This document shows positions 1 through 64,000 of a stretch of 64,000 nt of DNA, in pieces. Location: IMG/VR virus record IMGVR_UViG_3300025769_000106, positions 1 to 64,000 of that record, one strand, 5' to 3'. The notes under the pieces are model-generated. The model worked only from the letters and a program-made list of their open reading frames with translations. It searched no databases and had not been told where the DNA came from. Position 1 is the stretch's first letter; each line of letters begins with the position of its first letter. The DNA is from a virus. The translations under genes were made by a program, and so were the position numbers.

Positions 1-114
1 CTTACCGCATTTAGGGCAAATGTGATTGCCCAAAAAATTCTTGACTTGACCTGTTCCTTCACATTTTGAGCAACTATCTCTCTCAATTCCAGGTTTGCAT
101 GAACATTTTGCCAT
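1..114 (-). CDS. Zinc-binding protein, 3' end outside window
   Basis: From the ATG at 114 (sharing bases with the preceding stop region) the frame stays open to the window edge: MAKCSCKPGIERDSC, then SKCEGTGQVKNFLGNHICPKCGK. Six cysteines are arranged as C-x-C, C-x-x-C and C-x-x-C, with C-E-G-T-G resembling DnaJ-type zinc fingers (C-x-x-C-x-G-x-G). The gene is cut by the window; the rest is unseen. Probably a small zinc-ribbon protein. Confidence 0.6.
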   Translation of the reverse strand, partial: MAKCSCKPGIERDSCSKCEGTGQVKNFLGNHICPKCGK

Positions 115-456
115 TCATCTAACCTCCATCAAAATATCAATCCGAACCTCGTTTGTGGTGTTCTTTTGGATCGGAAGAAAAGTTGTTCGGAATGCAGGGG
201 TGTCGAGAGCATTTGTCCCGTGTAAAACGACCTCTTGAAGTGGTTGAGCCGATGTGTGCTGCGAATCAAAAAATGCGTTAATCGATAGTGTACGATCATC
301 GACTCTTTGAATCACCACGTTTTTGCTCAACTGGGTATTTCCTGCCCCGCTGTCTCTGCTTGATGACTTTGATCCAGATGTTCCCAAGGTGCAATTCTTG
401 ATCAGCGTTTGGAGGTGGTCGGTCAAAGCGGCTTTGAGGGGGTCGAGAACTGGCAT
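115..456 (-). CDS. Small tail-region protein (113 aa)
   Basis: Starts MPVLDPLKAALTDHLQTLIKNC, a helical start, then a Ser/Gly-rich linker and a beta region VVIQRVDDRTLSINAFFDSQ followed by TTNEVRIDILMEVR. The stop overlaps the region of the next ATG. It lies just after the giant hub gene; no known family. Confidence 0.65.
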   Translation of the reverse strand: MPVLDPLKAALTDHLQTLIKNCTLGTSGSKSSSRDSGAGNTQLSKNVVIQRVDDRTLSINAFFDSQHTSAQPLQEVVLHGTNALDTPAFRTTFLPIQKNTTNEVRIDILMEVR

Positions 457-457
457 A

Positions 458-3400
458 TCATTTCACCACGTATTGTCGGCTCTTACTTGAACCGAGAGGG
501 ACTCCCCTTTTTGCATTATCTCGAACACCTATGCTCCCAAGGCCATTTTTGTGCTTTGCTCCAATCACAAAACCTGTATTGTTTGTGTTCCTAACCGTTA
601 TGCGGTGAACAGCAATAACTTGAATTGATGTGGAGAGGGAGAGGTTTTCCGCCACCTTTGCATCTCCTGCTGATTCATTCAATCCGCTCATGCTAACCAT
701 GCTCGAACGAACATCGGCAAGAATACCCTCAATGCCTTTCTCGTATTGAGCAACTACAAGATCAGTCTTTCCTGTGGAGTGGGTGTGCTTACATTCAAAC
801 ACAGCAAACTTTCCTACAACTCCGTGAGTTGGAAGGTTGATCGAAATCAAATCTCCTGCTGAAACAGAGGTGGCGTTCATCATTCCCATTATGTTCAACA
901 TTGGTGCGCCATTTTCAACTCTCGACAACAAAGACTTTGCAATTGCTCTTGCTTCCTTTACGGTCTTTAAACCAGGTATCTGTTGACGCAGAGTCTTGAT
1001 CATTCCCTCTTCACCATTTGCTGCCGCCTCTCTTACTCTTTCGCTATCACGGATGCGAATAAACACAATCTCATTTCCTGCAATCACATCGCCTACAATC
1101 ACGATTTCATTTGGCGAATCGAACAATCGACTAACGATGATGTTTTCTGCACCGTTTTCCACACCAAGTCGAATTCCAGTATCGTCAAACACATCTTTTG
1201 AATACACAATCTGTCCTGCTCGATCATTGATTATTTGGCGGTTGTCGATTTGAGACAAATTGCGGATCACGTCCATTGTGTTCAATCCTCTTGTGTCTCT
1301 CGAAACAAAGACATTGCTGTGGTTATTCTTTTCTGTCAAAATTGGATGAGCATCGGTGTATTTTGAGATGTCATTTGATGCCGTTTCCCGATCTGGTTTT
1401 TCCAATCGGATACCTGCAAAATCTCCTCCTGCGTCATTTAACAGGTGCATTGCTGCATCGGTACTTCTCATGCCTATGTTTCCAATTTGGGCAGCACGAA
1501 GGCGTGTTATTTCGATCCCAGAGTCGCTCAAATTCTTGCCAGTCAAATCTTTGAAAACCAACAATCTGTTGCCTAATTCCGTTTCCACATCCGCTACTCT
1601 CCATTTGACATTGTTTCCATCAATGACATAGGATGGGACATGAGCCGAAGAGATTTCAAAACCATCGTTCAAGATCTTTTGAGTACCGTTGCTTGCAAAG
1701 ATAAATCCTCTGTCCTTTCCGTTGGTTATGCTGAATGTTGATTGCTGTGCCATGACAAAATCGGATGGCTCATAATGCAACAAACCTTGGAAGGATAGCG
1801 TTGTTTGCTCAACGGCATTCAAATCTCGATTGTAAAACGGCCAAGAATGTCTTTGGGTCTTTGCCAACACAACTGCATTATCGATGAACGATGGAGAAAC
1901 AACTTGTTTTCGAGTTGGGCTTCTTGCCTCGTAAATTGTGCCAAGGGATGTAAGAGATGAAATGTCAGTAAAGTACCACGTCATGCCTACATAATCCGAT
2001 ACTGTTGTCCCTGTTGAATCCACTAACGATCCTCCAGAGATGGTGATGTCATCCCCGCTCACGCTCGAATATGTCAAAACACCCGTATGATCTAAGGCGA
2101 ATACTTTGCCTCCTCCTGGGGGGAGAACAGATGCATCATCCAAGGAATACACATTTCCTCCTTTGCTGGTCATCACTTTGACTCTTGGATATAACCTGAG
2201 AGAGTCTTGGGATTGAACAATTTCGCCATCCTTTGAATGCCTCGCATGATCTCCCATGATTCCCTTGGTGAGGTCATATTTGGTTTCCGATTGACTGACC
2301 TTGTTGCCCCCTCCCACGTGTGATGCTTGAGAGTATCGAGGCTCAATGGTTGGTTCCATCTTTTGGTCGTCGGAGAACCGATGAGCATCGGACTTTGCAA
2401 ATTGAAGCATATTTGCACTTGGAATCAAATGCCAAACAACATCAAATTCATTGAAATCAGGATATGTGATCTCAAAGGAACCCTCCGCTGAGGTGATCGG
2501 TTCAACCTCGCCCAAAGCACGGGCGTCATTCATTTCAAAAATTCCGTATCGCTTATCTCTGGTAAAAATTTGTGAGCCATAGGTGTTGAATGATCCTGAG
2601 AGAGATGCTCTCGGACCTAAGACAAAACCATCCTGTAAAAGATCGGAGGCAAAGCCGTACAATTTCAATGGCCTCACAGGTCGGACAATGTAATCAACAT
2701 ACTTGCGAACTGGGTTTGAGGCTACAACCTTACCTGTGTTTGAATCGACTTGGGACTTCATCGTTTCCTCTTCACCGCGATGCAAATAGGTTTTGCGGAG
2801 AATATAGACTCCGCCCCAGGCTGGTAAATCCGCTGAACCTCTAACCGCCCACACGTCTAAGGCGTGAGTCTTTTGATCTCCTCGAATCGAATCGCTTGGT
2901 GCAACGATTGCCCCCTTAGAAGCATTTGAATCAGGACTCCAAACAGGTTTTGTTTTGAAATCCTTTGCAACCGTTGCGCTCCCCGATCCATTTACGGTGA
3001 AACCTTCCAACTGCAATTGAGCCTTTGTTTGATGAGATGGCAAAACGGGGAAGTGGTATCCAAGCATCAAATCGGAATGGAGAGAAACAGATCGGGTTCC
3101 TGCAACCGCATACTCAACGTTCTTGTTTTCCAACCGTTCACTTTCCACCTCCATGACCAAACCAAGACGAGGTTCTGTTCTTGATTGAATTTGCCTTATG
3201 TCGGAGATCTCTGAGGTAAGAAGAGGAGTTGTTTCCGTGATAGTCAATGAACTCCCTGCGATCTGGCTCTGCCCCATTGGAGGATAGCCATACTGCGATA
3301 ATGCTTTTGTGATTGGCCTCATGTTGGTGTGGAAGGCATTCCCACGCAGATGATAAAATTGTGCCGTAGTAAAATCGGAGGCTTGAGCAATCATCGCACC

Positions 3401-6400
3401 AGGGGATGCGGTTTGATCGTAGGATGTTGATCCTGTCCATTGTTGAAGATCAATCCACGGATCCGAACCCTTGTTCAACGGTTTGTGGTTAATATCGTAA
3501 TACAAAGCAGGGTGAGGCGAAGCAGTTGAAGCGAATTTTATGTCATACTTTCGAGACAAATACGATTCAACTTCTTGCTGTTCAGCCGTTGTCAATTTTC
3601 GGTCGAATTGAATAATCTCAGCAATCTTTCCAGTTAATTTGAAACTCCCTACGTGAGCAACTCCAACAGGATCAGCAGTAGCCATCCAGTATGGACCCGT
3701 GGTTGTGTTATCCAATTTTCCATTTTGGTATATCTCAAATGTTGAAGTCCCACCTGCGCCATTTCCACCATAAATTTTTCCAGTTATGACGTCTGCAACG
3801 CCTCCTTCTGCCCCATTATTAGCCGAATTGACACCAGTATAGGTGCTATCAGCCCCGCCTTGAAATCTCCAAAGATTGGTCATATCCATTCTCGCCCACA
3901 ATGAATATCCTGATCTTGCCACAGGGCTATTTGAGAATGACTCAATGACTCCTTGTGCAGCATTGTTGTCGGAATCAGGGAAAGCAACCGCAAAAAGAGT
4001 CATTTCTTTTGTATTAAGAGATGCTTGAAAAGAACTCATGTCAAGAAAATCTCCGCCATCACAACTGACAACTGGCATATTGTTCACGGCAGAATTTTGT
4101 TTCACAAATGTCGGTTGAGCCGAAGCCCCTCCTTGGATGAACTCCCACTTGTTAATTGATGAATCTGTCCACTTTGCCACCGAATCTCCGTCTTGAAGAT
4201 CCAATGAATCAGCCTTCAACCATAACACAGCCCCAGATACTGGCAGTTCAGTTGGGCGTGTATCATCCAACTCGTAGTCCCATCCCCCTGATGCCATAAC
4301 GTGTGGAGAAAGCATACCGTTTTCGGTGATGCCAACTCTGTTTCCTATCCCAATCCTCTCTGTTTCGGATAAGATCTCGTTGTTTTGTCGGATGTTCCTT
4401 TCAAACGGTGTAGCCTCGACCGTGAAATCATTTGCTACAAAACCTACTGGGACTGATCTTTCCATGCCCAAAGTAGTGAGGTAATTGCCCCAATCCGTAC
4501 CATCAGTTGACGAGGCTGGACTGGGCAGATCTTGAACAGCATCATGAATCCCACCATCAAATCGACCGCTGTTCAAAACTGCTTGGGCATTCCCTGCATC
4601 GGCCTCAGTAGGATCGCCAGCAAGCATATTCAAAGCATCGGATCCAGTCCTAAAGCCCCAAGACCTTACTGGAAGCCTTCGGCTAATGTCAATCCCAACA
4701 CAAGGTTGGAATGCAAAGTATTGCCTGTTGAAGTCTTCATTGTCGGTGTCTTTGTCGATCCCCATCACGACGCCAATTTCCTTTGTAGGATCTATACCAT
4801 CTCCAATCCCTTCTCCTCTTGAAAATCGATTTCCGTTTGCGTTCTCTTTCATCAAACGTAGTGTGCCGCTGGCTTCTCGAATAGTGGTATGACCCATACG
4901 AACGGCTCCCGCTCCTCGAAGCCCCTCAATGTTGCCATGGCCGCTTGCATTCAAGCCATTGAATCCCCAATTTTGCAACCATTGTGCGATGTAAAGCCTT
5001 TCAAAAGCAGCACTTTTCAATGGTTGAGCCGTGGTGGTTGGATGTGAAGAATTGCGTAAAAATAAACCATTAACGGCAGGGTAATCTCTTGATCGAGGCA
5101 TCCCTGCTTCACGGTATCGGAACATGAGGAAATGCTCCCTGCTGGTTCCAAAGAGAGAAGGATGGCTGTATTCGGCCAGCCAATTGCAAAGGAAAGCGTC
5201 TGGGGTTGCTCCGCTGAAAGTATCTGCTGCTTTGATCAAACCATGATCTGCATCTGTGGGCTTCCTAAACGATGTGCTTGGAATGGAATTGCTCAAACTC
5301 ACTTGGGCAGCATTCATGTTCAGCAATTCTGGATCGTGGGCAAACAAAGGAGGTACAGTCGCCAACTCTGTTGCAACACGTGGTCGAATCACACCCTCTG
5401 CAAATCCTCGAACAAACCAATTTCCTGTGCCATCTGCACTTAACTTGCGAATCGGCTCCAAACGACCACCCATGCCCAAATACTGGTTCACCATGAATCC
5501 ATTGATCATGAACTCGTTAGCAGTACCAAAGCGGTTATTTTTGGTCAACGTGCCTCCTTGGACTGTCAATCTCGTTGCTGCCTTCGACCCTGAAAGCGTT
5601 GCAGATCCAAGTGCAAACTCAACAGATTGGCTTATGCCTTCTGCCTTAGTGTGTTCCTGACCTGGAGCGAACAAATAATCCAAAAAGTTGCGATGATTGA
5701 CAGAAGTGTAGGATCCATCAATATCGGGAAGCCTTGCTCCTTTCAATTCACTCAATGGCAAGCCATCTCCTGCGAATGATCCTGTTGCATAATTGGAACT
5801 TGCTTTTGCTTCGAGAGTATCCAATTCAAACACAGTTGCAGAATTTGTCGTGTCTCCACTTCCAAAGCCGTGGTGTTTGTATTCGGTTTCTGCTTCAAAC
5901 ATCAAGGAATATGCAGAGCCATGAGATCGATGCAATTGTCGCCTCATACTCATAGGCGTCCCTCTGTGTAAAGTCGGTGTGATGAAAGAATGACCATATC
6001 TCGCAAAGCGAATGCGATGGTGAGGGATCAAATTGCCTGTTTCAACACCATTGTTTGTTTGTTTCAATACGCTTCCTCTTTCAGCGTGATCGGATATGCG
6101 GTGAGATGCAAACAATCGTGTTTGACCGCTACTTGAGTTGCCATTGGGCTTACGGAGATTTAATCCATGGTACTGTTCCATTTTATCGTGAAGTATTCGT
6201 TGGCAATGGAAGATCAACATACGATCATGAGTATCAAATTGAGACGTTTCATTATCCTCTTCTGCGACCCCTGCCTTTCTTGGATTTGGAGCAGATAACC
6301 CTCCCAACCCCCAAGTCTTGTTCGACCATGCTTGCACTCGATCATGGCCTGAACGAACAAAGATCCCGCCAGGTATGTCTTCTTGTTTTGGCAATTGGAT

Positions 6401-7990
6401 TTTGAGATTTGGAGTTAATGTCCCTCCAGGCGACGAGGGTCCGACTTCAACGACACCAGTCTCAGGGTTTTCTCTTTCGTTTGAATATGTGAAATCACGA
6501 ATCACAGTACCCCACGGAGATTTACCTTTCAACACCAATGAATTTCCTTGATCGTCGAGAACCTCAATATCATCAAAGACTCGTTCTTCATTGCTGATCT
6601 GCAAACCGCTAACCCGATCTGGATTTATGGTTCCTGTCATCCTAAATGGGCGAGCATAAGCCTCTTGATTTGAATCCTTTATGCCGTGCGACACATGGAT
6701 ATTTGCCATTGTGAAATTCGACAAATACGGTTCAACCCCATCATTGTAAATTGATGCAGCCACAGAAGTTGATGAAAATGTGCCATTGTACCCGTTCTCA
6801 AGAGATATTTTGTGATCCGTGGCTGCAACTGGCAATTCCACACCAGATTCCAACTTTTCAATCTGCAACTTGTTTGCGGAGATGTCGGAGACTACATCGG
6901 GGTGCAATGAAGTAATTCCTTCAATGTGAGGTGAAGTGATATGATAATCAGGAGGGGGGATCGAAGGCATATTGCATGAATTTAATCCCTCGATGCTGAA
7001 TCGATTGTATCCTCTTCCATATTGTGGCCCAACCGCCGTAAAAGACGTCGTTTCTCGACCGTTTTGGCTAACATGGTTTGGTGAAGGCAATCCCATGTTG
7101 CCTCCGTCCATTGGTTTTGCAATCAATTTGTGCAAACCAATTGTTCCAACGCCTTGGACTACGGGGCCTAAATTTGCTTCTGCCCAATAATAATGTGATT
7201 GATGTGGACTGATTTTTTGCCATCCTAAGACAACGGTGTGGACTGGATCATCTGCTGTTTCCAAAGTAATGTCGGAACTTCCAACCAAGGCATCTCCTGC
7301 TGTTGGACTTGCGGTAAAGGCATAACCTGTTGATGCCATGCTGACATAAGCAAAATTCCCGCTACGATACAGAAACACAGGCTCACTTGCAAGCGAATAT
7401 GTCCCTGCGTTCAATTTTTTAACCCCGCCTCCCGCTCCAATCCCAACCTTCAATTGGAATTTACCAATCATTTCAGTTGGCACAGCAGTTCCACTCAATG
7501 TCTTGATCTTAGCGACCACAATCGAACCACTCGTATATGTCAAGGATTCAATCTTGTATTTTTTGTCCATTGATTGACGGACATACTTTGCTCGAAGGTA
7601 CGAGGTTTTGTCTCTTTCTCCGACCATTTTGATTCTTCGAGAATTGATCTTAGCAGCAATAAAACGTGTTGCTTCCTCAGTTCCCAAATCATAGGTATGA
7701 TCTGCACTTCCATGGTCTGCCGCTTGTTGCTTGAGATCGATTGCAATGACATTCTTTGCTTCGGCTATTGCAGCAGTTGCCAAGGGCGTTCGTATCAAAA
7801 CGGTGATTCCCTGTCGCCAATCAGTTGAGTTGACCCCCATTTCCCAATCCTCTATGTCATCATGTGAGTATTCGGTATCGGGATAAGTGATGTGCATAGC
7901 CATGATTCCAGACTTTGGCATTCCATCGGCGGTTTTACCCATCAGCCTATACTTGGCAGGGTAAAATGCACGGGGGAATACTTCTGCCAT
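458..7990 (-). CDS. Giant tail hub/adhesin protein (2510 aa)
   Basis: The longest gene of the window, after GGTGATG. The body is repetitive in composition (Asp, Asn, Gly, Ser) but not in sequence. A LamG-like domain at about 1250-1485 starts VLWLKADSLDLQDG and ends IIQFDRKLTTAEQQEVESYLSR, close to the ending of the 781-aa protein. The C-terminal 230 residues (about 2280-2420) look like a tail hub or endopeptidase-tail-type fold: ARAIAKSLLSRVENGAPMLNIMG, then DLISINLPTHGVVGKFAVFECKH. Likely central baseplate/fibre component that reaches the host. No peptidase catalytic residues identified. Confidence 0.75.
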   Translation of the reverse strand: MAEVFPRAFYPAKYRLMGKTADGMPKSGIMAMHITYPDTEYSHDDIEDWEMGVNSTDWRQGITVLIRTPLATAAIAEAKNVIAIDLKQQAADHGSADHTYDLGTEEATRFIAAKINSRRIKMVGERDKTSYLRAKYVRQSMDKKYKIESLTYTSGSIVVAKIKTLSGTAVPTEMIGKFQLKVGIGAGGGVKKLNAGTYSLASEPVFLYRSGNFAYVSMASTGYAFTASPTAGDALVGSSDITLETADDPVHTVVLGWQKISPHQSHYYWAEANLGPVVQGVGTIGLHKLIAKPMDGGNMGLPSPNHVSQNGRETTSFTAVGPQYGRGYNRFSIEGLNSCNMPSIPPPDYHITSPHIEGITSLHPDVVSDISANKLQIEKLESGVELPVAATDHKISLENGYNGTFSSTSVAASIYNDGVEPYLSNFTMANIHVSHGIKDSNQEAYARPFRMTGTINPDRVSGLQISNEERVFDDIEVLDDQGNSLVLKGKSPWGTVIRDFTYSNERENPETGVVEVGPSSPGGTLTPNLKIQLPKQEDIPGGIFVRSGHDRVQAWSNKTWGLGGLSAPNPRKAGVAEEDNETSQFDTHDRMLIFHCQRILHDKMEQYHGLNLRKPNGNSSSGQTRLFASHRISDHAERGSVLKQTNNGVETGNLIPHHRIRFARYGHSFITPTLHRGTPMSMRRQLHRSHGSAYSLMFEAETEYKHHGFGSGDTTNSATVFELDTLEAKASSNYATGSFAGDGLPLSELKGARLPDIDGSYTSVNHRNFLDYLFAPGQEHTKAEGISQSVEFALGSATLSGSKAATRLTVQGGTLTKNNRFGTANEFMINGFMVNQYLGMGGRLEPIRKLSADGTGNWFVRGFAEGVIRPRVATELATVPPLFAHDPELLNMNAAQVSLSNSIPSTSFRKPTDADHGLIKAADTFSGATPDAFLCNWLAEYSHPSLFGTSREHFLMFRYREAGMPRSRDYPAVNGLFLRNSSHPTTTAQPLKSAAFERLYIAQWLQNWGFNGLNASGHGNIEGLRGAGAVRMGHTTIREASGTLRLMKENANGNRFSRGEGIGDGIDPTKEIGVVMGIDKDTDNEDFNRQYFAFQPCVGIDISRRLPVRSWGFRTGSDALNMLAGDPTEADAGNAQAVLNSGRFDGGIHDAVQDLPSPASSTDGTDWGNYLTTLGMERSVPVGFVANDFTVEATPFERNIRQNNEILSETERIGIGNRVGITENGMLSPHVMASGGWDYELDDTRPTELPVSGAVLWLKADSLDLQDGDSVAKWTDSSINKWEFIQGGASAQPTFVKQNSAVNNMPVVSCDGGDFLDMSSFQASLNTKEMTLFAVAFPDSDNNAAQGVIESFSNSPVARSGYSLWARMDMTNLWRFQGGADSTYTGVNSANNGAEGGVADVITGKIYGGNGAGGTSTFEIYQNGKLDNTTTGPYWMATADPVGVAHVGSFKLTGKIAEIIQFDRKLTTAEQQEVESYLSRKYDIKFASTASPHPALYYDINHKPLNKGSDPWIDLQQWTGSTSYDQTASPGAMIAQASDFTTAQFYHLRGNAFHTNMRPITKALSQYGYPPMGQSQIAGSSLTITETTPLLTSEISDIRQIQSRTEPRLGLVMEVESERLENKNVEYAVAGTRSVSLHSDLMLGYHFPVLPSHQTKAQLQLEGFTVNGSGSATVAKDFKTKPVWSPDSNASKGAIVAPSDSIRGDQKTHALDVWAVRGSADLPAWGGVYILRKTYLHRGEEETMKSQVDSNTGKVVASNPVRKYVDYIVRPVRPLKLYGFASDLLQDGFVLGPRASLSGSFNTYGSQIFTRDKRYGIFEMNDARALGEVEPITSAEGSFEITYPDFNEFDVVWHLIPSANMLQFAKSDAHRFSDDQKMEPTIEPRYSQASHVGGGNKVSQSETKYDLTKGIMGDHARHSKDGEIVQSQDSLRLYPRVKVMTSKGGNVYSLDDASVLPPGGGKVFALDHTGVLTYSSVSGDDITISGGSLVDSTGTTVSDYVGMTWYFTDISSLTSLGTIYEARSPTRKQVVSPSFIDNAVVLAKTQRHSWPFYNRDLNAVEQTTLSFQGLLHYEPSDFVMAQQSTFSITNGKDRGFIFASNGTQKILNDGFEISSAHVPSYVIDGNNVKWRVADVETELGNRLLVFKDLTGKNLSDSGIEITRLRAAQIGNIGMRSTDAAMHLLNDAGGDFAGIRLEKPDRETASNDISKYTDAHPILTEKNNHSNVFVSRDTRGLNTMDVIRNLSQIDNRQIINDRAGQIVYSKDVFDDTGIRLGVENGAENIIVSRLFDSPNEIVIVGDVIAGNEIVFIRIRDSERVREAAANGEEGMIKTLRQQIPGLKTVKEARAIAKSLLSRVENGAPMLNIMGMMNATSVSAGDLISINLPTHGVVGKFAVFECKHTHSTGKTDLVVAQYEKGIEGILADVRSSMVSMSGLNESAGDAKVAENLSLSTSIQVIAVHRITVRNTNNTGFVIGAKHKNGLGSIGVRDNAKRGVPLGSSKSRQYVVK

Positions 7991-7995
7991 TTACA

Positions 7996-10900
7996 TCACC
8001 AAATGGATCGGCCAGCCCACAGGGTACTCGCCTCAGTAAATGTGATCCCCCGCTTCCATAAAGCGACTTCGGACAAAAAGCCAGCAAAATGGATTGGCCC
8101 TGCTGAATTCGTACCAGTCGCACCCGCCGCATCAACGGTTCCATATGTGCTTGCTCCTGAGAGCATACCGCTGAAATATCCCGTAAATGGAGGGCATGGG
8201 TGTCCTCCCTGTGTTGTCTCTGGACCTAAGAAGTTGACATGAGGCGCACCGATCAAAGCGCATCCGATTGTAGCCATATCCAAGTCTCGAATCGTTTGCA
8301 ACGCAGCAGGTACATCAGGATGATCGGCAACACCGCCCCCATAGCCATTCGATTGTGTATCGAATGTGTTTCTTTTGTTCGGACCAGTTGCTGCAACGCC
8401 ATAATTTTGATCTGCAACATTTGCAATGAACTGAGTCAAATCGTGAATGCCTGGAGCCATCGCACCACCAGGATCTGCGGGGTTTGTAATTCCGACCGTA
8501 TTCCCAATGTAGCAGTAGGTTTCCCCACCTGCGTGGATCCCCATCATCACAAATGTCCATCCATTTGTTTTGACTTTGATTCCTGCGCTTGGCATGGACT
8601 GTGGAACCAATACTTTTGCATCGACTGGAAGTCCAAAGCCAAGTCCTGTTCCTCTTGAAAGTGCAACTGTAATTTCTTGATCTGCACCTACTGGGGGTTG
8701 ACCAGCAACGTGCAGCCCCCATGGATAGCCCTGAGTTGTTCCAGCATTGAAAATCCCATGCAATATCGGTCCCGTGAAATGGGTTAAATCCGTTCCTGGT
8801 TTCATCACCGCAGAAATACCCCACCCCGTTGTCCCTGAAGATCGAGGATCAAACGATTTGACTTCTCCGTGTTCCGCTTCTATCGTACCCCCGTTGTTAT
8901 TGAAAAGAGCCACAACATCTTCATGCCACCATGACTTTGCGGCGAGTGTTAATGATGATCCTGTAATCTCAATGTTATCGGTTATTGATGCGGTTGATGC
9001 GCTAAATCCAGTTGTTGTGAGGCGAACCTTTCGATTGTAAAGGTCTTCTCGCCATTGTGTGTTGTCTTGAGTAAATGCTCCTGCACCAAAAGCCTCACCA
9101 GGTACTGCGTGGTCAACACATCGCACATACATCCTACATATCCCATTGGGGGAACCATTTGCATCCAATTCATCTCGATGATGGAACCCACGGAATGTGT
9201 TATCGTTTATTGTGTCTTCATTGCGAAGATCGGTAAAATCAAGGACGGCTGATGCGCCTTGGAAATCACCAACGTTTTGAAAACCGCTGAAACCAGTTGG
9301 ACCTATTGCCAAATGATGATCATAATCCAATGAATAATCCCGATCTGTGCCATCGCTAATGTCAAAGACAACGCCAGTATGCCCTCCTCCGAAGAAAATT
9401 ATGCCGTCCTTGTCCATCAAAGGATTCAAAAATTCAACTTCAAGACCAATGATCTCGGCTCCTGCATTGTCAAAGAGGGCATCATAGAACTTCTTTGCGT
9501 CTTCGTATGGCCTAACGTTTTCGAGCGACACAATTGTCATCTCCGATATGATCGGCCCAACAGAGCCAACAGTTGCTAATTTCCCATTCATTCGTATGAT
9601 GATTGGCGTATCTGAATTCGTTTGGCTTGCGAGTATGTTGGATCGAGCCATGTAATCGATAACTCCAATGTCAACATTGATCTTTGAAATGACATTGGTT
9701 GAATAACTCCCGTATGCATTTCCAGTTGCCCCTAAATTGGTTGTTTGCGCTTTATAGCGTTGGCCGACGCCATCGTATGATCTCACATCATCAACATTGC
9801 TGTAAAGAATTGACCCCCATTGAATGGTCCGACCATGAGGTGCGCCTGTAAATGTGGTGATTGGGACATATGTTTCTCCATCCGATCCAATCGGCATGGG
9901 GGCAGCAAACGAATTTGCCCCATATGTTCGACTATTTTGTGCCAAGAGGCCACCAAAACCAAATGCTTGAATTGGCCTGTAAGGGTACGAACTTCTGTTC
10001 TCAAACCATACTGCAAAGTTGCGGCCAGCAGCACCAGGTACGGTGCTATGGATCACGATGGACAATCCTTTCTCTCCGTCCTTAGATTCCACTTCACTTC
10101 CCAAGAAGGCACGAACATATCCATAATGAGATCCTGAATTGAAAATGCTTTGAAGGAACGTTTCATATGCGCTTTTTCCGATACTGTTCTTTGCTTTAGG
10201 ATGACCGCTCATGTTTATTGTGCGAATCACCTCATCAACACAATCTTTGAAACCTTGCGATTTGAGGGCAATGTCTCGAAATCGAATCTGTTGAGGCATC
10301 ACATAATCTAAGGCCGATCCATCCGAATGTTTTCCTTTCAACCCTGCAAAATAGGGGATGCATTCAATTGGAAGCCTTGCATAAACATCGTTCTTCCCTC
10401 CAAATTCATTGTAAATGTCAAATTCAAGACCAGACATACTGACTCGATCATTGAAGATCAAAACCAACTCCCGAGCGAGCGGAGACTGATGTGAATTTGG
10501 GTAATGCATGATATTAACTGGATTGCCTCCTAAACACGCACGAACAGCATCTCGAATGCCCTCTGTTGTAGGAACTGCTGCATTGTAATTTGGAGCATTG
10601 GCGTGGAGATTTGAATTTGCTATAATCCCGCCCATCATCACAACTGCTCCAACAAAAATATGAGCATCGGCTCTTGTTGACGCAGTTGTATCAAAGGTAC
10701 GCACAGGAGAATCCCCTCCAGCGGTCCTCACGTAAGCCAAATTTGGGTAAATTCGATTTGTGCCTGTGTCGATCTTGTGTATTCTCATCATGTAGTGCGA
10801 CACGTGTTCTTGCCCCGCATCCTCAGTAATGATGCCTTCACCAATGGTGATAAAACATGGTTGATCCAAAACGCCAGATCCGCCAATGCTTAAACCTGCT

Positions 10901-12900
10901 TCATTTTCAAAAGCCTCAACATCATCGAGTTGAATGTAGGAGTTCGTTGTTCCAAGGGTCAAGTTATGCCCTGTGATCACGCCTTGAATTATCGAATGTT
11001 GACAGCGTATGGCATATGAATTGACATGGGACATGAGTAAGGAGACATCCTGATTTAGCCGTATTGCTGAAACAACATCCCTCATGCCCCAATCAATTGC
11101 ATTTTTGCCTTCAATGTGCTGCATTTGAGGGCGATTCATTGCGGTCATGGTTGCGTCAACTGTCATTGTAAAATCCATTCCACTTGGATGGGGCAATTCT
11201 TTCCCCTCGCCATGTATTTTTTCCACATCATAGAACATTGAGGGGAACAAGGGAATCTCTGTCAAAGCCCTGGTGGAGGCATAGTGGGTTGATGTTTGTT
11301 TATCATTGCGAACAGAGGGATTTCCAGTCCCAACGATTCGATCCTTCCATCCTGTCAAGTTGCGGTGTTCGTCCCAAATGGGTCTTGCATCAATTCCACC
11401 TTGACCTAATCCACCCAATGATAGCGTGGTGGTCGGAGTCCCTAAATCACCAATCTCTTTGATTGGTATGGCTTCACCCAAGTTGAGATCTCTGTCAACC
11501 TGTTTGTTTGAAAAGTCCATCAACTTTGATCGACCTCGTATCTCCAATTCTGCCTCGTCGCCCTTGACTTGGACATTGAATTGCTCCGCTCGACCAGACA
11601 AAAGAGCGATTTCAATCGTAATCAATGAGGGGTTGACTGAATTCGCAGAAGTTGTAAAATCGTCGAAAACTGCATATCGATTCCGATTTGCTGGCAATGC
11701 CAAAACAAGGTTTTCATTCAATGACAGGGTGTTATCAATCACATTGAACACTTGAAGACTTGCCCTCGAAAGGCCAGCGGGTGTTTGTTTTGTTGAATTG
11801 TGTTGCTTTAAGTCAGTTCCAGTTGAAGGAGTGATCACCATAACATGGTGTGAAGGATTAGATGTTTGATCGGGAATGTTGGGGTTGTCAATTGCCCGTG
11901 GGCGACCATAACCAAGTATTGAATTTTTCATTGAGATCAAGCAATCGCTTACATCAATGTACGGCGAGTCCATGCGTCCACCTTGCCCATAGGATTTCAA
12001 TGCATGAGACTTCATTGGACGTTTGAAATTTGACGCAGGGATGCTAATCAAGCCTCCTGCTGAGGTGATCTCAAGTTGAACATCGGAGGGAGTCCCTGGA
12101 GGGGATGCGTAAGGCTTGAGGAGTATATCGGATAGGGTTCGAGGAGTCCCGCCAATTGAAAATACCGTGGATGCAGCAGGTACGGTTTTCTGCACAACCA
12201 AGTATGCCTTCTTTGTACCAGAGTAATAGTCATCCATGATTGTATTAAAATCGCTCTTTGGCAAGCCTGTACCTGCCACAACTTCACCTGTGAGATCAAT
12301 AGCATCATAATACACCAAAATTCGACTCGGACCCCCATTTGTGGTCAGTATGCTTGGCGACTTTATTGAAGCAATCAATGGCTCCTCACTTGGAGTCAAA
12401 TGGCGAATATAACCGTCATTTTTTGGCTTCCCGTTGACGATATTTGCATCGTGGTCAATGTCGAGTCCTTTGATCATAAATGGTCGGACATCCTCCACGG
12501 CCAAAGCCACAATTTCATCGTGGACGGAAGACGAAACGTTTGTTGCAAGGGACGCATTGTATTCTCCCGATCCTGCTTGTATCACAATTCGATTGAAGGG
12601 ATTCCCTGACGCATCAGTTGCGTATGATGTCAATGATTTATTGATCACATTGGTTGTTTCATGAAAATAGACTGTTTCTGTGATGCTCACGGGTTGATTC
12701 TCAGCGAATATGGATTGCAGAGCAATTTCATCCGTTTTCAAAATAAACTCGTCAACTACGCCCTGTATTGTCTGCTTCACCACTTGATTGTCAAATGGAG
12801 GCATCTTGCTCAAAAAGAAATCACCTTCGACGTGGTTGTAAGCGGTCATCCCTGCCATGCCAGCATAGCCTTCGTCTGTTGGATCGTTGAGAGTTGACAT
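7996..12900 (-). CDS. Giant tail protein with LamG-like C-terminus (1634 aa)
   Basis: ATG at 12900 after GGTGAT. Mostly beta-rich Gly/Asn/Ser/Thr sequence with no enzymatic motif. From about 1300 the sequence becomes a LamG-like domain (WGISAVMKPGTDL, GWTFVMMGIHAGGETYCYIGN, then HFAGFLSEVALWKRGITF). Several paragraphs of the middle resemble tail fibre scaffolds with many aromatic-Gly loops. Second of three consecutive large tail proteins. Probably part of the baseplate or an adhesin that contacts host surface sugars. Confidence 0.75.
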   Translation of the reverse strand: MSTLNDPTDEGYAGMAGMTAYNHVEGDFFLSKMPPFDNQVVKQTIQGVVDEFILKTDEIALQSIFAENQPVSITETVYFHETTNVINKSLTSYATDASGNPFNRIVIQAGSGEYNASLATNVSSSVHDEIVALAVEDVRPFMIKGLDIDHDANIVNGKPKNDGYIRHLTPSEEPLIASIKSPSILTTNGGPSRILVYYDAIDLTGEVVAGTGLPKSDFNTIMDDYYSGTKKAYLVVQKTVPAASTVFSIGGTPRTLSDILLKPYASPPGTPSDVQLEITSAGGLISIPASNFKRPMKSHALKSYGQGGRMDSPYIDVSDCLISMKNSILGYGRPRAIDNPNIPDQTSNPSHHVMVITPSTGTDLKQHNSTKQTPAGLSRASLQVFNVIDNTLSLNENLVLALPANRNRYAVFDDFTTSANSVNPSLITIEIALLSGRAEQFNVQVKGDEAELEIRGRSKLMDFSNKQVDRDLNLGEAIPIKEIGDLGTPTTTLSLGGLGQGGIDARPIWDEHRNLTGWKDRIVGTGNPSVRNDKQTSTHYASTRALTEIPLFPSMFYDVEKIHGEGKELPHPSGMDFTMTVDATMTAMNRPQMQHIEGKNAIDWGMRDVVSAIRLNQDVSLLMSHVNSYAIRCQHSIIQGVITGHNLTLGTTNSYIQLDDVEAFENEAGLSIGGSGVLDQPCFITIGEGIITEDAGQEHVSHYMMRIHKIDTGTNRIYPNLAYVRTAGGDSPVRTFDTTASTRADAHIFVGAVVMMGGIIANSNLHANAPNYNAAVPTTEGIRDAVRACLGGNPVNIMHYPNSHQSPLARELVLIFNDRVSMSGLEFDIYNEFGGKNDVYARLPIECIPYFAGLKGKHSDGSALDYVMPQQIRFRDIALKSQGFKDCVDEVIRTINMSGHPKAKNSIGKSAYETFLQSIFNSGSHYGYVRAFLGSEVESKDGEKGLSIVIHSTVPGAAGRNFAVWFENRSSYPYRPIQAFGFGGLLAQNSRTYGANSFAAPMPIGSDGETYVPITTFTGAPHGRTIQWGSILYSNVDDVRSYDGVGQRYKAQTTNLGATGNAYGSYSTNVISKINVDIGVIDYMARSNILASQTNSDTPIIIRMNGKLATVGSVGPIISEMTIVSLENVRPYEDAKKFYDALFDNAGAEIIGLEVEFLNPLMDKDGIIFFGGGHTGVVFDISDGTDRDYSLDYDHHLAIGPTGFSGFQNVGDFQGASAVLDFTDLRNEDTINDNTFRGFHHRDELDANGSPNGICRMYVRCVDHAVPGEAFGAGAFTQDNTQWREDLYNRKVRLTTTGFSASTASITDNIEITGSSLTLAAKSWWHEDVVALFNNNGGTIEAEHGEVKSFDPRSSGTTGWGISAVMKPGTDLTHFTGPILHGIFNAGTTQGYPWGLHVAGQPPVGADQEITVALSRGTGLGFGLPVDAKVLVPQSMPSAGIKVKTNGWTFVMMGIHAGGETYCYIGNTVGITNPADPGGAMAPGIHDLTQFIANVADQNYGVAATGPNKRNTFDTQSNGYGGGVADHPDVPAALQTIRDLDMATIGCALIGAPHVNFLGPETTQGGHPCPPFTGYFSGMLSGASTYGTVDAAGATGTNSAGPIHFAGFLSEVALWKRGITFTEASTLWAGRSIW

Positions 12901-15245
12901 CATATCACCGTGTATTTGTCGAGGAAGTACCCCTGCACTTGTTGCCTTTCAGCATCAGTCATGGACTTTTCGTATAACAGAAACTCTGCGATGCGAGTGT
13001 TTTGAATTGCTTTGTTCGTTGCAGTACCTGTTTTCGCCGCTGGATCCGATGACGCCCCTCGTCCAAAAATGGTGAAAAGCGAATTTGCAAAACTCAATGT
13101 TCCTGTGATTTTGGCGACAAAAGTGGTTTCAGTTGCTGAATGATAATGGACAGTCGTGTTTGTTGTTGCCGCATTAAAAGTTGCTGAATAAAGGCCAGGT
13201 ACTGTCAAATCCGTGGATGTAGCGTTTGTTGTTGTGGTCCCATTGTTCGTGAAAAACCAATTCCCTGACGCCCCCGAAATCCCAAAGAATGTTTTTGGTG
13301 AGCCTCCGTTTTGTCCAATGAGATCGGTGTTGTACGATGCATTGTAATTCACCGCTGCAAACCAAAAGGCGGTGAATGAAGTACCCGTATGAGTGATTTG
13401 TTTTGATTCACCATCGTTTGTGCCTATATTGATCAAAGCACCATCTGCGGAGGTACACCTTAATGCTGGCTTTGAATTAAAGGAGGCACTATTTGCCTCA
13501 TAGACCCATGTGCCAACCGTATAAAGGCCAAATAGGTTCCCACTTTGATCCGCTACATGAGTTAATGTTGCGCCATCGGAAACACCAGTAATGCTCCCTG
13601 CGTTAATCCACATTAGCAACTTGTCTTTTGGAGGATCTGGCTCAGGGTTGATTGATGTAAGAGCCGCAGTACCCGTTGTGATTCGGCTTTGAACTGATGT
13701 GAAATATGCTGTGTTCCGATTGCCACTTCGATCTTCAAAGCGTTGTCCTTGAGTGAACTCTGCACGTGTGAAAGCGTCTTTTTGTCGAGACACTTGATTT
13801 GCAACTGCCGCCGAAGTGTTTTTGTTTCCAGGGTCAACAATCAAATCAGCATTTCCCAAAGTGAGCCAAATGGGAGTTCCATCGGCATGGTCAAAAAGTA
13901 AGCCTTGGCCTTTTGGATGATTTTCGATGGTGGCCGACACGCCCGTATCATTTGTCAAATGAACCGATTGACAAACAACTCGATTGTTTGCAAAATCTAA
14001 GGAAATAATTCGTACCCTCTCAATGGGGTTTGTCATTGGATCCAAATCGGATTCAACTGCTGTGGCGATGTTGTTTCCGTTGGTGAGATTAACCAAACGT
14101 GCAGTTGCGGTTTTTGTAAGACCTGTTAAGGGGTGCGTTCCTGACTGATTGATAACCGCATTCAATGAAGATTGCTTGATTCGATCAGAGGCCAAATAAT
14201 CCAAAGATCCAGTTGAGCCTCCGTATGTAGCAGAATTCACATTGAGGCTTGTAGCGTACCATGTTTGTTTTTTGACATCGATTAAATCAAGACCCGTGAT
14301 GTATGACGCCAACTTCTCAAGTGCCGTGTATTTGTCATCATTTGATGAGGCGTGTTCAGGAGGGTCGTACACTTTGAAGTACCCATAATCGTTGATGTTT
14401 TGAAAGTCATAGCCGAGCATCACCATTGGAGTCTCGATCAGGGAGGTATAGGTTGACGAATCTCTGCCTTGAGACTCTGCTGTTTCGTTTCGATTGTTGA
14501 AAAAGTGGAATTTTGGCAAGGAGATTTCATCGTTAAAATCCCAAAAACCAATCGTTTGATCGTTGTTCACAAATGGCTGAACCAAAGGCTCAACTATGCC
14601 TCTTGAGATCCTAACACTTTCAATTAAGCCCCTATACTCTCCGCCTCTGCCTCCAATGAAGAGATCCGAAGAAACATTATCCAATATGCGGTTTTCAATC
14701 AAATTTAACGAGGCGACCAAATTTCCGTTCACGAAGACCTTCATCTCATCGCCCGTAAATTGAGCGCAAACCATCATCAACGGTTGCGCCCCCTCTGTCA
14801 AGTCATTTGGCTTGTGCTGGCCTCCAGAGTATGTTCCCGAATGTGATTCGAGGAGAACATTGACGTCGAATGATGTTGCAACTGTAAAGACACGACCAAT
14901 GCAATGAATGCTAAATTTGATGGGAGCATTCTTGAATGGATCGCCAACTTCCAAAGAGAAGCAACCTGGTTTTGAAACAACAGTCCCTCCATAATTTGGG
15001 ACAATAAATGCCTCAATTGTGAATGGCCCTAAAATGGCGTTTAGGGGATTGCTTTCAGTTGGAAGATGAATCCTTCCAATCTTCGTGGCGTGGCTTTTTG
15101 TTGTTGCTGTTGTACCGCCATACGCAGGTCTTAGGAGGCTAATTCCACTTTCCTTAAATTGACCAGTAGGGACGACGATTCCATCGGTAAATCCATTGAA
15201 TCGAATTGCCTTTGAACGGATTGTGTGCATTGCCATTGATCTCAC
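12900..15245 (-). CDS. Tail protein with two LamG-like domains (781 aa)
   Basis: A GTG at 15245 overlapping the previous stop, or an ATG at 15236. The first LamG/concanavalin-like domain is at about 65-230 (FTIEAFIVPN, QFTGDEMKVFVNGNLVASL, GLIESVRISRG). The second is at about 541-781 (MWINAGSITGVSDG, FTAFWFAAVNYN, ending RIAEFLLYEKSMTDAERQQVQGYFL). Such jelly-roll modules bind carbohydrates or proteins. Probably a receptor-binding or decoration component of the tail tip. Related LamG endings recur in the next genes. Confidence 0.75.
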   Translation of the reverse strand: MRSMAMHTIRSKAIRFNGFTDGIVVPTGQFKESGISLLRPAYGGTTATTKSHATKIGRIHLPTESNPLNAILGPFTIEAFIVPNYGGTVVSKPGCFSLEVGDPFKNAPIKFSIHCIGRVFTVATSFDVNVLLESHSGTYSGGQHKPNDLTEGAQPLMMVCAQFTGDEMKVFVNGNLVASLNLIENRILDNVSSDLFIGGRGGEYRGLIESVRISRGIVEPLVQPFVNNDQTIGFWDFNDEISLPKFHFFNNRNETAESQGRDSSTYTSLIETPMVMLGYDFQNINDYGYFKVYDPPEHASSNDDKYTALEKLASYITGLDLIDVKKQTWYATSLNVNSATYGGSTGSLDYLASDRIKQSSLNAVINQSGTHPLTGLTKTATARLVNLTNGNNIATAVESDLDPMTNPIERVRIISLDFANNRVVCQSVHLTNDTGVSATIENHPKGQGLLFDHADGTPIWLTLGNADLIVDPGNKNTSAAVANQVSRQKDAFTRAEFTQGQRFEDRSGNRNTAYFTSVQSRITTGTAALTSINPEPDPPKDKLLMWINAGSITGVSDGATLTHVADQSGNLFGLYTVGTWVYEANSASFNSKPALRCTSADGALINIGTNDGESKQITHTGTSFTAFWFAAVNYNASYNTDLIGQNGGSPKTFFGISGASGNWFFTNNGTTTTNATSTDLTVPGLYSATFNAATTNTTVHYHSATETTFVAKITGTLSFANSLFTIFGRGASSDPAAKTGTATNKAIQNTRIAEFLLYEKSMTDAERQQVQGYFLDKYTVI

Positions 15246-16492
15246 AACCCAATCAATTGTTCAACTGGGAGCATGGTGAGAGAGTAAGTCCAAACCGAAT
15301 CACCAGCCTCATATCCAGGGTCAAAGGTACTTATTACCGCAGGTATAGCCACACCTTGGTTTGTGAATGGATTCGGTCGGACTGTCTTGTTATTCACCAC
15401 TTCAAATGGATCGTACACCTGATCATTCGTGCTTGCAGCCACATCCGTCCCAGGTCCAGCAGGGATCAGGAATTGTCGCAATTCTCGATTGCCACTCACC
15501 GATGCAGCAAGCGTTTCGTATGGAATTCGTATGCCAACAATGTATTTCTTCACGGCTTTTATCTCACCGATGTTCAAAAATTGAGCAGAATCGACTGAGG
15601 CGATAGAATCGGGCAAATCAATCATAGATCCTGTTAAGACCTGTGGACTCACCAATGCTCCTCCGACGCTTGGATTCACAATCATGTTCAACAGATCTTG
15701 CAACTTATCCCCCTTTGTCAATTTGACAGGATCCACGCCACCTCGCATATTGGATACGAAGAATTGATTTTCCCATGATTGAGATGAAGCAACAGAACTC
15801 TTCTCGATCAAAACCGTACCATTTCCTGATTCGCCTACGACATCATTTTGAATCTCAATCAATTCATTTGTGTATGTCCCTGCCGATCCATTTTGGGTTT
15901 GAAAGGAGATTGCTGCCGCTTGACCTGTCTTCGCTGAAACGGTGCAAACAGTAGTGAAGGCCGTGGTTGCTCCATCGACCTTTATGCTTGATGCGTTTAA
16001 GGCGTTTTGAATTGCTGTCGAAACGGTGTTGGTATTGGTGGTTGAGGAAATGTCTGCATAAATAATACTGGTGGTTGCAACAACATTTGACGCACTTCCG
16101 TTCTTCAAAACCAATTGATTGTTTTCACCCAAACCTGCATCAATCTGCCCTTTGGTGCGGAATGTAATCACCACGTTATCCATCTCGCCCTTCATGAGGC
16201 TCCAAAGGAGATCCAAAGAACCACACCAAGAAGTTGCACCCGCTGCACCAAATGCAAGAGACAGGTCAATGCTCATGTTTGCTCCAACACCAGGCGTTGA
16301 GGTTTCGTCATCGCTGATTATTCCCTCAACTGTGATGGCGAGGCTTGGAGTGTTTAGATCGAGAGCAGCACGTGTTGCCAAAAGAGGGATTGGGTGTGGC
16401 CCCACGATGTTTCTTTGAATGGAAAATTGAATGTTGGTCGCTTCCAATTCAACGACGCCTCCATCTCGACGGATCAGTTGAATCTTCGGCAT
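15242..16492 (-). CDS. Distal tail protein candidate (416 aa)
   Basis: The ATG at 16492 starts MPKIQLIRRDGGVVELEA. It has a beta-rich N-terminus, a Thr/Ser/Ala-rich middle with beta repeats (KTGQAAAISFQTQNG) and a C-terminal domain of IPYETLAASVSGNRELRQFLIPAGPG. Follows the tape measure and precedes the large tail proteins, the usual slot of distal tail/baseplate proteins. No specific family seen. Confidence 0.6.
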   Translation of the reverse strand: MPKIQLIRRDGGVVELEATNIQFSIQRNIVGPHPIPLLATRAALDLNTPSLAITVEGIISDDETSTPGVGANMSIDLSLAFGAAGATSWCGSLDLLWSLMKGEMDNVVITFRTKGQIDAGLGENNQLVLKNGSASNVVATTSIIYADISSTTNTNTVSTAIQNALNASSIKVDGATTAFTTVCTVSAKTGQAAAISFQTQNGSAGTYTNELIEIQNDVVGESGNGTVLIEKSSVASSQSWENQFFVSNMRGGVDPVKLTKGDKLQDLLNMIVNPSVGGALVSPQVLTGSMIDLPDSIASVDSAQFLNIGEIKAVKKYIVGIRIPYETLAASVSGNRELRQFLIPAGPGTDVAASTNDQVYDPFEVVNNKTVRPNPFTNQGVAIPAVISTFDPGYEAGDSVWTYSLTMLPVEQLIGL

Positions 16493-17925
16493 CAAATCAC
16501 GCCCCTTGAATATGAATTGCCACGGGATTTCGTCCTCATGACCTTGCTTACTTCTTCGCTCACGGCCTTGGCAATTTCCTTTGCATTGCCTCCGCCTCCG
16601 CTAACGTTGATGGTGATGTTGTTTGTGCTTCCACCGCCACCCATGTCGCCTTTGATCGAAACAGGGATGGTTCTGCCATCAGGAAGAGGCACAACCGCTT
16701 CTGTTCCGTGGAGTGCAACTGGGTATCCACTTGAAGGGCCACTTGCAACACCTCCATCGCTGAATCCCATGAGATCTGCTGCTCCACCAAAGAACCCACT
16801 TACTCCGTCCAAGACTGTTGAAACGCCATCCAACAGCCATGTAATCAAATCAATGACAGGTTGCAAGAGATCCATAATGACGCCCATTCCTGTTTCAAAA
16901 TAGGGCAACAACCAGCCGATCAACCCCATGACCAAATCAATGATGACGCCGATAATTCCTGTGATGATGCGAATTATTGGATCCAAAAAGTCAAACACGG
17001 CTCTAACAAAATTAACCAATGGTGGGCCAAGTTGCGCCCACACACGGATGAATAACGACACAACGACTCCAAAAATCACGACTATCAAAGCCCAAACAGT
17101 TGAGGCCAATTCAATCACTTGAACAAAGAATTCGATTATTCCGCTACTGAAAAGAAAACCAACGAAGTAGTCAACAGCACCCTGTATTCCTTCAATTATG
17201 TCCTCGAATGTTAATCCCGTATCGCTAATTGCTTGTGCAATTAGGTCAAAGGCAACCATAAACGATCCCAATAAAACAGCAATTGCATCCCCAATCCTTT
17301 GAAACATACCCGCTTCATCCATTTTTGCGATGACTTTGCCAATCCCCAAAATTATCTCGGTGTAAAGTGTGATGTAAATGATCAAAACCATCCCTAAAGC
17401 GTCAAAAATGCCCTGCAATCCTTCAAGGACAATCCCGCTCACAACTCCCCAGTCAACAGCACCAAAGGCTCCCATAAGGGCGTCGAAAGTATCACCGATA
17501 GCCTCAAACAATTTTTTGGATGCCTCACCAATTTTATTCAGGATCTCGAAATCACCTGCGCCTTCGCCTACATGAGATGCGAGCAAATATATCGCGGCTC
17601 CAACCGCAGCAAAAATCCCCAATATCATGATCATAACCGTGTTGATCACGCGAAGTGCTTTCAGGAATGAACCGATTGGCCCCATAGCCGTTTCAACCGC
17701 TTCACCAGTCTCTTGCATCTCTTTGTTGAATTTAGGAACCACTTCGGCAGCGGTTTCAAACATATTTTTGGTATCGACGAACAGATCCAAAAACGGTCCA
17801 AAGATCTTGTTCATGGCTTTGTATTGGATGTTAAGGAGATTGGCTGATTTTGCGTTTTTCTTGTTGAGAACGTTCATCTTTGCAAGGGATGAAACATATT
17901 CGTCAAGTTGTCCGATTTCAATCAC
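16492..17925 (-). CDS. Tail tape measure protein
   Basis: 477 aa from a GTG at 17925. Multiple hydrophobic segments (VINTVMIMILGIFAAVGAAIYL and ALGMVLIIYITLYTEIIL among others, about 110-330), with interspersed helices. The C-terminus shows the common tape measure ending: DGGVASGPSSGYPVALHGTEAVVPLPDGRTIPVSI, then a Gly/Asn/Ser-rich stretch and a basic tail (VMRTKSRGNSYSRG). Tape measures set tail length; 477 aa implies a relatively short tail of very roughly 70 nm. Immediately after the chaperone pair, consistent with function. Confidence 0.85.
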   Translation of the reverse strand: MIEIGQLDEYVSSLAKMNVLNKKNAKSANLLNIQYKAMNKIFGPFLDLFVDTKNMFETAAEVVPKFNKEMQETGEAVETAMGPIGSFLKALRVINTVMIMILGIFAAVGAAIYLLASHVGEGAGDFEILNKIGEASKKLFEAIGDTFDALMGAFGAVDWGVVSGIVLEGLQGIFDALGMVLIIYITLYTEIILGIGKVIAKMDEAGMFQRIGDAIAVLLGSFMVAFDLIAQAISDTGLTFEDIIEGIQGAVDYFVGFLFSSGIIEFFVQVIELASTVWALIVVIFGVVVSLFIRVWAQLGPPLVNFVRAVFDFLDPIIRIITGIIGVIIDLVMGLIGWLLPYFETGMGVIMDLLQPVIDLITWLLDGVSTVLDGVSGFFGGAADLMGFSDGGVASGPSSGYPVALHGTEAVVPLPDGRTIPVSIKGDMGGGGSTNNITINVSGGGGNAKEIAKAVSEEVSKVMRTKSRGNSYSRGVI

Positions 17926-18268
17926 CCCTCATTTTTTGGTTATGCCTTTCAAAGAAGTCGTCTAAAACGACTCCATCGCTTGTTGTGCGTAGTGGTTGCC
18001 CCTTATTGCCTCTTCCGTGTTTCATTTGCCTTTCGGCCTGTTTCTTCATTCTTTCAAGCATCTCGGCCTTCTTATCAGCGGCAGCACGGACAATCATATA
18101 GTCGAGTAATACCCGATCTGGGGGTTGATCGTCCCAAAAGTGAGGAGGACAATGAAAATGAGTGCCAAGTGCAAAGGTAATCGCTTGAAACGAAAGAATT
18201 GTTGCTTGGGAGAGATTGAGCGAAGGTCGCTCGTCGTCTTCCAGATCTTCGTCGAGGAACGCAACCAA
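17918..18268 (-). CDS. Tail assembly chaperone, T-like extension by -1 frameshift
   Basis: Frame reached from the slippery site; the joined product would run from 18636 to 17918. The extension starts FGIEYEDLVAFLDEDLEDDERPS and contains a helical region with ILSFQAITFALGTHF and LLDYMIVRAAADKKAEMLERMKKQAE. A TTG start at 18268 is an alternative for separate translation, but no clear Shine-Dalgarno supports it. Directly upstream of the tape measure gene, as in lambda-like phages. Confidence 0.65.
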   Translation of the reverse strand: MVAFLDEDLEDDERPSLNLSQATILSFQAITFALGTHFHCPPHFWDDQPPDRVLLDYMIVRAAADKKAEMLERMKKQAERQMKHGRGNKGQPLRTTSDGVVLDDFFERHNQKMRGD

Positions 18269-18279
18269 GTCCTCGTACT

Positions 18280-18636
18280 CTATTCCAAAGGGCTTACGCC
18301 ACCTGCAAATTGACCAATGATCTCATTGAGATCGGGGAGTACGGTTCGGATGACATTTCCGACATCAGGGTGAAGGTTCAACAGATCTTTTTTGCTGAGG
18401 CTTGGTTCGGTGCTGACAACACAATTGGTTAGCACATATCGCCAATAGCCCCCCAAATCGATGTCTGGGGCAACGGATCCATCATCTCCCGTCTTGAAAG
18501 AAACGAATCGAGACATGGCATCTTGTTGTTCAACCCAAGAGAGTTGCTTGACATTCACGATCAACTCGCCCATTGGCGTATCGAGAATGTGTTGAGTTGG
18601 TGTGTTGCTGAGGATAAAGGCATCACGCTTCGCCAT
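18280..18636 (-). CDS. Tail assembly chaperone, upstream frame (G-like)
   Basis: 118 aa from the ATG at 18636 (AGGTGA upstream). Sequence is a helical, mixed-charge protein with ELIVNVKQLSWVEQQDAMSRF and YWRYVLTNCVVSTEP, typical of lambda gpG-like chaperones that sit before the tape measure gene. Near its end is a C CCT TTG slippery heptamer followed by GAA TAG, so part of the ribosomes should shift to the next frame. The partner frame encodes the T-like part. Confidence 0.75.
   Translation of the reverse strand: MAKRDAFILSNTPTQHILDTPMGELIVNVKQLSWVEQQDAMSRFVSFKTGDDGSVAPDIDLGGYWRYVLTNCVVSTEPSLSKKDLLNLHPDVGNVIRTVLPDLNEIIGQFAGGVSPLE
18286..18292 (-). promoter_or_regulatory. -1 ribosomal frameshift site (C CCT TTG)
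   Basis: In the zero frame the codons are AGC CCT TTG GAA TAG; the canonical X XXY YYZ heptamer is C CCT TTG. A -1 slip joins ...GVSP to FGIEYEDLVAFLDE of the following frame with no stop in between. This is the location where dsDNA phages use frameshifting to make the G-T tail chaperone fusion. Confidence 0.65.
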
Positions 18637-18991
18637 CATCGCTCACCTCTTCTTCTGTTGCTTCTTCGGCAACCTCTGGACTTGCATCGTCCTTAACCAA
18701 ACGAGTAATCAAATCAGCCTTGTTCCCGTATGTGGGGAGATCACGTTGGCTCAACAGAACACGCAGATCATTGACAGTCTGCTTCTCGTATGTTCCAGAT
18801 GTGGTCGATACAACTTCTTCAACGGCTTGCTGCAATGCTTGCCCGTCATCTCCAACATAGGTCGGCAATTGAATGAACAACTCAACGTTTTCTGCGCTGA
18901 GGCCAACCCCATGTTCGATCTTCGTTCCTACAATTGACCAATCAACTGGTATTCGCTGTCCGTTAAGCATCACAAATCCTACAATTCGCAT
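18623..18991 (-). CDS. Tail-region protein with SAP-like domain (122 aa)
   Basis: The N-terminus MRIVGFVMLNGQRIPVDWSI is a beta unit; the centre VNDLRVLLSQRDLPTYGNKADLITRLV (about 76-102) is a SAP/HeH motif; the C-terminus is acidic (EVAEEATEEEVSDDGEA). The second SAP-type protein of the morphogenesis region, after the one at 24744-25112. Unknown role, perhaps contact with DNA or proteins near the connector. Confidence 0.65.
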   Translation of the reverse strand: MRIVGFVMLNGQRIPVDWSIVGTKIEHGVGLSAENVELFIQLPTYVGDDGQALQQAVEEVVSTTSGTYEKQTVNDLRVLLSQRDLPTYGNKADLITRLVKDDASPEVAEEATEEEVSDDGEA

Positions 18992-19029
18992 GATAATCCC
19001 TATCCTGTATTTGTCTTAAAGGCTCACTA

Positions 19030-21189
19030 TCAAAGTGCCAAATATGGTGAGTTCTCCTCAACCTTAAGGTGGCGAACGAGCAAATCAACTTCAACAATGA
19101 CGGCTCCTTTGTCGTCAGGTACTTGGTGATCAGCCTTCACGATAGTGTAGTCTTCGAGGGTGATGGTTGCCGATTCTCTTGTAGCGTGTGATCCTCGCTT
19201 CTTCAAGCGAAGAACGATGTCGTTGGAATTGGTGTGGTGCTTTCGAGTACGAACCTGTTCCCAAAGTCGATCATCCTCAACAATGGCTGAGAATCGGAAC
19301 GTGTACGCTCGCTTTGATTCTGTGATCTCAAATGCCGTTTGAGTGCTTCCAAGTTGAACATTGTCCGTATCCAATGTGTTTCCTTCGTATCCTCGGATGT
19401 AGTGCCGAGCCTGGTTGCCATTTGCAATTGTGAACTCAAATTGAGTGCCACGGAGAACAGGTGCGCCAAAGACTTCAATCGAGATGTCTTGGAAGAGATA
19501 TGGTTTTTCACCGTCAACGGCAATGCCACTTGCTTTTCGATTCGCAGCGGTGTTTGCTGTTGTCTCAAACATACGGTGTGGAGTCATTGCTCCACCAGTA
19601 TCGGTGTAGTGTCGAGTTGCCTCATAGGATAGATCCATTTTCAATTCACCCTCGCTGTTTGCATTGACAGTTGCTGATTCAATTTTGCAACCGTTATACA
19701 GTCGAAGCAACTGATTTGTGCCTGGGCTTTCATCCGTTGATCGGAATGATTGCTCGATCATGAAAGTTGGCAAACGAGTGCCACCAAACATGGTGTGAGA
19801 CACGCCATTCTTCAATTCCTTGGTGGTTGAATCAATGTGAGGGCTTCCTCGCTTATCGTCATCGAGGCATGAAAGCCTCTCAACTCCACATTCGTTGGCA
19901 GTATGTGCGAAGGAGAATGGTTCCTCAACATAGACATAATCGCCATCAACTGCGATGACTCTTCGGATCTCATGTTTAAATACCGTAGGCAAAGTTGCAT
20001 CAGCACCAGGTATGTAATGGCTATTTTTGTCGATGATCCCAATGTATTCGCCAGCCGTGAATTTTGCACGTGTGGTTGCTCCGACCTTTACTCGAATGTC
20101 ATCGATTGCGATGTTTGCCGTGATTGCTGGAAGCAGGGCGAGCGTACCATTGGTCCGAGCATTTGCGACCGCACCTGTGTCGATGTCCAAGCAACCCACA
20201 ACATTTACTCCTGAAAGAGAAGTGTAGGATCCGTAGGTCAAAACACCTGATGTGCTAACGTGCTTGAATATGCCTCCTAATGCAGAGACTTGATCGTGAA
20301 CCGTCGTATAAGCGGCTCCAAGTGTGATGCTTGTTGTAGTGCCATGAGTTGATGAAGTCAAACCGATCAACAAATTCTTGCCAGCCTTATCAACATTCAA
20401 ACCAGTCATGGTTGTACCAGTAATTATTGCCGTAATGGTGTCAACTCCTGCTGCTCCAACCACTTGAGCGGTACAACCTAAGAGGGTTGCACTTGCATCT
20501 TTGAGATGAAGAGGTCGAGCGGTTAGGATTGTATTTGCGGCTGTGGCGTGAGACAACTCTCCATTGTTTGATCGAGAACTGACGCCCCCAAGTGCGTATT
20601 TCAACCAGCGAAGGGTGTGAGCGTTAAGCGACATACTCCCGCCAGCAAGCATTTCCCTTCCGCTTGTCAAGACGTTGACATCTCGACCCATGCCGATGAT
20701 GTGTTGCTGTCGAACATCAATCTCAGGCTCAGGGAGGCTGAAAGAATCGAGGAGTCCAAAGAATTGATCTGTGCGAACTTGAGTTGCAGAGTCAAATGTT
20801 GGGCAGCGGATGGAATGAATTGTCATCACATCACTTGCTGCCGCAGTTGCTCCACCACTTACCAATGCAGGTTGAACCGTGATTGTACCTTCCGATTGAT
20901 CACTTGCAATGATGTAGTAGGTTCGACGGGTGGTTGCAAAATCATCGGAAGCAAAATTCCCACTCGCGCTGATTGTCATGACACAGCCGACCAAAGCATT
21001 CTCTGGAATTAGGAGGTCTGGACCCGCTGCCACCCATGGTGCATTTACTCCAATTGTGATCAAACTGGTGTTTCCAACTGGGGCGGAGGCCACCCATCCA
21101 TCAGACGTTGTATCTCCTGTTGCGATCAATCCAGTCTCTTTACCCCATGACACTTCTGCAATGTCGCCCTTGAATATCGTGTTCACCAT
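19030..21189 (-). CDS. Major tail tube protein with insertions (719 aa)
   Basis: Starts MVNTIFKGDIAEVSWGKE. Long beta-rich protein with the LPEPEIDVRQQHIIGMGRDVNVLTSGREMLAGGSMSLNAHTLRWLKYALGG region (about 150-200) like tail tube proteins. Then Ala/Thr/Gly-rich inserts, and a C-terminal tube-like part with YEATRHYTDTGGA and LRGTQFEFTIANGNQARHYIRGYEGN. It ends with a regular beta region. Tail tube subunits are usually 150-250 aa; here extra domains probably decorate the tube. Call rests on composition and position before the chaperone genes. Confidence 0.6.
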   Translation of the reverse strand: MVNTIFKGDIAEVSWGKETGLIATGDTTSDGWVASAPVGNTSLITIGVNAPWVAAGPDLLIPENALVGCVMTISASGNFASDDFATTRRTYYIIASDQSEGTITVQPALVSGGATAAASDVMTIHSIRCPTFDSATQVRTDQFFGLLDSFSLPEPEIDVRQQHIIGMGRDVNVLTSGREMLAGGSMSLNAHTLRWLKYALGGVSSRSNNGELSHATAANTILTARPLHLKDASATLLGCTAQVVGAAGVDTITAIITGTTMTGLNVDKAGKNLLIGLTSSTHGTTTSITLGAAYTTVHDQVSALGGIFKHVSTSGVLTYGSYTSLSGVNVVGCLDIDTGAVANARTNGTLALLPAITANIAIDDIRVKVGATTRAKFTAGEYIGIIDKNSHYIPGADATLPTVFKHEIRRVIAVDGDYVYVEEPFSFAHTANECGVERLSCLDDDKRGSPHIDSTTKELKNGVSHTMFGGTRLPTFMIEQSFRSTDESPGTNQLLRLYNGCKIESATVNANSEGELKMDLSYEATRHYTDTGGAMTPHRMFETTANTAANRKASGIAVDGEKPYLFQDISIEVFGAPVLRGTQFEFTIANGNQARHYIRGYEGNTLDTDNVQLGSTQTAFEITESKRAYTFRFSAIVEDDRLWEQVRTRKHHTNSNDIVLRLKKRGSHATRESATITLEDYTIVKADHQVPDDKGAVIVEVDLLVRHLKVEENSPYLAL

Positions 21190-21203
21190 TTTATCGCCTC
21201 ATT

Positions 21204-21641
21204 TCATGTGATTGTTTCCAGAACTTCGCTGAATGTGATAACCTCTGCTTGAAGTGTGTATCGGAATAACCCCTTGCTACGATCCGACAAATCGGTTCGG
21301 GTCTTGAAGATAACCCTATCAAAGTCGTTTCCATTGCCTTTTCGGAACTTATGAATGATCCGCCGAACCTCATCTCGAAGTGCGCCCAATCTCTTTCTTC
21401 CCTTTGATGTACGAACATCGATGGTTAAATTGACGTGGATATTGACAAAATCAAACAACAATTCTGGTTGCGCTTCATTGTGAGCGGTTTCAAAAATACG
21501 AATGACGTCTTGATCTTGAAGACGAGTGCGCTTTCCTTCGCCTCGATCAAGGACGGCAATGTCTTCAATTGAGGGCTTTGGAGATAGGTTCCATTGAGCA
21601 TTCAGCAGATCACGGATCGACTCAATTGCATCCTTTGCCAT
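21204..21641 (-). CDS. Tail-terminator-like protein (145 aa)
   Basis: The ATG at 21641 follows GGAGGTCATG. Sequence mixes helices and strands: IESIRDLLNAQWNL, then DFVNIHVNLTIDVRTSKGRKRLGALRDEVRRIIHK and RYTLQAEVITFSEVLE. This layout (an N-terminal helix, a curved strand with D-V-R-T, a long amphipathic helix, final strands) fits tail terminator/minor tail proteins placed before the tail tube. Assignment by position and layout. Confidence 0.6.
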   Translation of the reverse strand: MAKDAIESIRDLLNAQWNLSPKPSIEDIAVLDRGEGKRTRLQDQDVIRIFETAHNEAQPELLFDFVNIHVNLTIDVRTSKGRKRLGALRDEVRRIIHKFRKGNGNDFDRVIFKTRTDLSDRSKGLFRYTLQAEVITFSEVLETIT

Positions 21642-21904
21642 CACATGACCTCCTGCAACTTGTTAATTTTCTCACCGATTTTCGTGTGATAATAATTTTG
21701 CTTCATGCGCTCATTGACAACAGAATCAACCTCTTCATCATTGTAATCAATGTCGTCTGCATCGGACATTTGTTTTTCCTCTTCAACCATCCTTTCTTGA
21801 ATATCTCGAAGGCCACCATTAACGGCTTTATCAGCCAAACTGGAAATCTCCTTGGAAATCTGGATGATTTCTTCGTGGTTTAATATGAGGGCAAGGAATA
21901 TCAC
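21641..21904 (-). CDS. Small helical connector/tail protein (87 aa)
   Basis: A GTG at 21904 is immediately after the preceding stop (TGATGTG) and gives MIFLALILNHEEIIQISKEISSL. The longer frame would lie inside the connector gene and is rejected. Mostly acidic and helical with DDIDYNDEEVDSVVNER. Position is that of head-tail joining proteins. Confidence 0.6.
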   Translation of the reverse strand: MIFLALILNHEEIIQISKEISSLADKAVNGGLRDIQERMVEEEKQMSDADDIDYNDEEVDSVVNERMKQNYYHTKIGEKINKLQEVM

Positions 21905-21905
21905 A

Positions 21906-23498
21906 TCAGCCACCCATACCTGCAACGATGATGGTTTCTTGATACGGAACAAGCATTCGCTTGACTTCTTCCTCCATCTTTTGGATCTTAGCATTGAGGT
22001 CAACATTTTGAGATCCTTCTGGGAATAGCACGGTGTAGTCATCAGTCAACAGTATGTCAATTGCAACCATTTTGATGCACACTTCTTTGATCGTCTTGTC
22101 GAGATACCGTTCGCCATAGATGTAAGACACCTTCAAAGAATGGTTTTCGTAAAACGGATATTGGTTGTTGAACATGATTGCTCCATTGTCTTCCATCGAC
22201 CACCAATCGTATTGGCGTTCTTCATCATTCATGTCAATGTTCAAACGTTGTTGCTTGATGACAACATCAGTTGCCAAGGCAGCCGTCGCTCCAACTGTGA
22301 GTTGCTCAACGACTGTAAAGGTGTTTCCTGATCTGGAACATCGAACCACATGAGTGGTTGCTCCAATCGTGAAATACACCAACCCTTGGGTTTTGGTAAA
22401 GGCCGATGCATCAGCGATGGTGAATTCCGATCCAGCAACAGAAGCGATTGTTGCTTGAACCGCAGTACCCAAAGAAAAAACAAACACATCAGGATTGGTC
22501 GTTGCGATTGTATTCGATTCGCCCTCTTCTGTTGATCTCAACGAGGTGATGACAATTTTTCCATCTCCTTCGTCGCTATTTGCAGTTGCCAAGAATTCAT
22601 CATTGACATACAATTGAGATCCAAATTCCTGGAGACTTCCGATAGCAATCGCTGTTCGAGAAGTTGCATCATCCTTGTTGATTAGATTTGAAATGTTTTG
22701 AGCGATTGTCTTTGCTCCAAAATCGGATTGCCATTGAGTTGCACCCGTTCCGTTTGTCAACGTGGCACTATGAGGGGTTCCATTGCAAAGGAAGATTTTT
22801 TCCGTACCTGCTGCCCCCAAGTTAGTTGGATCTTTGACCTTCATGCACGTCCTTGCTCCTGCCAATTCTCGATAATAATCGCTCTGCCACACGCCAAGGC
22901 GAAGGATCCGCTGAATCGCACGATGCCTCAAATAGACCGCACCAACATAATCCGTGTAGTATCGCCTTCGATATGGTTTGAAAGTGGTGAAATTTTGATA
23001 CTCATCGGCTACAATTCGAGGACGCCACGCCATACGGCAAACTTGATCGATGTAGTCTTGCTTTTTGCGGATCAAACTTTCAACATGAGATCTGGTTAGT
23101 CCTCTTTCCTTGCTGTTGGTCAAAGCATGATTGATTTGAAGTTGAGCATTTTTTGCTGTTGTGAAGGATGTAGTGTCGGTCAATTCTGTTGCTCGAACAT
23201 GAACATTTCCGCTCCCTCCGCTCACAGCGTCAAGAACGGTGTAGGTTTTGCCGATTGGATCGTCGTCATCGTACACGGTGATGCTCGTAGTGGAATCCAT
23301 TTTCCATCTGCGATATTCAGCACCGCTGATTGGGATGTTGATCATATCCGAACCCCATGATGTGTTTGCAGAGAGAGTGATTGGATCGGGCAGGGGCAAT
23401 TGCAAGAACTCTGCAACCTCGTCAGCCGTACAATACACCAGAGCAGTAGGATCAAGCGGTGAACTTGGTCGATGTCCAGGATTGAATACTTGAGGCAT
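21906..23498 (-). CDS. Head-tail connector-like protein (530 aa)
   Basis: The N-terminus MPQVFNPGHRPSSPLDPTALVYC reads VYCTADEVAEFLQLP and is followed by a helical YIDQVCRMAWRP region and a beta-rich insert (160-460) with repeats like ATQWQSDFGAKTIAQNI. The C-terminal part, YIYGERYLDKTIKEVCIKMVAIDILLTDD, resembles the helices of HK97 gp6-like connector proteins, which form rings between portal and tail. Longer than the family (usually 100-150 aa), so the insert would be an extra domain. Fit is moderate. Confidence 0.6.
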   Translation of the reverse strand: MPQVFNPGHRPSSPLDPTALVYCTADEVAEFLQLPLPDPITLSANTSWGSDMINIPISGAEYRRWKMDSTTSITVYDDDDPIGKTYTVLDAVSGGSGNVHVRATELTDTTSFTTAKNAQLQINHALTNSKERGLTRSHVESLIRKKQDYIDQVCRMAWRPRIVADEYQNFTTFKPYRRRYYTDYVGAVYLRHRAIQRILRLGVWQSDYYRELAGARTCMKVKDPTNLGAAGTEKIFLCNGTPHSATLTNGTGATQWQSDFGAKTIAQNISNLINKDDATSRTAIAIGSLQEFGSQLYVNDEFLATANSDEGDGKIVITSLRSTEEGESNTIATTNPDVFVFSLGTAVQATIASVAGSEFTIADASAFTKTQGLVYFTIGATTHVVRCSRSGNTFTVVEQLTVGATAALATDVVIKQQRLNIDMNDEERQYDWWSMEDNGAIMFNNQYPFYENHSLKVSYIYGERYLDKTIKEVCIKMVAIDILLTDDYTVLFPEGSQNVDLNAKIQKMEEEVKRMLVPYQETIIVAGMGG

Positions 23499-23516
23499 TA
23501 TATTCCGCTCCGCACT

Positions 23517-23831
23517 TCAACTGTGGTGGCTCCCCATATTGAAATGCATCGGGTCGCCACATACTGCACATCGAGGCGTCCAACAAAAATGCAACAGTCC
23601 ACAGGAGGTGCAACGAGTGCCAGATCCTATGTTTTGGATGTTCCTTCGCTCTTTGTTATCCACCTTCACAAACTTCTTTTGTGCGGTTGCCATGTTTTCA
23701 CGGCTAAAAGGAGATTCGTCTTCGGCAACAGATCCTGCGTTGGTCATGATCTCCAACATTCGGGATTGCCTTCGCTTGTTGATCTCAATTGATGTATCGA
23801 GGTCAATGTGGCCTGTCTTCATGCGAGCCAA
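23517..23831 (-). CDS. Zinc-ribbon head-cluster protein (104 aa)
   Basis: A TTG start with GGGGGTGA upstream. The C-terminus has CTSCG...RCAVCG (about 72-90), a clear C-x-x-C/C-x-x-C zinc ribbon. The N-terminal part is polar and helical. Similar zinc-ribbon small proteins are frequent in archaeal viruses and here it lies just before the 530-aa connector-like protein. Confidence 0.65.
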   Translation of the reverse strand: MARMKTGHIDLDTSIEINKRRQSRMLEIMTNAGSVAEDESPFSRENMATAQKKFVKVDNKERRNIQNIGSGTRCTSCGLLHFCWTPRCAVCGDPMHFNMGSHHS

Positions 23832-23845
23832 GGGGTTTCACCCCC

Positions 23846-24157
23846 TCATGCACGTCGTCCAGATACCGTAATGCGAACTGTGTGAGTGGAAAGGTTTGCA
23901 CCGCTTACGGCATCCAACGCTGCGCCATCTGCGCCAGCCTCGAAACAGTCCAACTTTTTGTTCGTGTGATCGTATTGCCAAACGTAGCCTGTGTTGCCTC
24001 CGTCAAGAACAACCGATTCAACGATTGGCACATAGGAAGAAAGGTCAAGGGCTTCTCCGCCAGAAGCGAAAGAAGTATCTGGGGTGATTTCAAGGTGAAC
24101 CGTAATGGTGCTACCCGATACAGACTGTCGGCGTGGTTGGTTGATCGTCAATGCCAT
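23846..24157 (-). CDS. Small head or connector protein (103 aa)
   Basis: Begins MALTINQPRRQSVSGSTITV after TGAGGAATT. Beta-strand-like segments alternate with Gly/Asp loops (EALDLSSYVPIVESVVLDGG and YVWQYDHTNKKLDC). Gene position between decoration and zinc-ribbon proteins suggests a small virion component. Unassigned. Confidence 0.6.
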   Translation of the reverse strand: MALTINQPRRQSVSGSTITVHLEITPDTSFASGGEALDLSSYVPIVESVVLDGGNTGYVWQYDHTNKKLDCFEAGADGAALDAVSGANLSTHTVRITVSGRRA

Positions 24158-24182
24158 GTTAATTCCTCATGTTGCTATGGTT

Positions 24183-24190
24183 TATATCCC
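24183..24190 (-). promoter_or_regulatory. Possible TATA-like box
   Basis: The minus strand reads GGGATATAAACC roughly 30 bases before the ATG at 24157. Its closeness to the Shine-Dalgarno leaves little room for a leader, so it may be fortuitous. Confidence 0.25.
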
Positions 24191-24206
24191 TTGCCCAATA
24201 ATTTGG

Positions 24207-24734
24207 TCATTCCATATAGATAATGACTCGAATAACCGAACCAGGATCAAGAATTGTTCCGCTTCCAGGATCGACATCAGTCGTTATGCGTACTTGACCA
24301 CAAACCAAGCCATTCCATGCGGCTGGCTCGTTGATCACAGTTCCGCCCGATTCTGCTGCCGAAGTGGTTGATACGGCAAAATGTAGGGAATTTTTCGATC
24401 CAGCAGTACCTCTGTTTGATCCTGGGGAAACTTCAAGCAAAGCCACTTGACCTGTTGACGATCCCGTGTAATTCAATTTTCCAATTGTATCAAAGTAAGG
24501 AATCTCAGTCCCTCCACCGTCTTCAATGTCCATCAAAAATTGGAGTTCGCCAGTATTTCCAGATCCAATCGCCAATGATGCTTGAGATGCATCAACAACG
24601 ACTTTGGAGACTTTTCCATTAAGAGACACCAATTGCGTAGGATTATCTCCAGTAAGTGTGATCACGTGGCGATTGACACGGCTTCGAGAAAGGTAATTCT
24701 CGCCATCAGTAATGGATTGCCTGTTGTTCGCCAT
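24207..24734 (-). CDS. Beta-rich virion protein (175 aa)
   Basis: Starts MANNRQSITDGENYL after GAGGGATC. Residues 22-170 read like successive beta strands (VNRHVITLTG, KVSKVVVDA, ASLAIGSG, GELQFLMDIEDGG) with Gly/Ser loops, fitting a decoration protein or adaptor. Between the SAP-domain protein and a 103-aa protein. No specific family. Confidence 0.65.
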   Translation of the reverse strand: MANNRQSITDGENYLSRSRVNRHVITLTGDNPTQLVSLNGKVSKVVVDASQASLAIGSGNTGELQFLMDIEDGGGTEIPYFDTIGKLNYTGSSTGQVALLEVSPGSNRGTAGSKNSLHFAVSTTSAAESGGTVINEPAAWNGLVCGQVRITTDVDPGSGTILDPGSVIRVIIYME

Positions 24735-24743
24735 TTAGATCCC

Positions 24744-25112
24744 TCATGCCAACTTTTCAAGCAGATCGGCTTTCTTGTCTCGGTTCGAGGTGTCAATGCC
24801 TCGTTCCTTGCACAAAGCCATCAATTTGGCACGGGATAATGTCGAAAGGTCTTCAGGAACAGCAGGTGCTTCCTCAACAGGTTCGACAGTAGCCTCAACA
24901 ACTTCCTTCATGGCCTCAGTCTTTTTCTCATCAGCATCGCTAACAACTTCCCAAGAAGTTGATCCGTTTTCGATGCCGCCAAGAATGCGTTCTTCGATCC
25001 ATGAGGCTGGAATGTTTGTTTTGGGGTCGCCACGTGCGAAACCGTACTTTCTTCCATTGATCTCGTACTCGATATACGGCTTGCCGCCAGTATATGTGAT
25101 GGTGTATCCCAA
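24744..25112 (-). CDS. Head protein with C-terminal SAP-like domain (122 aa)
   Basis: A TTG at 25112 is six bases after GAGGTG and is preferred to the GTG at 25121. The N-terminal part is YTITYTGGKPYIEYEINGR, a short beta unit. The centre is acidic (EEAPAVPEDL), and the final 30 residues LSRAKLMALCKERGIDTSNRDKKADLLEKL are a SAP/HeH-like helix-extended-helix nucleic-acid-binding motif. Likely a head-tail or head-DNA contact protein. Confidence 0.7.
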   Translation of the reverse strand: MGYTITYTGGKPYIEYEINGRKYGFARGDPKTNIPASWIEERILGGIENGSTSWEVVSDADEKKTEAMKEVVEATVEPVEEAPAVPEDLSTLSRAKLMALCKERGIDTSNRDKKADLLEKLA

Positions 25113-25122
25113 AGGGAACACC

Positions 25123-25512
25123 TCAGCGATACAAAATGGTCAATCGAACTGTGTCGCCTGAGACGCCAGATGGTGCGGTGAAGAGAACTTGCGCTCCTTC
25201 TCCACGTACCAAGGTCATGTCTTCGTGTCCACCAGATCGGTTCTCAACGCCAAGGACAGCAAGAACGGCTGCTCCGTGGGCGGTGTCGCCTTGGAAAGCC
25301 AGTCGAGTGCCAGAGGCAGTATCAGCAAGATCAAAGACGGTTGCGGTGTTGCTTGCGACGACCAAATCAATGATCATCATTTGAACTGCACCAGCAGCCG
25401 TGTTCGTTCCGATTGGGGTTTGTAGCCAGTCGGTGTTGCTTTCTTCGAGTACGCCAGCCCACATTGGGACATCAGCGACAATTGTTCCGCTTGTTAGGTT
25501 CGTGTTTGCCAT
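25123..25512 (-). CDS. Probable capsid decoration or head protein (129 aa)
   Basis: Beta-rich, Thr/Ala/Val-rich small protein starting MANTNLTSGTIVADVPMWAG, after GGAGATGATGAA. It follows the capsid gene, the usual place of decoration proteins. Segments such as TVFDLADTASGTRLAFQG fit beta-sandwich strands; ends with a regular strand TVRLTILYR. No family assigned with certainty. Confidence 0.7.
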   Translation of the reverse strand: MANTNLTSGTIVADVPMWAGVLEESNTDWLQTPIGTNTAAGAVQMMIIDLVVASNTATVFDLADTASGTRLAFQGDTAHGAAVLAVLGVENRSGGHEDMTLVRGEGAQVLFTAPSGVSGDTVRLTILYR

Positions 25513-25541
25513 GTTTCATCATCTCCATGTTTTTTTTATCC

Positions 25542-26696
25542 TCAGGCACTAAGATCTCGGATCTTGCCGTGTGCGCCATAGAAGAGTTGCCAGAGTTCAC
25601 CCATTGTGTGGAATAGGCCGACTTGTCCAAGACGGTTGATACCGAATGGATCGCCAGTCTCGATACCAGATTCGTGGTAAAGAGTTGGTTTGGCCGTGCA
25701 GAAGTAGGTGTAGTCGGTGTCGATGAAGTATAGTCGGGAAAGACCATCATCAACAACGTCCTTGGAAGGAATGATCGGGACTCCGTTGTAGGTTGCAACA
25801 ACGAATCCAGCATCCATACCAGGAACACCTTGGACACCGTTGACGGAAGGTGAAACACGCTTCATCTCGGTAAATCGCTGTTGTGGTTGGAGGAGTTGTT
25901 GGATCTTCTCAACGGTATCGTAGCCAGTTAGGATGACCTTTGGCTGACCACCACGTTCCCAAACGCTTCGGAACATTCCATCGAGGATGTTCAAAGTGAG
26001 AGGGCGTTCGTTGGAAGCACCGTTTGCACCAGCATCGACGTTGGCGTCGTACCATTCACGGGCAGTAGCACCAGAGGAGTCTCGGGTGAGACTGTATTGG
26101 TTGTGAACTGCTGCTGAACTGATGTCGTCCATTCCAGACTTCTCAACGAAGGAGGAGGAGATTGCACGGTCAATGGATTCAAAGTTGTTTCCAGCGACGG
26201 TGTTGACATCTCGAAGGAGCATCTTGTTGATCGACTCAGCGTGAGATTTCGACATTTCCATCTTGATCACAGCACGTGCATCGCCAAGTCCATCGTCCTT
26301 GTCTGCAAGGAACATTGCAGTTTCGCTCAGGTCGAACTTGCTTGCAATGGTCTTTGGCTTGGTGCTGACTTCGTGGAAAGTTGGCTTGGTGGAGTCAGGA
26401 AGGGTTCCGTTTTCAGGAAGGCCGCTTGCTTCATCAGGCTTGCCAACCACGACACGCCATCCACTCTTTTCCCAAGGCTTCTTAGGAAGGATCGAGAAGG
26501 CGTTGAATTCTTGGTTGAGTTGCGACCAAACCTTACGCCCAAAGATGGCGTTGTAGGTTCCAGTCGTGGTGGACATCAATGGTGAATCGGCTTTGAGCAG
26601 ATCGGTTCCGCTGTATGCCCATGCATTTGATCCTGCGCCAGCACCGTAGTAAAGGCGTTCCATGTCTTCGATTGTTCGGATGTATCCTTGCGTCAT
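25542..26696 (-). CDS. Major capsid protein, HK97 fold
   Basis: 384 aa after GGAGATGATG. Typical HK97-type layout: an N-terminal arm, an extended loop with ASGLPENGTLP-like and EVSTKPKTIASKF, a spine helix with MSKSHAESINKMLLRD and an axial domain with LTLNILDGMFRSVWERGGQPKVILTG, then YNGVPIIPSKDVV and LYFIDTDYTYF. The last 40 residues are hydrophobic and structured. Order protease-capsid is the norm. Forms the icosahedral shell. Confidence 0.9.
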   Translation of the reverse strand: MTQGYIRTIEDMERLYYGAGAGSNAWAYSGTDLLKADSPLMSTTTGTYNAIFGRKVWSQLNQEFNAFSILPKKPWEKSGWRVVVGKPDEASGLPENGTLPDSTKPTFHEVSTKPKTIASKFDLSETAMFLADKDDGLGDARAVIKMEMSKSHAESINKMLLRDVNTVAGNNFESIDRAISSSFVEKSGMDDISSAAVHNQYSLTRDSSGATAREWYDANVDAGANGASNERPLTLNILDGMFRSVWERGGQPKVILTGYDTVEKIQQLLQPQQRFTEMKRVSPSVNGVQGVPGMDAGFVVATYNGVPIIPSKDVVDDGLSRLYFIDTDYTYFCTAKPTLYHESGIETGDPFGINRLGQVGLFHTMGELWQLFYGAHGKIRDLSA

Positions 26697-26720
26697 TGTT
26701 CATCATCTCCTTTTGTGATT

Positions 26721-28118
26721 TCATTCTCCTCGCAATGCTCGCATAGCAAGTGCTTCTGCGGCTCGCCAACCTTCGAGATCAGATCCCATCTGGGAAAATT
26801 CATCGTGTGTTGGTACTCGGATGGAGGTTGTTGGTTCGGATGGCACAGGGGTTGCGCTCTTTTGGAGATCGACATTCTCGGACTTGAGCATTGCGATTTC
26901 CTCACGGAGAGCGTTGATTTGTACGCCGACATCGTTGGCTTTGCGAACTTCGAGAGCCTGAGCGGTTTCTGCATCATAGCGTTCTGCCCATTCTTTCTCA
27001 ACGAGTCCCTTTACTGCCTCTTCATCACGGAGGGCAGCGTAGGTTCGGTATCCCTTCTCCAAAGTTTCTGGGGTAAGGGACTTGATCACGTTGGTGTTGC
27101 CTTGTGGAGCATTCATGTTCATGTGTGGGACACTTGGACCCTTGATGACATATTGGTTGCCGCCAGGACTTGGGAGAGAGGGGTACGAAGGTTCGGTTGC
27201 ATCTTCGCCAGATCCAACTTCGTCGCCTTGACCACGGTGAGAGAAGCCACCAGACCCTTGTTCAGGGAGGTATGCCTTTTCCAAACCGAAGTGATCACGG
27301 AGGCCGTCGAGATCAACACCAGATTCGTGAGCGAATTTCTCAAGGGTGTCGATGTAAGCAAGAGCGAGATCTTGCTCGCCCTTCTTCATTTTGTCGTCGC
27401 CCTTGGATCCGATGGGGTTGCCATCTTCATCGCATTCGACGTTTTTCATGTCGCCCTTCATGTATTTCTCGTCAGTCTTCTTGTCGGACTTTCCTTCATT
27501 CAATTCTTTCAGGACTTCGGAAAGACCTGCTTTAATTTCGTTTAGCACTTCTGTGTTGCTCATGTTTTCATCTCCATCCATTTTGAGGATCGTGTACGCT
27601 GCTTCAGGATTGATTCCTTTCTTGCAGAGTGTGATCTCATGGAGTTCAAGGTCGGTAATCTCTCGATGAGTACCGAGTTCGGGTGTGGTTTTGGAGACAC
27701 GGAATAGTGCCTGACCGCCAATCGAGAACGCCCGTAGTTCTCCATTGCGGATTTGCTTTTGCACTTCACGTGCTTTTTGGATGTCGTTGCGGATTTTGCA
27801 AACAACGAACAATCCGTGATCATCAACTTCGGATTTCCACAATCGTCCTTCGGTATCCTTGTAGTCGGAGACAACTTCTCCAACTTGAATACCAGAGTGT
27901 GCCAATTGCACATTGCGGAATGCCTTGTTCCCCATAAATTGGTCAAAGGCTTTCTTAAGAGCAGGTACAGGGATTCGATCTCCCTGCTTATCGACCATAT
28001 CGACTGAGGCATAACCTGCAACGAATAAGTCGCCATTTGATGCAGCGGATTTTAGCAAGAAATCAGAGCCATCCGCAGACCATGTTGCGGAGGAGACTGA
28101 GAGGTTTGCTGCCGTCAT
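26721..28118 (-). CDS. Prohead protease fused to scaffold-like domain
   Basis: 465 aa from the ATG at 28118. The N-terminal part (30-150) is an XkdF/S78-type prohead serine protease: GYASVDMVDKQGDRI, catalytic His74 in LAHSGI, Ser132 in RAFSIGG, with an Asp/Glu later. Residues of about 160-465 are a mixed coiled-coil/acidic and Gly-rich tail (EIKAGLSEVLKEL, EEAVKGLVEKEWAERYDAETAQALEVRKA) fitting a scaffold. The protease domain cleaves scaffold and capsid (and possibly tagged cargo) during head maturation. It sits immediately before the capsid gene. The tail ends in a Glu-rich segment near the stop. Confidence 0.85.
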   Translation of the reverse strand: MTAANLSVSSATWSADGSDFLLKSAASNGDLFVAGYASVDMVDKQGDRIPVPALKKAFDQFMGNKAFRNVQLAHSGIQVGEVVSDYKDTEGRLWKSEVDDHGLFVVCKIRNDIQKAREVQKQIRNGELRAFSIGGQALFRVSKTTPELGTHREITDLELHEITLCKKGINPEAAYTILKMDGDENMSNTEVLNEIKAGLSEVLKELNEGKSDKKTDEKYMKGDMKNVECDEDGNPIGSKGDDKMKKGEQDLALAYIDTLEKFAHESGVDLDGLRDHFGLEKAYLPEQGSGGFSHRGQGDEVGSGEDATEPSYPSLPSPGGNQYVIKGPSVPHMNMNAPQGNTNVIKSLTPETLEKGYRTYAALRDEEAVKGLVEKEWAERYDAETAQALEVRKANDVGVQINALREEIAMLKSENVDLQKSATPVPSEPTTSIRVPTHDEFSQMGSDLEGWRAAEALAMRALRGE

Positions 28119-28141
28119 CAACCTTTCCTAAATCAAGCAAT

Positions 28142-28150
28142 CCTATATGA
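28142..28150 (-). promoter_or_regulatory. TATA-like element before prohead protease
   Basis: The minus strand reads TCATATAGG, the same nine bases as at 48714-48722. It lies about 26 bases before the ATG at 28118, so transcription would start near the start codon. Directly preceded by the oligo-T run, this suggests a separate, strong capsid transcript. Confidence 0.45.
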
Positions 28151-28161
28151 ACGCTTCTTAC

Positions 28162-28171
28162 AAAAAAAAAA
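28162..28171 (-). terminator. Oligo-T terminator after 1136-aa gene
   Basis: Ten T on the minus strand follow the stop codon at 28177 by a few bases. This is typical of archaeal transcription termination and marks a transcription unit boundary before the capsid genes. Confidence 0.5.
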
Positions 28172-28176
28172 TGAAA

Positions 28177-31100
28177 TCAGTACGAGTCATCTGCCTCGGA
28201 ACGATCACTCGGCTCCACTTCTTGCTCATTTTCCATTTCCTTTTGTGTTTTTCTTGGAACTCGAAGTGTGGCCTCCCCATCAGCCACATCCAACGTGGTG
28301 GATTGATCTTCTCCATCCTTTACTTTGAGATGATAAATTGGATCTGTTTCGATTGGTTCTTCCTGTTCTTTAGGATCGTAAAAGGTGGTGGCACTTTCAT
28401 CAATCAACTTTGTAGGACCAGTTGGCGCAGTTATGTCTGCTTGCATACCCGACCAAGCACCCCCATCTGGTGAAATACGGTTCATGCGAGGGAACATCCT
28501 TTCAATGATGTCATCATCAATTGCCTCATTGACTGTCCATTTGTCGCCATCTTCTGTTCGCTCAATGCCATACTCTCCTGCGAACATCTCAAGCATTTTT
28601 TTGTTTAATCCCTCGACCATGCTCAACAATTTTTTAGTCGTCTTGGCCTTGTTATCGCTTGTGATTGCAGAACGAACCTGTTTCATCGTACTCGCAACAT
28701 TGTCTCCTTCTTCTCCTACGCCTTCAATTGCTGGCGCACGGAGTAAAGCAGTTTTTGCAATCTTCAATTTCTTTGGTTTTCGTTTCCTCGAAGAATGAAG
28801 AGGGTTGTGAGTACCTGCGCTACTTGAAGTAAATGCGCCCCCAGATGATGCAACCGCTGTTTTGAACAGAGAAATTGCAACAGGCCCCCAAATAGGTGAA
28901 TCTCTTTCTGCCTTTGCAAACAATGCATCATTGCCTTCAATTGAATCGATGTTGAAAGTACCTTGATCATATGATCCTTTGAATACAACTGGTTCAATGA
29001 TGGATGGATACGCCAACTTTACTCGATCAGGATAAACCATAACTTCGGGCATTGGAGGATAAAACGCCTTGGCGATGTCCTCTTTCGCATATCGGATCCA
29101 TTTGGGATGAACCTCTTTTTCCTTCATGAATGTGGACTTTGAGTCTCGAATAAGCAATTCCTCTTTATCCAAAGCATTGACTGTTTTCAACAGTCCCTCT
29201 TGATCGGTGGATACACAATTGGTGGGCATTGGAAAATGCACTTGAGGAGTTGAATCGTAAAGAGTCCTCAATGCATTCACGCGATCTTCCAAAGGTTCCA
29301 TGTGCATATCTGTACCTTTGTGAACGAGCAGATCAACAACATGAAGCACACCATCATCAAGGTAAGCATCGAAAGTGAAGTCTCCTGTGATCTCACGAAG
29401 GTTCTTCCTAACATCGGATGGCAACTTTCCTCCTTTGATGTGATTGCCTTTCTTTTCAATAAACATCCGTTCGCCTTTGGGCATTTTTTGAACAACCCAA
29501 TCTCCTGTAAAGCCTCGCAACTTTTCCATCTCATCAAGGTTATGAATGGTGTAAGCAGGGATTATCTTGGTTTTGAAAACCCCAGTTGCCTTGTAATCTT
29601 CGGATTTGTGAATATCTCCTGTCGCCAAAGGAGATAGGCCACGGCTATCGAGCGAACTCAATGCTTGAATGTCTTTTTGTTTTGCACCTACGGGGAGGTC
29701 GATCAACCCTGGAAGCACGGCGTCCACGTGTTTTTCATGAGCAGTTCTTTGCATGATCTGGAATGGTTCATCCGTCATTCCAAATACAATTCCTTCTTGC
29801 TTTGGATCATACTTCCATGTCAAATTTGTTGGCATCTCATGCCCCCAAAGGTGAGTATTCCCCGTATTATACACGGGAGGAGATGTTGCGTGAGACATTG
29901 GATGGACTGGACCCAAAGGTTTGACAGTCATGTTCATATTGCCCATTTCATCATAACCAGGTGCCAAAGCACGGTATGTTTCGCCCATTGCCATTTTCTT
30001 CAATGCAAAGTCAGCAGCACTTGCAATTTGTTGAAGGTTTCCTCTTGCGATCAAGGACTGTTCAGCATTTTGAGGATCAGTAGGATTGATTGCCCCTGAG
30101 CCAAATTGTTTCATGACACGCATAGCCATATTGGACATCGCTTGCCCCAAATGCATATCATTCGCTGCATAAAGTGCATTGTGAGCGTCCCAGTATTCTT
30201 TTGAAGAGGAGGGGTGATCTTCCCTAAACATCCCAATTCGAGGAGAACCCATATCGGCTTGACCTGCCAAAGAAAGCCCTAATCGACTCAACATGAGATT
30301 ATCGCTTGGAACAATCATTCGACCACCTTGGCCTTTGATCTCACTTGGATGCAAAAAGTGAAGGTTTGAACCATGGCTCCAATTTGCTCTGCGTTGTTCA
30401 AAGAATTCGCTATCGCCCAACGATGACTTGATTGCTGATCGAGAAGGATGATAATCAGTTGCTGGATGATTTACAGCAACAGGGAAATGGCTTCCCCCAT
30501 CATGATCGTATTGCATGAAAGCGGATGCGTTTTGATTTATCAGCATATCCGATAGCCATCCAGATCCGAACCACTTTGGATACGATTGCTCAAACATTTG
30601 GCGCAGGGATTCCACGTTTCGACCAACTCCACCCCATGGCATGAACAGTTCCCACCAATGGTGGTTTGTTGATTCTTGAATACTGCCATTTTCATGAACC
30701 CACGGACTCATGATATGTTCATCGGCGTTGTTTGCCTTTGCCATCATGCCCTGTCCAAGACCAAGAGGGCTTACAGGTCCGTGCCGATCACTTGGGCGGA
30801 GCCACCAACCAAGGAGAGGCGTAAATCGTTCCCTCCAATTCCTCAATGCTCGACCCCAAGACAAACCTGCCTTTTCTTGCATTTTGTTTTGGAAATAACG
30901 GAAATCGGGAGATCCTGGTTCCGTTCCGTTCATGGCTTCCAACAAATCAAAAAACGCTTTTCGTTGTTCGTGAGTATTGTATTCAAGCCCAAACAAAAAA
31001 GGAGCAAAGCCTAATTCGGTTTTCCATTCATTGATTTTGCCTTGTTCATAATCCTCATCGCTAACATGAGAGTATCGATTCCTATCTCTTTTGTGGAGAT

Positions 31101-31587
31101 CGTACATCGTTTCCTTTGGATCTCCATAGAACATTTTGTCGTAGTCGAGAACACGTTCTTTTTCTGCGATAGTCTGCAAGTTTGGCATCGCATAAGCAAT
31201 ATGGTCTGCATAAGCAGGATCTCCGTGGACGGATCCATGAAGCAGAGGACAACTGTTTGATTTGACTCCAAAGGGGTGATGCTCTCCGTAGCGGTTGTCA
31301 ACTGCTGCCGACATCCAATCTCGTACAGGGTCGTTGGTCATTTTTGTATGACCTGCGGTGAAATCAGCATATTCTGGGATTTTCATCATTGAAACAGGCA
31401 TTGCCGATGATAAGTCATTCATTCGGAACTCTGGCTTTTGCATACCCATAGCGAGAAGAGTTGCCATGTCTTCCTTAACCAGATCTGCGTTTTCAATTGA
31501 TTTTAAGAACGGATCGAAGTTGAAGTCAACACCTCGATGAATCGCAATAATTGCGTCGGTTCTCAGTCTATCAATTTGAGTTGTCAA
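28177..31587 (-). CDS. Large virion-type protein with ligase-like domain (1136 aa)
   Basis: A TTG start after GGGGG. The first 650 residues have no recognised domain; they contain many His/Met/Trp residues. Residues of about 690-840 look like the nucleotidyltransferase domain of ATP-dependent DNA/RNA ligases: a motif I-like WVVQKMPKGER, motif III-like GVLHVVDLLVHKGTDM with the downstream EPLEDRVNALRTLY, motif IV-like KEELLIRDSK and motif V-like KWIRYAKE. The catalytic Lys of K-x-D-G seems displaced (M-P-K-G), so activity is doubtful. The C-terminal 300 residues are polar/acidic. It is followed by an oligo-T run. Located between portal-region genes and the protease. Confidence 0.75.
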   Translation of the reverse strand: MTTQIDRLRTDAIIAIHRGVDFNFDPFLKSIENADLVKEDMATLLAMGMQKPEFRMNDLSSAMPVSMMKIPEYADFTAGHTKMTNDPVRDWMSAAVDNRYGEHHPFGVKSNSCPLLHGSVHGDPAYADHIAYAMPNLQTIAEKERVLDYDKMFYGDPKETMYDLHKRDRNRYSHVSDEDYEQGKINEWKTELGFAPFLFGLEYNTHEQRKAFFDLLEAMNGTEPGSPDFRYFQNKMQEKAGLSWGRALRNWRERFTPLLGWWLRPSDRHGPVSPLGLGQGMMAKANNADEHIMSPWVHENGSIQESTNHHWWELFMPWGGVGRNVESLRQMFEQSYPKWFGSGWLSDMLINQNASAFMQYDHDGGSHFPVAVNHPATDYHPSRSAIKSSLGDSEFFEQRRANWSHGSNLHFLHPSEIKGQGGRMIVPSDNLMLSRLGLSLAGQADMGSPRIGMFREDHPSSSKEYWDAHNALYAANDMHLGQAMSNMAMRVMKQFGSGAINPTDPQNAEQSLIARGNLQQIASAADFALKKMAMGETYRALAPGYDEMGNMNMTVKPLGPVHPMSHATSPPVYNTGNTHLWGHEMPTNLTWKYDPKQEGIVFGMTDEPFQIMQRTAHEKHVDAVLPGLIDLPVGAKQKDIQALSSLDSRGLSPLATGDIHKSEDYKATGVFKTKIIPAYTIHNLDEMEKLRGFTGDWVVQKMPKGERMFIEKKGNHIKGGKLPSDVRKNLREITGDFTFDAYLDDGVLHVVDLLVHKGTDMHMEPLEDRVNALRTLYDSTPQVHFPMPTNCVSTDQEGLLKTVNALDKEELLIRDSKSTFMKEKEVHPKWIRYAKEDIAKAFYPPMPEVMVYPDRVKLAYPSIIEPVVFKGSYDQGTFNIDSIEGNDALFAKAERDSPIWGPVAISLFKTAVASSGGAFTSSSAGTHNPLHSSRKRKPKKLKIAKTALLRAPAIEGVGEEGDNVASTMKQVRSAITSDNKAKTTKKLLSMVEGLNKKMLEMFAGEYGIERTEDGDKWTVNEAIDDDIIERMFPRMNRISPDGGAWSGMQADITAPTGPTKLIDESATTFYDPKEQEEPIETDPIYHLKVKDGEDQSTTLDVADGEATLRVPRKTQKEMENEQEVEPSDRSEADDSY

Positions 31588-31600
31588 TTTGAAACCCCCT

Positions 31601-32488
31601 TCAATCGGAGGCCAAATGATCTTTCACTTGCTTGATAAGACCCTCAATCTCGCCAATCACGCCTTGGTTGACCTTAGATGCGCCCTTTGTCAAAGAAGCA
31701 AGCCTCTCTTCAATTGGTGCAAGGTTTGGAATGTTTCCTGCATTGCCCCCATCTGTTAAGTGCATATGTAGGGAACTGCTTTTTGCAGTATATCCCTGTT
31801 GAGAGTAAGCAGGGATCTTGGCTTTCTCGCTAACGATTTTCTTTTTGATTCCGTCTTGGGTGTGAGGGATCCTTTGATTGGTTGTGAAACCACGTGCGAT
31901 CACAGGGATTCCTCCATCCACGTTTTGGAATCGAGGGACGCTGTTCATTGAACTTGGCTCTTTTTCGTACTTTTGCAAATCGTCAACTGATGATCCTTCT
32001 TCATTGCCTCGAATGAGAATTCCACGCACTTTCGATGGCAACTTCATGTTGCCATGATTCTCATCAAGGTGTTCCATTATCGATTCTGGTTCACGCAGAT
32101 CATCCATTCGAGAATCAAAAGCAACTGGATTCAATGTGCAATTGATTGCTTGATGCTCTCCGCTTCGACCAGGCATTCCACATTCTTCGTGAGGATTTGC
32201 ACCACATCGAGGGCAATTATCGGATGCATCGCCTTTGATAACGGTCTTGCCTTTTTTTGGAGTTGGCAACTTCGGTGCTGGCTTTTGGCCTCGATCCGAT
32301 TTGTATCCTTCTCTCGCCATTGATCCTTCAATTGCCTTTGCACGTTTCTTTTCATAGCCCGACAACTTGCCATCTTTGTCAAGATCAGCCTTCTTTTTGT
32401 TTTTGACCGCTTTCAAAAGATCTCGGACTTCTGTGAGCAATATACCCTCTTGGGAATTTGTCATTGGATCGTACCATTGTGCGCTCAT
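31601..32488 (-). CDS. EF-hand and zinc-ribbon head-cluster protein (295 aa)
   Basis: The start at 32488 overlaps the preceding stop (ATGA). Residues 35-46 are an EF-hand-like loop, DLDKDGKLSGYE, with a following helix KKRAKAIEGSM, a dockerin-like single calcium site. Around 90-125 a Cys cluster (DNCPRCGANPHEECGMPG) fits a zinc-binding motif. The rest is mainly polar with a helical C-terminus. Second EF-hand protein of the window. Function unknown; calcium dependence of capsid or tail assembly is possible in sea water. Confidence 0.6.
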   Translation of the reverse strand: MSAQWYDPMTNSQEGILLTEVRDLLKAVKNKKKADLDKDGKLSGYEKKRAKAIEGSMAREGYKSDRGQKPAPKLPTPKKGKTVIKGDASDNCPRCGANPHEECGMPGRSGEHQAINCTLNPVAFDSRMDDLREPESIMEHLDENHGNMKLPSKVRGILIRGNEEGSSVDDLQKYEKEPSSMNSVPRFQNVDGGIPVIARGFTTNQRIPHTQDGIKKKIVSEKAKIPAYSQQGYTAKSSSLHMHLTDGGNAGNIPNLAPIEERLASLTKGASKVNQGVIGEIEGLIKQVKDHLASD

Positions 32489-32823
32489 CGTGATTTCACC
32501 TGTCTTTCTGCGTCTTCCCATTCTCGAAGTTGTTCGTCCCTTGACTTTAGGAACAAATCTCCACTTCCTTCAAATGGGCTTGAAAATGCGCTACTGTCAG
32601 CAACCGCTCGATTCAATGGATCAAATGTTTCATCTGCATGAGGTGTTTGAAATTTCTTCCACCCATGCTTTCGCATAATGGTTTCAGGATCATCAACGGC
32701 CTTTCTCAAGTTTGAATTCTCTTGTTCGAGAGCCTCAATTCGTTGACGCATATTGCGTACTTCGCCAACCAACTCTTTCATGAGTTCAACCTGATCTGCG
32801 GCGGTCGTGTCTTCACTTGACAT
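32485..32823 (-). CDS. Coiled-coil protein (112 aa)
   Basis: ATG at 32823 (GGAGGTGG upstream; a GTG one codon earlier is equivalent). Residues 15-45 form a heptad-rich coil (LMKELVGEVRNMRQRIEALEQENSNLRKAV). The C-terminal half is polar with RKHGWKKFQTP and a final basic stretch. Adjacent to portal and head genes, so a small structural/assembly role is likely. Confidence 0.65.
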   Translation of the reverse strand: MSSEDTTAADQVELMKELVGEVRNMRQRIEALEQENSNLRKAVDDPETIMRKHGWKKFQTPHADETFDPLNRAVADSSAFSSPFEGSGDLFLKSRDEQLREWEDAERQVKSR

Positions 32824-33260
32824 CACATTCCACCTCCCATCATGCCTGGTGGCATATTCATTGGAGGTTGTTGTGTGTTTGCCGCCGCCATTGGGTCATT
32901 GCCCATTCCCATTGGAACCATTGGATTGACTTGTAAAACGGAAGCATGAGCCTCACGAATCTTTGCCGCATCTCCTTGACAGGAAAGGACTTTTGCTCGC
33001 ATTTGCTCTCCTGCTGTTTGCAACATGAAAGTCGTTGCTGCATCAACATTTGCAGATCTTGCTTGACCCATAAGGGTGTTAAGTTGAGCAATTTCGTCTG
33101 CTAAAGCAGCCAATCCCAAATCGATACTGTCGATCAAGGCTTTGGCAGGAGCCGTGGAAACATTGGTTGGTTCATTGCCCAACGGCGGTGGCGTTTGTTT
33201 GCGAATCATGTCTTGAACGTGAAAGGTTTCACGCTGTTTGAATCCTTCGTGTCGGTACAA
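32823..33260 (-). CDS. Helical head-cluster protein (145 aa)
   Basis: A TTG start at 33260 is well supported by GGGTGAT six bases upstream; an ATG at 33209 is the alternative. The centre, TPPPLGNEPTNVSTAPAKALIDS then LGLAALADEIAQLNTLMGQ (about 50-68), is helical and coiled-coil-like. Its last 40 residues are Met/Pro/Gly rich (NPMVPMGMGNDPM, MNMPPGMMGG). Similar Met-rich composition to the 205-aa protein upstream. Function unknown. Confidence 0.6.
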   Translation of the reverse strand: MYRHEGFKQRETFHVQDMIRKQTPPPLGNEPTNVSTAPAKALIDSIDLGLAALADEIAQLNTLMGQARSANVDAATTFMLQTAGEQMRAKVLSCQGDAAKIREAHASVLQVNPMVPMGMGNDPMAAANTQQPPMNMPPGMMGGGM

Positions 33261-33261
33261 T

Positions 33262-33660
33262 TCAAATCACCCGATGCGGTTGGAAGTATCCAGAATCTCG
33301 TCCATGGCGACTCACTCCCAATGCAACGGCATTTTCAGTTCCATTGTAATCCGATGCGGTATTATCGAATTGTGGGATTGAACCAAGGAATTGGTCGGAT
33401 GCAGGTTTCTTTGCCATTGATTTGGCGAGGAGGTCGTGTGTGCTTAGATCGGATTTGAGCATCGAAAGAGCGTTCTCTGCTGCTTGCAAGTGCATAGCAA
33501 TCGAATCTCGATCATTCTCTGCAATTGCCTTTTCAATCGCTTCAACTGCTGCCTTTGCTCGACGAGCCATAGGATCCATTTTTTCGATTATTCCAAAACC
33601 ATTCGTCATGTCGCTCATCCTTCCCCATGTCTCACCTGTTAAAGAGCGTTCCGCTTTCAT
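33262..33660 (-). CDS. Small helical head-cluster protein (132 aa)
   Basis: ATG overlaps the portal stop (ATGA). Helices with RAKAAVEAIEKAIAENDRD and HLQAAENALSMLKSDLS (about 38-77) look like a coiled coil. The N-terminus is polar. No motif recognised. Position suggests a small head or scaffolding component. Confidence 0.6.
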   Translation of the reverse strand: MKAERSLTGETWGRMSDMTNGFGIIEKMDPMARRAKAAVEAIEKAIAENDRDSIAMHLQAAENALSMLKSDLSTHDLLAKSMAKKPASDQFLGSIPQFDNTASDYNGTENAVALGVSRHGRDSGYFQPHRVI

Positions 33661-35456
33661 TCATCCAATCCTTTACGCTTTTTCATTTGATTCAACTTGT
33701 GATCTGCCGCTGATTCCGCTGGTGATTTGAGATCTCGTTTGTCTGTTTTTTTGGTCGCACCAGTTGGTGATCCTTCTTGACGCCGAACCATGCCTGGTGA
33801 TGAACCGCCCGATTGACGGGTGTTTTGGCTGAGGGTTCGCAAAGGAGGGATGTCATTTGTCGGATCCATTGCGGTGTGCATGGCCGATGGAACAACCACC
33901 GATCCACGTGAAGGGGTGAACTCTGTTCTCTTGATGAGTATGTTTGGATCATCAATGTAGTCCTCATCAGTCTTTGCAACTTGCTGACCGCCTTGTTGAC
34001 CGCCTTGCTGTTGAGCGGCAGCGGCTTGAGCGGCAGCGACTTCTTCAGGATTCGGCTCACGGAAATCAAAGTGTAGGATTTTATCGTCAATTCCATCTCG
34101 AAGAGTTGCTTCATAACCTGCTTGTTTCATCTGCATCATGTTGCGGATTGCCATTTCATCTCTTCGCAGGTGCATGATTTCATCTTCCTCTTCATGCGGG
34201 TTGAGTTTCAATTCCCATTCGGTTATGTCGAACGCTTCTGCGATTTGTGGGAAAAGAACTCGATTGTAAATGGATTGAGCGTAGGCAACAGAACGATTGC
34301 TGACTACAATCTGCATTCCCTCGTTGTTCAAGCCTCCACCCGATACATCATTCATGAATACATTGGATACGCCAAAGAATGCTGCGATACGCTGGCGAAT
34401 GTCATCCTTGATCGGGATGTATTGAAGTTCCTCCAGGGTGTCCATCATACGAACATACTCAAGGCCACCACGCCCAGATTCGGTTTCAACACCAATTGTT
34501 GGAATGTAATTTGGATCTCGTTCGAGATGCTCTTGGATATTGCGAGCCGTTCTTTCAACGGTTTCCATGTTGGATGACTTGATGACCATCACGCCACGTG
34601 GCATACGCTTCTTTTGATATGCCGAATACACATAATTGTCCATCGCAATCAGGGTGTTCACTTGACGCCACATCGTTGCCACAGGACTTCGACCGTACAA
34701 CTTGGATGGCGACCATTTGCTGATATGGATAACTTCGCCCTCAGTATAGACCTGCCCCTTTCCAACACCTGCCAAATTCATGTAATGAATCGGTACAACT
34801 GGCGTTCCAGTCGTCGGACACTTTTTCTTTGGGTCATTGGTTCGGAAGGTTCGATCAACCAGACTTGTGTATTGGCTCCCTCCTCGAACACCACGCTTAT
34901 CCGCAAGTATTCGCATGAAAATAGGATCTGCACGGCTGATCTCTTTCACTCGATAGAACATAATTTTCTTGGTATCTGGATCAACGAAGTATTCTTTGGT
35001 GAGGATGATGTATGCGTCATCGACGATGTTGAGATCCATTTCAACCTCTCTTAGGATTTCAATGAAGTCTTGCAACATATTGTTTTGTGAAGACAACAAC
35101 GTTTCCGCATATTCCAATTGCGATTTATCGGCTTTTCTCACCTGACCTCCACATTTTGTGCATTCCTCAACTTCTTGATTGTAGGTTTCATCGCATTCTC
35201 TGCATTTTACAACGAACTTAGGTTTCCACCCAAATCCTTTGCGGAATGTTTCGACTGAAAGGTGGTTGAGGATTGATCTAAGGACGACGCACTCATACGA
35301 TGCTGCGTAAAGGGCAGGGATTGTAATACCCTGCAAAAGAGCAGGTTCTTGTATTCCAGATTGGAATAAAGGCATCGATGGCATTGGGGTTGTATGCCTC
35401 TCCATGTCCATGCCAATGGCTGAGAATAGCCTCTCCATTTTCTTACGATCAGCCAT
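33657..35456 (-). CDS. Portal protein with inserted zinc ribbon
   Basis: 599 aa. Portal hallmarks: VIHISKWSPSKLYGRSPVA and the following NTLIAMDNYVYSAYQKKRMPRGVM, then a C-terminal region with Gln/Gly repeats. Family members form the dodecameric DNA channel. Unusually, about residues 80-105 contain a zinc ribbon, CRECDETYNQEVEECTKCGG, in the N-terminal wing. The last 100 residues are polar and Gln/Gly rich (QQGGQQGGQQ). The ATG sits 8 bases inside the upstream stop region with GGAG upstream. Confident by motif and position, two genes after TerL. Confidence 0.9.
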   Translation of the reverse strand: MADRKKMERLFSAIGMDMERHTTPMPSMPLFQSGIQEPALLQGITIPALYAASYECVVLRSILNHLSVETFRKGFGWKPKFVVKCRECDETYNQEVEECTKCGGQVRKADKSQLEYAETLLSSQNNMLQDFIEILREVEMDLNIVDDAYIILTKEYFVDPDTKKIMFYRVKEISRADPIFMRILADKRGVRGGSQYTSLVDRTFRTNDPKKKCPTTGTPVVPIHYMNLAGVGKGQVYTEGEVIHISKWSPSKLYGRSPVATMWRQVNTLIAMDNYVYSAYQKKRMPRGVMVIKSSNMETVERTARNIQEHLERDPNYIPTIGVETESGRGGLEYVRMMDTLEELQYIPIKDDIRQRIAAFFGVSNVFMNDVSGGGLNNEGMQIVVSNRSVAYAQSIYNRVLFPQIAEAFDITEWELKLNPHEEEDEIMHLRRDEMAIRNMMQMKQAGYEATLRDGIDDKILHFDFREPNPEEVAAAQAAAAQQQGGQQGGQQVAKTDEDYIDDPNILIKRTEFTPSRGSVVVPSAMHTAMDPTNDIPPLRTLSQNTRQSGGSSPGMVRRQEGSPTGATKKTDKRDLKSPAESAADHKLNQMKKRKGLDE

Positions 35457-36681
35457 TCACTACACTCTCCTTCATTGTGATGAAGTCTTCATCGGACATA
35501 TTCCATGCCTTCAAAAGAGCAACTTTGCTTCGAGTTGACGATTGATCATAATTCAAACATCTCAAAGCCTCTTTATCCTGATCAATTGCCTTTCTCAAAA
35601 TAATCGCCTCATCTGTTTTGTTGTGAATAAATGGAATGGCAATGTCCAATGATTTGGATACTGATTGCTCTCCCTCAATAACGAGTCCATCTCCTTCTGC
35701 AATGATCCCCGCCACCCCCAATTCTTGGTTAAGAGCCGTTGCATAATGTTTGCATATTGCTGAATTGAAAGGAAGAATCAAACGGGGAAGACCTTGAGGA
35801 TTTAATTCGATGGCTCCTCCGTGATCGAAAAGCCCCCCAATCAATGCCCCTGCATTTTTCACCAAAAGATCTCCTCGCTCCACATCATAAAATGTGCCAC
35901 GCATATTGGCTTTACGACTTGACCCTACGGCGGATATTCCGTAAAGGAAACCATGGGATTTAATCAGCATGGAGACTTCTGTTGAACTGGCATCCAAACC
36001 ATATGATTGTAGCGATTGTGCATTCATTGCACCACGGTCGTTTAGGTGTTCTGCACATTGCTTGAGGATCAAGTGTTCTCTTCGAGTCAAATGACTTTCC
36101 TTTGAAATCCGATTTGACCATGACTGATATGCCTGTTCCCGATCTGGGTCATCATTTGCATCATTCCATGACTTGACAAGCCTACGGAACGGTATCTCCA
36201 ATGTTTTTGGATTGCGTTGTAGCATTGAATAATCAAAGTCGGTGAATGGCAATTCATCGATCAAGTGTTCCGATACCGAGGGGTATGATTTGAGAAGCGA
36301 GATTCTCTCTGCTCGGATCAAAGGCTTCAATACTGGAATAAGATCTTCTCGCCCTCCTTTGATGAACACGTCAAGGATTTCCGTCCCTTCCATACCAAAA
36401 TTGTCTCGGAACCATGTTTTGCTAAGATACTGAGTCAATTCTGTCCCTGGCTGATCTGTTGGAGCGGTGCTTTCAGCAGAATCCATTCCCTCAATACCTG
36501 ATTCTTCTCTTGGGCTGCCAACTTTCAATTCATTGTTGACCTTCTTTTTGTCTTGAAGAACCTTTTTCTCTTGGAGATTCACTTTCAACTCTTGATCGAT
36601 GACTTTGTTTGCATCCAACTTTTTCATCAAAGCATCTGCAATGGATTCAACACCATCAATTCCTTTGATTTCCTTAAGCAC
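35449..36681 (-). CDS. LAGLIDADG-like endonuclease candidate between TerL and portal
   Basis: A GTG at 36681 overlapping the TerL end with GGGGTGG upstream gives 410 aa; the open frame extends to 36819, but its 5' part lies in TerL. The N-terminal region is a Lys-rich coiled coil. The centre (about 235-370) resembles LAGLIDADG homing endonucleases: GDLLVKNAGALIGGLFDHGGAIELNPQG with the key Asp in G-L-F-D, followed by PRLILPFN and a later GLVIEGEQS. In the family this helix pair forms the dimer interface and holds the catalytic Asp. If real, it might be a site-specific nuclease or DNA-binding protein used at packaging; a homing role is the other reading. Confidence 0.45.
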   Translation of the reverse strand: MLKEIKGIDGVESIADALMKKLDANKVIDQELKVNLQEKKVLQDKKKVNNELKVGSPREESGIEGMDSAESTAPTDQPGTELTQYLSKTWFRDNFGMEGTEILDVFIKGGREDLIPVLKPLIRAERISLLKSYPSVSEHLIDELPFTDFDYSMLQRNPKTLEIPFRRLVKSWNDANDDPDREQAYQSWSNRISKESHLTRREHLILKQCAEHLNDRGAMNAQSLQSYGLDASSTEVSMLIKSHGFLYGISAVGSSRKANMRGTFYDVERGDLLVKNAGALIGGLFDHGGAIELNPQGLPRLILPFNSAICKHYATALNQELGVAGIIAEGDGLVIEGEQSVSKSLDIAIPFIHNKTDEAIILRKAIDQDKEALRCLNYDQSSTRSKVALLKAWNMSDEDFITMKESVVNG

Positions 36682-38110
36682 CTGCCCACCCCAGTCGTGA
36701 TTGCCATTGTTCTGCATCAAGGATAACGATGTTGTCTCGATACTCCTTCGTAGCCTGAACGGAGAGGGCGAGAGCCATAACCATATCGTCGTGTCCACCA
36801 AGACTTTCCATTCGACCATTGTCGAGCATCGTGAAAGTGGAGAGTTCAGTAAGCAATGTGTTCATCAATCTCAACGTCCCTCCTTCGTCTTTGTAGGGTA
36901 TAATCAGGTGGCCCCGTTCAAAGTGCAGTTGGAGGGTATGAATTAAAGCCTCTTTCTTCATTCGGCTCATATTGAATGGTTTTATCGGAAGATCTCCAAT
37001 CTCGGCAAGGACTTGATTGAACGCCATTGCGAAGTTGTTTGTCTCCAATTCAATGATCACGGGATTGAATCTCGCATTCAATTCGATAATTTTGTCGATC
37101 TGGGAGGAGAAGTCCATTCCCTTTTCATGATGGGTATGAACAATGTGCTTATGCCTGTTCTCATCCATTGCAATAACCATCATGCAGGTGTAATCCGCCT
37201 TTCGATTTGCAGAGATAGCAGGATCCCATCCGATGTAATAATTCAATTCTTGATCCGTCTTCGGATAATAGGAAAGAGCAAGTTGATCGTCTTTGACTTG
37301 ATTCAAAACCTCTTCGGGGAAAAGACTTGCATCGCTTGCAATTGGCTTGCAAAGATACTCTCTTGTGAATGCGATGGAGGTCATGTCATTGCGCCGATTA
37401 TTCAAAGCCTCAAGCGACCAACGCTCTGGAAACAAAGGCTCTCCTGATCTTTCGTTGATCGCGGGGTACTCTCGAACAGCGTAGGACTTCAACTTCTTCA
37501 ATTCGGAATACAGATCCGTGTACGAGAACGGCGTTCCAACAATGCACAATTGCGCGGTGTGGTGAAGAACTGGCAATAATGCCGTGTAAAACCATGACGA
37601 AATGTGCTTAAGTTGGGTTTGTGCTTCACTTGACAATATGTCGTCAAGGACTACAATTTGAGGGTGCGCTCCACGAACTGCCTTTCCAACTGACATAGCG
37701 GAGATCGAGGATTTGTTTGTGAACTTGAACTTCTGCTTCGCCCAACCTCTTTTTGGTTTGAGATGTTGAAGTGCAGGGATTGATTCGATCAATTCATTCA
37801 TTTTTTGCATATGCTCAATTGACTGGTGTTGACTGTGGGAAAAGAACAGAACTTCGGTTCCAGGGTTGTACGCCATTTTCCACAAAAGGTACACTCGATA
37901 AAAAACGGATTTGCCATGATCACGGCTTGCAATGATGCAAGTCTTGCTGTTGTTTTCCGATAAATCATACCATTCTTGGTGGAACTTGGTTAAAATCCAT
38001 GGATTGCGTTGATCGTATTTGCCACAGATCTCTTCAAAGAAGTATTTGAAATCCCGACGACCCATCTCAAAATCGACTTTGGCGGTCAGTTCTTGCATCC
38101 CGTCCGACAT
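36674..38110 (-). CDS. terL: Terminase large subunit
   Basis: 478 aa. ATPase domain: Walker A-like ASRDHGKS (61-68) and Walker B IVVLDDIL (152-159), with the adjoining coupling motif SSEAQT. Nuclease domain of the RNase H-like type: YIGWDPAIS with Asp296, ELETNN with Glu355, and HDDMVMALAL near 450 with the final Asp pair. The enzyme translocates viral DNA into proheads and cuts it. Length is normal for the family. AAGGA precedes the ATG. The next gene appears to begin at GTG inside its last codons. One of the firmest calls in the window. Confidence 0.95.
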   Translation of the reverse strand: MSDGMQELTAKVDFEMGRRDFKYFFEEICGKYDQRNPWILTKFHQEWYDLSENNSKTCIIASRDHGKSVFYRVYLLWKMAYNPGTEVLFFSHSQHQSIEHMQKMNELIESIPALQHLKPKRGWAKQKFKFTNKSSISAMSVGKAVRGAHPQIVVLDDILSSEAQTQLKHISSWFYTALLPVLHHTAQLCIVGTPFSYTDLYSELKKLKSYAVREYPAINERSGEPLFPERWSLEALNNRRNDMTSIAFTREYLCKPIASDASLFPEEVLNQVKDDQLALSYYPKTDQELNYYIGWDPAISANRKADYTCMMVIAMDENRHKHIVHTHHEKGMDFSSQIDKIIELNARFNPVIIELETNNFAMAFNQVLAEIGDLPIKPFNMSRMKKEALIHTLQLHFERGHLIIPYKDEGGTLRLMNTLLTELSTFTMLDNGRMESLGGHDDMVMALALSVQATKEYRDNIVILDAEQWQSRLGWAGA

Positions 38111-38115
38111 TCATC

Positions 38116-39567
38116 TCAATCCTTCTTTCCACGGTTAAGAAGTCGAGCAGCCAAGTCATCGGAGGTCAATTTTTTCTCATCCTTTGCCTCTGTCAAAGGT
38201 TCGGAAAGATCCTTTCCTTGAGCCTCTTTTCGTTCTTGTGATTGCGTTTTTCGACGTTCCTTTCGCTGTGCTTTTTGATTTGCCTTGTATTCATCGATTG
38301 CTTCCATTGCTTCCGAATGGAGAGCCGCATCCATGTCTTCCAAATCTGCCTCAGCATTGTAAAGTTGCGTGTATGCTTCTTTGTTTCCTTCATTGACCAA
38401 CTCAATGACTCGATAAACGTCTTCAGGATCGGGGCGAGATCCCAATCGAGGAACTTCGGTGGTTGGCTTGATCGCTTCTTCAACCTTTTTTGATGGAACG
38501 ATGGTTTTTTCCTTTGGCTTTGCCAAATCAGCCATTGTCATCCCCCCTGTTCCCTTCTTTTTTGGTTTCAGTCTCTTTGATGCCGCTTCTGCCACAGGAT
38601 CTGGTTTGCCTTCAACAGGTTTCATCTCGCTGCTCATTGCTTGGCTCAAACGAGCCTCTGTTGCTTTTTTGTCCTCAGCATCGGAAGGCGGTGTTGGTTG
38701 TTTTGAAGCAGTTGGCTTGGCTTTCTTTCGTTGCATATCCTGCACTATGTCTCTCCTTCTAACGTTGAATCCATGGTATGGGTTTCCTTCTGGACTTGTA
38801 TCATGCATTCCTTCATCACCGATTGCCTCAGCAATGCTTCCCGCCATCAATGGTTTGATCACATTTGCAAGATTCTTGTTTGGCTTTGGTGGCAAACCTC
38901 TCATATCGGATTGCAAAGGTTTCATTTCATTTACGGCTTCAACAACGTCCTCAGTTGGCTCGATGACTTCGGATGCGGGTCTTTCGATTGGACCTGTTGG
39001 AGGTACGAATTCACTTATGTCCTCATAGAGCGATTTCGACTCTCCGTGTTCATCGTAAAGAAAAGCAGATTCAACATCGTCCGTGATCATGCTATGATGA
39101 TAATCCTCAACTGGGATTTGCACAACTTCGCCACTTTTGTAGGCAATATCGATGTGCGGCGTTTCACCGCTTTCAAATCCAGGTGTGATTTCCTCTTCAT
39201 TCGCCATACCAAGTGCGTCCATAGCGGAAACCTCCGCTGGAATGAGCGTTGGCCTACGAGGGGTCAATGTAGCCGTGCGAGGTTCTTCTCTTCTTGTCTC
39301 GGTTGAAGTTGGCCTTCTTCGAGTCGGCCTTCTTCGAGTTGGAGAGGCAGGAGGAGCAGGAGGAGCGGATGATGCAGATCTTCGAGTTGGTCTTCGTCGA
39401 GGAGTTGGCCTGTTTGGATTTACGCCTCGTTGCATATCTTGCATGGCCTTGAATCGCCTCATCATCTCTGGAGCGCGAGCATAGGCTTCTTGACGCCTTC
39501 GTTCACGGCCTCTTCCAAATGCTGATTTCTCAACAGATCTCCACGCGTGATCGAACGATTCAGTCAT
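38116..39567 (-). CDS. Leader-bearing Arg/Pro-rich protein upstream of TerL (483 aa)
   Basis: MTESFDHAWRSVEKSAFG is a clear copy of the leader (F-D-x-A-W-x-x-x-x-K), the only one at an N-terminus outside the accessory block. It is followed by a basic helix and a strongly repetitive Arg/Pro/Thr stretch (PTPRRRPTRRSASSAPPAP, with RRRPTRRRPT repeats at about 52-110), then acidic sequence and a Lys/Arg-rich C-terminus. AGGTGA precedes the ATG. The composition suits DNA binding. Location in the packaging cluster links the leader to virion assembly. No known family. Confidence 0.75.
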   Translation of the reverse strand: MTESFDHAWRSVEKSAFGRGRERRRQEAYARAPEMMRRFKAMQDMQRGVNPNRPTPRRRPTRRSASSAPPAPPASPTRRRPTRRRPTSTETRREEPRTATLTPRRPTLIPAEVSAMDALGMANEEEITPGFESGETPHIDIAYKSGEVVQIPVEDYHHSMITDDVESAFLYDEHGESKSLYEDISEFVPPTGPIERPASEVIEPTEDVVEAVNEMKPLQSDMRGLPPKPNKNLANVIKPLMAGSIAEAIGDEGMHDTSPEGNPYHGFNVRRRDIVQDMQRKKAKPTASKQPTPPSDAEDKKATEARLSQAMSSEMKPVEGKPDPVAEAASKRLKPKKKGTGGMTMADLAKPKEKTIVPSKKVEEAIKPTTEVPRLGSRPDPEDVYRVIELVNEGNKEAYTQLYNAEADLEDMDAALHSEAMEAIDEYKANQKAQRKERRKTQSQERKEAQGKDLSEPLTEAKDEKKLTSDDLAARLLNRGKKD

Positions 39568-39571
39568 TCTT

Positions 39572-40492
39572 TCACCTTCGGAGATTGTGTGTTGTATTTC
39601 GCTCTTGAATTGATTTACGGATCAGCAATGTGCTTGAGAGTCGATCATGAGAGGTCATAACAGGAGACATTCCCATTGAACGTTGATTCATGCGACCTTG
39701 GGCTTGATCGTATCGCTGAGTCTGTTGTTGCGATTGTTGGTTGGCTTTCCGTCGAGCAATTCCACCTGTGGATCCGAATTGTGATGTTAAGCCCAAGGTT
39801 CCAATATCAGCGATCTTACCCATCAATGAGCGGTTCTTCATGTAAGTCTTCTCCTCGGCTCCTTTTCCGCCTTGGAGTGTTTGCATATCCTGTCCCGCTT
39901 GGAATTGTTGAGCCATCCCTTGGACTTGCGGATTCAATGTGTTTGTAGTCGTTGTTTTGACTTCTTGCGGAGATCCATCTGCATTCAAGGTTGTCGTGGT
40001 TTTCTCATCCACCGTATCAGGCACAGCGGGGTTTCCATTGGCTCCACCTGCGCCCGTGGTGTCAACGACATTTGTTGCAGGAGCCTGTTGAGTCGCTTGA
40101 TCGGCAGGAGGCGCAGCAGGTGCAGCGGGTGTTTGCCGTGCAGCCATTTCATCGGCCACGTTTTGAACTTCTTCTTTTTTAGGCCCTCTTTGTGCAGGAT
40201 CCACACTTGTTCCATCTGGGAAAGGTGCGCCAGCCATCTGTGAAGTTGATTCTTGGCTTGCTGTCGTGGGAGTACCTCGCTCAAGGTTTTTCATATCCGA
40301 AGCGAGTCTTTTCTTTGCAAACCGACCCGCTCTCTTTTGCTCACCAACTCTTCTTGATTGACCGTAGGACATCCCCTGACTGATTGAACGGCCCAGATTT
40401 GCGAGAGGATTGGTTTCCCTGCCGATGATTCCTGGCAACGCCTTCTCAACACCTTGCTCATTTAATCGTGCTTGTAAAATTAAATCATTCAT
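39572..40492 (-). CDS. Low-complexity virion-like protein (306 aa)
   Basis: Gln/Ala/Thr/Pro-rich throughout, with segments like PAAPAAPPADQATQQAP (about 125-141) and TTTTLNADG; a basic N-terminal region (QKRAGRFAKKRLAS, about 50-63). ATG after GGTGATG. No globular domain or known motif. Position between the 631-aa protein and the leader-bearing 483-aa protein. Likely disordered; function unknown. Confidence 0.65.
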   Translation of the reverse strand: MNDLILQARLNEQGVEKALPGIIGRETNPLANLGRSISQGMSYGQSRRVGEQKRAGRFAKKRLASDMKNLERGTPTTASQESTSQMAGAPFPDGTSVDPAQRGPKKEEVQNVADEMAARQTPAAPAAPPADQATQQAPATNVVDTTGAGGANGNPAVPDTVDEKTTTTLNADGSPQEVKTTTTNTLNPQVQGMAQQFQAGQDMQTLQGGKGAEEKTYMKNRSLMGKIADIGTLGLTSQFGSTGGIARRKANQQSQQQTQRYDQAQGRMNQRSMGMSPVMTSHDRLSSTLLIRKSIQERNTTHNLRR

Positions 40493-42380
40493 CGAACATC
40501 ACCTTTACCGTTTGAATTTCATCGTGTCGTAGGCTGAATGATTTAGCAAGGCTATTCCAATCTCCTCGACTGTGAACAATTGTGATGATGTCGCTTGGCG
40601 GTCGATTCATTTGATTTGCAACCGCATTGACATCAGTCATGGAATGGATCGAGAGTTTTGGAGTTGAGATCTCCTCCTTTGCAATCCTCATTTGGACATC
40701 CTCAAGCATATTTTTGAGGACAGTCTCATCATCGTCATCGTCGGATTTGCTGAAATTGGGGAACATGGATTCAAAGTGGTATCCCAATGTATTCAACAAT
40801 CGACCCATGCGGTTAGTCTCCCCTGACATTCTCGACGCAGACGGTTGTGGGGCATAAGCGTTGGGGATTGGAATTGGATTTGGGCGAGGATTTTGGCGAG
40901 GAATCCCTGCTGCGTTCATGTGAACATTTGCGGGTGGAGGGGGAGGAGCAGGATTGATCGGTGGAGGGGGAGGAGCAGGTGTTGCATCTTCTGTTGAGAC
41001 AACTGGTTGAGTTGAAGCAACTGGTTGACCTCCAACACCTGGCTGAGGTGGCCTCATTCTTCCTTCGGTGTTTAGATCTGGCTGTGGTGTAGCAGGGGGT
41101 GCAACTGGAGAAGGTATTGCCCCGCCTGGAGGAATTTGTGCATTTGGATCAACCCATGTTGGCGGTTTGCCGTCCCTCATTTCCTGTGCATGGATTGCTT
41201 GCAAAATTCGATTCCTTGAATTGCCCTTGTAGTTGCCACTATGAGCATCTGCAAATACCGAAGCAACTGTTTCATCATCCCATCCGTGATGTTGCTTCAA
41301 ACCTGCAATTGTCTTTCGATCCGTTGGCATTGGATTGCTCTTATTTCCGTGATAGACTCGATTTGAATCATACTTGCCACTAAACGCAGGACTTTCCCTA
41401 AGTTCAGGATGCAAGAATTGATCAAAACCAATACTTGGATCAGAGGCCATGTCGGAGACTTCTGCAACTTGTTGAGCAGCCATGTCTTGTAGGCCAGTAT
41501 CGGAGTATTTTCCGTACTCGATCCCACCAGTATGGCGAAGACCTGCAAATTTACGGAAACGAGGCATTTGCTTTAATTTCTCAAGAGCCATCATTTGCAG
41601 TTGATCCATTGGAACACCAGGGTTTTCATTTTTCAAATCGATGACGGCTTGACCAAGAGGGAATTTGAGGTTTGAGTCTTTGAAATACAATGTATCAGTA
41701 TGCAAAATACCTGGGCGGATTTCCTTGCTTGGCGTAGGAGCCTTGACTTCTGGATGACGTTCATGTCGTTCCTGTTGCAATCCTTGCCAATATGGTCGAG
41801 CATATGATTCGGGTTTCTGTGTGTTCTTACTCCGATATTGCGTGATCAGTTGTCCAAATTTGTCATGTGTATTCCCGTCTTGAGCATATCCAACAACAGA
41901 AGCCGTCCAAGCATCTGCAACCTTGAATTTTCTCCTTTGTTGTGGATCGGAAACAAACGCATCGGGAATAGGGATAAATTGATGCCCTGATGCATCCGAA
42001 CGTTGTTGATTGATCACATTGGTTCGTCGAATTGCATCATTGATGATGGGCGCACCAGCCTCCATTGCTTTGATGAAAGCAAATTGCCAACGCTGTGGCT
42101 TTTGAGGATCTGGACCTTCATTGACAATGTTGGCGATGGAAGAATCAACCAATCCTCGTTCAATCGCAATTTTGACAGCATCAGCCTCAACACCCGTAAA
42201 GGCGTCATGATCCAAGTCATGATGGCTTTCTTGCAAATTTGCAAACCCATCGGCCACGTTATCCGAACCAAGCATTGCGTTGATGAAATCATAAATGTTG
42301 AATACGCCATCTCCTTTACGGATCACAAATTGATCAAGATCGACCCAAGGCATACCATCACCATCAATACTTTCCAACAA
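40485..42380 (-). CDS. Large protein with proline-rich linker (631 aa)
   Basis: Start uncertain: TTG at 42380 or ATG at 42353. The N-terminal 330 residues are regular with a repeated acidic/aromatic character. A linker at about 420-520 is Pro/Ala/Gln rich with PPPPPINPAPPPPP. A compact C-terminal domain at about 540-631 starts with an acidic DDDDDE and a helix and ends in short beta/helix segments (IITIVHSRGDWNSLAKSF). No enzymatic motif. Part of the packaging cluster, consistent with an internal virion or scaffold protein. Confidence 0.6.
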   Translation of the reverse strand: MLESIDGDGMPWVDLDQFVIRKGDGVFNIYDFINAMLGSDNVADGFANLQESHHDLDHDAFTGVEADAVKIAIERGLVDSSIANIVNEGPDPQKPQRWQFAFIKAMEAGAPIINDAIRRTNVINQQRSDASGHQFIPIPDAFVSDPQQRRKFKVADAWTASVVGYAQDGNTHDKFGQLITQYRSKNTQKPESYARPYWQGLQQERHERHPEVKAPTPSKEIRPGILHTDTLYFKDSNLKFPLGQAVIDLKNENPGVPMDQLQMMALEKLKQMPRFRKFAGLRHTGGIEYGKYSDTGLQDMAAQQVAEVSDMASDPSIGFDQFLHPELRESPAFSGKYDSNRVYHGNKSNPMPTDRKTIAGLKQHHGWDDETVASVFADAHSGNYKGNSRNRILQAIHAQEMRDGKPPTWVDPNAQIPPGGAIPSPVAPPATPQPDLNTEGRMRPPQPGVGGQPVASTQPVVSTEDATPAPPPPPINPAPPPPPANVHMNAAGIPRQNPRPNPIPIPNAYAPQPSASRMSGETNRMGRLLNTLGYHFESMFPNFSKSDDDDDETVLKNMLEDVQMRIAKEEISTPKLSIHSMTDVNAVANQMNRPPSDIITIVHSRGDWNSLAKSFSLRHDEIQTVKVMFDE

Positions 42381-43872
42381 GTCCTATCTCAGTTGCGGCT
42401 TGCCTGTCAATAAAACGATATGGGGGTTCACCTTTCACATGACTCGTTGTGGCTCCTTCTGGAGATGATGCTTCATCACCATTTACAACAGATCCAACTT
42501 TTGCTGCGTTATCGAGTTCAGGAGTAGCCTTTGTCAATTTGTTGAGTTTCCTCATCAAAGCCTCAATTTTCCTTTTCATGTTCATGAATTCCGATCTGGT
42601 GATTGATGCCAAACCGCCTTTTGATTTGGCAAGTAGCGGGTCGCTCGTTCCTAAAGGATCTCCTGCTGCATCTCGACTTATGCGTTTTGGCTTGGTGCTT
42701 GTACCCATGCGGGAAACAGTAGGGAGTTTTGTCGATGTACCTTTTGTTCCACCAATCGTCATACCCAATTTACCAGTTCCTCTGGTGTCGGCGTGTTGAG
42801 TCAATCCACGTGGCAATGATCCCTGCGCCCTTCGCATTCGTTCGTATGCTTTCTTTCGCTCCCATGCCACAGGATCTCGAAGACGAAGAGGAATGCCCTC
42901 CGACCTCGTTGCCCCCAGATTCCTAAGAGCGTGGCTACGAACATTTGGATGGAATGCTTGATGCCTCGACTCTCGATCAAGTTGAAGTTGAACCGCTGCA
43001 CTTCTTCGCTTTGTTGCAGATTTTGGTTGCCGTCCACCACGGGCAGACTTTACACCCTTCTTGCCACGCTTTTTCCTACGCTTGTTCTTTTTCTTAGCCT
43101 TGCGCTCCTCTTCATCGGATTCTTCATCATCGGTATAACGTCGCCCCTTGTATTTGCGCCGAGCCTTCAAAATACTGTCATACGCAGTATCAAACGGATT
43201 ATCTTCACTTGTGTTCTTTTCCTGCCATTCATGATCGAAAGGCATCATGTCTTGCATTCTTTGAGCGTATTCCTCTTGCCCTAGTTTCATTGCAACAGTC
43301 TTCTCGCCTCTTGCTTTAGCAGCACAAATAGCGCATTGGCGTTTTTTCCGATTGTGGACAGTCTCAAATGGATCGATTGAAAGTTTTCTCCCACAATCAT
43401 CGCATCGAACATAATTGTCAAAAATGCTTTTTCCAAGCATGAAAGGGACAACAGAGTTTTGAGTTCCAAATTTAACATTCGGCCCCTCACTACGAACCGA
43501 ACCAACATTTGCACCAGCAGAGAGTCCCATCCCTCCTCTGTTCATGTCAACCATTCCTGATTCAAGCATTCGTTGCTCTTGCTCCATCATTGGAGATCGC
43601 CCCAATACATCGTCAATCTTTTCTGGTTTGATGCTCACATGAGGGATCTTTGCGGCCAATTCATCAATTGCTCTTTGACGACGCTTTTGTGGATCTTGTT
43701 GATCATGACTCTCCCCATCTTCTGGAGTTTGTCGAGAATGGTGAGATAGACCATCTCCGTCCTCATTTGGATTTATGTCATGATCGAGGACTTCACGTGG
43801 ATTAAATCCGCCCGTGAATTCTTGAGTTCGAGGAGTCCACAACAACGGCTCTCTTGGATTACTTACGACCAT
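42364..43872 (-). CDS. Basic protein with zinc ribbon and internal leader copy (502 aa)
   Basis: Residues 1-110 are polar and His/Asp/Pro rich. A zinc-ribbon-like pair follows, CDDC (157-160) and CAIC (180-183). At 226-237 it reads PFDTAYDSILKA, almost the family leader (Trp replaced by Tyr). This is followed at once by a very basic tract (RKYKGRR, then KKKNKRRKKRGKK at about 260-280), apt for binding DNA. The C-terminal half is Arg/Thr/Gly rich with an ending of MNMKRKIEALMRKLNKL (coiled coil) and a polar tail. GGAGG upstream. Part of the packaging cluster, perhaps a head-internal, DNA-binding protein. Confidence 0.7.
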   Translation of the reverse strand: MVVSNPREPLLWTPRTQEFTGGFNPREVLDHDINPNEDGDGLSHHSRQTPEDGESHDQQDPQKRRQRAIDELAAKIPHVSIKPEKIDDVLGRSPMMEQEQRMLESGMVDMNRGGMGLSAGANVGSVRSEGPNVKFGTQNSVVPFMLGKSIFDNYVRCDDCGRKLSIDPFETVHNRKKRQCAICAAKARGEKTVAMKLGQEEYAQRMQDMMPFDHEWQEKNTSEDNPFDTAYDSILKARRKYKGRRYTDDEESDEEERKAKKKNKRRKKRGKKGVKSARGGRQPKSATKRRSAAVQLQLDRESRHQAFHPNVRSHALRNLGATRSEGIPLRLRDPVAWERKKAYERMRRAQGSLPRGLTQHADTRGTGKLGMTIGGTKGTSTKLPTVSRMGTSTKPKRISRDAAGDPLGTSDPLLAKSKGGLASITRSEFMNMKRKIEALMRKLNKLTKATPELDNAAKVGSVVNGDEASSPEGATTSHVKGEPPYRFIDRQAATEIGLVGKY

Positions 43873-44302
43873 TTTTCAGCCTCCTTCGTATTGCTCGATA
43901 GCACATATCGATTTCATTCCCCAATGTCATGTACCATTGGCACAATGTTGGGGTCTTTGCGTATGATTTGGACATTGGAATCATTGCCTGTTTCAAACCG
44001 CTGATCACTTGAGTTGCATCCAAAAGAGCAACACATTCTGCTTTTGAGTTTGCCCGAAGCACCTTCAAATCCTCAAACAACATTCGGCAAACGATAAGTG
44101 AGCCGTACACTTCTCCAACGATATGATCTGGATCGGAGATGCCGTGGTCAAGAATACTGTCATGCCACATTTTTACAACAGCATCAACAGAATGGCAATA
44201 ACTTATCGCCTCTTCAATTGTGATGGTTTCTTTGCTAATATCGGAACGCAATACTTCGTCATGAGGCGTACCTCGAAGCATCAATTTGTGTAGCGTCTTC
44301 AT
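43859..44302 (-). CDS. Helical protein of unknown function (147 aa)
   Basis: ATG at 44302 overlaps the previous stop (ATGA) with GGGGTGATG upstream; an in-frame ATG at 44350 is less likely. All-helical appearance with MWHDSILDHGI, LIVCRMLFEDLKVLRA and a basic C-terminus RAIRRRLKNGRK. Contains several Cys but no paired motif. Between the zinc-finger protein and the 502-aa disordered protein of the packaging cluster. No family recognised. Confidence 0.7.
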   Translation of the reverse strand: MKTLHKLMLRGTPHDEVLRSDISKETITIEEAISYCHSVDAVVKMWHDSILDHGISDPDHIVGEVYGSLIVCRMLFEDLKVLRANSKAECVALLDATQVISGLKQAMIPMSKSYAKTPTLCQWYMTLGNEIDMCYRAIRRRLKNGRK

Positions 44303-45009
44303 TCGCTCATCACCCCTGCGGCGATTAGCCTTGATTTTATTTGCGACCATTCGGTTGGAGATTTTTCAACGAAATACTCCTGCATGACTGTAAGAACTGA
44401 AACAGATTGCCGATCATCGATTGATTCAGCCTTTTCCATCCATTTTGCAAGTTCGAGAAGAGTATCACGAATTTCCCGATGTCCTTTGAAGACTGTTTCA
44501 ACATCCCTCATATTGACAATTTCATCCTCGTCATCGAATTGATTTTCAACATGATCAAGGACACGCCCCATGAGCCGATCCAATCGATTGAGATTCTTTT
44601 CAACTCGTTGCAATGATTCATGGACACTTTTCATGGCCGAAGGCAATGCATCAATGGAAACGTGTTGCTGGATAATTGGTTTGGTGTGTTTTTCCATATG
44701 ATTTGAAATAACGCTACTGGCTATATCCAACTCTGTTGCAAAATCGTCAATCCCCGCATGGCCTTCCAGGATAGCAGCCTCAATCTCTGCTCTGTTCGGA
44801 TCCGTACACAAGGGGCAATCATGGTTGCTGTTGTTGTAGTATTCGCCCGAATGACGACGCATATGGCGGTGTGATGTTCCATCCGCCCATTGATTCAATC
44901 GATCAATCTCTTCGACATCATGGATGCCTTTGCGAATCATTTCTTCAAACGAATCTCGATCTGGATGTTGACAGAACGGGCAATTCTTCCGAGTCTGCCG
45001 CCCTGCCAT
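44299..45009 (-). CDS. Tandem zinc-finger DNA-binding protein, candidate small terminase
   Basis: 236 aa from an ATG at 45009 (GGAG upstream). Two repeats of C-P-x-C...H-x(3-4)-H: CPFC...HRHMRRH and CPLC...NHMEKH. In each the intervening helix reads I-x-x-x-I with an acidic start and a V-x-x-[SI] helix resembling a recognition helix. A coiled-coil region (about 125-165, ESLQRVEKNLNRLDRLMGRVLDHV) follows. This layout resembles phage small-terminase-like proteins annotated on C-x-x-C/H motifs, and it lies a few genes upstream of TerL. Identification as the small terminase is inferred. Confidence 0.55.
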   Translation of the reverse strand: MAGRQTRKNCPFCQHPDRDSFEEMIRKGIHDVEEIDRLNQWADGTSHRHMRRHSGEYYNNSNHDCPLCTDPNRAEIEAAILEGHAGIDDFATELDIASSVISNHMEKHTKPIIQQHVSIDALPSAMKSVHESLQRVEKNLNRLDRLMGRVLDHVENQFDDEDEIVNMRDVETVFKGHREIRDTLLELAKWMEKAESIDDRQSVSVLTVMQEYFVEKSPTEWSQIKSRLIAAGVMSE

Positions 45010-45032
45010 ACTCTGCTCCACACGCCCTGCCC

Positions 45033-45254
45033 TTAATTGGATTTGTCATGGTTTTTGTGTTGATGGCAACGATTGTTGTATTTTTTAGATCCTGCGCTTT
45101 GACACGGCTTGCCCGATTTTGTTATTGCGCCACACTTTGTTTTCTTACCAAGAATGATCTTGACATCATCCAAATCAAAATCGCCATCGCCGTCTTGATC
45201 GAAACGTCGAAGAATCGGACTGTATGGCAACGGATTGTATGCTCGAAGCCCCAT
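45033..45254 (-). CDS. EF-hand plus Cys/His motif protein (73 aa)
   Basis: A start at the ATG 45254 avoids overlap with the preceding gene; a TTG at 45299 would add 15 residues. Residues 19-30 are a textbook EF-hand calcium loop, DQDGDGDFDLDD, with Asp/Asp/Asp at the coordinating positions and a hydrophobic residue at position 8. The C-terminus has CGAITKSGKPC (41-51) and RCHQH (62-66), like the short C-x(9)-C...C-x-x-H modules found in many phage proteins. Probably binds calcium and zinc; role unknown. Confidence 0.65.
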   Translation of the reverse strand: MGLRAYNPLPYSPILRRFDQDGDGDFDLDDVKIILGKKTKCGAITKSGKPCQSAGSKKYNNRCHQHKNHDKSN

Positions 45255-45267
45255 ATTCCTTGAGGCA

Positions 45268-45519
45268 TTACCGAAAGGAGGCAAATTGTCGAACCGCAAC
45301 CGAGAGGGTGAACATCAGCCCTAAAGCCCCCAAAAGAACTTGACCAGAAGTCAATGAACTCCCCTTCCAAATCAGCATCACAAACAATGCCAGCATGAAT
45401 GATAGAATGTAAATCATCGTTGCACTTTCGACCAGCATTTTGTTTGGACTCAATAACTCAACGGTCTGCCCGTACATATTCGTTTGATTTGGTGATCTGG
45501 ATTCATCTTCTTGTATCAT
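45268..45519 (-). CDS. Small membrane protein, two helices (83 aa)
   Basis: A polar N-terminus of about 28 residues (QEDESRSPNQTN) is followed by two hydrophobic segments (MIYILSFMLALFVMLIW and VLLGALGLMFTLSVAV) and a short tail. The ATG overlaps the previous stop (ATGA). Holin-like topology, but similar topologies are common among unknown phage proteins. Confidence 0.7.
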   Translation of the reverse strand: MIQEDESRSPNQTNMYGQTVELLSPNKMLVESATMIYILSFMLALFVMLIWKGSSLTSGQVLLGALGLMFTLSVAVRQFASFR

Positions 45520-46133
45520 AGTACCGCCGCTCCCATTGTTGCGCCCTTAGCCATTGTTTGTCCAAAACCGCCTTGCTGCTGAACTTGATTCCCAAGCATA
45601 CCTCCAAGGAGGCTTCCAAAGAACCCAGGTTGTTGCGGATTCATCATTCCTCCCATGGTGTGCGCTTGTAGGAACATCTGTTTCTGTTGTTCATTCATTT
45701 GCAAAGTTTGTTGTGCAGATGCTTGCAATCGAGTGAGGGTGAGTCCAAGATTTTCAGGAGACATTGTGTTGATTGAAGCAGGGAGACTGGCTGCATCTAA
45801 GGTCATCAATCCAGTTGCTTCATCCAATTTGAACGAAACAGAGGAAAAGAATTCTTTCACAGACAGGCGAACGATTTCACCGATCAACTCCATCATCAAA
45901 GGCATATTTTGAGTCGTCATGAATTGAGCCATAGGATCATAAAGAGAAAGCAGACGTGCGGTTGCCGTGATTGGGTCATTTGCCATTTGCTGCATCATAG
46001 GATTTTGAGCCATTTGCATACCCATCATTGATGGATCCATTCCCATTCCCATTCCCATTCCCATGCTGTTCATTTGCGTCGGTGCGCCGAATTGTTGAGT
46101 CGGCTGTGTTTCATTCTTTGAGAACCATCCCAT
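45516..46133 (-). CDS. Met/Gln-rich low-complexity protein (205 aa)
   Basis: An ATG at 46133 (GAGGGATGAT upstream) gives MGWFSKNE; an ATG two codons earlier is possible. Residues 20-55 are a Gly-Met repeat (GMGMGMGM) followed by Met/Gln-rich sequence. The centre (60-140) is regular and helical with RLLSLYDPMAQF and LIGEIVRLSVKEFFSSVSF. The C-terminal 60 residues are Gly/Gln/Met rich and mildly hydrophobic. Coding-sequence repeats, not an intergenic element. Probably a structural or assembly protein; no family recognised. Confidence 0.7.
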   Translation of the reverse strand: MGWFSKNETQPTQQFGAPTQMNSMGMGMGMGMDPSMMGMQMAQNPMMQQMANDPITATARLLSLYDPMAQFMTTQNMPLMMELIGEIVRLSVKEFFSSVSFKLDEATGLMTLDAASLPASINTMSPENLGLTLTRLQASAQQTLQMNEQQKQMFLQAHTMGGMMNPQQPGFFGSLLGGMLGNQVQQQGGFGQTMAKGATMGAAVL

Positions 46134-46135
46134 AA

Positions 46136-47125
46136 TCATCCCTCATTCGTTGGCGTTGTTGAGCCTTGTTGCTGCCCCAATATAGCGTTGTTCATTTGAT
46201 TTTGCATATTTCCGCCCATTCCCATTGCGTTTCTTTGAGCCAGTAAGGTTTCCGATTGAATTGCTCGAAGATCAAATGTGATGTGTACCAGATCAACAAC
46301 ACCAGTCGAAGGGTTAGGCAATTGCGTCAAATGAATGCCTTTGCTATGTTGAGCGTCTTTGTGAATCATTGCAAAGAATTGATCATACTTCAACAATGAA
46401 TCGGGTGTGCTTCGATTTGTCTTCGTTGAACCTGCTGCCATCAATGCCCCCATACCTGGGATTTTGGTGAACTTTGTTCCCTTGCTTGCAAAACGTTTGA
46501 ATCCTTGAGATTCCAAATCATGTTCTTGCAATATGGATCGTAGCGTATGATAAATGTGCAGATGTGCAGGGCAAAGGGTGCTATTCATCTCATCGCCGTG
46601 ATCACCGTGCGTTCGAGCCAGAGGCTTCTTTGCATTCCCCGTATCTTCATCAAACCAATAAATGTCGGCCAATGAAAGTCCTGTCGCCTCGTCAACGATG
46701 TGTGCATAAGCATTATCGCCTTCAAGGAAACGTCGAATGTCAACTCCACAACAAGCACATTCATGTGCAGCATTGTATCGGTAAATTTTGAAAAGACCCA
46801 GATTATAAGAAGGTGGCCTTAACGCTTTACGGAGCATTTTGATGTTCTTTTTTCGAGCCTTTGCAGGATTCTTTGGATTTGACTTCAATTGGATCTCAAC
46901 AGTTGGAATCAATTGTTCTTCGCCAACATCTCCTGTCGATCCAGCACTTGCCATCTCAGCACGTTGCTGAGTCTTCAACAATTCATAGGATACTCCTGAT
47001 TGTTGAGCCACACCTCGAAGTTGTTCGTCGGACAGTCCTCGAAGAGAGATACCTCCCCCAAACGAAAAAGGGTTGAACGCCCTTGCATTCCACGCCATTA
47101 ACCCTGCCATAACTGACAACATCAT
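46136..47125 (-). CDS. Cys/His-rich protein with hydrophobic N-terminus (329 aa)
   Basis: The N-terminus MMLSVMAGLMAWNARAF is hydrophobic and could be a signal-anchor. A zinc-like cluster follows in the middle: HECACCGVD (about 122-130), then RTHGDHGDEMNSTLCPAHLHIYH (about 168-190), reminiscent of an HNH or treble-clef zinc site. The C-terminal part is Met/Asn/Gln rich (NAMGMGGNMQNQMNNAI). No Shine-Dalgarno is evident. Between the GTPase and a Met-rich protein. Function unknown; an HNH-type nuclease is a possible but unproven reading. Confidence 0.7.
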   Translation of the reverse strand: MMLSVMAGLMAWNARAFNPFSFGGGISLRGLSDEQLRGVAQQSGVSYELLKTQQRAEMASAGSTGDVGEEQLIPTVEIQLKSNPKNPAKARKKNIKMLRKALRPPSYNLGLFKIYRYNAAHECACCGVDIRRFLEGDNAYAHIVDEATGLSLADIYWFDEDTGNAKKPLARTHGDHGDEMNSTLCPAHLHIYHTLRSILQEHDLESQGFKRFASKGTKFTKIPGMGALMAAGSTKTNRSTPDSLLKYDQFFAMIHKDAQHSKGIHLTQLPNPSTGVVDLVHITFDLRAIQSETLLAQRNAMGMGGNMQNQMNNAILGQQQGSTTPTNEG

Positions 47126-47135
47126 AAAGGCATCG

Positions 47136-47867
47136 CTACATAGATTGGAGTAGTTCAGTCAATGACTTTTCCACGTTTATGCCATGCTGAGAGGATATTG
47201 CTTTGATTTCGGCACGGATCCCCGCCCTTCTCAATCGTTTCAATGATTCACGGTACGGGGCAACCACAGGATGTTCCTTCTGCATACCGTACTCCCAAAG
47301 GGTCTGGGCGTTTTGATCCCACCAAACATCGATCTTATTCACCATCAAACAAAACAATCGAGGAACATATTTTTTTGAGTTCCGTCTTGATTTTCTTGAA
47401 ATGTTCTTGCTAATATCCTTTTTGATGATATTGTCCACCAAGTAGGCTAATCCCGCAGCAGAATCAGCAGCAAATTGAGGGGAGGTCATTGATCTGTGAT
47501 CGACCATGTAAATGATCAATTCCACTTTTCGCCCAAACATATCATCGACCCAAAGGTTGCGAAACATATGATCTCCCGCCAGATCAGTTGTTTGAACAGG
47601 GGTTTTGTCTTTCTTGTACCGTATTTTTTTCCGAGTAGCGGTCGGATCCTGAAAACCAGTTGATGTTTTTGCTTTTGGATGAGAGGTACGAAAATGCAAA
47701 GGTATCGGTTCAATATCACCTGGAACGGTGAGATATTGATCGAGAGTTGTTTTTCCAACCAAAGAAGGCCCGTATATCCCTACTCGATACGGTTTCAAAA
47801 CACGGTACATTGCATAAAGTGCAGATGTCGATGCCATCAACATATGCCCTGCGATAAGGGCTGACAT
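47136..47867 (-). CDS. Membrane-anchored Ras/ARF-like small GTPase
   Basis: 243 aa; ATG 47867 after GGTGGTC. Residues 1-22 form a hydrophobic anchor (MSALIAGHMLMASTSALYAM). GTPase motifs: G1 GPSLVGKTT (33-41), G3 DLAGD (95-99), G4 NKID (177-180) and G5 AISSQ (223-227); a Thr in the TSTG region near 68-71 could be G2. A basic insert (DISKNISRKSRRNSKK, about 151-166) precedes the G4 strand. All core nucleotide-binding motifs look intact. The family switches between GTP and GDP forms to control assembly or trafficking. Small GTPases of this type are rare in tailed viruses. Flanked by membrane proteins, so it probably acts at a membrane. Confidence 0.85.
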   Translation of the reverse strand: MSALIAGHMLMASTSALYAMYRVLKPYRVGIYGPSLVGKTTLDQYLTVPGDIEPIPLHFRTSHPKAKTSTGFQDPTATRKKIRYKKDKTPVQTTDLAGDHMFRNLWVDDMFGRKVELIIYMVDHRSMTSPQFAADSAAGLAYLVDNIIKKDISKNISRKSRRNSKKYVPRLFCLMVNKIDVWWDQNAQTLWEYGMQKEHPVVAPYRESLKRLRRAGIRAEIKAISSQHGINVEKSLTELLQSM

Positions 47868-47877
47868 CAAAGACCAC

Positions 47878-48102
47878 CTATCCGCTTAATCCTTTGAAAA
47901 AATTGACCACATCGGAAGGGGATACTCCCAAGATTTCCAATCCGAACAGAATAGCAAATGTGAGAGCGATTCCTCCGATCAAAGCAACAACTGTTCGTAC
48001 CCATCCTGCAACTCGCTCCATTTTTCGCTCATACGCATTTTCCGCCAGGATCTGCGACATGGCTTCGGTTTGACGCTCTTGCGTTGTTGTGAAAGGCCAC
48101 AT
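47878..48102 (-). CDS. Small single-pass membrane protein (74 aa)
   Basis: An amphipathic, charged first half (QERQTEAMSQILAENAYERKMERV) is followed by a hydrophobic segment VVALIGGIALTFAILFGLEIL (about 39-59) and a short tail DVVNFFKGLSG. GAGGGGG precedes the ATG. The composition fits a small holin-like or scaffold-anchoring membrane protein. It sits directly upstream of the GTPase. Confidence 0.7.
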   Translation of the reverse strand: MWPFTTTQERQTEAMSQILAENAYERKMERVAGWVRTVVALIGGIALTFAILFGLEILGVSPSDVVNFFKGLSG

Positions 48103-48114
48103 AAGGATACCCCC

Positions 48115-48549
48115 TCAGTCTTGGTCTTCTTCTTTCTTTTGCGGAATTCCGAACTGTTGGATCGGGGGGGTGGATGCTTGTTGTTGCCAATAAGTCCTTT
48201 TGTTGGCTCGACGCTGATGAAGTCGTTGTTGACCACGCATCCACTTGTCCACTTGGTTTTCCTTTGCGAATTCGGCTCGCATAGCAAGTGAATCTCGAAC
48301 ACCACCCACATGGAATAAAACCATGGCCGTACAAAGGAATCCAAAACAGATCAATCCGTATTGCAATCCCATTTCAGCAGGTCCAGCATCTGGGAGATAC
48401 CAACCCATGTGTGATACTGCGACAGATGTTCCCGTCAAAAGTGCTTGCCATAGAAGCATAGCGATCAAGTTCACATCAATACGATTTGAATCGTCGCTCA
48501 CATACGGAGCGGGATAATACTGTGGCGGTTCGTTATTTGGTTTATTCAT
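48115..48549 (-). CDS. Membrane protein, two predicted helices (144 aa)
   Basis: The N-terminal 25 residues are Pro/Asn/Tyr rich and polar. Two hydrophobic segments follow (about 27-50, VNLIAMLLWQALLTGTSVAV, and about 64-85, LQYGLICFGFLCTAMVLFHV). The C-terminal half is cytosolic-looking, basic and Gln rich (RRANKRTYWQQQ) and ends acidic. First gene of a run of membrane-associated proteins next to the GTPase. No family recognised; a virion or cell membrane location cannot be decided. Confidence 0.75.
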   Translation of the reverse strand: MNKPNNEPPQYYPAPYVSDDSNRIDVNLIAMLLWQALLTGTSVAVSHMGWYLPDAGPAEMGLQYGLICFGFLCTAMVLFHVGGVRDSLAMRAEFAKENQVDKWMRGQQRLHQRRANKRTYWQQQASTPPIQQFGIPQKKEEDQD

Positions 48550-48713
48550 TGTATCTCATCTCCTTTGCTCTTGTTTTGAAAGTAAAAAGCGAGAACATGA
48601 TTCATGAAAGAGGACTTCGATTCTCGGCCTCTTTCGCTTTCCATTTTCTTGAAAAGATCTTCTCGCATGACTACGGACACGTGTCGCCCCATAAGAACCT
48701 CTCATGGTTCACA
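48550..48713. promoter_or_regulatory. Divergent intergenic region with palindromes
   Basis: The non-coding region between the plus-strand gene and the membrane-protein operon has a perfect palindrome-like CATGATTCATG at 48596-48606 and a near-perfect GAAAAGATCTTCTC at 48651-48664. Either could be a regulator-binding site. AAGGAGATGAG before 48549 is the Shine-Dalgarno of the operon's first gene. Confidence 0.4.
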
Positions 48714-48722
48714 CCTATATGA
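48714..48722. promoter_or_regulatory. Bidirectional TATA-like element CCTATATGA
   Basis: CCTATATGA on the plus strand lies 52-60 bases before the plus-strand gene; its complement TCATATAGG faces the minus-strand operon beginning at 48549. The identical nine bases occur at 28142-28150 in front of the prohead protease gene. It could serve either or both directions. Confidence 0.45.
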
Positions 48723-48773
48723 GCGTTGAGATGTCCAACAACATGAAATAATTTGGCTGATGTGGCACTACAT

Positions 48774-49286
48774 ATGAGCAATGCGCCAACGATCCTTGTT
48801 GCAGTTCAAACATTAAGATCATTCAATCAAGCCTTATCGGGTATGTCTTCCGATCAGGAATCTGTTGCAAATTGGATTCGACGCTATGCTGAGTCCGATT
48901 CTCGAAGCAGCACATTCCCCAAGGATGCGGCAATTGGTTTGCTTTCGCACTTGCAAAACCCCGTTTTTGCAAATGCAAACCTTACCTCCGAGCAACAGGC
49001 TTGGTCTGGATTGATGTCATCTGCTGAACAAATGCTCCAAGAAGAGAACAATTGGATCGGACAAAAATCTGCACAGCAAAACGCAACGACATTTACTCGG
49101 ATGTTTGGAAGTGATTTGACATGGATTCAACTCTTCGCTCAGGCAAACAGCGTACCAAGCCATTGGACAAACGAATACATGATCAATTATTTGATCACAG
49201 AATTAAGATCCTGTCAAGGGTCATCTGGAGCGGGAGCAATACCTCACACGGCTTTGGCTCCGAATGTTTCTCAAAACATCCCTTAA
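48774..49286 (+). CDS. Only plus-strand gene; unknown function (170 aa)
   Basis: An ATG at 48774 is preferred to an upstream in-frame TTG at 48753. The protein starts MSNAPTILVAVQTLRSFNQAL and is mostly helical with Ser/Gln/Asn-rich segments; Trp residues recur (ANWIRR, QAWSGL, TWIQLF, HWTNEY). No membrane helix or catalytic motif is seen. It is transcribed against all other genes, from the gap shared with the membrane-protein operon, and ends within the last codons of the 389-aa methyltransferase. A TATA-like box (48714-48722) is about 55 bases upstream. The isolated orientation may mean separate timing, for example early expression. Confidence 0.75.
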   Translation: MSNAPTILVAVQTLRSFNQALSGMSSDQESVANWIRRYAESDSRSSTFPKDAAIGLLSHLQNPVFANANLTSEQQAWSGLMSSAEQMLQEENNWIGQKSAQQNATTFTRMFGSDLTWIQLFAQANSVPSHWTNEYMINYLITELRSCQGSSGAGAIPHTALAPNVSQNIP

Positions 49287-50452
49287 CCCATTTGATCCCA
49301 AACGTTTTGGAAAATGTCTTGATCGATGTTAGCCATGCCCATTAACTCCGACTTTTTCCCTCGAACAGCACCTTTACCACCGCTGGTTTCCTTTCTTTGA
49401 AGTTCATGGATGTCAAAGCCCATTTGTTTCATTGGGTCAACGATGGCGGGTTCAAATGAATTGAATACAACAGTTGGAAAGGCATTGTCTTTCAATGCCT
49501 CAATCATAGCAAGAGTCTTTCTTTGATCATCCATTGTGAAGAAATTTAATGCCCCTTCTTCCCCCAAATATGGAGGGTCGAGAAGAAACATATCGTTGGC
49601 GGGGTCAATTCCAATATCCGATGACAACTGCACATCCAATGGTCGATTGAGGTATTCCCAGTCTTGCATGACCTCCGCCCAAGGATCCAACTTCCATCGA
49701 CCTTTACCGCCCAAAAGCGTTTGCGGTCTAAACGTGTTCCCCTTTCCAGGCTTCAAACGATTTGGCTGATCCCCCATCATGTCAAAATAGGCAGACTCAA
49801 AACCTTGATCGATTGGCTTGTTTCCTGTAAATCGTATCGAACTATTCCATTTGTTGAAGTACGAAGGGGTTGAGGGAGAGTACCTAAGCAAACCGTTCAT
49901 CGCCATATGTTGAAGAACCAAAAACAATTGATCTTTTCTTTGCCTTTCACTTTGGGCAATAACCCCAATTGCTTCTTTTTCACGGAGTTCATTGAATTCC
50001 TGTCGCAATTCATAGAATTTTGGACCCATAAAGAAAGGCTTTCCTCCCATATCATCAACCATACTTTGTGGGATTTTACCAAGATCCATCATTTCGCCCG
50101 TTTGTTGATTGGGCATCATAACTGAATCACCTGCTTGATACGTGAATTCTTCTGGGTCAAATTCCAAAGATTCAGGATCTCGAATTAAGCGTTGATGAAA
50201 TGATGCCAGATCAGGATTGATGTCCATGAGAACAGATCGCTCTGGCCTCATACCCAAAGAAAGACCCGATGCTCCGCCAAACGGTTCAATGACTCGACGA
50301 TTAGGGAACATTTGTTTCAACGCACGACCAATCCGCTGATACTGCGGATTTGCTTTGTTGCCTTGAATTTTAATCGCAGGAGGCAACGATCCGCCCGTTT
50401 GCAAAGCCCTCAATGCTTTTTTGTATTGAGGATGCTCTTTGCGAATGTCCAT
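49283..50452 (-). CDS. Dam-like DNA methyltransferase with C-terminal tag-like motif
   Basis: The ATG at 50452 follows GGAGGTG by six bases, so it is preferred to the longer frame from 50539, giving 389 aa. Motif I: VIEPFGGASGLSLG, then VLMDINPDL; catalytic motif FLLDPPYLG. This is a D12/Dam-type N6-adenine methyltransferase, with a long central insertion that may form the target recognition domain. There is no leader at the N-terminus, but the protein ends DIFQNVWDQMG, similar to the C-terminus of the preceding protein. It is the second adenine methyltransferase of the block and only loosely similar to the 404-aa one. It converges with the plus-strand gene with a 4-base overlap. Confidence 0.88.
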   Translation of the reverse strand: MDIRKEHPQYKKALRALQTGGSLPPAIKIQGNKANPQYQRIGRALKQMFPNRRVIEPFGGASGLSLGMRPERSVLMDINPDLASFHQRLIRDPESLEFDPEEFTYQAGDSVMMPNQQTGEMMDLGKIPQSMVDDMGGKPFFMGPKFYELRQEFNELREKEAIGVIAQSERQRKDQLFLVLQHMAMNGLLRYSPSTPSYFNKWNSSIRFTGNKPIDQGFESAYFDMMGDQPNRLKPGKGNTFRPQTLLGGKGRWKLDPWAEVMQDWEYLNRPLDVQLSSDIGIDPANDMFLLDPPYLGEEGALNFFTMDDQRKTLAMIEALKDNAFPTVVFNSFEPAIVDPMKQMGFDIHELQRKETSGGKGAVRGKKSELMGMANIDQDIFQNVWDQMG

Positions 50453-50454
50453 GA

Positions 50455-51501
50455 TCACACCTCCTTGCATTCGTCCCATGCTGCTTTGAAAATATCCATT
50501 GATCGTCGGATAATGTCGCCAGTAAGTGCCGTATCCCACAATTCCCGTCCAGCAGTTGTCAAATCATTTGGATCAAAATACAATCCGTGAGTCCCAGTTG
50601 CTATGCCTCGATCCAACGCAAAGACTGAAAAATCGTTCCCTGCGGTCAAAGAAAGAGGGACAGGGATTCCATCAAAGGTGTAGCCACTTCGAGGATCCGT
50701 GTATTCGACATAGCGTTGACCAGGGCGATTAGGCTGGAAGTCGCTCCACCCAATAGGAATCTGCAAAAGCGGATCAACTGATCCTGAAACACCGCCTCTC
50801 CTTGCTTCTCGCCACGGCATTCCAAAGTCCTGTCTCAAAGGCAGACGTTGTGAAGGTTTCCACTTTTGTTTTGGAGGCAATGTTGGATCTTTGATGTCAT
50901 ATACGGTGTACCCAAATCGAGGAGCCTCCCATGAACCCATTGCCATCATTGCATCTCCTGCTTGATTCCTTCCAAGCCTCATCTCTTCATGCATACCCAA
51001 TATGTCCATTGGGGTTCTCTCACCAGAATACAGTTGTTGCAACTCATCGGGAGTCAAATCCCCTGCTGTCCACATATGTGCCGTTCGATTGGCATTCCCA
51101 CGTGCATCCGTGTTCTTTTGTTTTCTCCCAAGCCAAGCATCCATCTGCTTATTTTCATTGACACGGAAAAATGGATTCCTCAAAGGAAGTGCATTTGCGA
51201 TTCCAATTGTTTCTTGACCGCCTCGAAGGATGCTCAATACGCCTGTGTTTGGCCTAATTTGACCCGTGTGAAGGTTCAAACCTGGTGCGATGTGAGGTAC
51301 ATTGATGTCGATATTGCGGAATGCTTCGACATTGTGAGGGCGACCCCATGTAAAACCGCCTTCTTTCAAATCCCTTAATTCACGGTTTTTCTTGCTCTCC
51401 AAGGGATAGGCGATCACGCCATCAGTTGATACTGTTCCCAAATCAACTCGATCACGCTCGTTTTTCAAAACGAGATCAAAGGCTTGATTGAATGCTGTCA
51501 T
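50455..51501 (-). CDS. Leader-tagged protein with a second tag-like C-terminus (348 aa)
   Basis: The leader MTAFNQAFDLVLKN replaces the Trp by Phe. The last residues, DIFKAAWDECKEV, again show F-x-x-A-W-D-x-x-K, so both ends carry the motif. The body is rich in Arg, Gly and Pro with recurrent LRxGxPR-like stretches (for example RQDFGMPWREARRGG around 230-244) and DPRSGYTFDG; no family is recognised. GGGAGGGAT precedes the ATG. Its stop is two bases before the next ATG. Confidence 0.85.
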   Translation of the reverse strand: MTAFNQAFDLVLKNERDRVDLGTVSTDGVIAYPLESKKNRELRDLKEGGFTWGRPHNVEAFRNIDINVPHIAPGLNLHTGQIRPNTGVLSILRGGQETIGIANALPLRNPFFRVNENKQMDAWLGRKQKNTDARGNANRTAHMWTAGDLTPDELQQLYSGERTPMDILGMHEEMRLGRNQAGDAMMAMGSWEAPRFGYTVYDIKDPTLPPKQKWKPSQRLPLRQDFGMPWREARRGGVSGSVDPLLQIPIGWSDFQPNRPGQRYVEYTDPRSGYTFDGIPVPLSLTAGNDFSVFALDRGIATGTHGLYFDPNDLTTAGRELWDTALTGDIIRRSMDIFKAAWDECKEV

Positions 51502-51513
51502 TTTATCCCTCCC

Positions 51514-52500
51514 TCAATGTTTTACATAGTCAATGTTTTGAACATTGGGGCGATAACACGCATCGCATCTTGCATCCAAGCACGTCTTTGCAGGGTTTGC
51601 TTCATCTGTTGTTAAGCAAACCTCTTCTGGTCTTCGAGAAAGACTCTTATCGGAAACAACACCTGTTGTCAACAATTGAGGGAATTCTTCCATCATATCG
51701 AGGTCTTTTTGATCCATCAATGGAACTCCCCTTTGCTCATTGAGATCATTGTCAAGTGTTTGATCAATATGGGGGATTGATAGCCTCAATGCCAAATTCG
51801 GTGGCAACGATCCTCTTGCCCCCATGACTCTGCGAACAGATCCCCATTCTCTTGTTGGAATCCAGTTGAATATGTCTGGATTTTTCTCTGCGATTGCAAT
51901 CATGTAGGCCAAATGTTCGGGTGAATCAACATCTCCCGAATCATGCCATCGGAAATCTCCGAACGGTTGAGGAGCAACAGAAGGAATTTTGTGAGCGAGG
52001 GCAGATGCCCAAAGAGAAGGATCGCGTTTCAAAGCAGCATAGTTCCGAAGTAAATGTCTTTGAACATTGTTAGCCCCATATGTGAATCCTATATTCCCTT
52101 TTGGATGAGCATAACAATTGTAGCATACTGATCCTGGAACCTCTCGAAGCCGTCCACCTACTTTGCACATATGTGTCGGAAGAGAATATGTTTGATTCAA
52201 CATTTTACCTGGTGTCGAAAAGCCCCCTCCCATCGCTGCTCTTGCTTCTTGTTCTGCCGTCCATTTGCTTTCAGGCATGAATGGAGCAATGTCTCGCGCT
52301 GTCATGTCAAGATCTGCATCGATTTTGCGGCTACGCAACTTTGCAAATTCCTTTATTCCTCTTGGATCCTTTGTGAGGTAATTGAAAGTGGTTCGGTTAT
52401 TTTTGGGAAAGGGTTCATCGCTCAATAAATCATCAAAGGTAAAATCATCAGGATCAAGGGCTTTGATGAGTAAATTCCATGCTTGATTAAACAGATTCAT
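51514..52500 (-). CDS. Leader-tagged GP88-like protein
   Basis: 328 aa; leader MNLFNQAWNLLIKAL, preceded by GGGGGG. The body resembles the phage gene product 88 family: Cys-rich PGSVCYNCYAHPKG, an Asn-containing helix, FRWHDSGDVDSPEHL, and NWIPTREW. In that family comparable C-x(n)-C-Y-A, H-x-S-G-D and P-T-R-x-W elements are conserved. Extra cysteines near the end (CLDARCDACY) could make a metal or iron-sulphur site with the first cluster. Biochemical function of the family is not established to my knowledge. Context places it among tagged enzymes. Confidence 0.75.
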   Translation of the reverse strand: MNLFNQAWNLLIKALDPDDFTFDDLLSDEPFPKNNRTTFNYLTKDPRGIKEFAKLRSRKIDADLDMTARDIAPFMPESKWTAEQEARAAMGGGFSTPGKMLNQTYSLPTHMCKVGGRLREVPGSVCYNCYAHPKGNIGFTYGANNVQRHLLRNYAALKRDPSLWASALAHKIPSVAPQPFGDFRWHDSGDVDSPEHLAYMIAIAEKNPDIFNWIPTREWGSVRRVMGARGSLPPNLALRLSIPHIDQTLDNDLNEQRGVPLMDQKDLDMMEEFPQLLTTGVVSDKSLSRRPEEVCLTTDEANPAKTCLDARCDACYRPNVQNIDYVKH

Positions 52501-52885
52501 CTCGATCCCCCCTCACTTTACGGTGGAGGTTCTGCAATGTTTGCGTTGGTAATTCACTTGTCTCGCTTTTCTTAGGGCGTTTTTGTTCGCCTTCTTTCTT
52601 TCGAGGAACGCCTCTTGCACGATCCAGCAGGTTTTGAATTGAAGGGGGGAGGGGTTCGTCTTTTGCTTTTGGAGGAGATCCCATTTTGAAACCTGTTATG
52701 GCGGGTTTATTGAAATCCTTTGTTGCTACACGCTTTGGTGCGCCTCCCTTGCCGCTCATAACCTCATCAACAGCGGCCTCAATGTCCCGTTCCATATCAG
52801 GATTGGGTTTGTGAGGATAACGGCCTTTCCAAGGATTATCACCTTTCATGATCAGCCACGCTTTTTGAAACGTAGCATCCGCCAT
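52487..52885 (-). CDS. Leader-tagged basic disordered protein (132 aa)
   Basis: The leader ADATFQKAWLIMKGDNP is offset by two residues but keeps F-x-x-A-W-x-x-x-K. The remainder is Lys/Pro/Glu rich with repeated short basic clusters (PRKK, KRPKKS) and few hydrophobic residues, so it is probably disordered and may bind nucleic acid. No Shine-Dalgarno is visible and a 39-base gap precedes it. No enzyme motif. The overall composition is like internal, DNA-associated head proteins, but that is inference. Confidence 0.75.
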   Translation of the reverse strand: MADATFQKAWLIMKGDNPWKGRYPHKPNPDMERDIEAAVDEVMSGKGGAPKRVATKDFNKPAITGFKMGSPPKAKDEPLPPSIQNLLDRARGVPRKKEGEQKRPKKSETSELPTQTLQNLHRKVRGDRDESV

Positions 52886-52924
52886 AAGGATCGGTAAATG
52901 GCCTTTGGATTTGAATATGTTGAT

Positions 52925-54307
52925 TCAATAACGCTCCAAAAGTGTTCTTTGTCTTGCGGATGGGCCAAAGGCAGAAGATGCGATTGCCCCTCCCACAGCA
53001 GGGACGACTACATTTCCGACTCCTGTATCAAACACTTTTTGTTGTTTTCCTGTTGTGTAAGTCCTATGAGTCAAACCATCGATTGGACTTGTATTGTATT
53101 TTGGATCAAACGTTTGAACTGCAAGCCATTCTTCGTCAGTCAAAGGTCGATTAAACATGAGCGTGGGACGATTATGGGTTTGACCTGATGTGTGTCGATT
53201 CGCAGGGTATGAATGAGAAAATGATCTCCTCTGCTTGTTTCGAGGCCCCCTTGCATCATCCCAAACAGATCCACCGCCCCTCATTCCCAAAGCGTTGATT
53301 TCTGGACCCGTGTTCCCTTTACCAGGTACTGTCGCTCCACTTAAGGAAATTTGAGGTCCATCGCCCAGTTCTCTTGCGCCAGTTGGCGTCAATCGACCAT
53401 GTTCCACCAAAGCACGAATCCATTCGTCAGTCAATCCTTTGTTTTCCTCCCATTCTCTTTGCAGATGGGGTGCAAAATCCAAGATTGATCTGCTTGGCAA
53501 TCGTCCAGCAACTGGCTTCTTTCGACGCGTTCGATCATAATGAGTTGGGTTCTTTGTCCATCCTTCGCCAATGATCATACGGTTTCGCGTTGATGGTGCG
53601 CCATAGTCAATTGCGTTCATCCGTGGATTTTGCTTTGGCATACCAAATGTGCCATCTCCTCGAAGCATCGCAAACACCTTATTGCGGAAATCCCGATCTA
53701 ATCCATCAAGCAATTTAGGATACTTGAGCAGGATTGGAATTGCTTCTTTTGCTTGTTCCATGTGCCATGAATTAAGGTCAATATCGGGATGCTTCTGCAT
53801 TTCTTGAGCCGTGTAAAACGAATTAAAAATTGGAGGGATCCCCTCCAATGCCCTTGCTTCTCGTTCTGCTGCACTTAACCCTGCATTTCCAGCAGAAGTC
53901 AATTTTTGACAAGGCGGTGAAAAACCAATGTGTGCCTTTCGTCCAGCGAGAGCATCGGCGTACAATTCGATTTGATCATCAGGATGTGCCATCCCTTGAT
54001 CGATACCAAGCAGGGCGGTCATTGTATTTTCTTCATATGGCCTTCGGACTGTATTGATTGCGTCCCATGCATCAACACCCATGGCAGTTGGAATTCCTGC
54101 TCTGCGGAATCCAGATGAGGTTCCGCCAATTCCTGCGTGTTCGTGAATTGCGGCAGCATCATCTCGCATCTCCTGTTGAGGGAACATGATGCGATTCAAT
54201 CGCGCCATCTCTTCAAGATCTTCGGGCGTCATGGCTTTCCACAACATATCCGAGAAAGCGAACTCGAATAAAGCCTCACTCAAATAACCGCCTCCATCTG
54301 TTGGCAT
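52925..54307 (-). CDS. Leader-like C5-cytosine DNA methyltransferase
   Basis: 460 aa from an ATG at 54307 (GGAGA upstream); an in-frame GTG at 54340 is less likely. Motif I appears as HAGIGGTSSGFRRAGIPTAMGVD (58-79), catalytic motif IV as SPPCQ with Cys133, motif VIII as GAPSTRNR (234-241) and motifs IX-X near the end as GNVVVPAVGGAIA. Motif VI (normally ENV) seems changed to MEQA. The family methylates C5 of cytosine through a covalent Cys adduct using SAM. The N-terminus (LFEFAFSDMLWKAMTP, 13-28) looks like a degenerate or shifted version of the leader, with W and K-A-x-P displaced. Target sequence unknown. Confidence 0.88.
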   Translation of the reverse strand: MPTDGGGYLSEALFEFAFSDMLWKAMTPEDLEEMARLNRIMFPQQEMRDDAAAIHEHAGIGGTSSGFRRAGIPTAMGVDAWDAINTVRRPYEENTMTALLGIDQGMAHPDDQIELYADALAGRKAHIGFSPPCQKLTSAGNAGLSAAEREARALEGIPPIFNSFYTAQEMQKHPDIDLNSWHMEQAKEAIPILLKYPKLLDGLDRDFRNKVFAMLRGDGTFGMPKQNPRMNAIDYGAPSTRNRMIIGEGWTKNPTHYDRTRRKKPVAGRLPSRSILDFAPHLQREWEENKGLTDEWIRALVEHGRLTPTGARELGDGPQISLSGATVPGKGNTGPEINALGMRGGGSVWDDARGPRNKQRRSFSHSYPANRHTSGQTHNRPTLMFNRPLTDEEWLAVQTFDPKYNTSPIDGLTHRTYTTGKQQKVFDTGVGNVVVPAVGGAIASSAFGPSARQRTLLERY

Positions 54308-54743
54308 ACGCTTCTCCAATATCAGGATACCTATTGCCACTTAACCGATCATTTCGTTGTAGCATTTGAACAAAATCCCACCATTCCATCTCAGTCATCG
54401 ATTTGTTGCCCATTGCAAAAAGTTGGATGTTTTTAGGATCAAGGCGATTGCCCATCATGATATGTCCATATTCCTCCGTGCCAAAATCATAACCGTGATC
54501 CCAGGGATCGAGGACTTGGGTGTTTTCATCTGTGCTAAATCCAAGCAACGCAGGTCCTTCGGATTCAGGATGGTTATCAACCATGCGATCCCACGCATAG
54601 GAGATGGCATCCTCATCATGAGGTGATCCAAAAGAATGCGGCTCAAATCCTTCTTCGAGGATCTTTTTTGCATTGGCAGCAGTTGTTCCGTGCCAATACT
54701 CAGGGTATCGGAATGCTTTCCAAACGAGGTCGAAGGCGGTCAT
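54276..54743 (-). CDS. Leader-tagged ADP-ribosyltransferase-like protein
   Basis: 155 aa. The ATG at 54743 overlaps the previous stop and follows GGAGGATGA. After the leader MTAFDLVWKAFR comes YWHGTTAANAKKILEEGFEP, the classical H-G-T strand plus helix I-L-x-x-G-[FL] of ADP-ribosyltransferases and related NAD-binding folds (PARP/KptA-like), in which the His contacts NAD. Later ALLGFSTDEN and EYGHIMMG may supply the remaining strand and the catalytic acidic region. Members modify proteins or nucleic acids with ADP-ribose from NAD+; T4 Alt is a virion-packaged example. The substrate is unknown, and the catalytic Glu is not certain. Confidence 0.75.
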   Translation of the reverse strand: MTAFDLVWKAFRYPEYWHGTTAANAKKILEEGFEPHSFGSPHDEDAISYAWDRMVDNHPESEGPALLGFSTDENTQVLDPWDHGYDFGTEEYGHIMMGNRLDPKNIQLFAMGNKSMTEMEWWDFVQMLQRNDRLSGNRYPDIGEAYANRWRRLFE

Positions 54744-55504
54744 ATCCAATCATCCTCCGAATACCCCGCTTCAATAGCGGCCTTTCGTTGCCAATCCTCT
54801 AAATCGTTCCATTCGCCAAGCATTTCAACCATGCTATCATCGTAGCCGAGCGTGTCTATGAAATCATCATAATCAGCCGTTCTAAACACATCTCCATCCA
54901 TCTCATAACTTGGTGGTTTTGGGTTGAACCTCTCAAGTGATTCGTTGTTTCTGTAAGCGATCAATCGGCTCAAGGCATCTTGTGCGTGTTTCAAACGCTT
55001 TGGAGCCGAATACAAATCGCCTGTTGTTCCTCCCAATCCCCCTCTGTACCTTTCTTCTTCGATGTATTGTTGCAACAACTCAATGACTCGATCATGCGAT
55101 AAACGATCACCCATGTTATCTTCATCGATAATACCAACATTGGGGCTAAAAGGATCTTCGGTCATAGGAGGAATGTCTGCCGAAGTGTAGTTGCCTTCTT
55201 CATCCCTATCCGAATAGTCGCTTGGGTCAATTATGCTAATGCTCGGTATTGTCCTTCGCATTGGAGGAATGGATTTGTCTTGTGTATCTCTTCGCCCCCT
55301 ACTATCGGAATAAGGAACGGCTGAACCATACAAAGCATAATGCAAAGCAATATCAGAATCGGTTGAATAATAACGTGGGTCATCTCTAAAATCACCACCG
55401 CTGTATAACATCTCATCATCAGTTATCACTCTTACTCGGCCACGATCCGAATAAACATCAATAGGGGCTTTAATCAATCCCCAAGCGGTGTCGAAGGCGG
55501 TCAA
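54740..55504 (-). CDS. Leader-tagged protein, possible divergent ADP-ribosyltransferase fold
   Basis: 254 aa from a TTG at 55504 that overlaps the lyase stop (TTGA) and gives MTAFDTAWGLIKAP, the exact family leader; a GTG two codons earlier is an alternative. A segment YYSTDSDIALHYALYG (about 45-60) resembles the S-T-D-x(2)-x-A-x-x-Y-A piece of ADP-ribosyltransferase-like folds, as in the 160-aa neighbour. The middle is Asp/Pro rich and likely disordered; the C-terminal half has helices with DALSRLIAYR and ends strongly acidic. Function not established. Confidence 0.75.
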   Translation of the reverse strand: MTAFDTAWGLIKAPIDVYSDRGRVRVITDDEMLYSGGDFRDDPRYYSTDSDIALHYALYGSAVPYSDSRGRRDTQDKSIPPMRRTIPSISIIDPSDYSDRDEEGNYTSADIPPMTEDPFSPNVGIIDEDNMGDRLSHDRVIELLQQYIEEERYRGGLGGTTGDLYSAPKRLKHAQDALSRLIAYRNNESLERFNPKPPSYEMDGDVFRTADYDDFIDTLGYDDSMVEMLGEWNDLEDWQRKAAIEAGYSEDDWI

Positions 55505-56370
55505 TTCCACACCGCCTTGAATCGATTCTTGGTTTCGTTGATCTTGTTCTTGGCTGCAACCCTCAACGTAGGATTCTTGATCTTGTGTGCCAATTTCCGA
55601 GCCTTCTTGAGATCGGAATACTTCACGCCACAGTCAATGCCACTCTTTTCGCACCACTTGACGAGATCCTCAGTAGCAAGGTTTGCCCCTGATCCTTCAA
55701 CGAAAGGACATCCGCCCAATCCTCCAATGCTTGAATCAAATTCTCGAACACCCTTTGCATAGCCTGTGGCAACGTTGTCCATCAAATACTTGCCATGATG
55801 GAGGTGCAATGCCAGATCGAGGGTGAAATCGTTAGCGGTATCGATTCCTGATGCAATGTCAAAAGGTTGAGCAGTTCCTTTCGTATCACAAAGAACGATG
55901 GTCTTTCCAAATCGAAGACCATGCTGAACAGCGATGGCGAGATCCTCATGACTTGCATCAAAGGCTTCGGAGAGGTACACTCGAACAGATTCTTTTGGAA
56001 TTCCCTGGAGACACTTCTCATAATTGTCGAGGATCCGTTTCATTTTTAATCCATAATTGGCGATATTAAACGATTCGACGGGTGAGAAGAAAATGTTGTA
56101 CCGATCCATTCCGCTATCCTTGGCTCGGTCGAGTCCACGTTGGTTCGGAACGAGTACGGAGAATCCCTCCTTATCGTCAAAGGCATTGCAGATCTCTTCT
56201 GCATCAGCCATGTTTGGAACCGCTTTAGGATGGACAAAGGATGCGATTTCGATGTGATTGAGGCCAGCGTCCCTCAACAACTGGATGAGATGGATTTTAT
56301 CATCGGTGGACGGGACGAACGGCAGGTTTTGTAGTCCATCACGTGGCCCAACCTCAAAAATACGAATCAT
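55501..56370 (-). CDS. HMG-CoA lyase-like enzyme
   Basis: 289 aa TIM-barrel of the HMGL/DRE-metallolyase family. The ATG at 56370 overlaps the previous stop and has GGAGG upstream. Signatures: VGPRDGLQN (about 7-15, catalytic Arg and metal Asp), EIASFVHP, the metal-binding H-x-H in LHLHHGK, and the lyase signature GGLGGCPFVEGSGANLATED with the catalytic Cys and a metal-binding Asn. HMG-CoA lyase cleaves 3-hydroxy-3-methylglutaryl-CoA to acetoacetate and acetyl-CoA in leucine breakdown; related lyases use other acyl-CoAs. All key residues appear present. It has no N-terminal leader, but its last residues are NRFKAVWN, resembling the leader core. A metabolic gene of this kind is unexpected in a tailed virus. 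Confidence 0.88.
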   Translation of the reverse strand: MIRIFEVGPRDGLQNLPFVPSTDDKIHLIQLLRDAGLNHIEIASFVHPKAVPNMADAEEICNAFDDKEGFSVLVPNQRGLDRAKDSGMDRYNIFFSPVESFNIANYGLKMKRILDNYEKCLQGIPKESVRVYLSEAFDASHEDLAIAVQHGLRFGKTIVLCDTKGTAQPFDIASGIDTANDFTLDLALHLHHGKYLMDNVATGYAKGVREFDSSIGGLGGCPFVEGSGANLATEDLVKWCEKSGIDCGVKYSDLKKARKLAHKIKNPTLRVAAKNKINETKNRFKAVWN

Positions 56371-56534
56371 TCCTTTGGCCTCCTGTAAATGCGGTTGCCA
56401 ACTGCGAAATAATACCAAAGGTTCTGTCCTTTGTTCATGTTAGCAGCATAGAATGTTGCTTGCCCGTTGGTATCTCTTGCATCAACATATTCTCTGCCTT
56501 TGAGCAAATCCCAAGCGGTTTCAAAGGCGGTCAT
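56367..56534 (-). CDS. Short leader-tagged protein (55 aa)
   Basis: A start at 56534 gives MTAFETAWDLLKG, exactly the family leader, preceded by GAGAGGTGG; the upstream in-frame ATG at 56558 would add eight residues and is less likely. Only about 40 residues follow the leader, with several Tyr/Trp and Asn. This is the smallest protein with the tag, so the tag makes up a quarter of the protein. It overlaps the genes on both sides. No function recognised; it could be a small ejected inhibitor or structural filler. Confidence 0.75.
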   Translation of the reverse strand: MTAFETAWDLLKGREYVDARDTNGQATFYAANMNKGQNLWYYFAVGNRIYRRPKE

Positions 56535-57003
56535 TTTTCCACCTCTCAAGTGCTTCATTTGCTAATGGAGTCATAGCGGCTCGCCATCTATTCCTTGTTG
56601 GTTGTTTAGGCAAAGGTAAATCGTCGGCATCCATAGCGGCATAATACTTGTCCTTCATTTCCTTTTCCCAATCCGCATAGGGTCGCCCCCTCCATATTTC
56701 TTGCGAATGTTTGGCGGGAACATCAAACGGATAATACCCATAACTCGAATACTCGTCATAATCACCCACGCCTTCTATGGTTCGTGGTAAATAATGGACT
56801 AAGGGGGCTTCATCGGGTTTTGCCGCACCGAGAGCATAAGCGAGAGCCGTAGCCATAGAATCGCTCGCCCAAACCCCTTTGCGATCTTTTTCAACCTGCC
56901 TTGCAGGTATCACGCCTTCTTGCATGGCTTGATCGTAATACTTGTCCTGTGTTCCTCGTAATGGTGCTTTCACCAAAGCCCAAGCGGTGTCGAAGGCGGT
57001 CAT
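56521..57003 (-). CDS. Leader-tagged protein, weakly ADP-ribosyltransferase-like
   Basis: 160 aa. The leader MTAFDTAWALVKAP is the closest to the consensus. After it, an EGVIPA segment (about 29-34) followed by GVWASDSMATALAYALG (43-59) resembles the part of ADP-ribosyltransferase/KptA-like folds where a strand is followed by a helix in which a ligand-binding Ser/Asp precedes A-x-x-Y-A. The HGT strand seen in the 155-aa neighbour is missing, so the assignment is tentative. The C-terminal half is basic/aromatic. ATGA coupling with the upstream gene; GGAGTGATGA before the start. Could equally be an unrelated small domain. Confidence 0.7.
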   Translation of the reverse strand: MTAFDTAWALVKAPLRGTQDKYYDQAMQEGVIPARQVEKDRKGVWASDSMATALAYALGAAKPDEAPLVHYLPRTIEGVGDYDEYSSYGYYPFDVPAKHSQEIWRGRPYADWEKEMKDKYYAAMDADDLPLPKQPTRNRWRAAMTPLANEALERWKNDRL

Positions 57004-58406
57004 TCATCATCACTCCAATTGATTTCGTCCGATGGGCTGTATCTGGATCCTTTCTTGGGAAGAAGGTTCAGCATTGCTTGAGTTGCAGTTGGATAACTGA
57101 CTGGTCGAGGGAGCCTTGTCATCGGTTTTCCTTTTGGTTTGAACACATAACGGTCTTCGATCATCTCTGCTTGAGCATGATTTAACCAAGCCATGGCTTC
57201 GTTGTATCTGTCGCCATCAAGATCATATTCTGGATCCATCTCAATATATGGGCTTTTGAACCGATAACTGGGATAGTCTCGGAAGTATTTGTCAGGATTC
57301 TGTTCGTATTCTTGCCGAGTTAATGCGGTATGAGATGCTAAGAAACCTTCTGGATCTGCAAGCAATAAGTCAAGTGGTTCAACAATGCTCTCTGACAAAT
57401 ACTTCCGCGTGTGAATGTACGGATCTCTTTCTCGAACCGATTCTGCAAGAGATTCTCTCATTTGGATTGACCCAATGAGGTCTTGGATCTTAGGGGGGAG
57501 CATTGAATAACTTGTAGGAAGCGGTTCTTTTCCTGCCAATACCTTCTTTTTGTGCCTTTTTAATTCACTCAACAAAGGTTTTGTCAATCGTTTTGCATTC
57601 CAGATCCGATCAGCCTGTTTATCAGCGTATCCGTGCGTAAAGTAATCGTTATTCAATCCGCTGTCCATCACCCGATCCATTGCAGCATTTTCCAAATTTT
57701 GAAAAATTCTGTCAACCATGGTTCGATCTTTCATTCGACCTTGACGAGGAATGCTCAACAAACGTGGATTGGCTTTCTCTCGTTTTTCGTATTGAGATCC
57801 AACATCAGGATGATTCCTCAAACCTCTCATCACACCGCGATCTCTTTTGTTTGTACGAACAATCTCGTCTGTCGGACTGTCATGCACGATGGGGGGGGCA
57901 TTGTGTTGAAGCATATATGCAACCTTTTCTTGCATTGAATTCATTGCACTTGGACTCTCTGCACGGAATGAACGGTATCCGCTCATTTCATTATTGTCCT
58001 GCGACCTGTGGCTATACCCGCTCCCTAACGAGCGATTTGAAATGAAACCATAATGCGGATCTGCAAGTGAATGGGCTTCGTGGCCTCCTTCATGGGATGC
58101 CGTGTTAGCAATCTCACGGATCATCGCTTCATCGATGAGATTTTCGTCGGAAAGTCCTATTCGATTAACTCGACGCTTCATCTCTGGTAAATTGATCCAC
58201 ATATTGTCAACGGTGGTTTGAAAATCCTTTTGAGAATGCTTCTTTCCCTCGTTATCCTGTTTGTCTCTGTACCCTTGGAATCTGTATCCTACATTGTTCC
58301 CCGAACGGATACCAGCCCAATTTCTCCCCAAACCTGGTTGGAGGAATTTCCCATCAAGAATAAAATCCATTTTGGCGAATGCAACATTGTGTGCATCGCC
58401 GCTCAT
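57000..58406 (-). CDS. Zincin-like metalloprotease without the leader (468 aa)
   Basis: ATASHEGGHEAH-like context: HEGGH at residues 105-109 (HExxH) in NTASHEGGHEAHSLAD, a probable zinc site with two further His nearby. Residues 140-200 contain Tyr/Arg-rich sequence with a helix EKVAYMLQH that may complete the fold; the remainder is helical and basic, with a Pro/Lys-rich tail. Unlike its neighbours it starts MSGDAHNVAFAKMDF, with no F-D-x-A-W leader at either end and none in the other frames just upstream. The next gene's ATG overlaps its stop. It may be a soluble enzyme acting in the cell, or it may be recruited by another protein. Third metalloprotease candidate in this block. Confidence 0.75.
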   Translation of the reverse strand: MSGDAHNVAFAKMDFILDGKFLQPGLGRNWAGIRSGNNVGYRFQGYRDKQDNEGKKHSQKDFQTTVDNMWINLPEMKRRVNRIGLSDENLIDEAMIREIANTASHEGGHEAHSLADPHYGFISNRSLGSGYSHRSQDNNEMSGYRSFRAESPSAMNSMQEKVAYMLQHNAPPIVHDSPTDEIVRTNKRDRGVMRGLRNHPDVGSQYEKREKANPRLLSIPRQGRMKDRTMVDRIFQNLENAAMDRVMDSGLNNDYFTHGYADKQADRIWNAKRLTKPLLSELKRHKKKVLAGKEPLPTSYSMLPPKIQDLIGSIQMRESLAESVRERDPYIHTRKYLSESIVEPLDLLLADPEGFLASHTALTRQEYEQNPDKYFRDYPSYRFKSPYIEMDPEYDLDGDRYNEAMAWLNHAQAEMIEDRYVFKPKGKPMTRLPRPVSYPTATQAMLNLLPKKGSRYSPSDEINWSDDE

Positions 58407-58435
58407 GATGCGACATAGGGGTTTTTGCCTTCAAC

Positions 58436-58591
58436 TTAACTCAAGTAGTGGCACTTGTGCGCTCGCTTATCGAGAATCATTGCTGAACACAAGTATTGCT
58501 CATCTCGACCGATCCATTTAGACTCCACCCACCGCCCCGAAAAAGCAAAATGCGAATTCAGCGTCTTATCCATGAAGGACCACCGATCCAT
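58436..58591 (-). CDS. Small protein of unknown function (51 aa)
   Basis: An open frame between the TATA-like box and the 468-aa gene: MDRWSFMDKTLNSHFAF at the start and KRAHKCHYLS at the end. It is Trp/Arg rich with two Cys and several His. It carries a weak leader resemblance only (no F-D-x-A-W). Support comes from its position directly after a TATA-like box and from filling an otherwise empty 200-base gap. It could instead be untranslated leader. Confidence 0.4.
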   Translation of the reverse strand: MDRWSFMDKTLNSHFAFSGRWVESKWIGRDEQYLCSAMILDKRAHKCHYLS

Positions 58592-58607
58592 GCGGATGGC
58601 GCACTCC

Positions 58608-58616
58608 GATATAAAA
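58608..58616 (-). promoter_or_regulatory. TATA-like box (TTTTATATC)
   Basis: The minus strand reads CATTTTATATCGGAG. The box centre is about 21 bases before the ATG at 58591, so transcription could start at or next to that codon, giving a leaderless message as is common in archaea. It would drive the second leader-tagged run ending at 49283. Confidence 0.5.
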
Positions 58617-58619
58617 TGA

Positions 58620-58730
58620 TCATTTGCGAAGCCATTCGTGATGCATCATGATTCCGTAAAAGAATCCGATGACCAAAAACAAAGCAATGGGGATCAAAAT
58701 CTTATCAGCGTTATCGATTTTTTTCGCCAT
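58620..58730 (-). CDS. Very small membrane protein (36 aa)
   Basis: ATG at 58730 inside the 3' end of the 54-aa gene. It reads MAKKIDNADK followed by a hydrophobic segment ILIPIALFLVIGFFYGIM and a short His/basic tail ending HHEWLRK. One predicted membrane helix with positive residues at both ends. The pairing with the preceding one-helix protein in overlapping frames recalls two-component holin or spanin-like arrangements, but that is only an analogy. Confidence 0.55.
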   Translation of the reverse strand: MAKKIDNADKILIPIALFLVIGFFYGIMMHHEWLRK

Positions 58731-58875
58731 CTCTTAGTCCATCCCAACACAGTTGTTGCAATTCCTCTTCGCTGGCGAAGATCACCACATTGCTGCCCAG
58801 ATCATTGGTCCAGAACCACATCGTCAAGAATCCAGCGATAAATGAAAGCACGAACAGTACGATTAGGGTTGTCAT
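58711..58875 (-). CDS. Small membrane protein (54 aa)
   Basis: The ATG overlaps the stop of the metalloprotease gene (ATGA). The protein starts MTTLIVLFVLSFIAGFLTMW, a single strong hydrophobic helix at residues 3-21, followed by an acidic tail with EEELQQL and one Cys. It overlaps the next small frame by 20 bases. The size and topology fit small phage-type membrane proteins (holin- or lysis-related, or membrane-anchored inhibitors), but no family is recognised. Confidence 0.6.
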   Translation of the reverse strand: MTTLIVLFVLSFIAGFLTMWFWTNDLGSNVVIFASEEELQQLCWDGLRDGEKNR

Positions 58876-59603
58876 CCACTTAACCTCCCACGTTGGTCAT
58901 TTTGTAAGTCTCTTAGCCTAAACCTGCGACCATCTTCATGAAAATCACGATGGTTGTCAGCCATGGCTTCTTGATAGGTAAAGCCCTCCTCCATTCGCTT
59001 TCTGGGGAACTCTTGGATCATGTGTTTGTTTCGATCAAACTTTGACGATTCTCTTGAACCCTTTCGGGTTTGTCGAGGCGAAACCTTCCTGTTTTCATAA
59101 TCGCTTGATGCGGTGTGCGCTCCAAACTCTTGATAATAGGGATAGGCAAAATAAGGATCTCCCATTTCTTCCTCTTCAACTCGTCGATTTTGCATCCCAC
59201 GTCTTGGGAGAGGTTGATTCTCATCAAGTATTTGTTGGATAATTGGATCAAGAGCGATGTGCGTTCCCTCATGAAGGCCAATCGTTCCGATTTGATCAAT
59301 GATTCCTTCGATTTCATCATCACTCAAATCTCGATCAAACTTTTCATCTGGTGCAACTCCCGTAATTCTTGAGATAATTGGCTTCACATTGATGGCCGAA
59401 TACCAATCTAAGCCTTGTTTTGGGTTAGGTCGAACAAAGTATCCTGGTGCAGGGTACGCTTTATCATCAACAAACCCCATCGTTTTCCAACCAGGATGAT
59501 CGGTTCTTCGGGCTTGTTGTGGTTTTAGGTCATCACGCATTCGTCCGTGAACAAATGGAATCTCAAATTTCAGCAGATTCCATGTGGCGTCAAAAGCGGT
59601 CAA
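58872..59603 (-). CDS. Leader-tagged zincin-like metalloprotease
   Basis: 243 aa starting at a TTG that overlaps the previous stop (TTGA), preceded by GGAGG. The leader MTAFDATWNLLK matches the family, which supports the TTG start. IGLHEGTHIALDP carries HExxH at 111-115, the same residue numbers as in the 175-aa zincin. A later EFGAH (about 158-162) may provide the third zinc ligand. The C-terminal third is basic and Arg/Lys rich. Predicted to hydrolyse peptide bonds if the zinc site is complete; substrate unknown. Sequence outside the zinc motif shows little similarity to the other zincins here. Confidence 0.75.
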   Translation of the reverse strand: MTAFDATWNLLKFEIPFVHGRMRDDLKPQQARRTDHPGWKTMGFVDDKAYPAPGYFVRPNPKQGLDWYSAINVKPIISRITGVAPDEKFDRDLSDDEIEGIIDQIGTIGLHEGTHIALDPIIQQILDENQPLPRRGMQNRRVEEEEMGDPYFAYPYYQEFGAHTASSDYENRKVSPRQTRKGSRESSKFDRNKHMIQEFPRKRMEEGFTYQEAMADNHRDFHEDGRRFRLRDLQNDQRGRLSG

Positions 59604-60814
59604 TCCAAAAGCCTCCTCTTGGTACTCTCTGGCATATTCGTTGTGGCGATAACCTCGATCTGGGGTAATTTATTGGCCTTTGGTTTCCTCATCCATGGGA
59701 ATACATCGGCGTCAATGTCAAGTAAATCATCAATCAGTTCTCGATACGGATCCTTTTCGTCCCGTGGGAACAAATAATTGGAATAAATCGACGGCCCCGT
59801 GTGTTCACCCATCAAATCAACAACATCTCGTTGATCGTCATCGTATTGCATTCCCCAATCCTGTTTGACGTCGCCACCATATTCCACTTTCCGACTCATG
59901 TACGGAGGATCCCAATAAGCCAAATGACGTGGCGTCAAGAAATTAAACGCATCACGGAAGTCCTCATTGTAAATTTCAATGTCTTTCATAGCATTTGACC
60001 ATGGAGATATGTCCAAACGGCCAACATCACCAGGCATTATCCGATAATTTGGATGACCTGGTGGTTTTGCTGCTTTTCGATAGGCAATACCCCCATATCG
60101 ACCATCCGTGTACCAATTTTGTGGCGTTTGATCCCACGGCTTGAATGAAAACATTCCATCACGTTGAGTATTGTTTGCTCCAATCATCAACTCCGCCAAG
60201 AATTTATTTTCGTCAGGAGTCAAAGGAGTCCCTTCAACATCACGGATCCGTCGAAGATAATTGATCGTATCAACCATTTCCGACAATTCTTCTGCACTTC
60301 TTGGCATTGAAACCTCTCCAAGCCCACCTCGAACTTGTTCCATGATGTTTGTGAGATCAGGATTGATGTCATTGTAAATTGCGTCCTTTCCTGCTCCGAA
60401 TCCCATCAAAAAGGATCCGCTGCCGCCGAATAACTCCGCAGGTGCATGATCATGACGCACATCTTGAGCCAATGTCCTAAATCGAGGCATCAAAGAGGTC
60501 TTGCCCCCGATCCAATTCATGAAAGTAGGCATCATTTCATCTTGACCTTGAAAACCTGCAAGGCTTGTCAAAGCATCGGATGTCCCTTCTCGATGCATTT
60601 GAGTCCATGGGACACCACGCGCTCTGCCTCCAGAGGATCCTTTTCCGCCCTCAAACGGCAATTGGGGCAGAGGGTTGGCCTTTTTGTCATCAACGAAGCG
60701 ATCATAGTATCCCAAAATCGATGGAAGGATCTCATCAATGTCATCGTACTCTTTTCCTTCCCAAATGATGCCTTTTTCGATATGATCCCACACTTGATCG
60801 AAAGCACGGGTCAT
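59600..60814 (-). CDS. Leader-tagged Dam-like N6-adenine DNA methyltransferase
   Basis: 404 aa. The leader MTRAFDQVWDHIEKG is followed by a linker and a D12-class (Dam-type) methyltransferase domain. It shows motif X NWIGGKTSL (100-108), SAM-binding motif I AELFGGSGSF (126-135), the acidic loop YNDINPDL (147-154) and catalytic DPPY (302-305). The family methylates N6 of adenine in duplex DNA using S-adenosylmethionine; the target sequence is not deducible. A long insertion (about 220-280) lies where the target-recognition domain is expected. It is the first gene after the intergenic promoter and the next gene starts TTG within its stop. The approximately 90-residue extension before the catalytic domain is unusual for Dam-type enzymes. 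Confidence 0.9.
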   Translation of the reverse strand: MTRAFDQVWDHIEKGIIWEGKEYDDIDEILPSILGYYDRFVDDKKANPLPQLPFEGGKGSSGGRARGVPWTQMHREGTSDALTSLAGFQGQDEMMPTFMNWIGGKTSLMPRFRTLAQDVRHDHAPAELFGGSGSFLMGFGAGKDAIYNDINPDLTNIMEQVRGGLGEVSMPRSAEELSEMVDTINYLRRIRDVEGTPLTPDENKFLAELMIGANNTQRDGMFSFKPWDQTPQNWYTDGRYGGIAYRKAAKPPGHPNYRIMPGDVGRLDISPWSNAMKDIEIYNEDFRDAFNFLTPRHLAYWDPPYMSRKVEYGGDVKQDWGMQYDDDQRDVVDLMGEHTGPSIYSNYLFPRDEKDPYRELIDDLLDIDADVFPWMRKPKANKLPQIEVIATTNMPESTKRRLLD

Positions 60815-60864
60815 GATCAGCGCAAAGACAAATAAGGCTTAATTCCTTCGTTAGAAAGAGAGGC

Positions 60865-60870
60865 TTTATA
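60865..60870 (-). promoter_or_regulatory. TATA-like box before 404-aa methyltransferase
   Basis: The minus strand reads GAAAAAGGGTATAAAGC: a purine-rich BRE-like stretch followed by TATAAA. The ATG of the next gene is 51 bases downstream, so a start site about 25 bases past the box would leave a short leader of roughly 25 bases. Confidence 0.55.
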
Positions 60871-60882
60871 CCCTTTTTCAGC

Positions 60883-60975
60883 AACCGAGAATTTGGCGGT
60901 GGATTGAGACTCGGCTCCAAAGTGGTTCTTGGGCTTCTATCACTTCACCTTTTTTCCTTTCTCGGTTCACCGCCA
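60883..60975. repeat. Crossed inverted repeats (pseudoknot-capable)
   Basis: Two perfect inverted pairs interlock: AACCGAGAA (60883-60891) with TTCTCGGTT (60959-60967), 9 bp, and TGGCGGTG (60894-60901) with CACCGCCA (60968-60975), 8 bp. The right arms are directly adjacent, which allows coaxial stacking as in an H-type pseudoknot. CCGAG (60885-60889) can also pair with CTCGG (60910-60914), giving an alternative fold. The element sits immediately upstream of the TATA-like box of the 404-aa methyltransferase gene. Confidence 0.5.
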
Positions 60976-60983
60976 CCCCCTGC

Positions 60984-60993
60984 AAAAAAAAAA
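60984..60993 (-). terminator. Oligo-T terminator (10 T on minus strand)
   Basis: A run of ten T on the minus strand follows the leader operon that ends at 61287; a second run of seven T is at 61046-61052. Archaeal RNA polymerase terminates at oligo-T stretches, so these probably end the transcript of the upstream genes. Confidence 0.5.
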
Positions 60994-61017
60994 CGCATGA
61001 AATGGCCTTATTTTTGC

Positions 61018-61037
61018 CTCGTCGAGGTTCCGACGAG
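61018..61037. repeat. Perfect 7-bp hairpin
   Basis: CTCGTCG and CGACGAG face each other around a 6-base loop. It lies between the two oligo-T runs. On the minus strand no T-run follows immediately, so it is not a classical intrinsic terminator; it could stabilise an RNA 3' end or be a protein-binding palindrome. Confidence 0.5.
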
Positions 61038-61248
61038 ATCACAACAAAAAAATTCTTTCCAGTTTTTTTTCAAGACTTGAATCCACACGACTCAATACTT
61101 CGCAGGTTGGGACGAATCCCTCCTGAAAAGCCGAACAACCCGTATTTTTGCATAAGAAACAACGTATTACGCTGTGCAGGGGTGGTCGTGCGGTGGCCTT
61201 GATGACCAGAAGCAAAGACGCTTGCCACGGTTGATGCTATCAATCCGC

Positions 61249-61255
61249 TATATAT
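61249..61255 (-). promoter_or_regulatory. TATA-like box in intergenic region
   Basis: The minus strand reads AGATATATAGCG, a good match to an archaeal TATA box, just downstream of the 346-aa gene's stop. A transcript would start about 25 bases on, near 61226, and would run through the intergenic region toward the T-runs. There is no coding sequence directly after it, so it may serve a non-coding RNA or be fortuitous. Confidence 0.35.
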
Positions 61256-61286
61256 CTAACCTTGCCAGCCTTGTCAAGGTTGTGGA

Positions 61287-62327
61287 TCACAATTCAACGT
61301 CGTGCCGAGCATCCCTAAACGAAATTGAAGATCCAATCATTCGTCCTTTCTTTGATGATTCTTGCAATTCGGAGATCAGTTGTCGGATGTTTTGATCCAG
61401 ATCGGTGGAGTATTGTCGGTATCGCTTTGGAACCCTCTTCTGTTCTCGAATAGTATCCTCAAGAATCCTGTCGATTCGATCCTGCGTCAACAATTTGCGT
61501 TCATCATTTTGAAACGGTCGCTGAGAAACATAATCGTAAATGAGTCCATCCACATCAACATTCCCTGATCCGAGTCGATGGCCCTCCTCACCAATCTGTT
61601 CATCGCTTAAATCACCTTGTTGATGAAAATCATCTTCGTATCCTCTAATTTCTTGATCGGCAAGACCTTGCTGAGTCATACTTCTTGTTGGACTCCAATC
61701 ATCAAACATTGATATGAAATCTTCATCATCATACGGGGTGTCCTTCAAATCGAGAATATGCCCCATGCGTTGATCCATTGGCTTCACAAAAGGAGAATAA
61801 TGTCGCAAATCACGCTGCACCAAATCCAAAGTATCACCTGAACTGAATACGGAGTAAGGAACAATCGGTTCGGAATTCCCCATCACCTTGCTCCAAAATG
61901 CTTCAATTGGCGCACGTGTGATTCCTTCGGGTGCTGAATACTCTTCCTGCCGCCGCACATGATCTGGTTGACCAGATTTAGGGATTGGTACTTTAGCAAC
62001 ATATTGCGAAGGACGATATTGATCCAAAGCAGGGATTGAATGAACAATATGTTCGTACCCTCTGCCAATATCAACGGGAACTTTACCCAACGGTTCGCCC
62101 TCGGAAGGATGATAGTCATAATCAACATAACCCTCATCATCAAGAATGGGAGCGTACATTTCACCATCATTCCGATCAACATAACGCCCATCCTCAAGTT
62201 CACGGTACAGCCCTTCGTTTGACCCAGGGAAACCACCATGGCGATCCATAAGTTGTTTGAAACGAGCATACGCCGCTTCATCGACTGTTGCCTTTATCAA
62301 ATCCCAAGACTGATCAAATACGCTCAC
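61287..62327 (-). CDS. Leader-tagged protein of unknown function (346 aa)
   Basis: A GTG start overlaps the preceding TGA (GTGA). The leader is MSVFDQSWDLIKAT. The body is strongly hydrophilic and acidic with many Asp/Tyr clusters (for example DDEGYVDYDYHP around 62-73) and a more basic, helical C-terminal third. No catalytic motif or membrane segment is evident. It is the last gene before the largest intergenic gap in the window; two minus-strand T-runs lie downstream. An enzyme or effector role is possible by analogy with its neighbours, but nothing in the sequence shows it. Confidence 0.85.
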   Translation of the reverse strand: MSVFDQSWDLIKATVDEAAYARFKQLMDRHGGFPGSNEGLYRELEDGRYVDRNDGEMYAPILDDEGYVDYDYHPSEGEPLGKVPVDIGRGYEHIVHSIPALDQYRPSQYVAKVPIPKSGQPDHVRRQEEYSAPEGITRAPIEAFWSKVMGNSEPIVPYSVFSSGDTLDLVQRDLRHYSPFVKPMDQRMGHILDLKDTPYDDEDFISMFDDWSPTRSMTQQGLADQEIRGYEDDFHQQGDLSDEQIGEEGHRLGSGNVDVDGLIYDYVSQRPFQNDERKLLTQDRIDRILEDTIREQKRVPKRYRQYSTDLDQNIRQLISELQESSKKGRMIGSSISFRDARHDVEL

Positions 62328-62851
62328 AGGTATCCTCTCCGTCGAAGAATATCCGCTTGCTGATCAAATGGAATCCCCTCGATCAACATTGCTCCTGCCT
62401 CATGGGTATTTGTGCTTGGCTGAAAAGCACTCAATTGCGCTTGCTCATATGGATCATTCATCCAATCCTCATGTGCCTCTGATCGAAGAGGCGGATCAAT
62501 TGCTGCGTGTCCCTGTTCGTGGACAATGGTATCGACAATCCGTTGAATCATCTCGTCTTCATTCATCGGTATAGATCCTATGTCATGTTCACGTACTCCA
62601 AAAACATCTCTCTTTGAGTTCAAGCCCCAGTCTTTATTGTGAAAATAAGGGTTGGCTAAATTGTAAGCCGTGTAGTATGTATCGCCTTCCGCATTTTTTT
62701 GACCGTAGTCGAGAAGATCAGGGCGAGGTTTCCCTCCTGGCTCAACTGTTGGCAAAACATATTGATACGGGGTGTATGTCGCCACCGTCGAATCATTTGG
62801 ATCAAGGTAAAAGGATTTCATGAAATCCCAAGACTGATCGAATACGCTCAT
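62324..62851 (-). CDS. Leader-tagged zincin-like metalloprotease
   Basis: 175 aa. The leader MSVFDQSWDFMK is followed by a Pro/Tyr-rich spacer and a helix carrying TIVHEQGHAAID, an HExxH zinc-binding motif (111-115) embedded in the hydrophobic context typical of zincins. A third zinc ligand is probably a His or Glu in the following 40 residues (for example H126 or the E near 151), but this cannot be fixed by eye. In the family the Glu of HExxH activates water for peptide hydrolysis. The start overlaps the previous stop as ATGA, with GAGGGAG upstream. Its first residues are nearly identical to those of the next gene (MSVFDQSWD), which suggests leader duplication or swapping. Confidence 0.75.
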   Translation of the reverse strand: MSVFDQSWDFMKSFYLDPNDSTVATYTPYQYVLPTVEPGGKPRPDLLDYGQKNAEGDTYYTAYNLANPYFHNKDWGLNSKRDVFGVREHDIGSIPMNEDEMIQRIVDTIVHEQGHAAIDPPLRSEAHEDWMNDPYEQAQLSAFQPSTNTHEAGAMLIEGIPFDQQADILRRRGYL

Positions 62852-63390
62852 TCAACCCGCTCCCTCATGCCTCTCCATTCGGAATCATCATCAATCTCTC
62901 GACCTTGGTTCTTTCTCCAAAGACCTTCGCCCCCATCGGAAAGGTTGCTCGATGGTTTGATCCGATAACCCAACTCTCGAACGAGATCGTAAATGGCTTG
63001 AGCCATTCCCTTTCTTCGATAAGGTTCGGCAATGTACGGGCTAACTCCCACGATTGATCTGTTGGGAGGGTATTGCATTGCAAATTCTGGATCACTTGGC
63101 TCATGATCTTCATGATAATGAACGTTTGAATTTCCAATGTGTCGGCCAATGGTTTCATCAAAACCAGCCTCCTGATTTGGAGGGAAGTCTATGTCCACGT
63201 TGAAATCATGTGAATATGAAGGAGTTGAGATCACCATTGGATACCGCTGTTGATTATCGGGGTCAACGAAATCTGCAACGTGCATCCGCTTCTCTTGCTC
63301 CGCATCCTCTGCCGAATACATGAACGGCTTGATCGAATCAAGATCCAAAGGAGCCTTCATGATCTCCCATGCGGAATCAAATGCGCTCAT
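62848..63390 (-). CDS. Leader-tagged GNAT-like acetyltransferase
   Basis: 180 aa. Residues 1-14 are a clear leader (MSAFDSAWEIMKAP). The C-terminal half looks like a GNAT fold: a beta strand VGVSPYIAE (about 114-122) runs into an acetyl-CoA pyrophosphate-loop-like motif RRKGMA (125-130) and helix AIYDLVREL. It ends with the SS-x(5)-G-x(2)-LW pattern (about 147-158) seen in many phage-encoded GNAT proteins. The middle (80-100) is His/Asp rich. The family transfers acetyl groups from acetyl-CoA to amines; the substrate cannot be read from sequence. The ATG overlaps the upstream stop (ATGA). Alternative: a degenerate GNAT fold without activity. Confidence 0.75.
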   Translation of the reverse strand: MSAFDSAWEIMKAPLDLDSIKPFMYSAEDAEQEKRMHVADFVDPDNQQRYPMVISTPSYSHDFNVDIDFPPNQEAGFDETIGRHIGNSNVHYHEDHEPSDPEFAMQYPPNRSIVGVSPYIAEPYRRKGMAQAIYDLVRELGYRIKPSSNLSDGGEGLWRKNQGREIDDDSEWRGMRERVE

Positions 63391-64000
63391 GATTTCCTCT
63401 CCAGATCTGGATTCGGCATCATCCGTACATCATTGTCAAGAATCAACTCATCACCGTGCTGATTCATCATTGTCGAAAGCATTTCGAGATATTCCATCAA
63501 TTTCTCACGGTCTTTACCTTGCAAGTTGCCTTCTTCAATCCTGTATTGATTGCCCTCTTCCATTGCAACATTGCCTTTGCCATCGCCTCTTCGAGCGTAA
63601 AGATCTCCGTGTGGACCTTGAAGCCACCATTCTCTTCGCTGAGATAATGGATCGCCCCAAACACGTTTATCCTCTCTTCCCGCAATGATCTCCGAACTAT
63701 CAGGTGTATCAACACGTTCTGCGATGATACCTTCGGGTCCAACAATCGTAGCAGGTGTGTGGCTAAAACCATCATCGTGATCATAAATCGCCTCATAACT
63801 GAGTTGATCGTCATCACTCTCATCGCCTTCATCGATTGGAACCGCCATTAGGGGAGGGATTTGATCCATGAACTGTTTAGCCTTACGCTTCGGATTGAAG
63901 TACGAATACTCTCGACGCTTTTGGTGCAACGATCCTGGGCGGATAGGCATCTTGATCACCATGTCCCAAGCAATCTCGAACGGATCCTCGCTTGCCGTGA
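63387..64000 (-). CDS. Leader-tagged protein of unknown function, 5' end outside window
   Basis: An ATG at 63962 is possible, but the frame stays open to the window edge and reads EDPFEIAWDMVIKMP upstream of and across that ATG. This matches the leader peptide shared by the following genes, so the true start is beyond 64000 and the gene is cut by the window. The visible body (about 200 residues) is hydrophilic, with acidic and aromatic-poor stretches; I recognise no domain. The stop overlaps the ATG of the next gene (ATGA), suggesting translational coupling. It is the first visible member of the leader-tagged run. Function unknown; membership of the family is well supported by the F-E-x-A-W-D-x-x-x-K spacing. 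Confidence 0.85.
   Translation of the reverse strand, partial: TASEDPFEIAWDMVIKMPIRPGSLHQKRREYSYFNPKRKAKQFMDQIPPLMAVPIDEGDESDDDQLSYEAIYDHDDGFSHTPATIVGPEGIIAERVDTPDSSEIIAGREDKRVWGDPLSQRREWWLQGPHGDLYARRGDGKGNVAMEEGNQYRIEEGNLQGKDREKLMEYLEMLSTMMNQHGDELILDNDVRMMPNPDLERKS

Follow-up and report, generated by a model that had tools for sequence, protein, structure and literature searches.

An Arf/ArvA-like small GTPase gene conserved with membrane-protein genes in the virion-gene block of magrovirus-like archaeal viruses

Small GTPases of the Ras superfamily are hallmarks of eukaryotic membrane traffic. The fold is already known in viruses, since giant viruses (Edafosvirus, Klosneuvirus, Pithovirus and others), which are unrelated large DNA viruses with eukaryotic hosts, also encode Ras/Rab-like members of it. 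On the prokaryotic side, the Poseidoniales are abundant marine archaea and serve as hosts of the Magrovirales (Aoguangviridae, Apasviridae and other clades), tailed dsDNA viruses with large genomes and HK97-type head genes. No GTPase is mentioned in the Magrovirales descriptions examined, although an earlier mention elsewhere in the magrovirus literature is possible. In archaeal cells, the small GTPase ArvA (OapA), together with ArvB/ArvC, is used to make vesicles (Mills et al. 2024, PMC10927574). In Haloferax, knocking out ArvA reduces the release of vesicles and overexpressing it increases their release, and the protein carries an N-terminal amphipathic helix (PMC10927574).

The DNA analysed here, referred to as the window, comprises positions 1 to 64,000 of the 64,189-base viral record IMGVR_UViG_3300025769_000106. 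It encodes an HK97-type major capsid protein, a maturation protease, a portal, a terminase large subunit (TerL) and a tape-measure-like protein, and, judged by the Caudoviricetes hallmarks among these (capsid protein, portal and TerL), the window virus is a tailed virus. These genes agree with the preliminary description of the window, which had placed a small GTPase in a tailed virus and had suggested an archaeal host. The host has since been supported through a 106-kb contig in the Poseidoniales single-cell genome AG-422-I20 that carries a collinear relative, in which the portal, TerL, protease and capsid genes occur in the window's order and are 65–80% identical. A Poseidoniales host is thus shown for the AG-422-I20 relative and would fit the window virus as well. 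Relatives reach 108 kb, and the record is probably part of a 90–110 kb genome. Host, head genes and size fit a magrovirus-like virus; the order Magrovirales is itself known by its replication genes (a replisome of its own, including PolB).

An ATG start common to most relatives gives the GTPase a length of 243 aa, one codon shorter than the listed ORF of 244 aa, which opens at a TTG (Table 1). The complete G1, G3, G4 and G5 motifs that had been noticed in this protein are all present, and their key residues (G33, G38-K39-T40-T41, D95, G98, N177-K178 and D180) do not vary among 43 relatives, the most distant of which share 38% identity with the window. The R60-T61 pair is likewise invariant, and Thr61, which the preliminary description did not name, is probably the G2 residue. 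Purifying selection acts on the gene, with dN/dS values of 0.05–0.09 in the four pairs where the ratio was computable; together with the invariance of the motifs, these values indicate that the ORF is not a chance one. Residue 99 (codon 47571–47573, minus strand), the usual position of the catalytic Gln, is Gln in 31 of the 43 relatives and Glu or His in five others, while the window and six relatives close to it have Asp. Asp99 in the window's subclade suggests either slow intrinsic hydrolysis or a catalytic residue supplied by a partner.

Table 1. Positions in the window of the GTPase gene, its motifs (residues numbered from the shared Met) and associated genes
Feature	Position	Strand	Basis or occurrence
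Small GTPase, 243 aa (stop included)	47136..47867	-	ORF list, start by relatives, conservation, predicted fold
N-terminal helix (residues 2-24), hydrophobic/amphipathic, which probably docks on the membrane	47796..47864	-	AlphaFold, hydropathy; membrane binding inferred
G1/P-loop GPSLVGKT, residues 33-40	47748..47771	-	alignment
Thr61, probable G2 (switch I) threonine, invariant	47685..47687	-	alignment; assignment inferred
G3 DLAG, residues 95-98, then Asp99 (Gln in most relatives)	47574..47585	-	alignment
G4 NKID, residues 177-180	47328..47339	-	alignment
G5 SSQ, residues 225-227 (SAQ in most relatives)	47187..47195	-	alignment
RHH-like (ribbon-helix-helix) ORF, 48 aa, opens operon, overlaps next start	48546..48692	-	43/54 loci by pattern
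Two-TM hairpin protein, 144 aa	48115..48549	-	53/57 loci
One-TM protein, 74 aa	47878..48102	-	55/57 loci
329-aa protein with a conserved cluster of Cys/His residues (probably for Zn); the most conserved partner	46136..47125	-	57/57 loci
207-aa Met/Gln/Gly-rich protein	45516..46139	-	57/57 loci
Two-TM protein, 83 aa	45268..45519	-	55/57 loci
240-aa protein, two CPxC...H units, helical C-terminus	44299..45021	-	57/57 loci
Terminase large subunit (TerL), same-strand late block	36674..38110	-	
Portal protein	33657..35456	-	
Major capsid protein	25542..26696	-	

The gene lies near the head of an operon that can be called late from its gene order, with the TerL, portal and capsid genes on its strand and with short gaps or overlaps between the genes around it in the window. 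Across 57 loci the order on one strand is a two-TM protein (144 aa; TM, transmembrane), a one-TM protein (74 aa), the GTPase, the 329-aa and 207-aa proteins, a second two-TM protein (83 aa), the 240-aa Zn protein, then proteins of 163, 502 and 631 aa and, further on, TerL. Genes that are absent singly from a few of these loci are apparently accounted for by contig ends or sequence divergence (L064, L065). Via L065 the search reached a second, divergent clade, comprising 141 stretches that encode a relative of the GTPase. In all seven of its loci that were read the order is kept: TM-type proteins of 176–230 and 81–95 aa, matched to the window's TM proteins by position and sequence pattern, precede the GTPase, and proteins of 317–343 aa, 202–226 aa, 81–89 aa (two-TM) and the Zn protein follow. 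By eye, this clade usually has an AbrB/SpoVT-like ORF of 60–76 aa between the GTPase and the 317–343 aa protein, situated in loci L266, L278, L289 and L305 about 700–940 bases past the GTPase start.

Of the TerL contigs, 25 continue for 10.2 kb or more upstream, and every one of these has the GTPase. Fourteen TerL records without it were considered as counter-examples and rejected, as none of them extends as far as 6 kb beyond TerL on the upstream side. Magrovirus-like viruses have the GTPase as a core gene, and its fixed order, together with the 25 contigs, places it in a conserved virion-gene block rather than among captured accessory genes. Beyond these viruses, a tblastn search of 50,697 phage records gave no credible match to the GTPase, which bears out its rarity in tailed viruses and leaves no sign of the close homologues, in the form of ordinary phage proteins of other function, that were looked for as counter-evidence. 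Among phage families the protein matches only a PHROG family of unknown function, and weakly; its 329-, 502- and 631-aa neighbours have no tblastn match to a known phage family.

The membrane-protein neighbourhood given in the preliminary description was recovered by hydropathy, with the 144-aa and 74-aa proteins next to the GTPase and the 83-aa protein further downstream. In the alignment, the 144-aa protein shows almost no variation in its TM hairpin, and when the viral collection was scanned this protein turned up only on contigs of the window's clade. The 83-aa protein scores 24.2 against a cut-off of 24.4 for RseC/MucC (E 3.5e-5), which may reflect the TM hairpin alone. The 329-aa neighbour gave a poor structural model (pLDDT 66, pTM 0.43), for which Foldseek found nothing. 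From its position and sequence, the 240-aa Zn protein is possibly the small terminase subunit (TerS).

This arrangement could also be read as an assembly switch that involves no membrane remodelling, in which the GTPase sets the timing of head assembly or of DNA packaging, its GTP state loads or releases the 329-aa, 207-aa and TerS-like proteins, and the TM proteins mark only a membrane assembly site. The contiguity of the block with the TerS-like gene, TerL and the portal, and the presence of the 329-aa and 207-aa genes at every locus, are consistent with such a role. However, TM proteins flank the GTPase upstream in nearly all loci, and no tailed phage is known to use a GTPase for packaging, which counts against this explanation; we regard it as possible though somewhat unlikely. 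The location within the virion block and the strict conservation would likewise suit a GTPase, or membrane partners of it, that is packaged in the virion and acts at the membrane of the next cell, e.g., in genome entry, although a tail or virion family signature is absent and this role appears improbable.

Several further observations concern the surroundings of the cassette. The 48-aa ORF that opens the operon falls below the 60-aa ORF cut-off and may regulate the operon; it has no Pfam match, and its assignment as RHH-like therefore rests on sequence pattern. A 177-aa gene on the plus strand (48753–49286), divergent from the cassette, is present in 26 loci, and the interval of about 200 bp between the two (48550–48752), which also holds the RHH-like ORF, is probably a bidirectional control region. 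An 88-aa protein encoded at 45033–45299 (minus strand) has a Cys/His-rich stretch after an EF-hand-like loop (DQDGDGDFDLDD) and was recognised in the same place in 13 of the 57 loci.

Structural modelling, which had been proposed as a check on the assignment, gave a GTPase fold. The AlphaFold model (pLDDT 85, pTM 0.83) has a Ras-like alternation of strands and helices, and a Foldseek comparison with the PDB returned 829 chains at E<=0.001, of which the best 50 are all small GTPases (Rab, Rap, Arf, Rac and others). The protein thus has the predicted small-GTPase fold of the Ras superfamily (TRAFAC) and may bind and hydrolyse GTP. In a viral structure library the best 34 matches to the model all come from giant viruses of eukaryotes, at about 11–18% identity over the structural match. 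In contrast to the giant-virus genes, the GTPase gene of magrovirus-like viruses is a core gene inside the virion operon.

The N-terminal hydrophobic anchor of the preliminary description held up in part. A moderately hydrophobic helix is predicted at residues 2–24, but it is not a clear TM segment: the best 19-residue Kyte–Doolittle mean in the window is 1.19, below the value of 1.6 used for a TM call, and in 56 of 57 loci the GTPase is not called as a TM protein by hydropathy. Several relatives have an amphipathic distal half of this helix; in the window it is weakly so. By analogy, the helix resembles the membrane-associating helix of ArvA and Arf1 more than a membrane-spanning anchor, and it would bind the membrane in a similar way. 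An Arf-like G domain after a hydrophobic helix, together with a weak Pfam match to SRPRB and the presence of several small TM proteins to insert, could also point to an SR-beta-like protein that regulates insertion of viral membrane proteins via the host SRP/Sec route. However, membership of the SR-beta family (PF09439) was rejected, since the SRPRB score is 13.8 bits against a cut-off of 25 and the clear TM anchor is absent, and we consider this role very improbable.

The Pfam matches of the viral GTPase are all weak, and the family matched by most members (30 of 43) is Arf. With Arf/Arl/Sar proteins (PF00025) the viral GTPase shares a GKTT P-loop, in most viral members a DxGGQ motif followed by F-R-x-L-W, and an N-terminal membrane-type helix, whose amphipathicity is weak in the window and stronger in relatives. 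However, membership of the Arf family was rejected, the window scoring 13.0 bits against a cut-off of 22.3. The Arf WDxGGQ form of G3 was likewise rejected: the Trp before the Asp is absent from the viral alignment, and the Gln occurs in 31 of 43 members. The viral protein further differs from Arf in having Ser rather than Gly at position 2, and a long insertion between the fourth and fifth strands that comes with a K/R-rich segment and NKxDxWW. Its best PDB sequence match is 8oun, a GTP-binding protein (E 3.1e-6), followed at a much lower level mainly by Arl8, Rab33B and Arf.

Like the viral GTPase, ArvA is a single domain of less than 250 aa with a helix ahead of the first strand, and the P-loop pattern RxGIYGPxxxGKTTL is common to both. 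When the viral profile was run with HMMER against 194 Thermoplasmatota genomes, 70 of the 82 matches lay within 1.5 kb of arvB and are thus almost all ArvA; the first 43 matches in a row, the virus itself aside, are all arvB-linked, and the same genomes also hold other GTPases. By hhalign only the P-loop and the residues that follow it resemble ArvA (42% identity across 43 columns), and at G3 ArvA has DTPG, whereas the virus has DxGGQ or DxAGD (D-[ILVF]-[GA]-G). The neighbours searched in the viral cassette had no Pfam match at E<=1 to ArvB (DUF2073/OapB) or ArvC (DUF2072/OapC), and hhalign gave a probability of at most 4.2% between these proteins and the eight viral families besides the GTPase. 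A viral ArvABC operon was therefore rejected.

Over the whole domain the viral GTPase is closer by hhalign to a Ras-like profile (97.7%, 147 columns) than to ArvA. A Ras/Rab origin within the host phylum was nonetheless rejected, as the Ras-like proteins of Thermoplasmatota have no HMMER match to the viral profile, although the profile comparison shows a common fold over 147 columns. With HMMER favouring ArvA and hhalign showing the Ras fold, neither can be called the source. A tree that included SAR1A and an ARF1 sequence identical to that of PDB 1r8q joins the viral clade to ArvA with support of 86/72, but the very long viral branch (2.9) makes this placement untrustworthy. The shared features, together with the failed membership criteria, make the viral GTPase Arf/ArvA-like and a member of neither family. 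Ras/Rab-like GTPases are numerous in some Thermoplasmatota genomes (G176, G184, G165, G192 and G197, with up to 14 matches per genome), and others have none.

On the host side, 145 other Poseidoniales genomes yielded no chromosomal source of the GTPase. For ArvB, 21 Poseidoniales genomes gave no match, ArvA gave one marginal partial match in 60 genomes, and an Arf model matched 1 of 12 genomes, that match being the viral gene itself; as many of these genomes are incomplete, the absences are a tendency and not proof. Since the hosts seemingly have neither ArvA nor ArvB, the virus may bring a membrane switch that its host lacks. Small GTPases are common regulatory targets, and replacement of the catalytic Gln by Asp could keep the switch locked in one clade, which would accord with a viral protein that mimics or titrates host GTPase regulators and so alters division or envelope functions. 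Such manipulation is nevertheless what we consider least probable of all the roles weighed here, because ArvA, ArvB and Arf counterparts are essentially not found in the sampled Poseidoniales and a fixed place in a virion-gene operon would be unusual for an accessory gene.

The ArvA-like layout and the three small TM proteins at the head of a packaging/head operon lead us to favour, at a probability of slightly under one half (about 0.48), that this lineage-specific Arf/ArvA-like GTPase acts as a switch that docks on the membrane and serves its late remodelling during assembly or exit. The role is drawn from where the gene sits in the operon, from its membrane-protein neighbours and from the analogy with ArvA and Arf. 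The GTPase would cycle between GDP and GTP forms, and in the GTP form the N-terminal helix would be exposed and dock on the host cytoplasmic membrane. The docked protein may then recruit or gate the 144-, 74- and 83-aa TM proteins and, likewise, the 329-aa and 207-aa proteins encoded next to it, and the membrane would in this way be deformed or opened at the time when heads and tails are produced, with assembly at the membrane and/or release of virions as the outcome. In favour of a membrane-docked switch are, besides the fold, motifs, purifying selection and conserved cassette described above, the Arf-like DxGGQ..F(R)NLW stretch in most viral members and ArvA as the nearest cellular profile matches in the host phylum. 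Against it are the window's helix, which is not strongly amphipathic, the absence of ArvB and ArvC from the cassette, the missing catalytic Gln in the window's subclade and a profile comparison over the whole domain in which ArvA does no better than Ras-like proteins. That magrovirus-like viruses encode a GTPase-driven membrane-budding or -opening machine for egress, analogous to ArvA/Arf vesiculation, is a proposal we hold to be quite doubtful; such a machine would differ from holin–endolysin lysis and from virus-associated pyramids.

Within the collections and papers searched, a small GTPase that is a core gene among the virion genes of tailed viruses of prokaryotes, accompanied by a fixed membrane cassette, is new; judged by these collections, a lineage-wide core GTPase would be the first such case in prokaryotic viruses. 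The conserved cassette suggests a switch-controlled membrane step of a type whose other known cases are in cells and in giant viruses that infect eukaryotes, and it offers a concrete candidate for the host exit of tailed archaeal viruses, a little-known process. The GTPase is accompanied by a fixed set of membrane proteins that is testable as a unit.

Elsewhere in the window, two DNA methyltransferase-like genes lie on the minus strand (49283–50539 and 59600–60814), the first of them just upstream of the cassette and variable between relatives, and an ORF at 52925–54340 has, judged by eye, the look of a DNA cytosine methyltransferase. Two very large proteins of 2510 and 1635 aa are encoded at the end of the virion block (458–12903, minus strand), the first of which has a weak virion-structural match.
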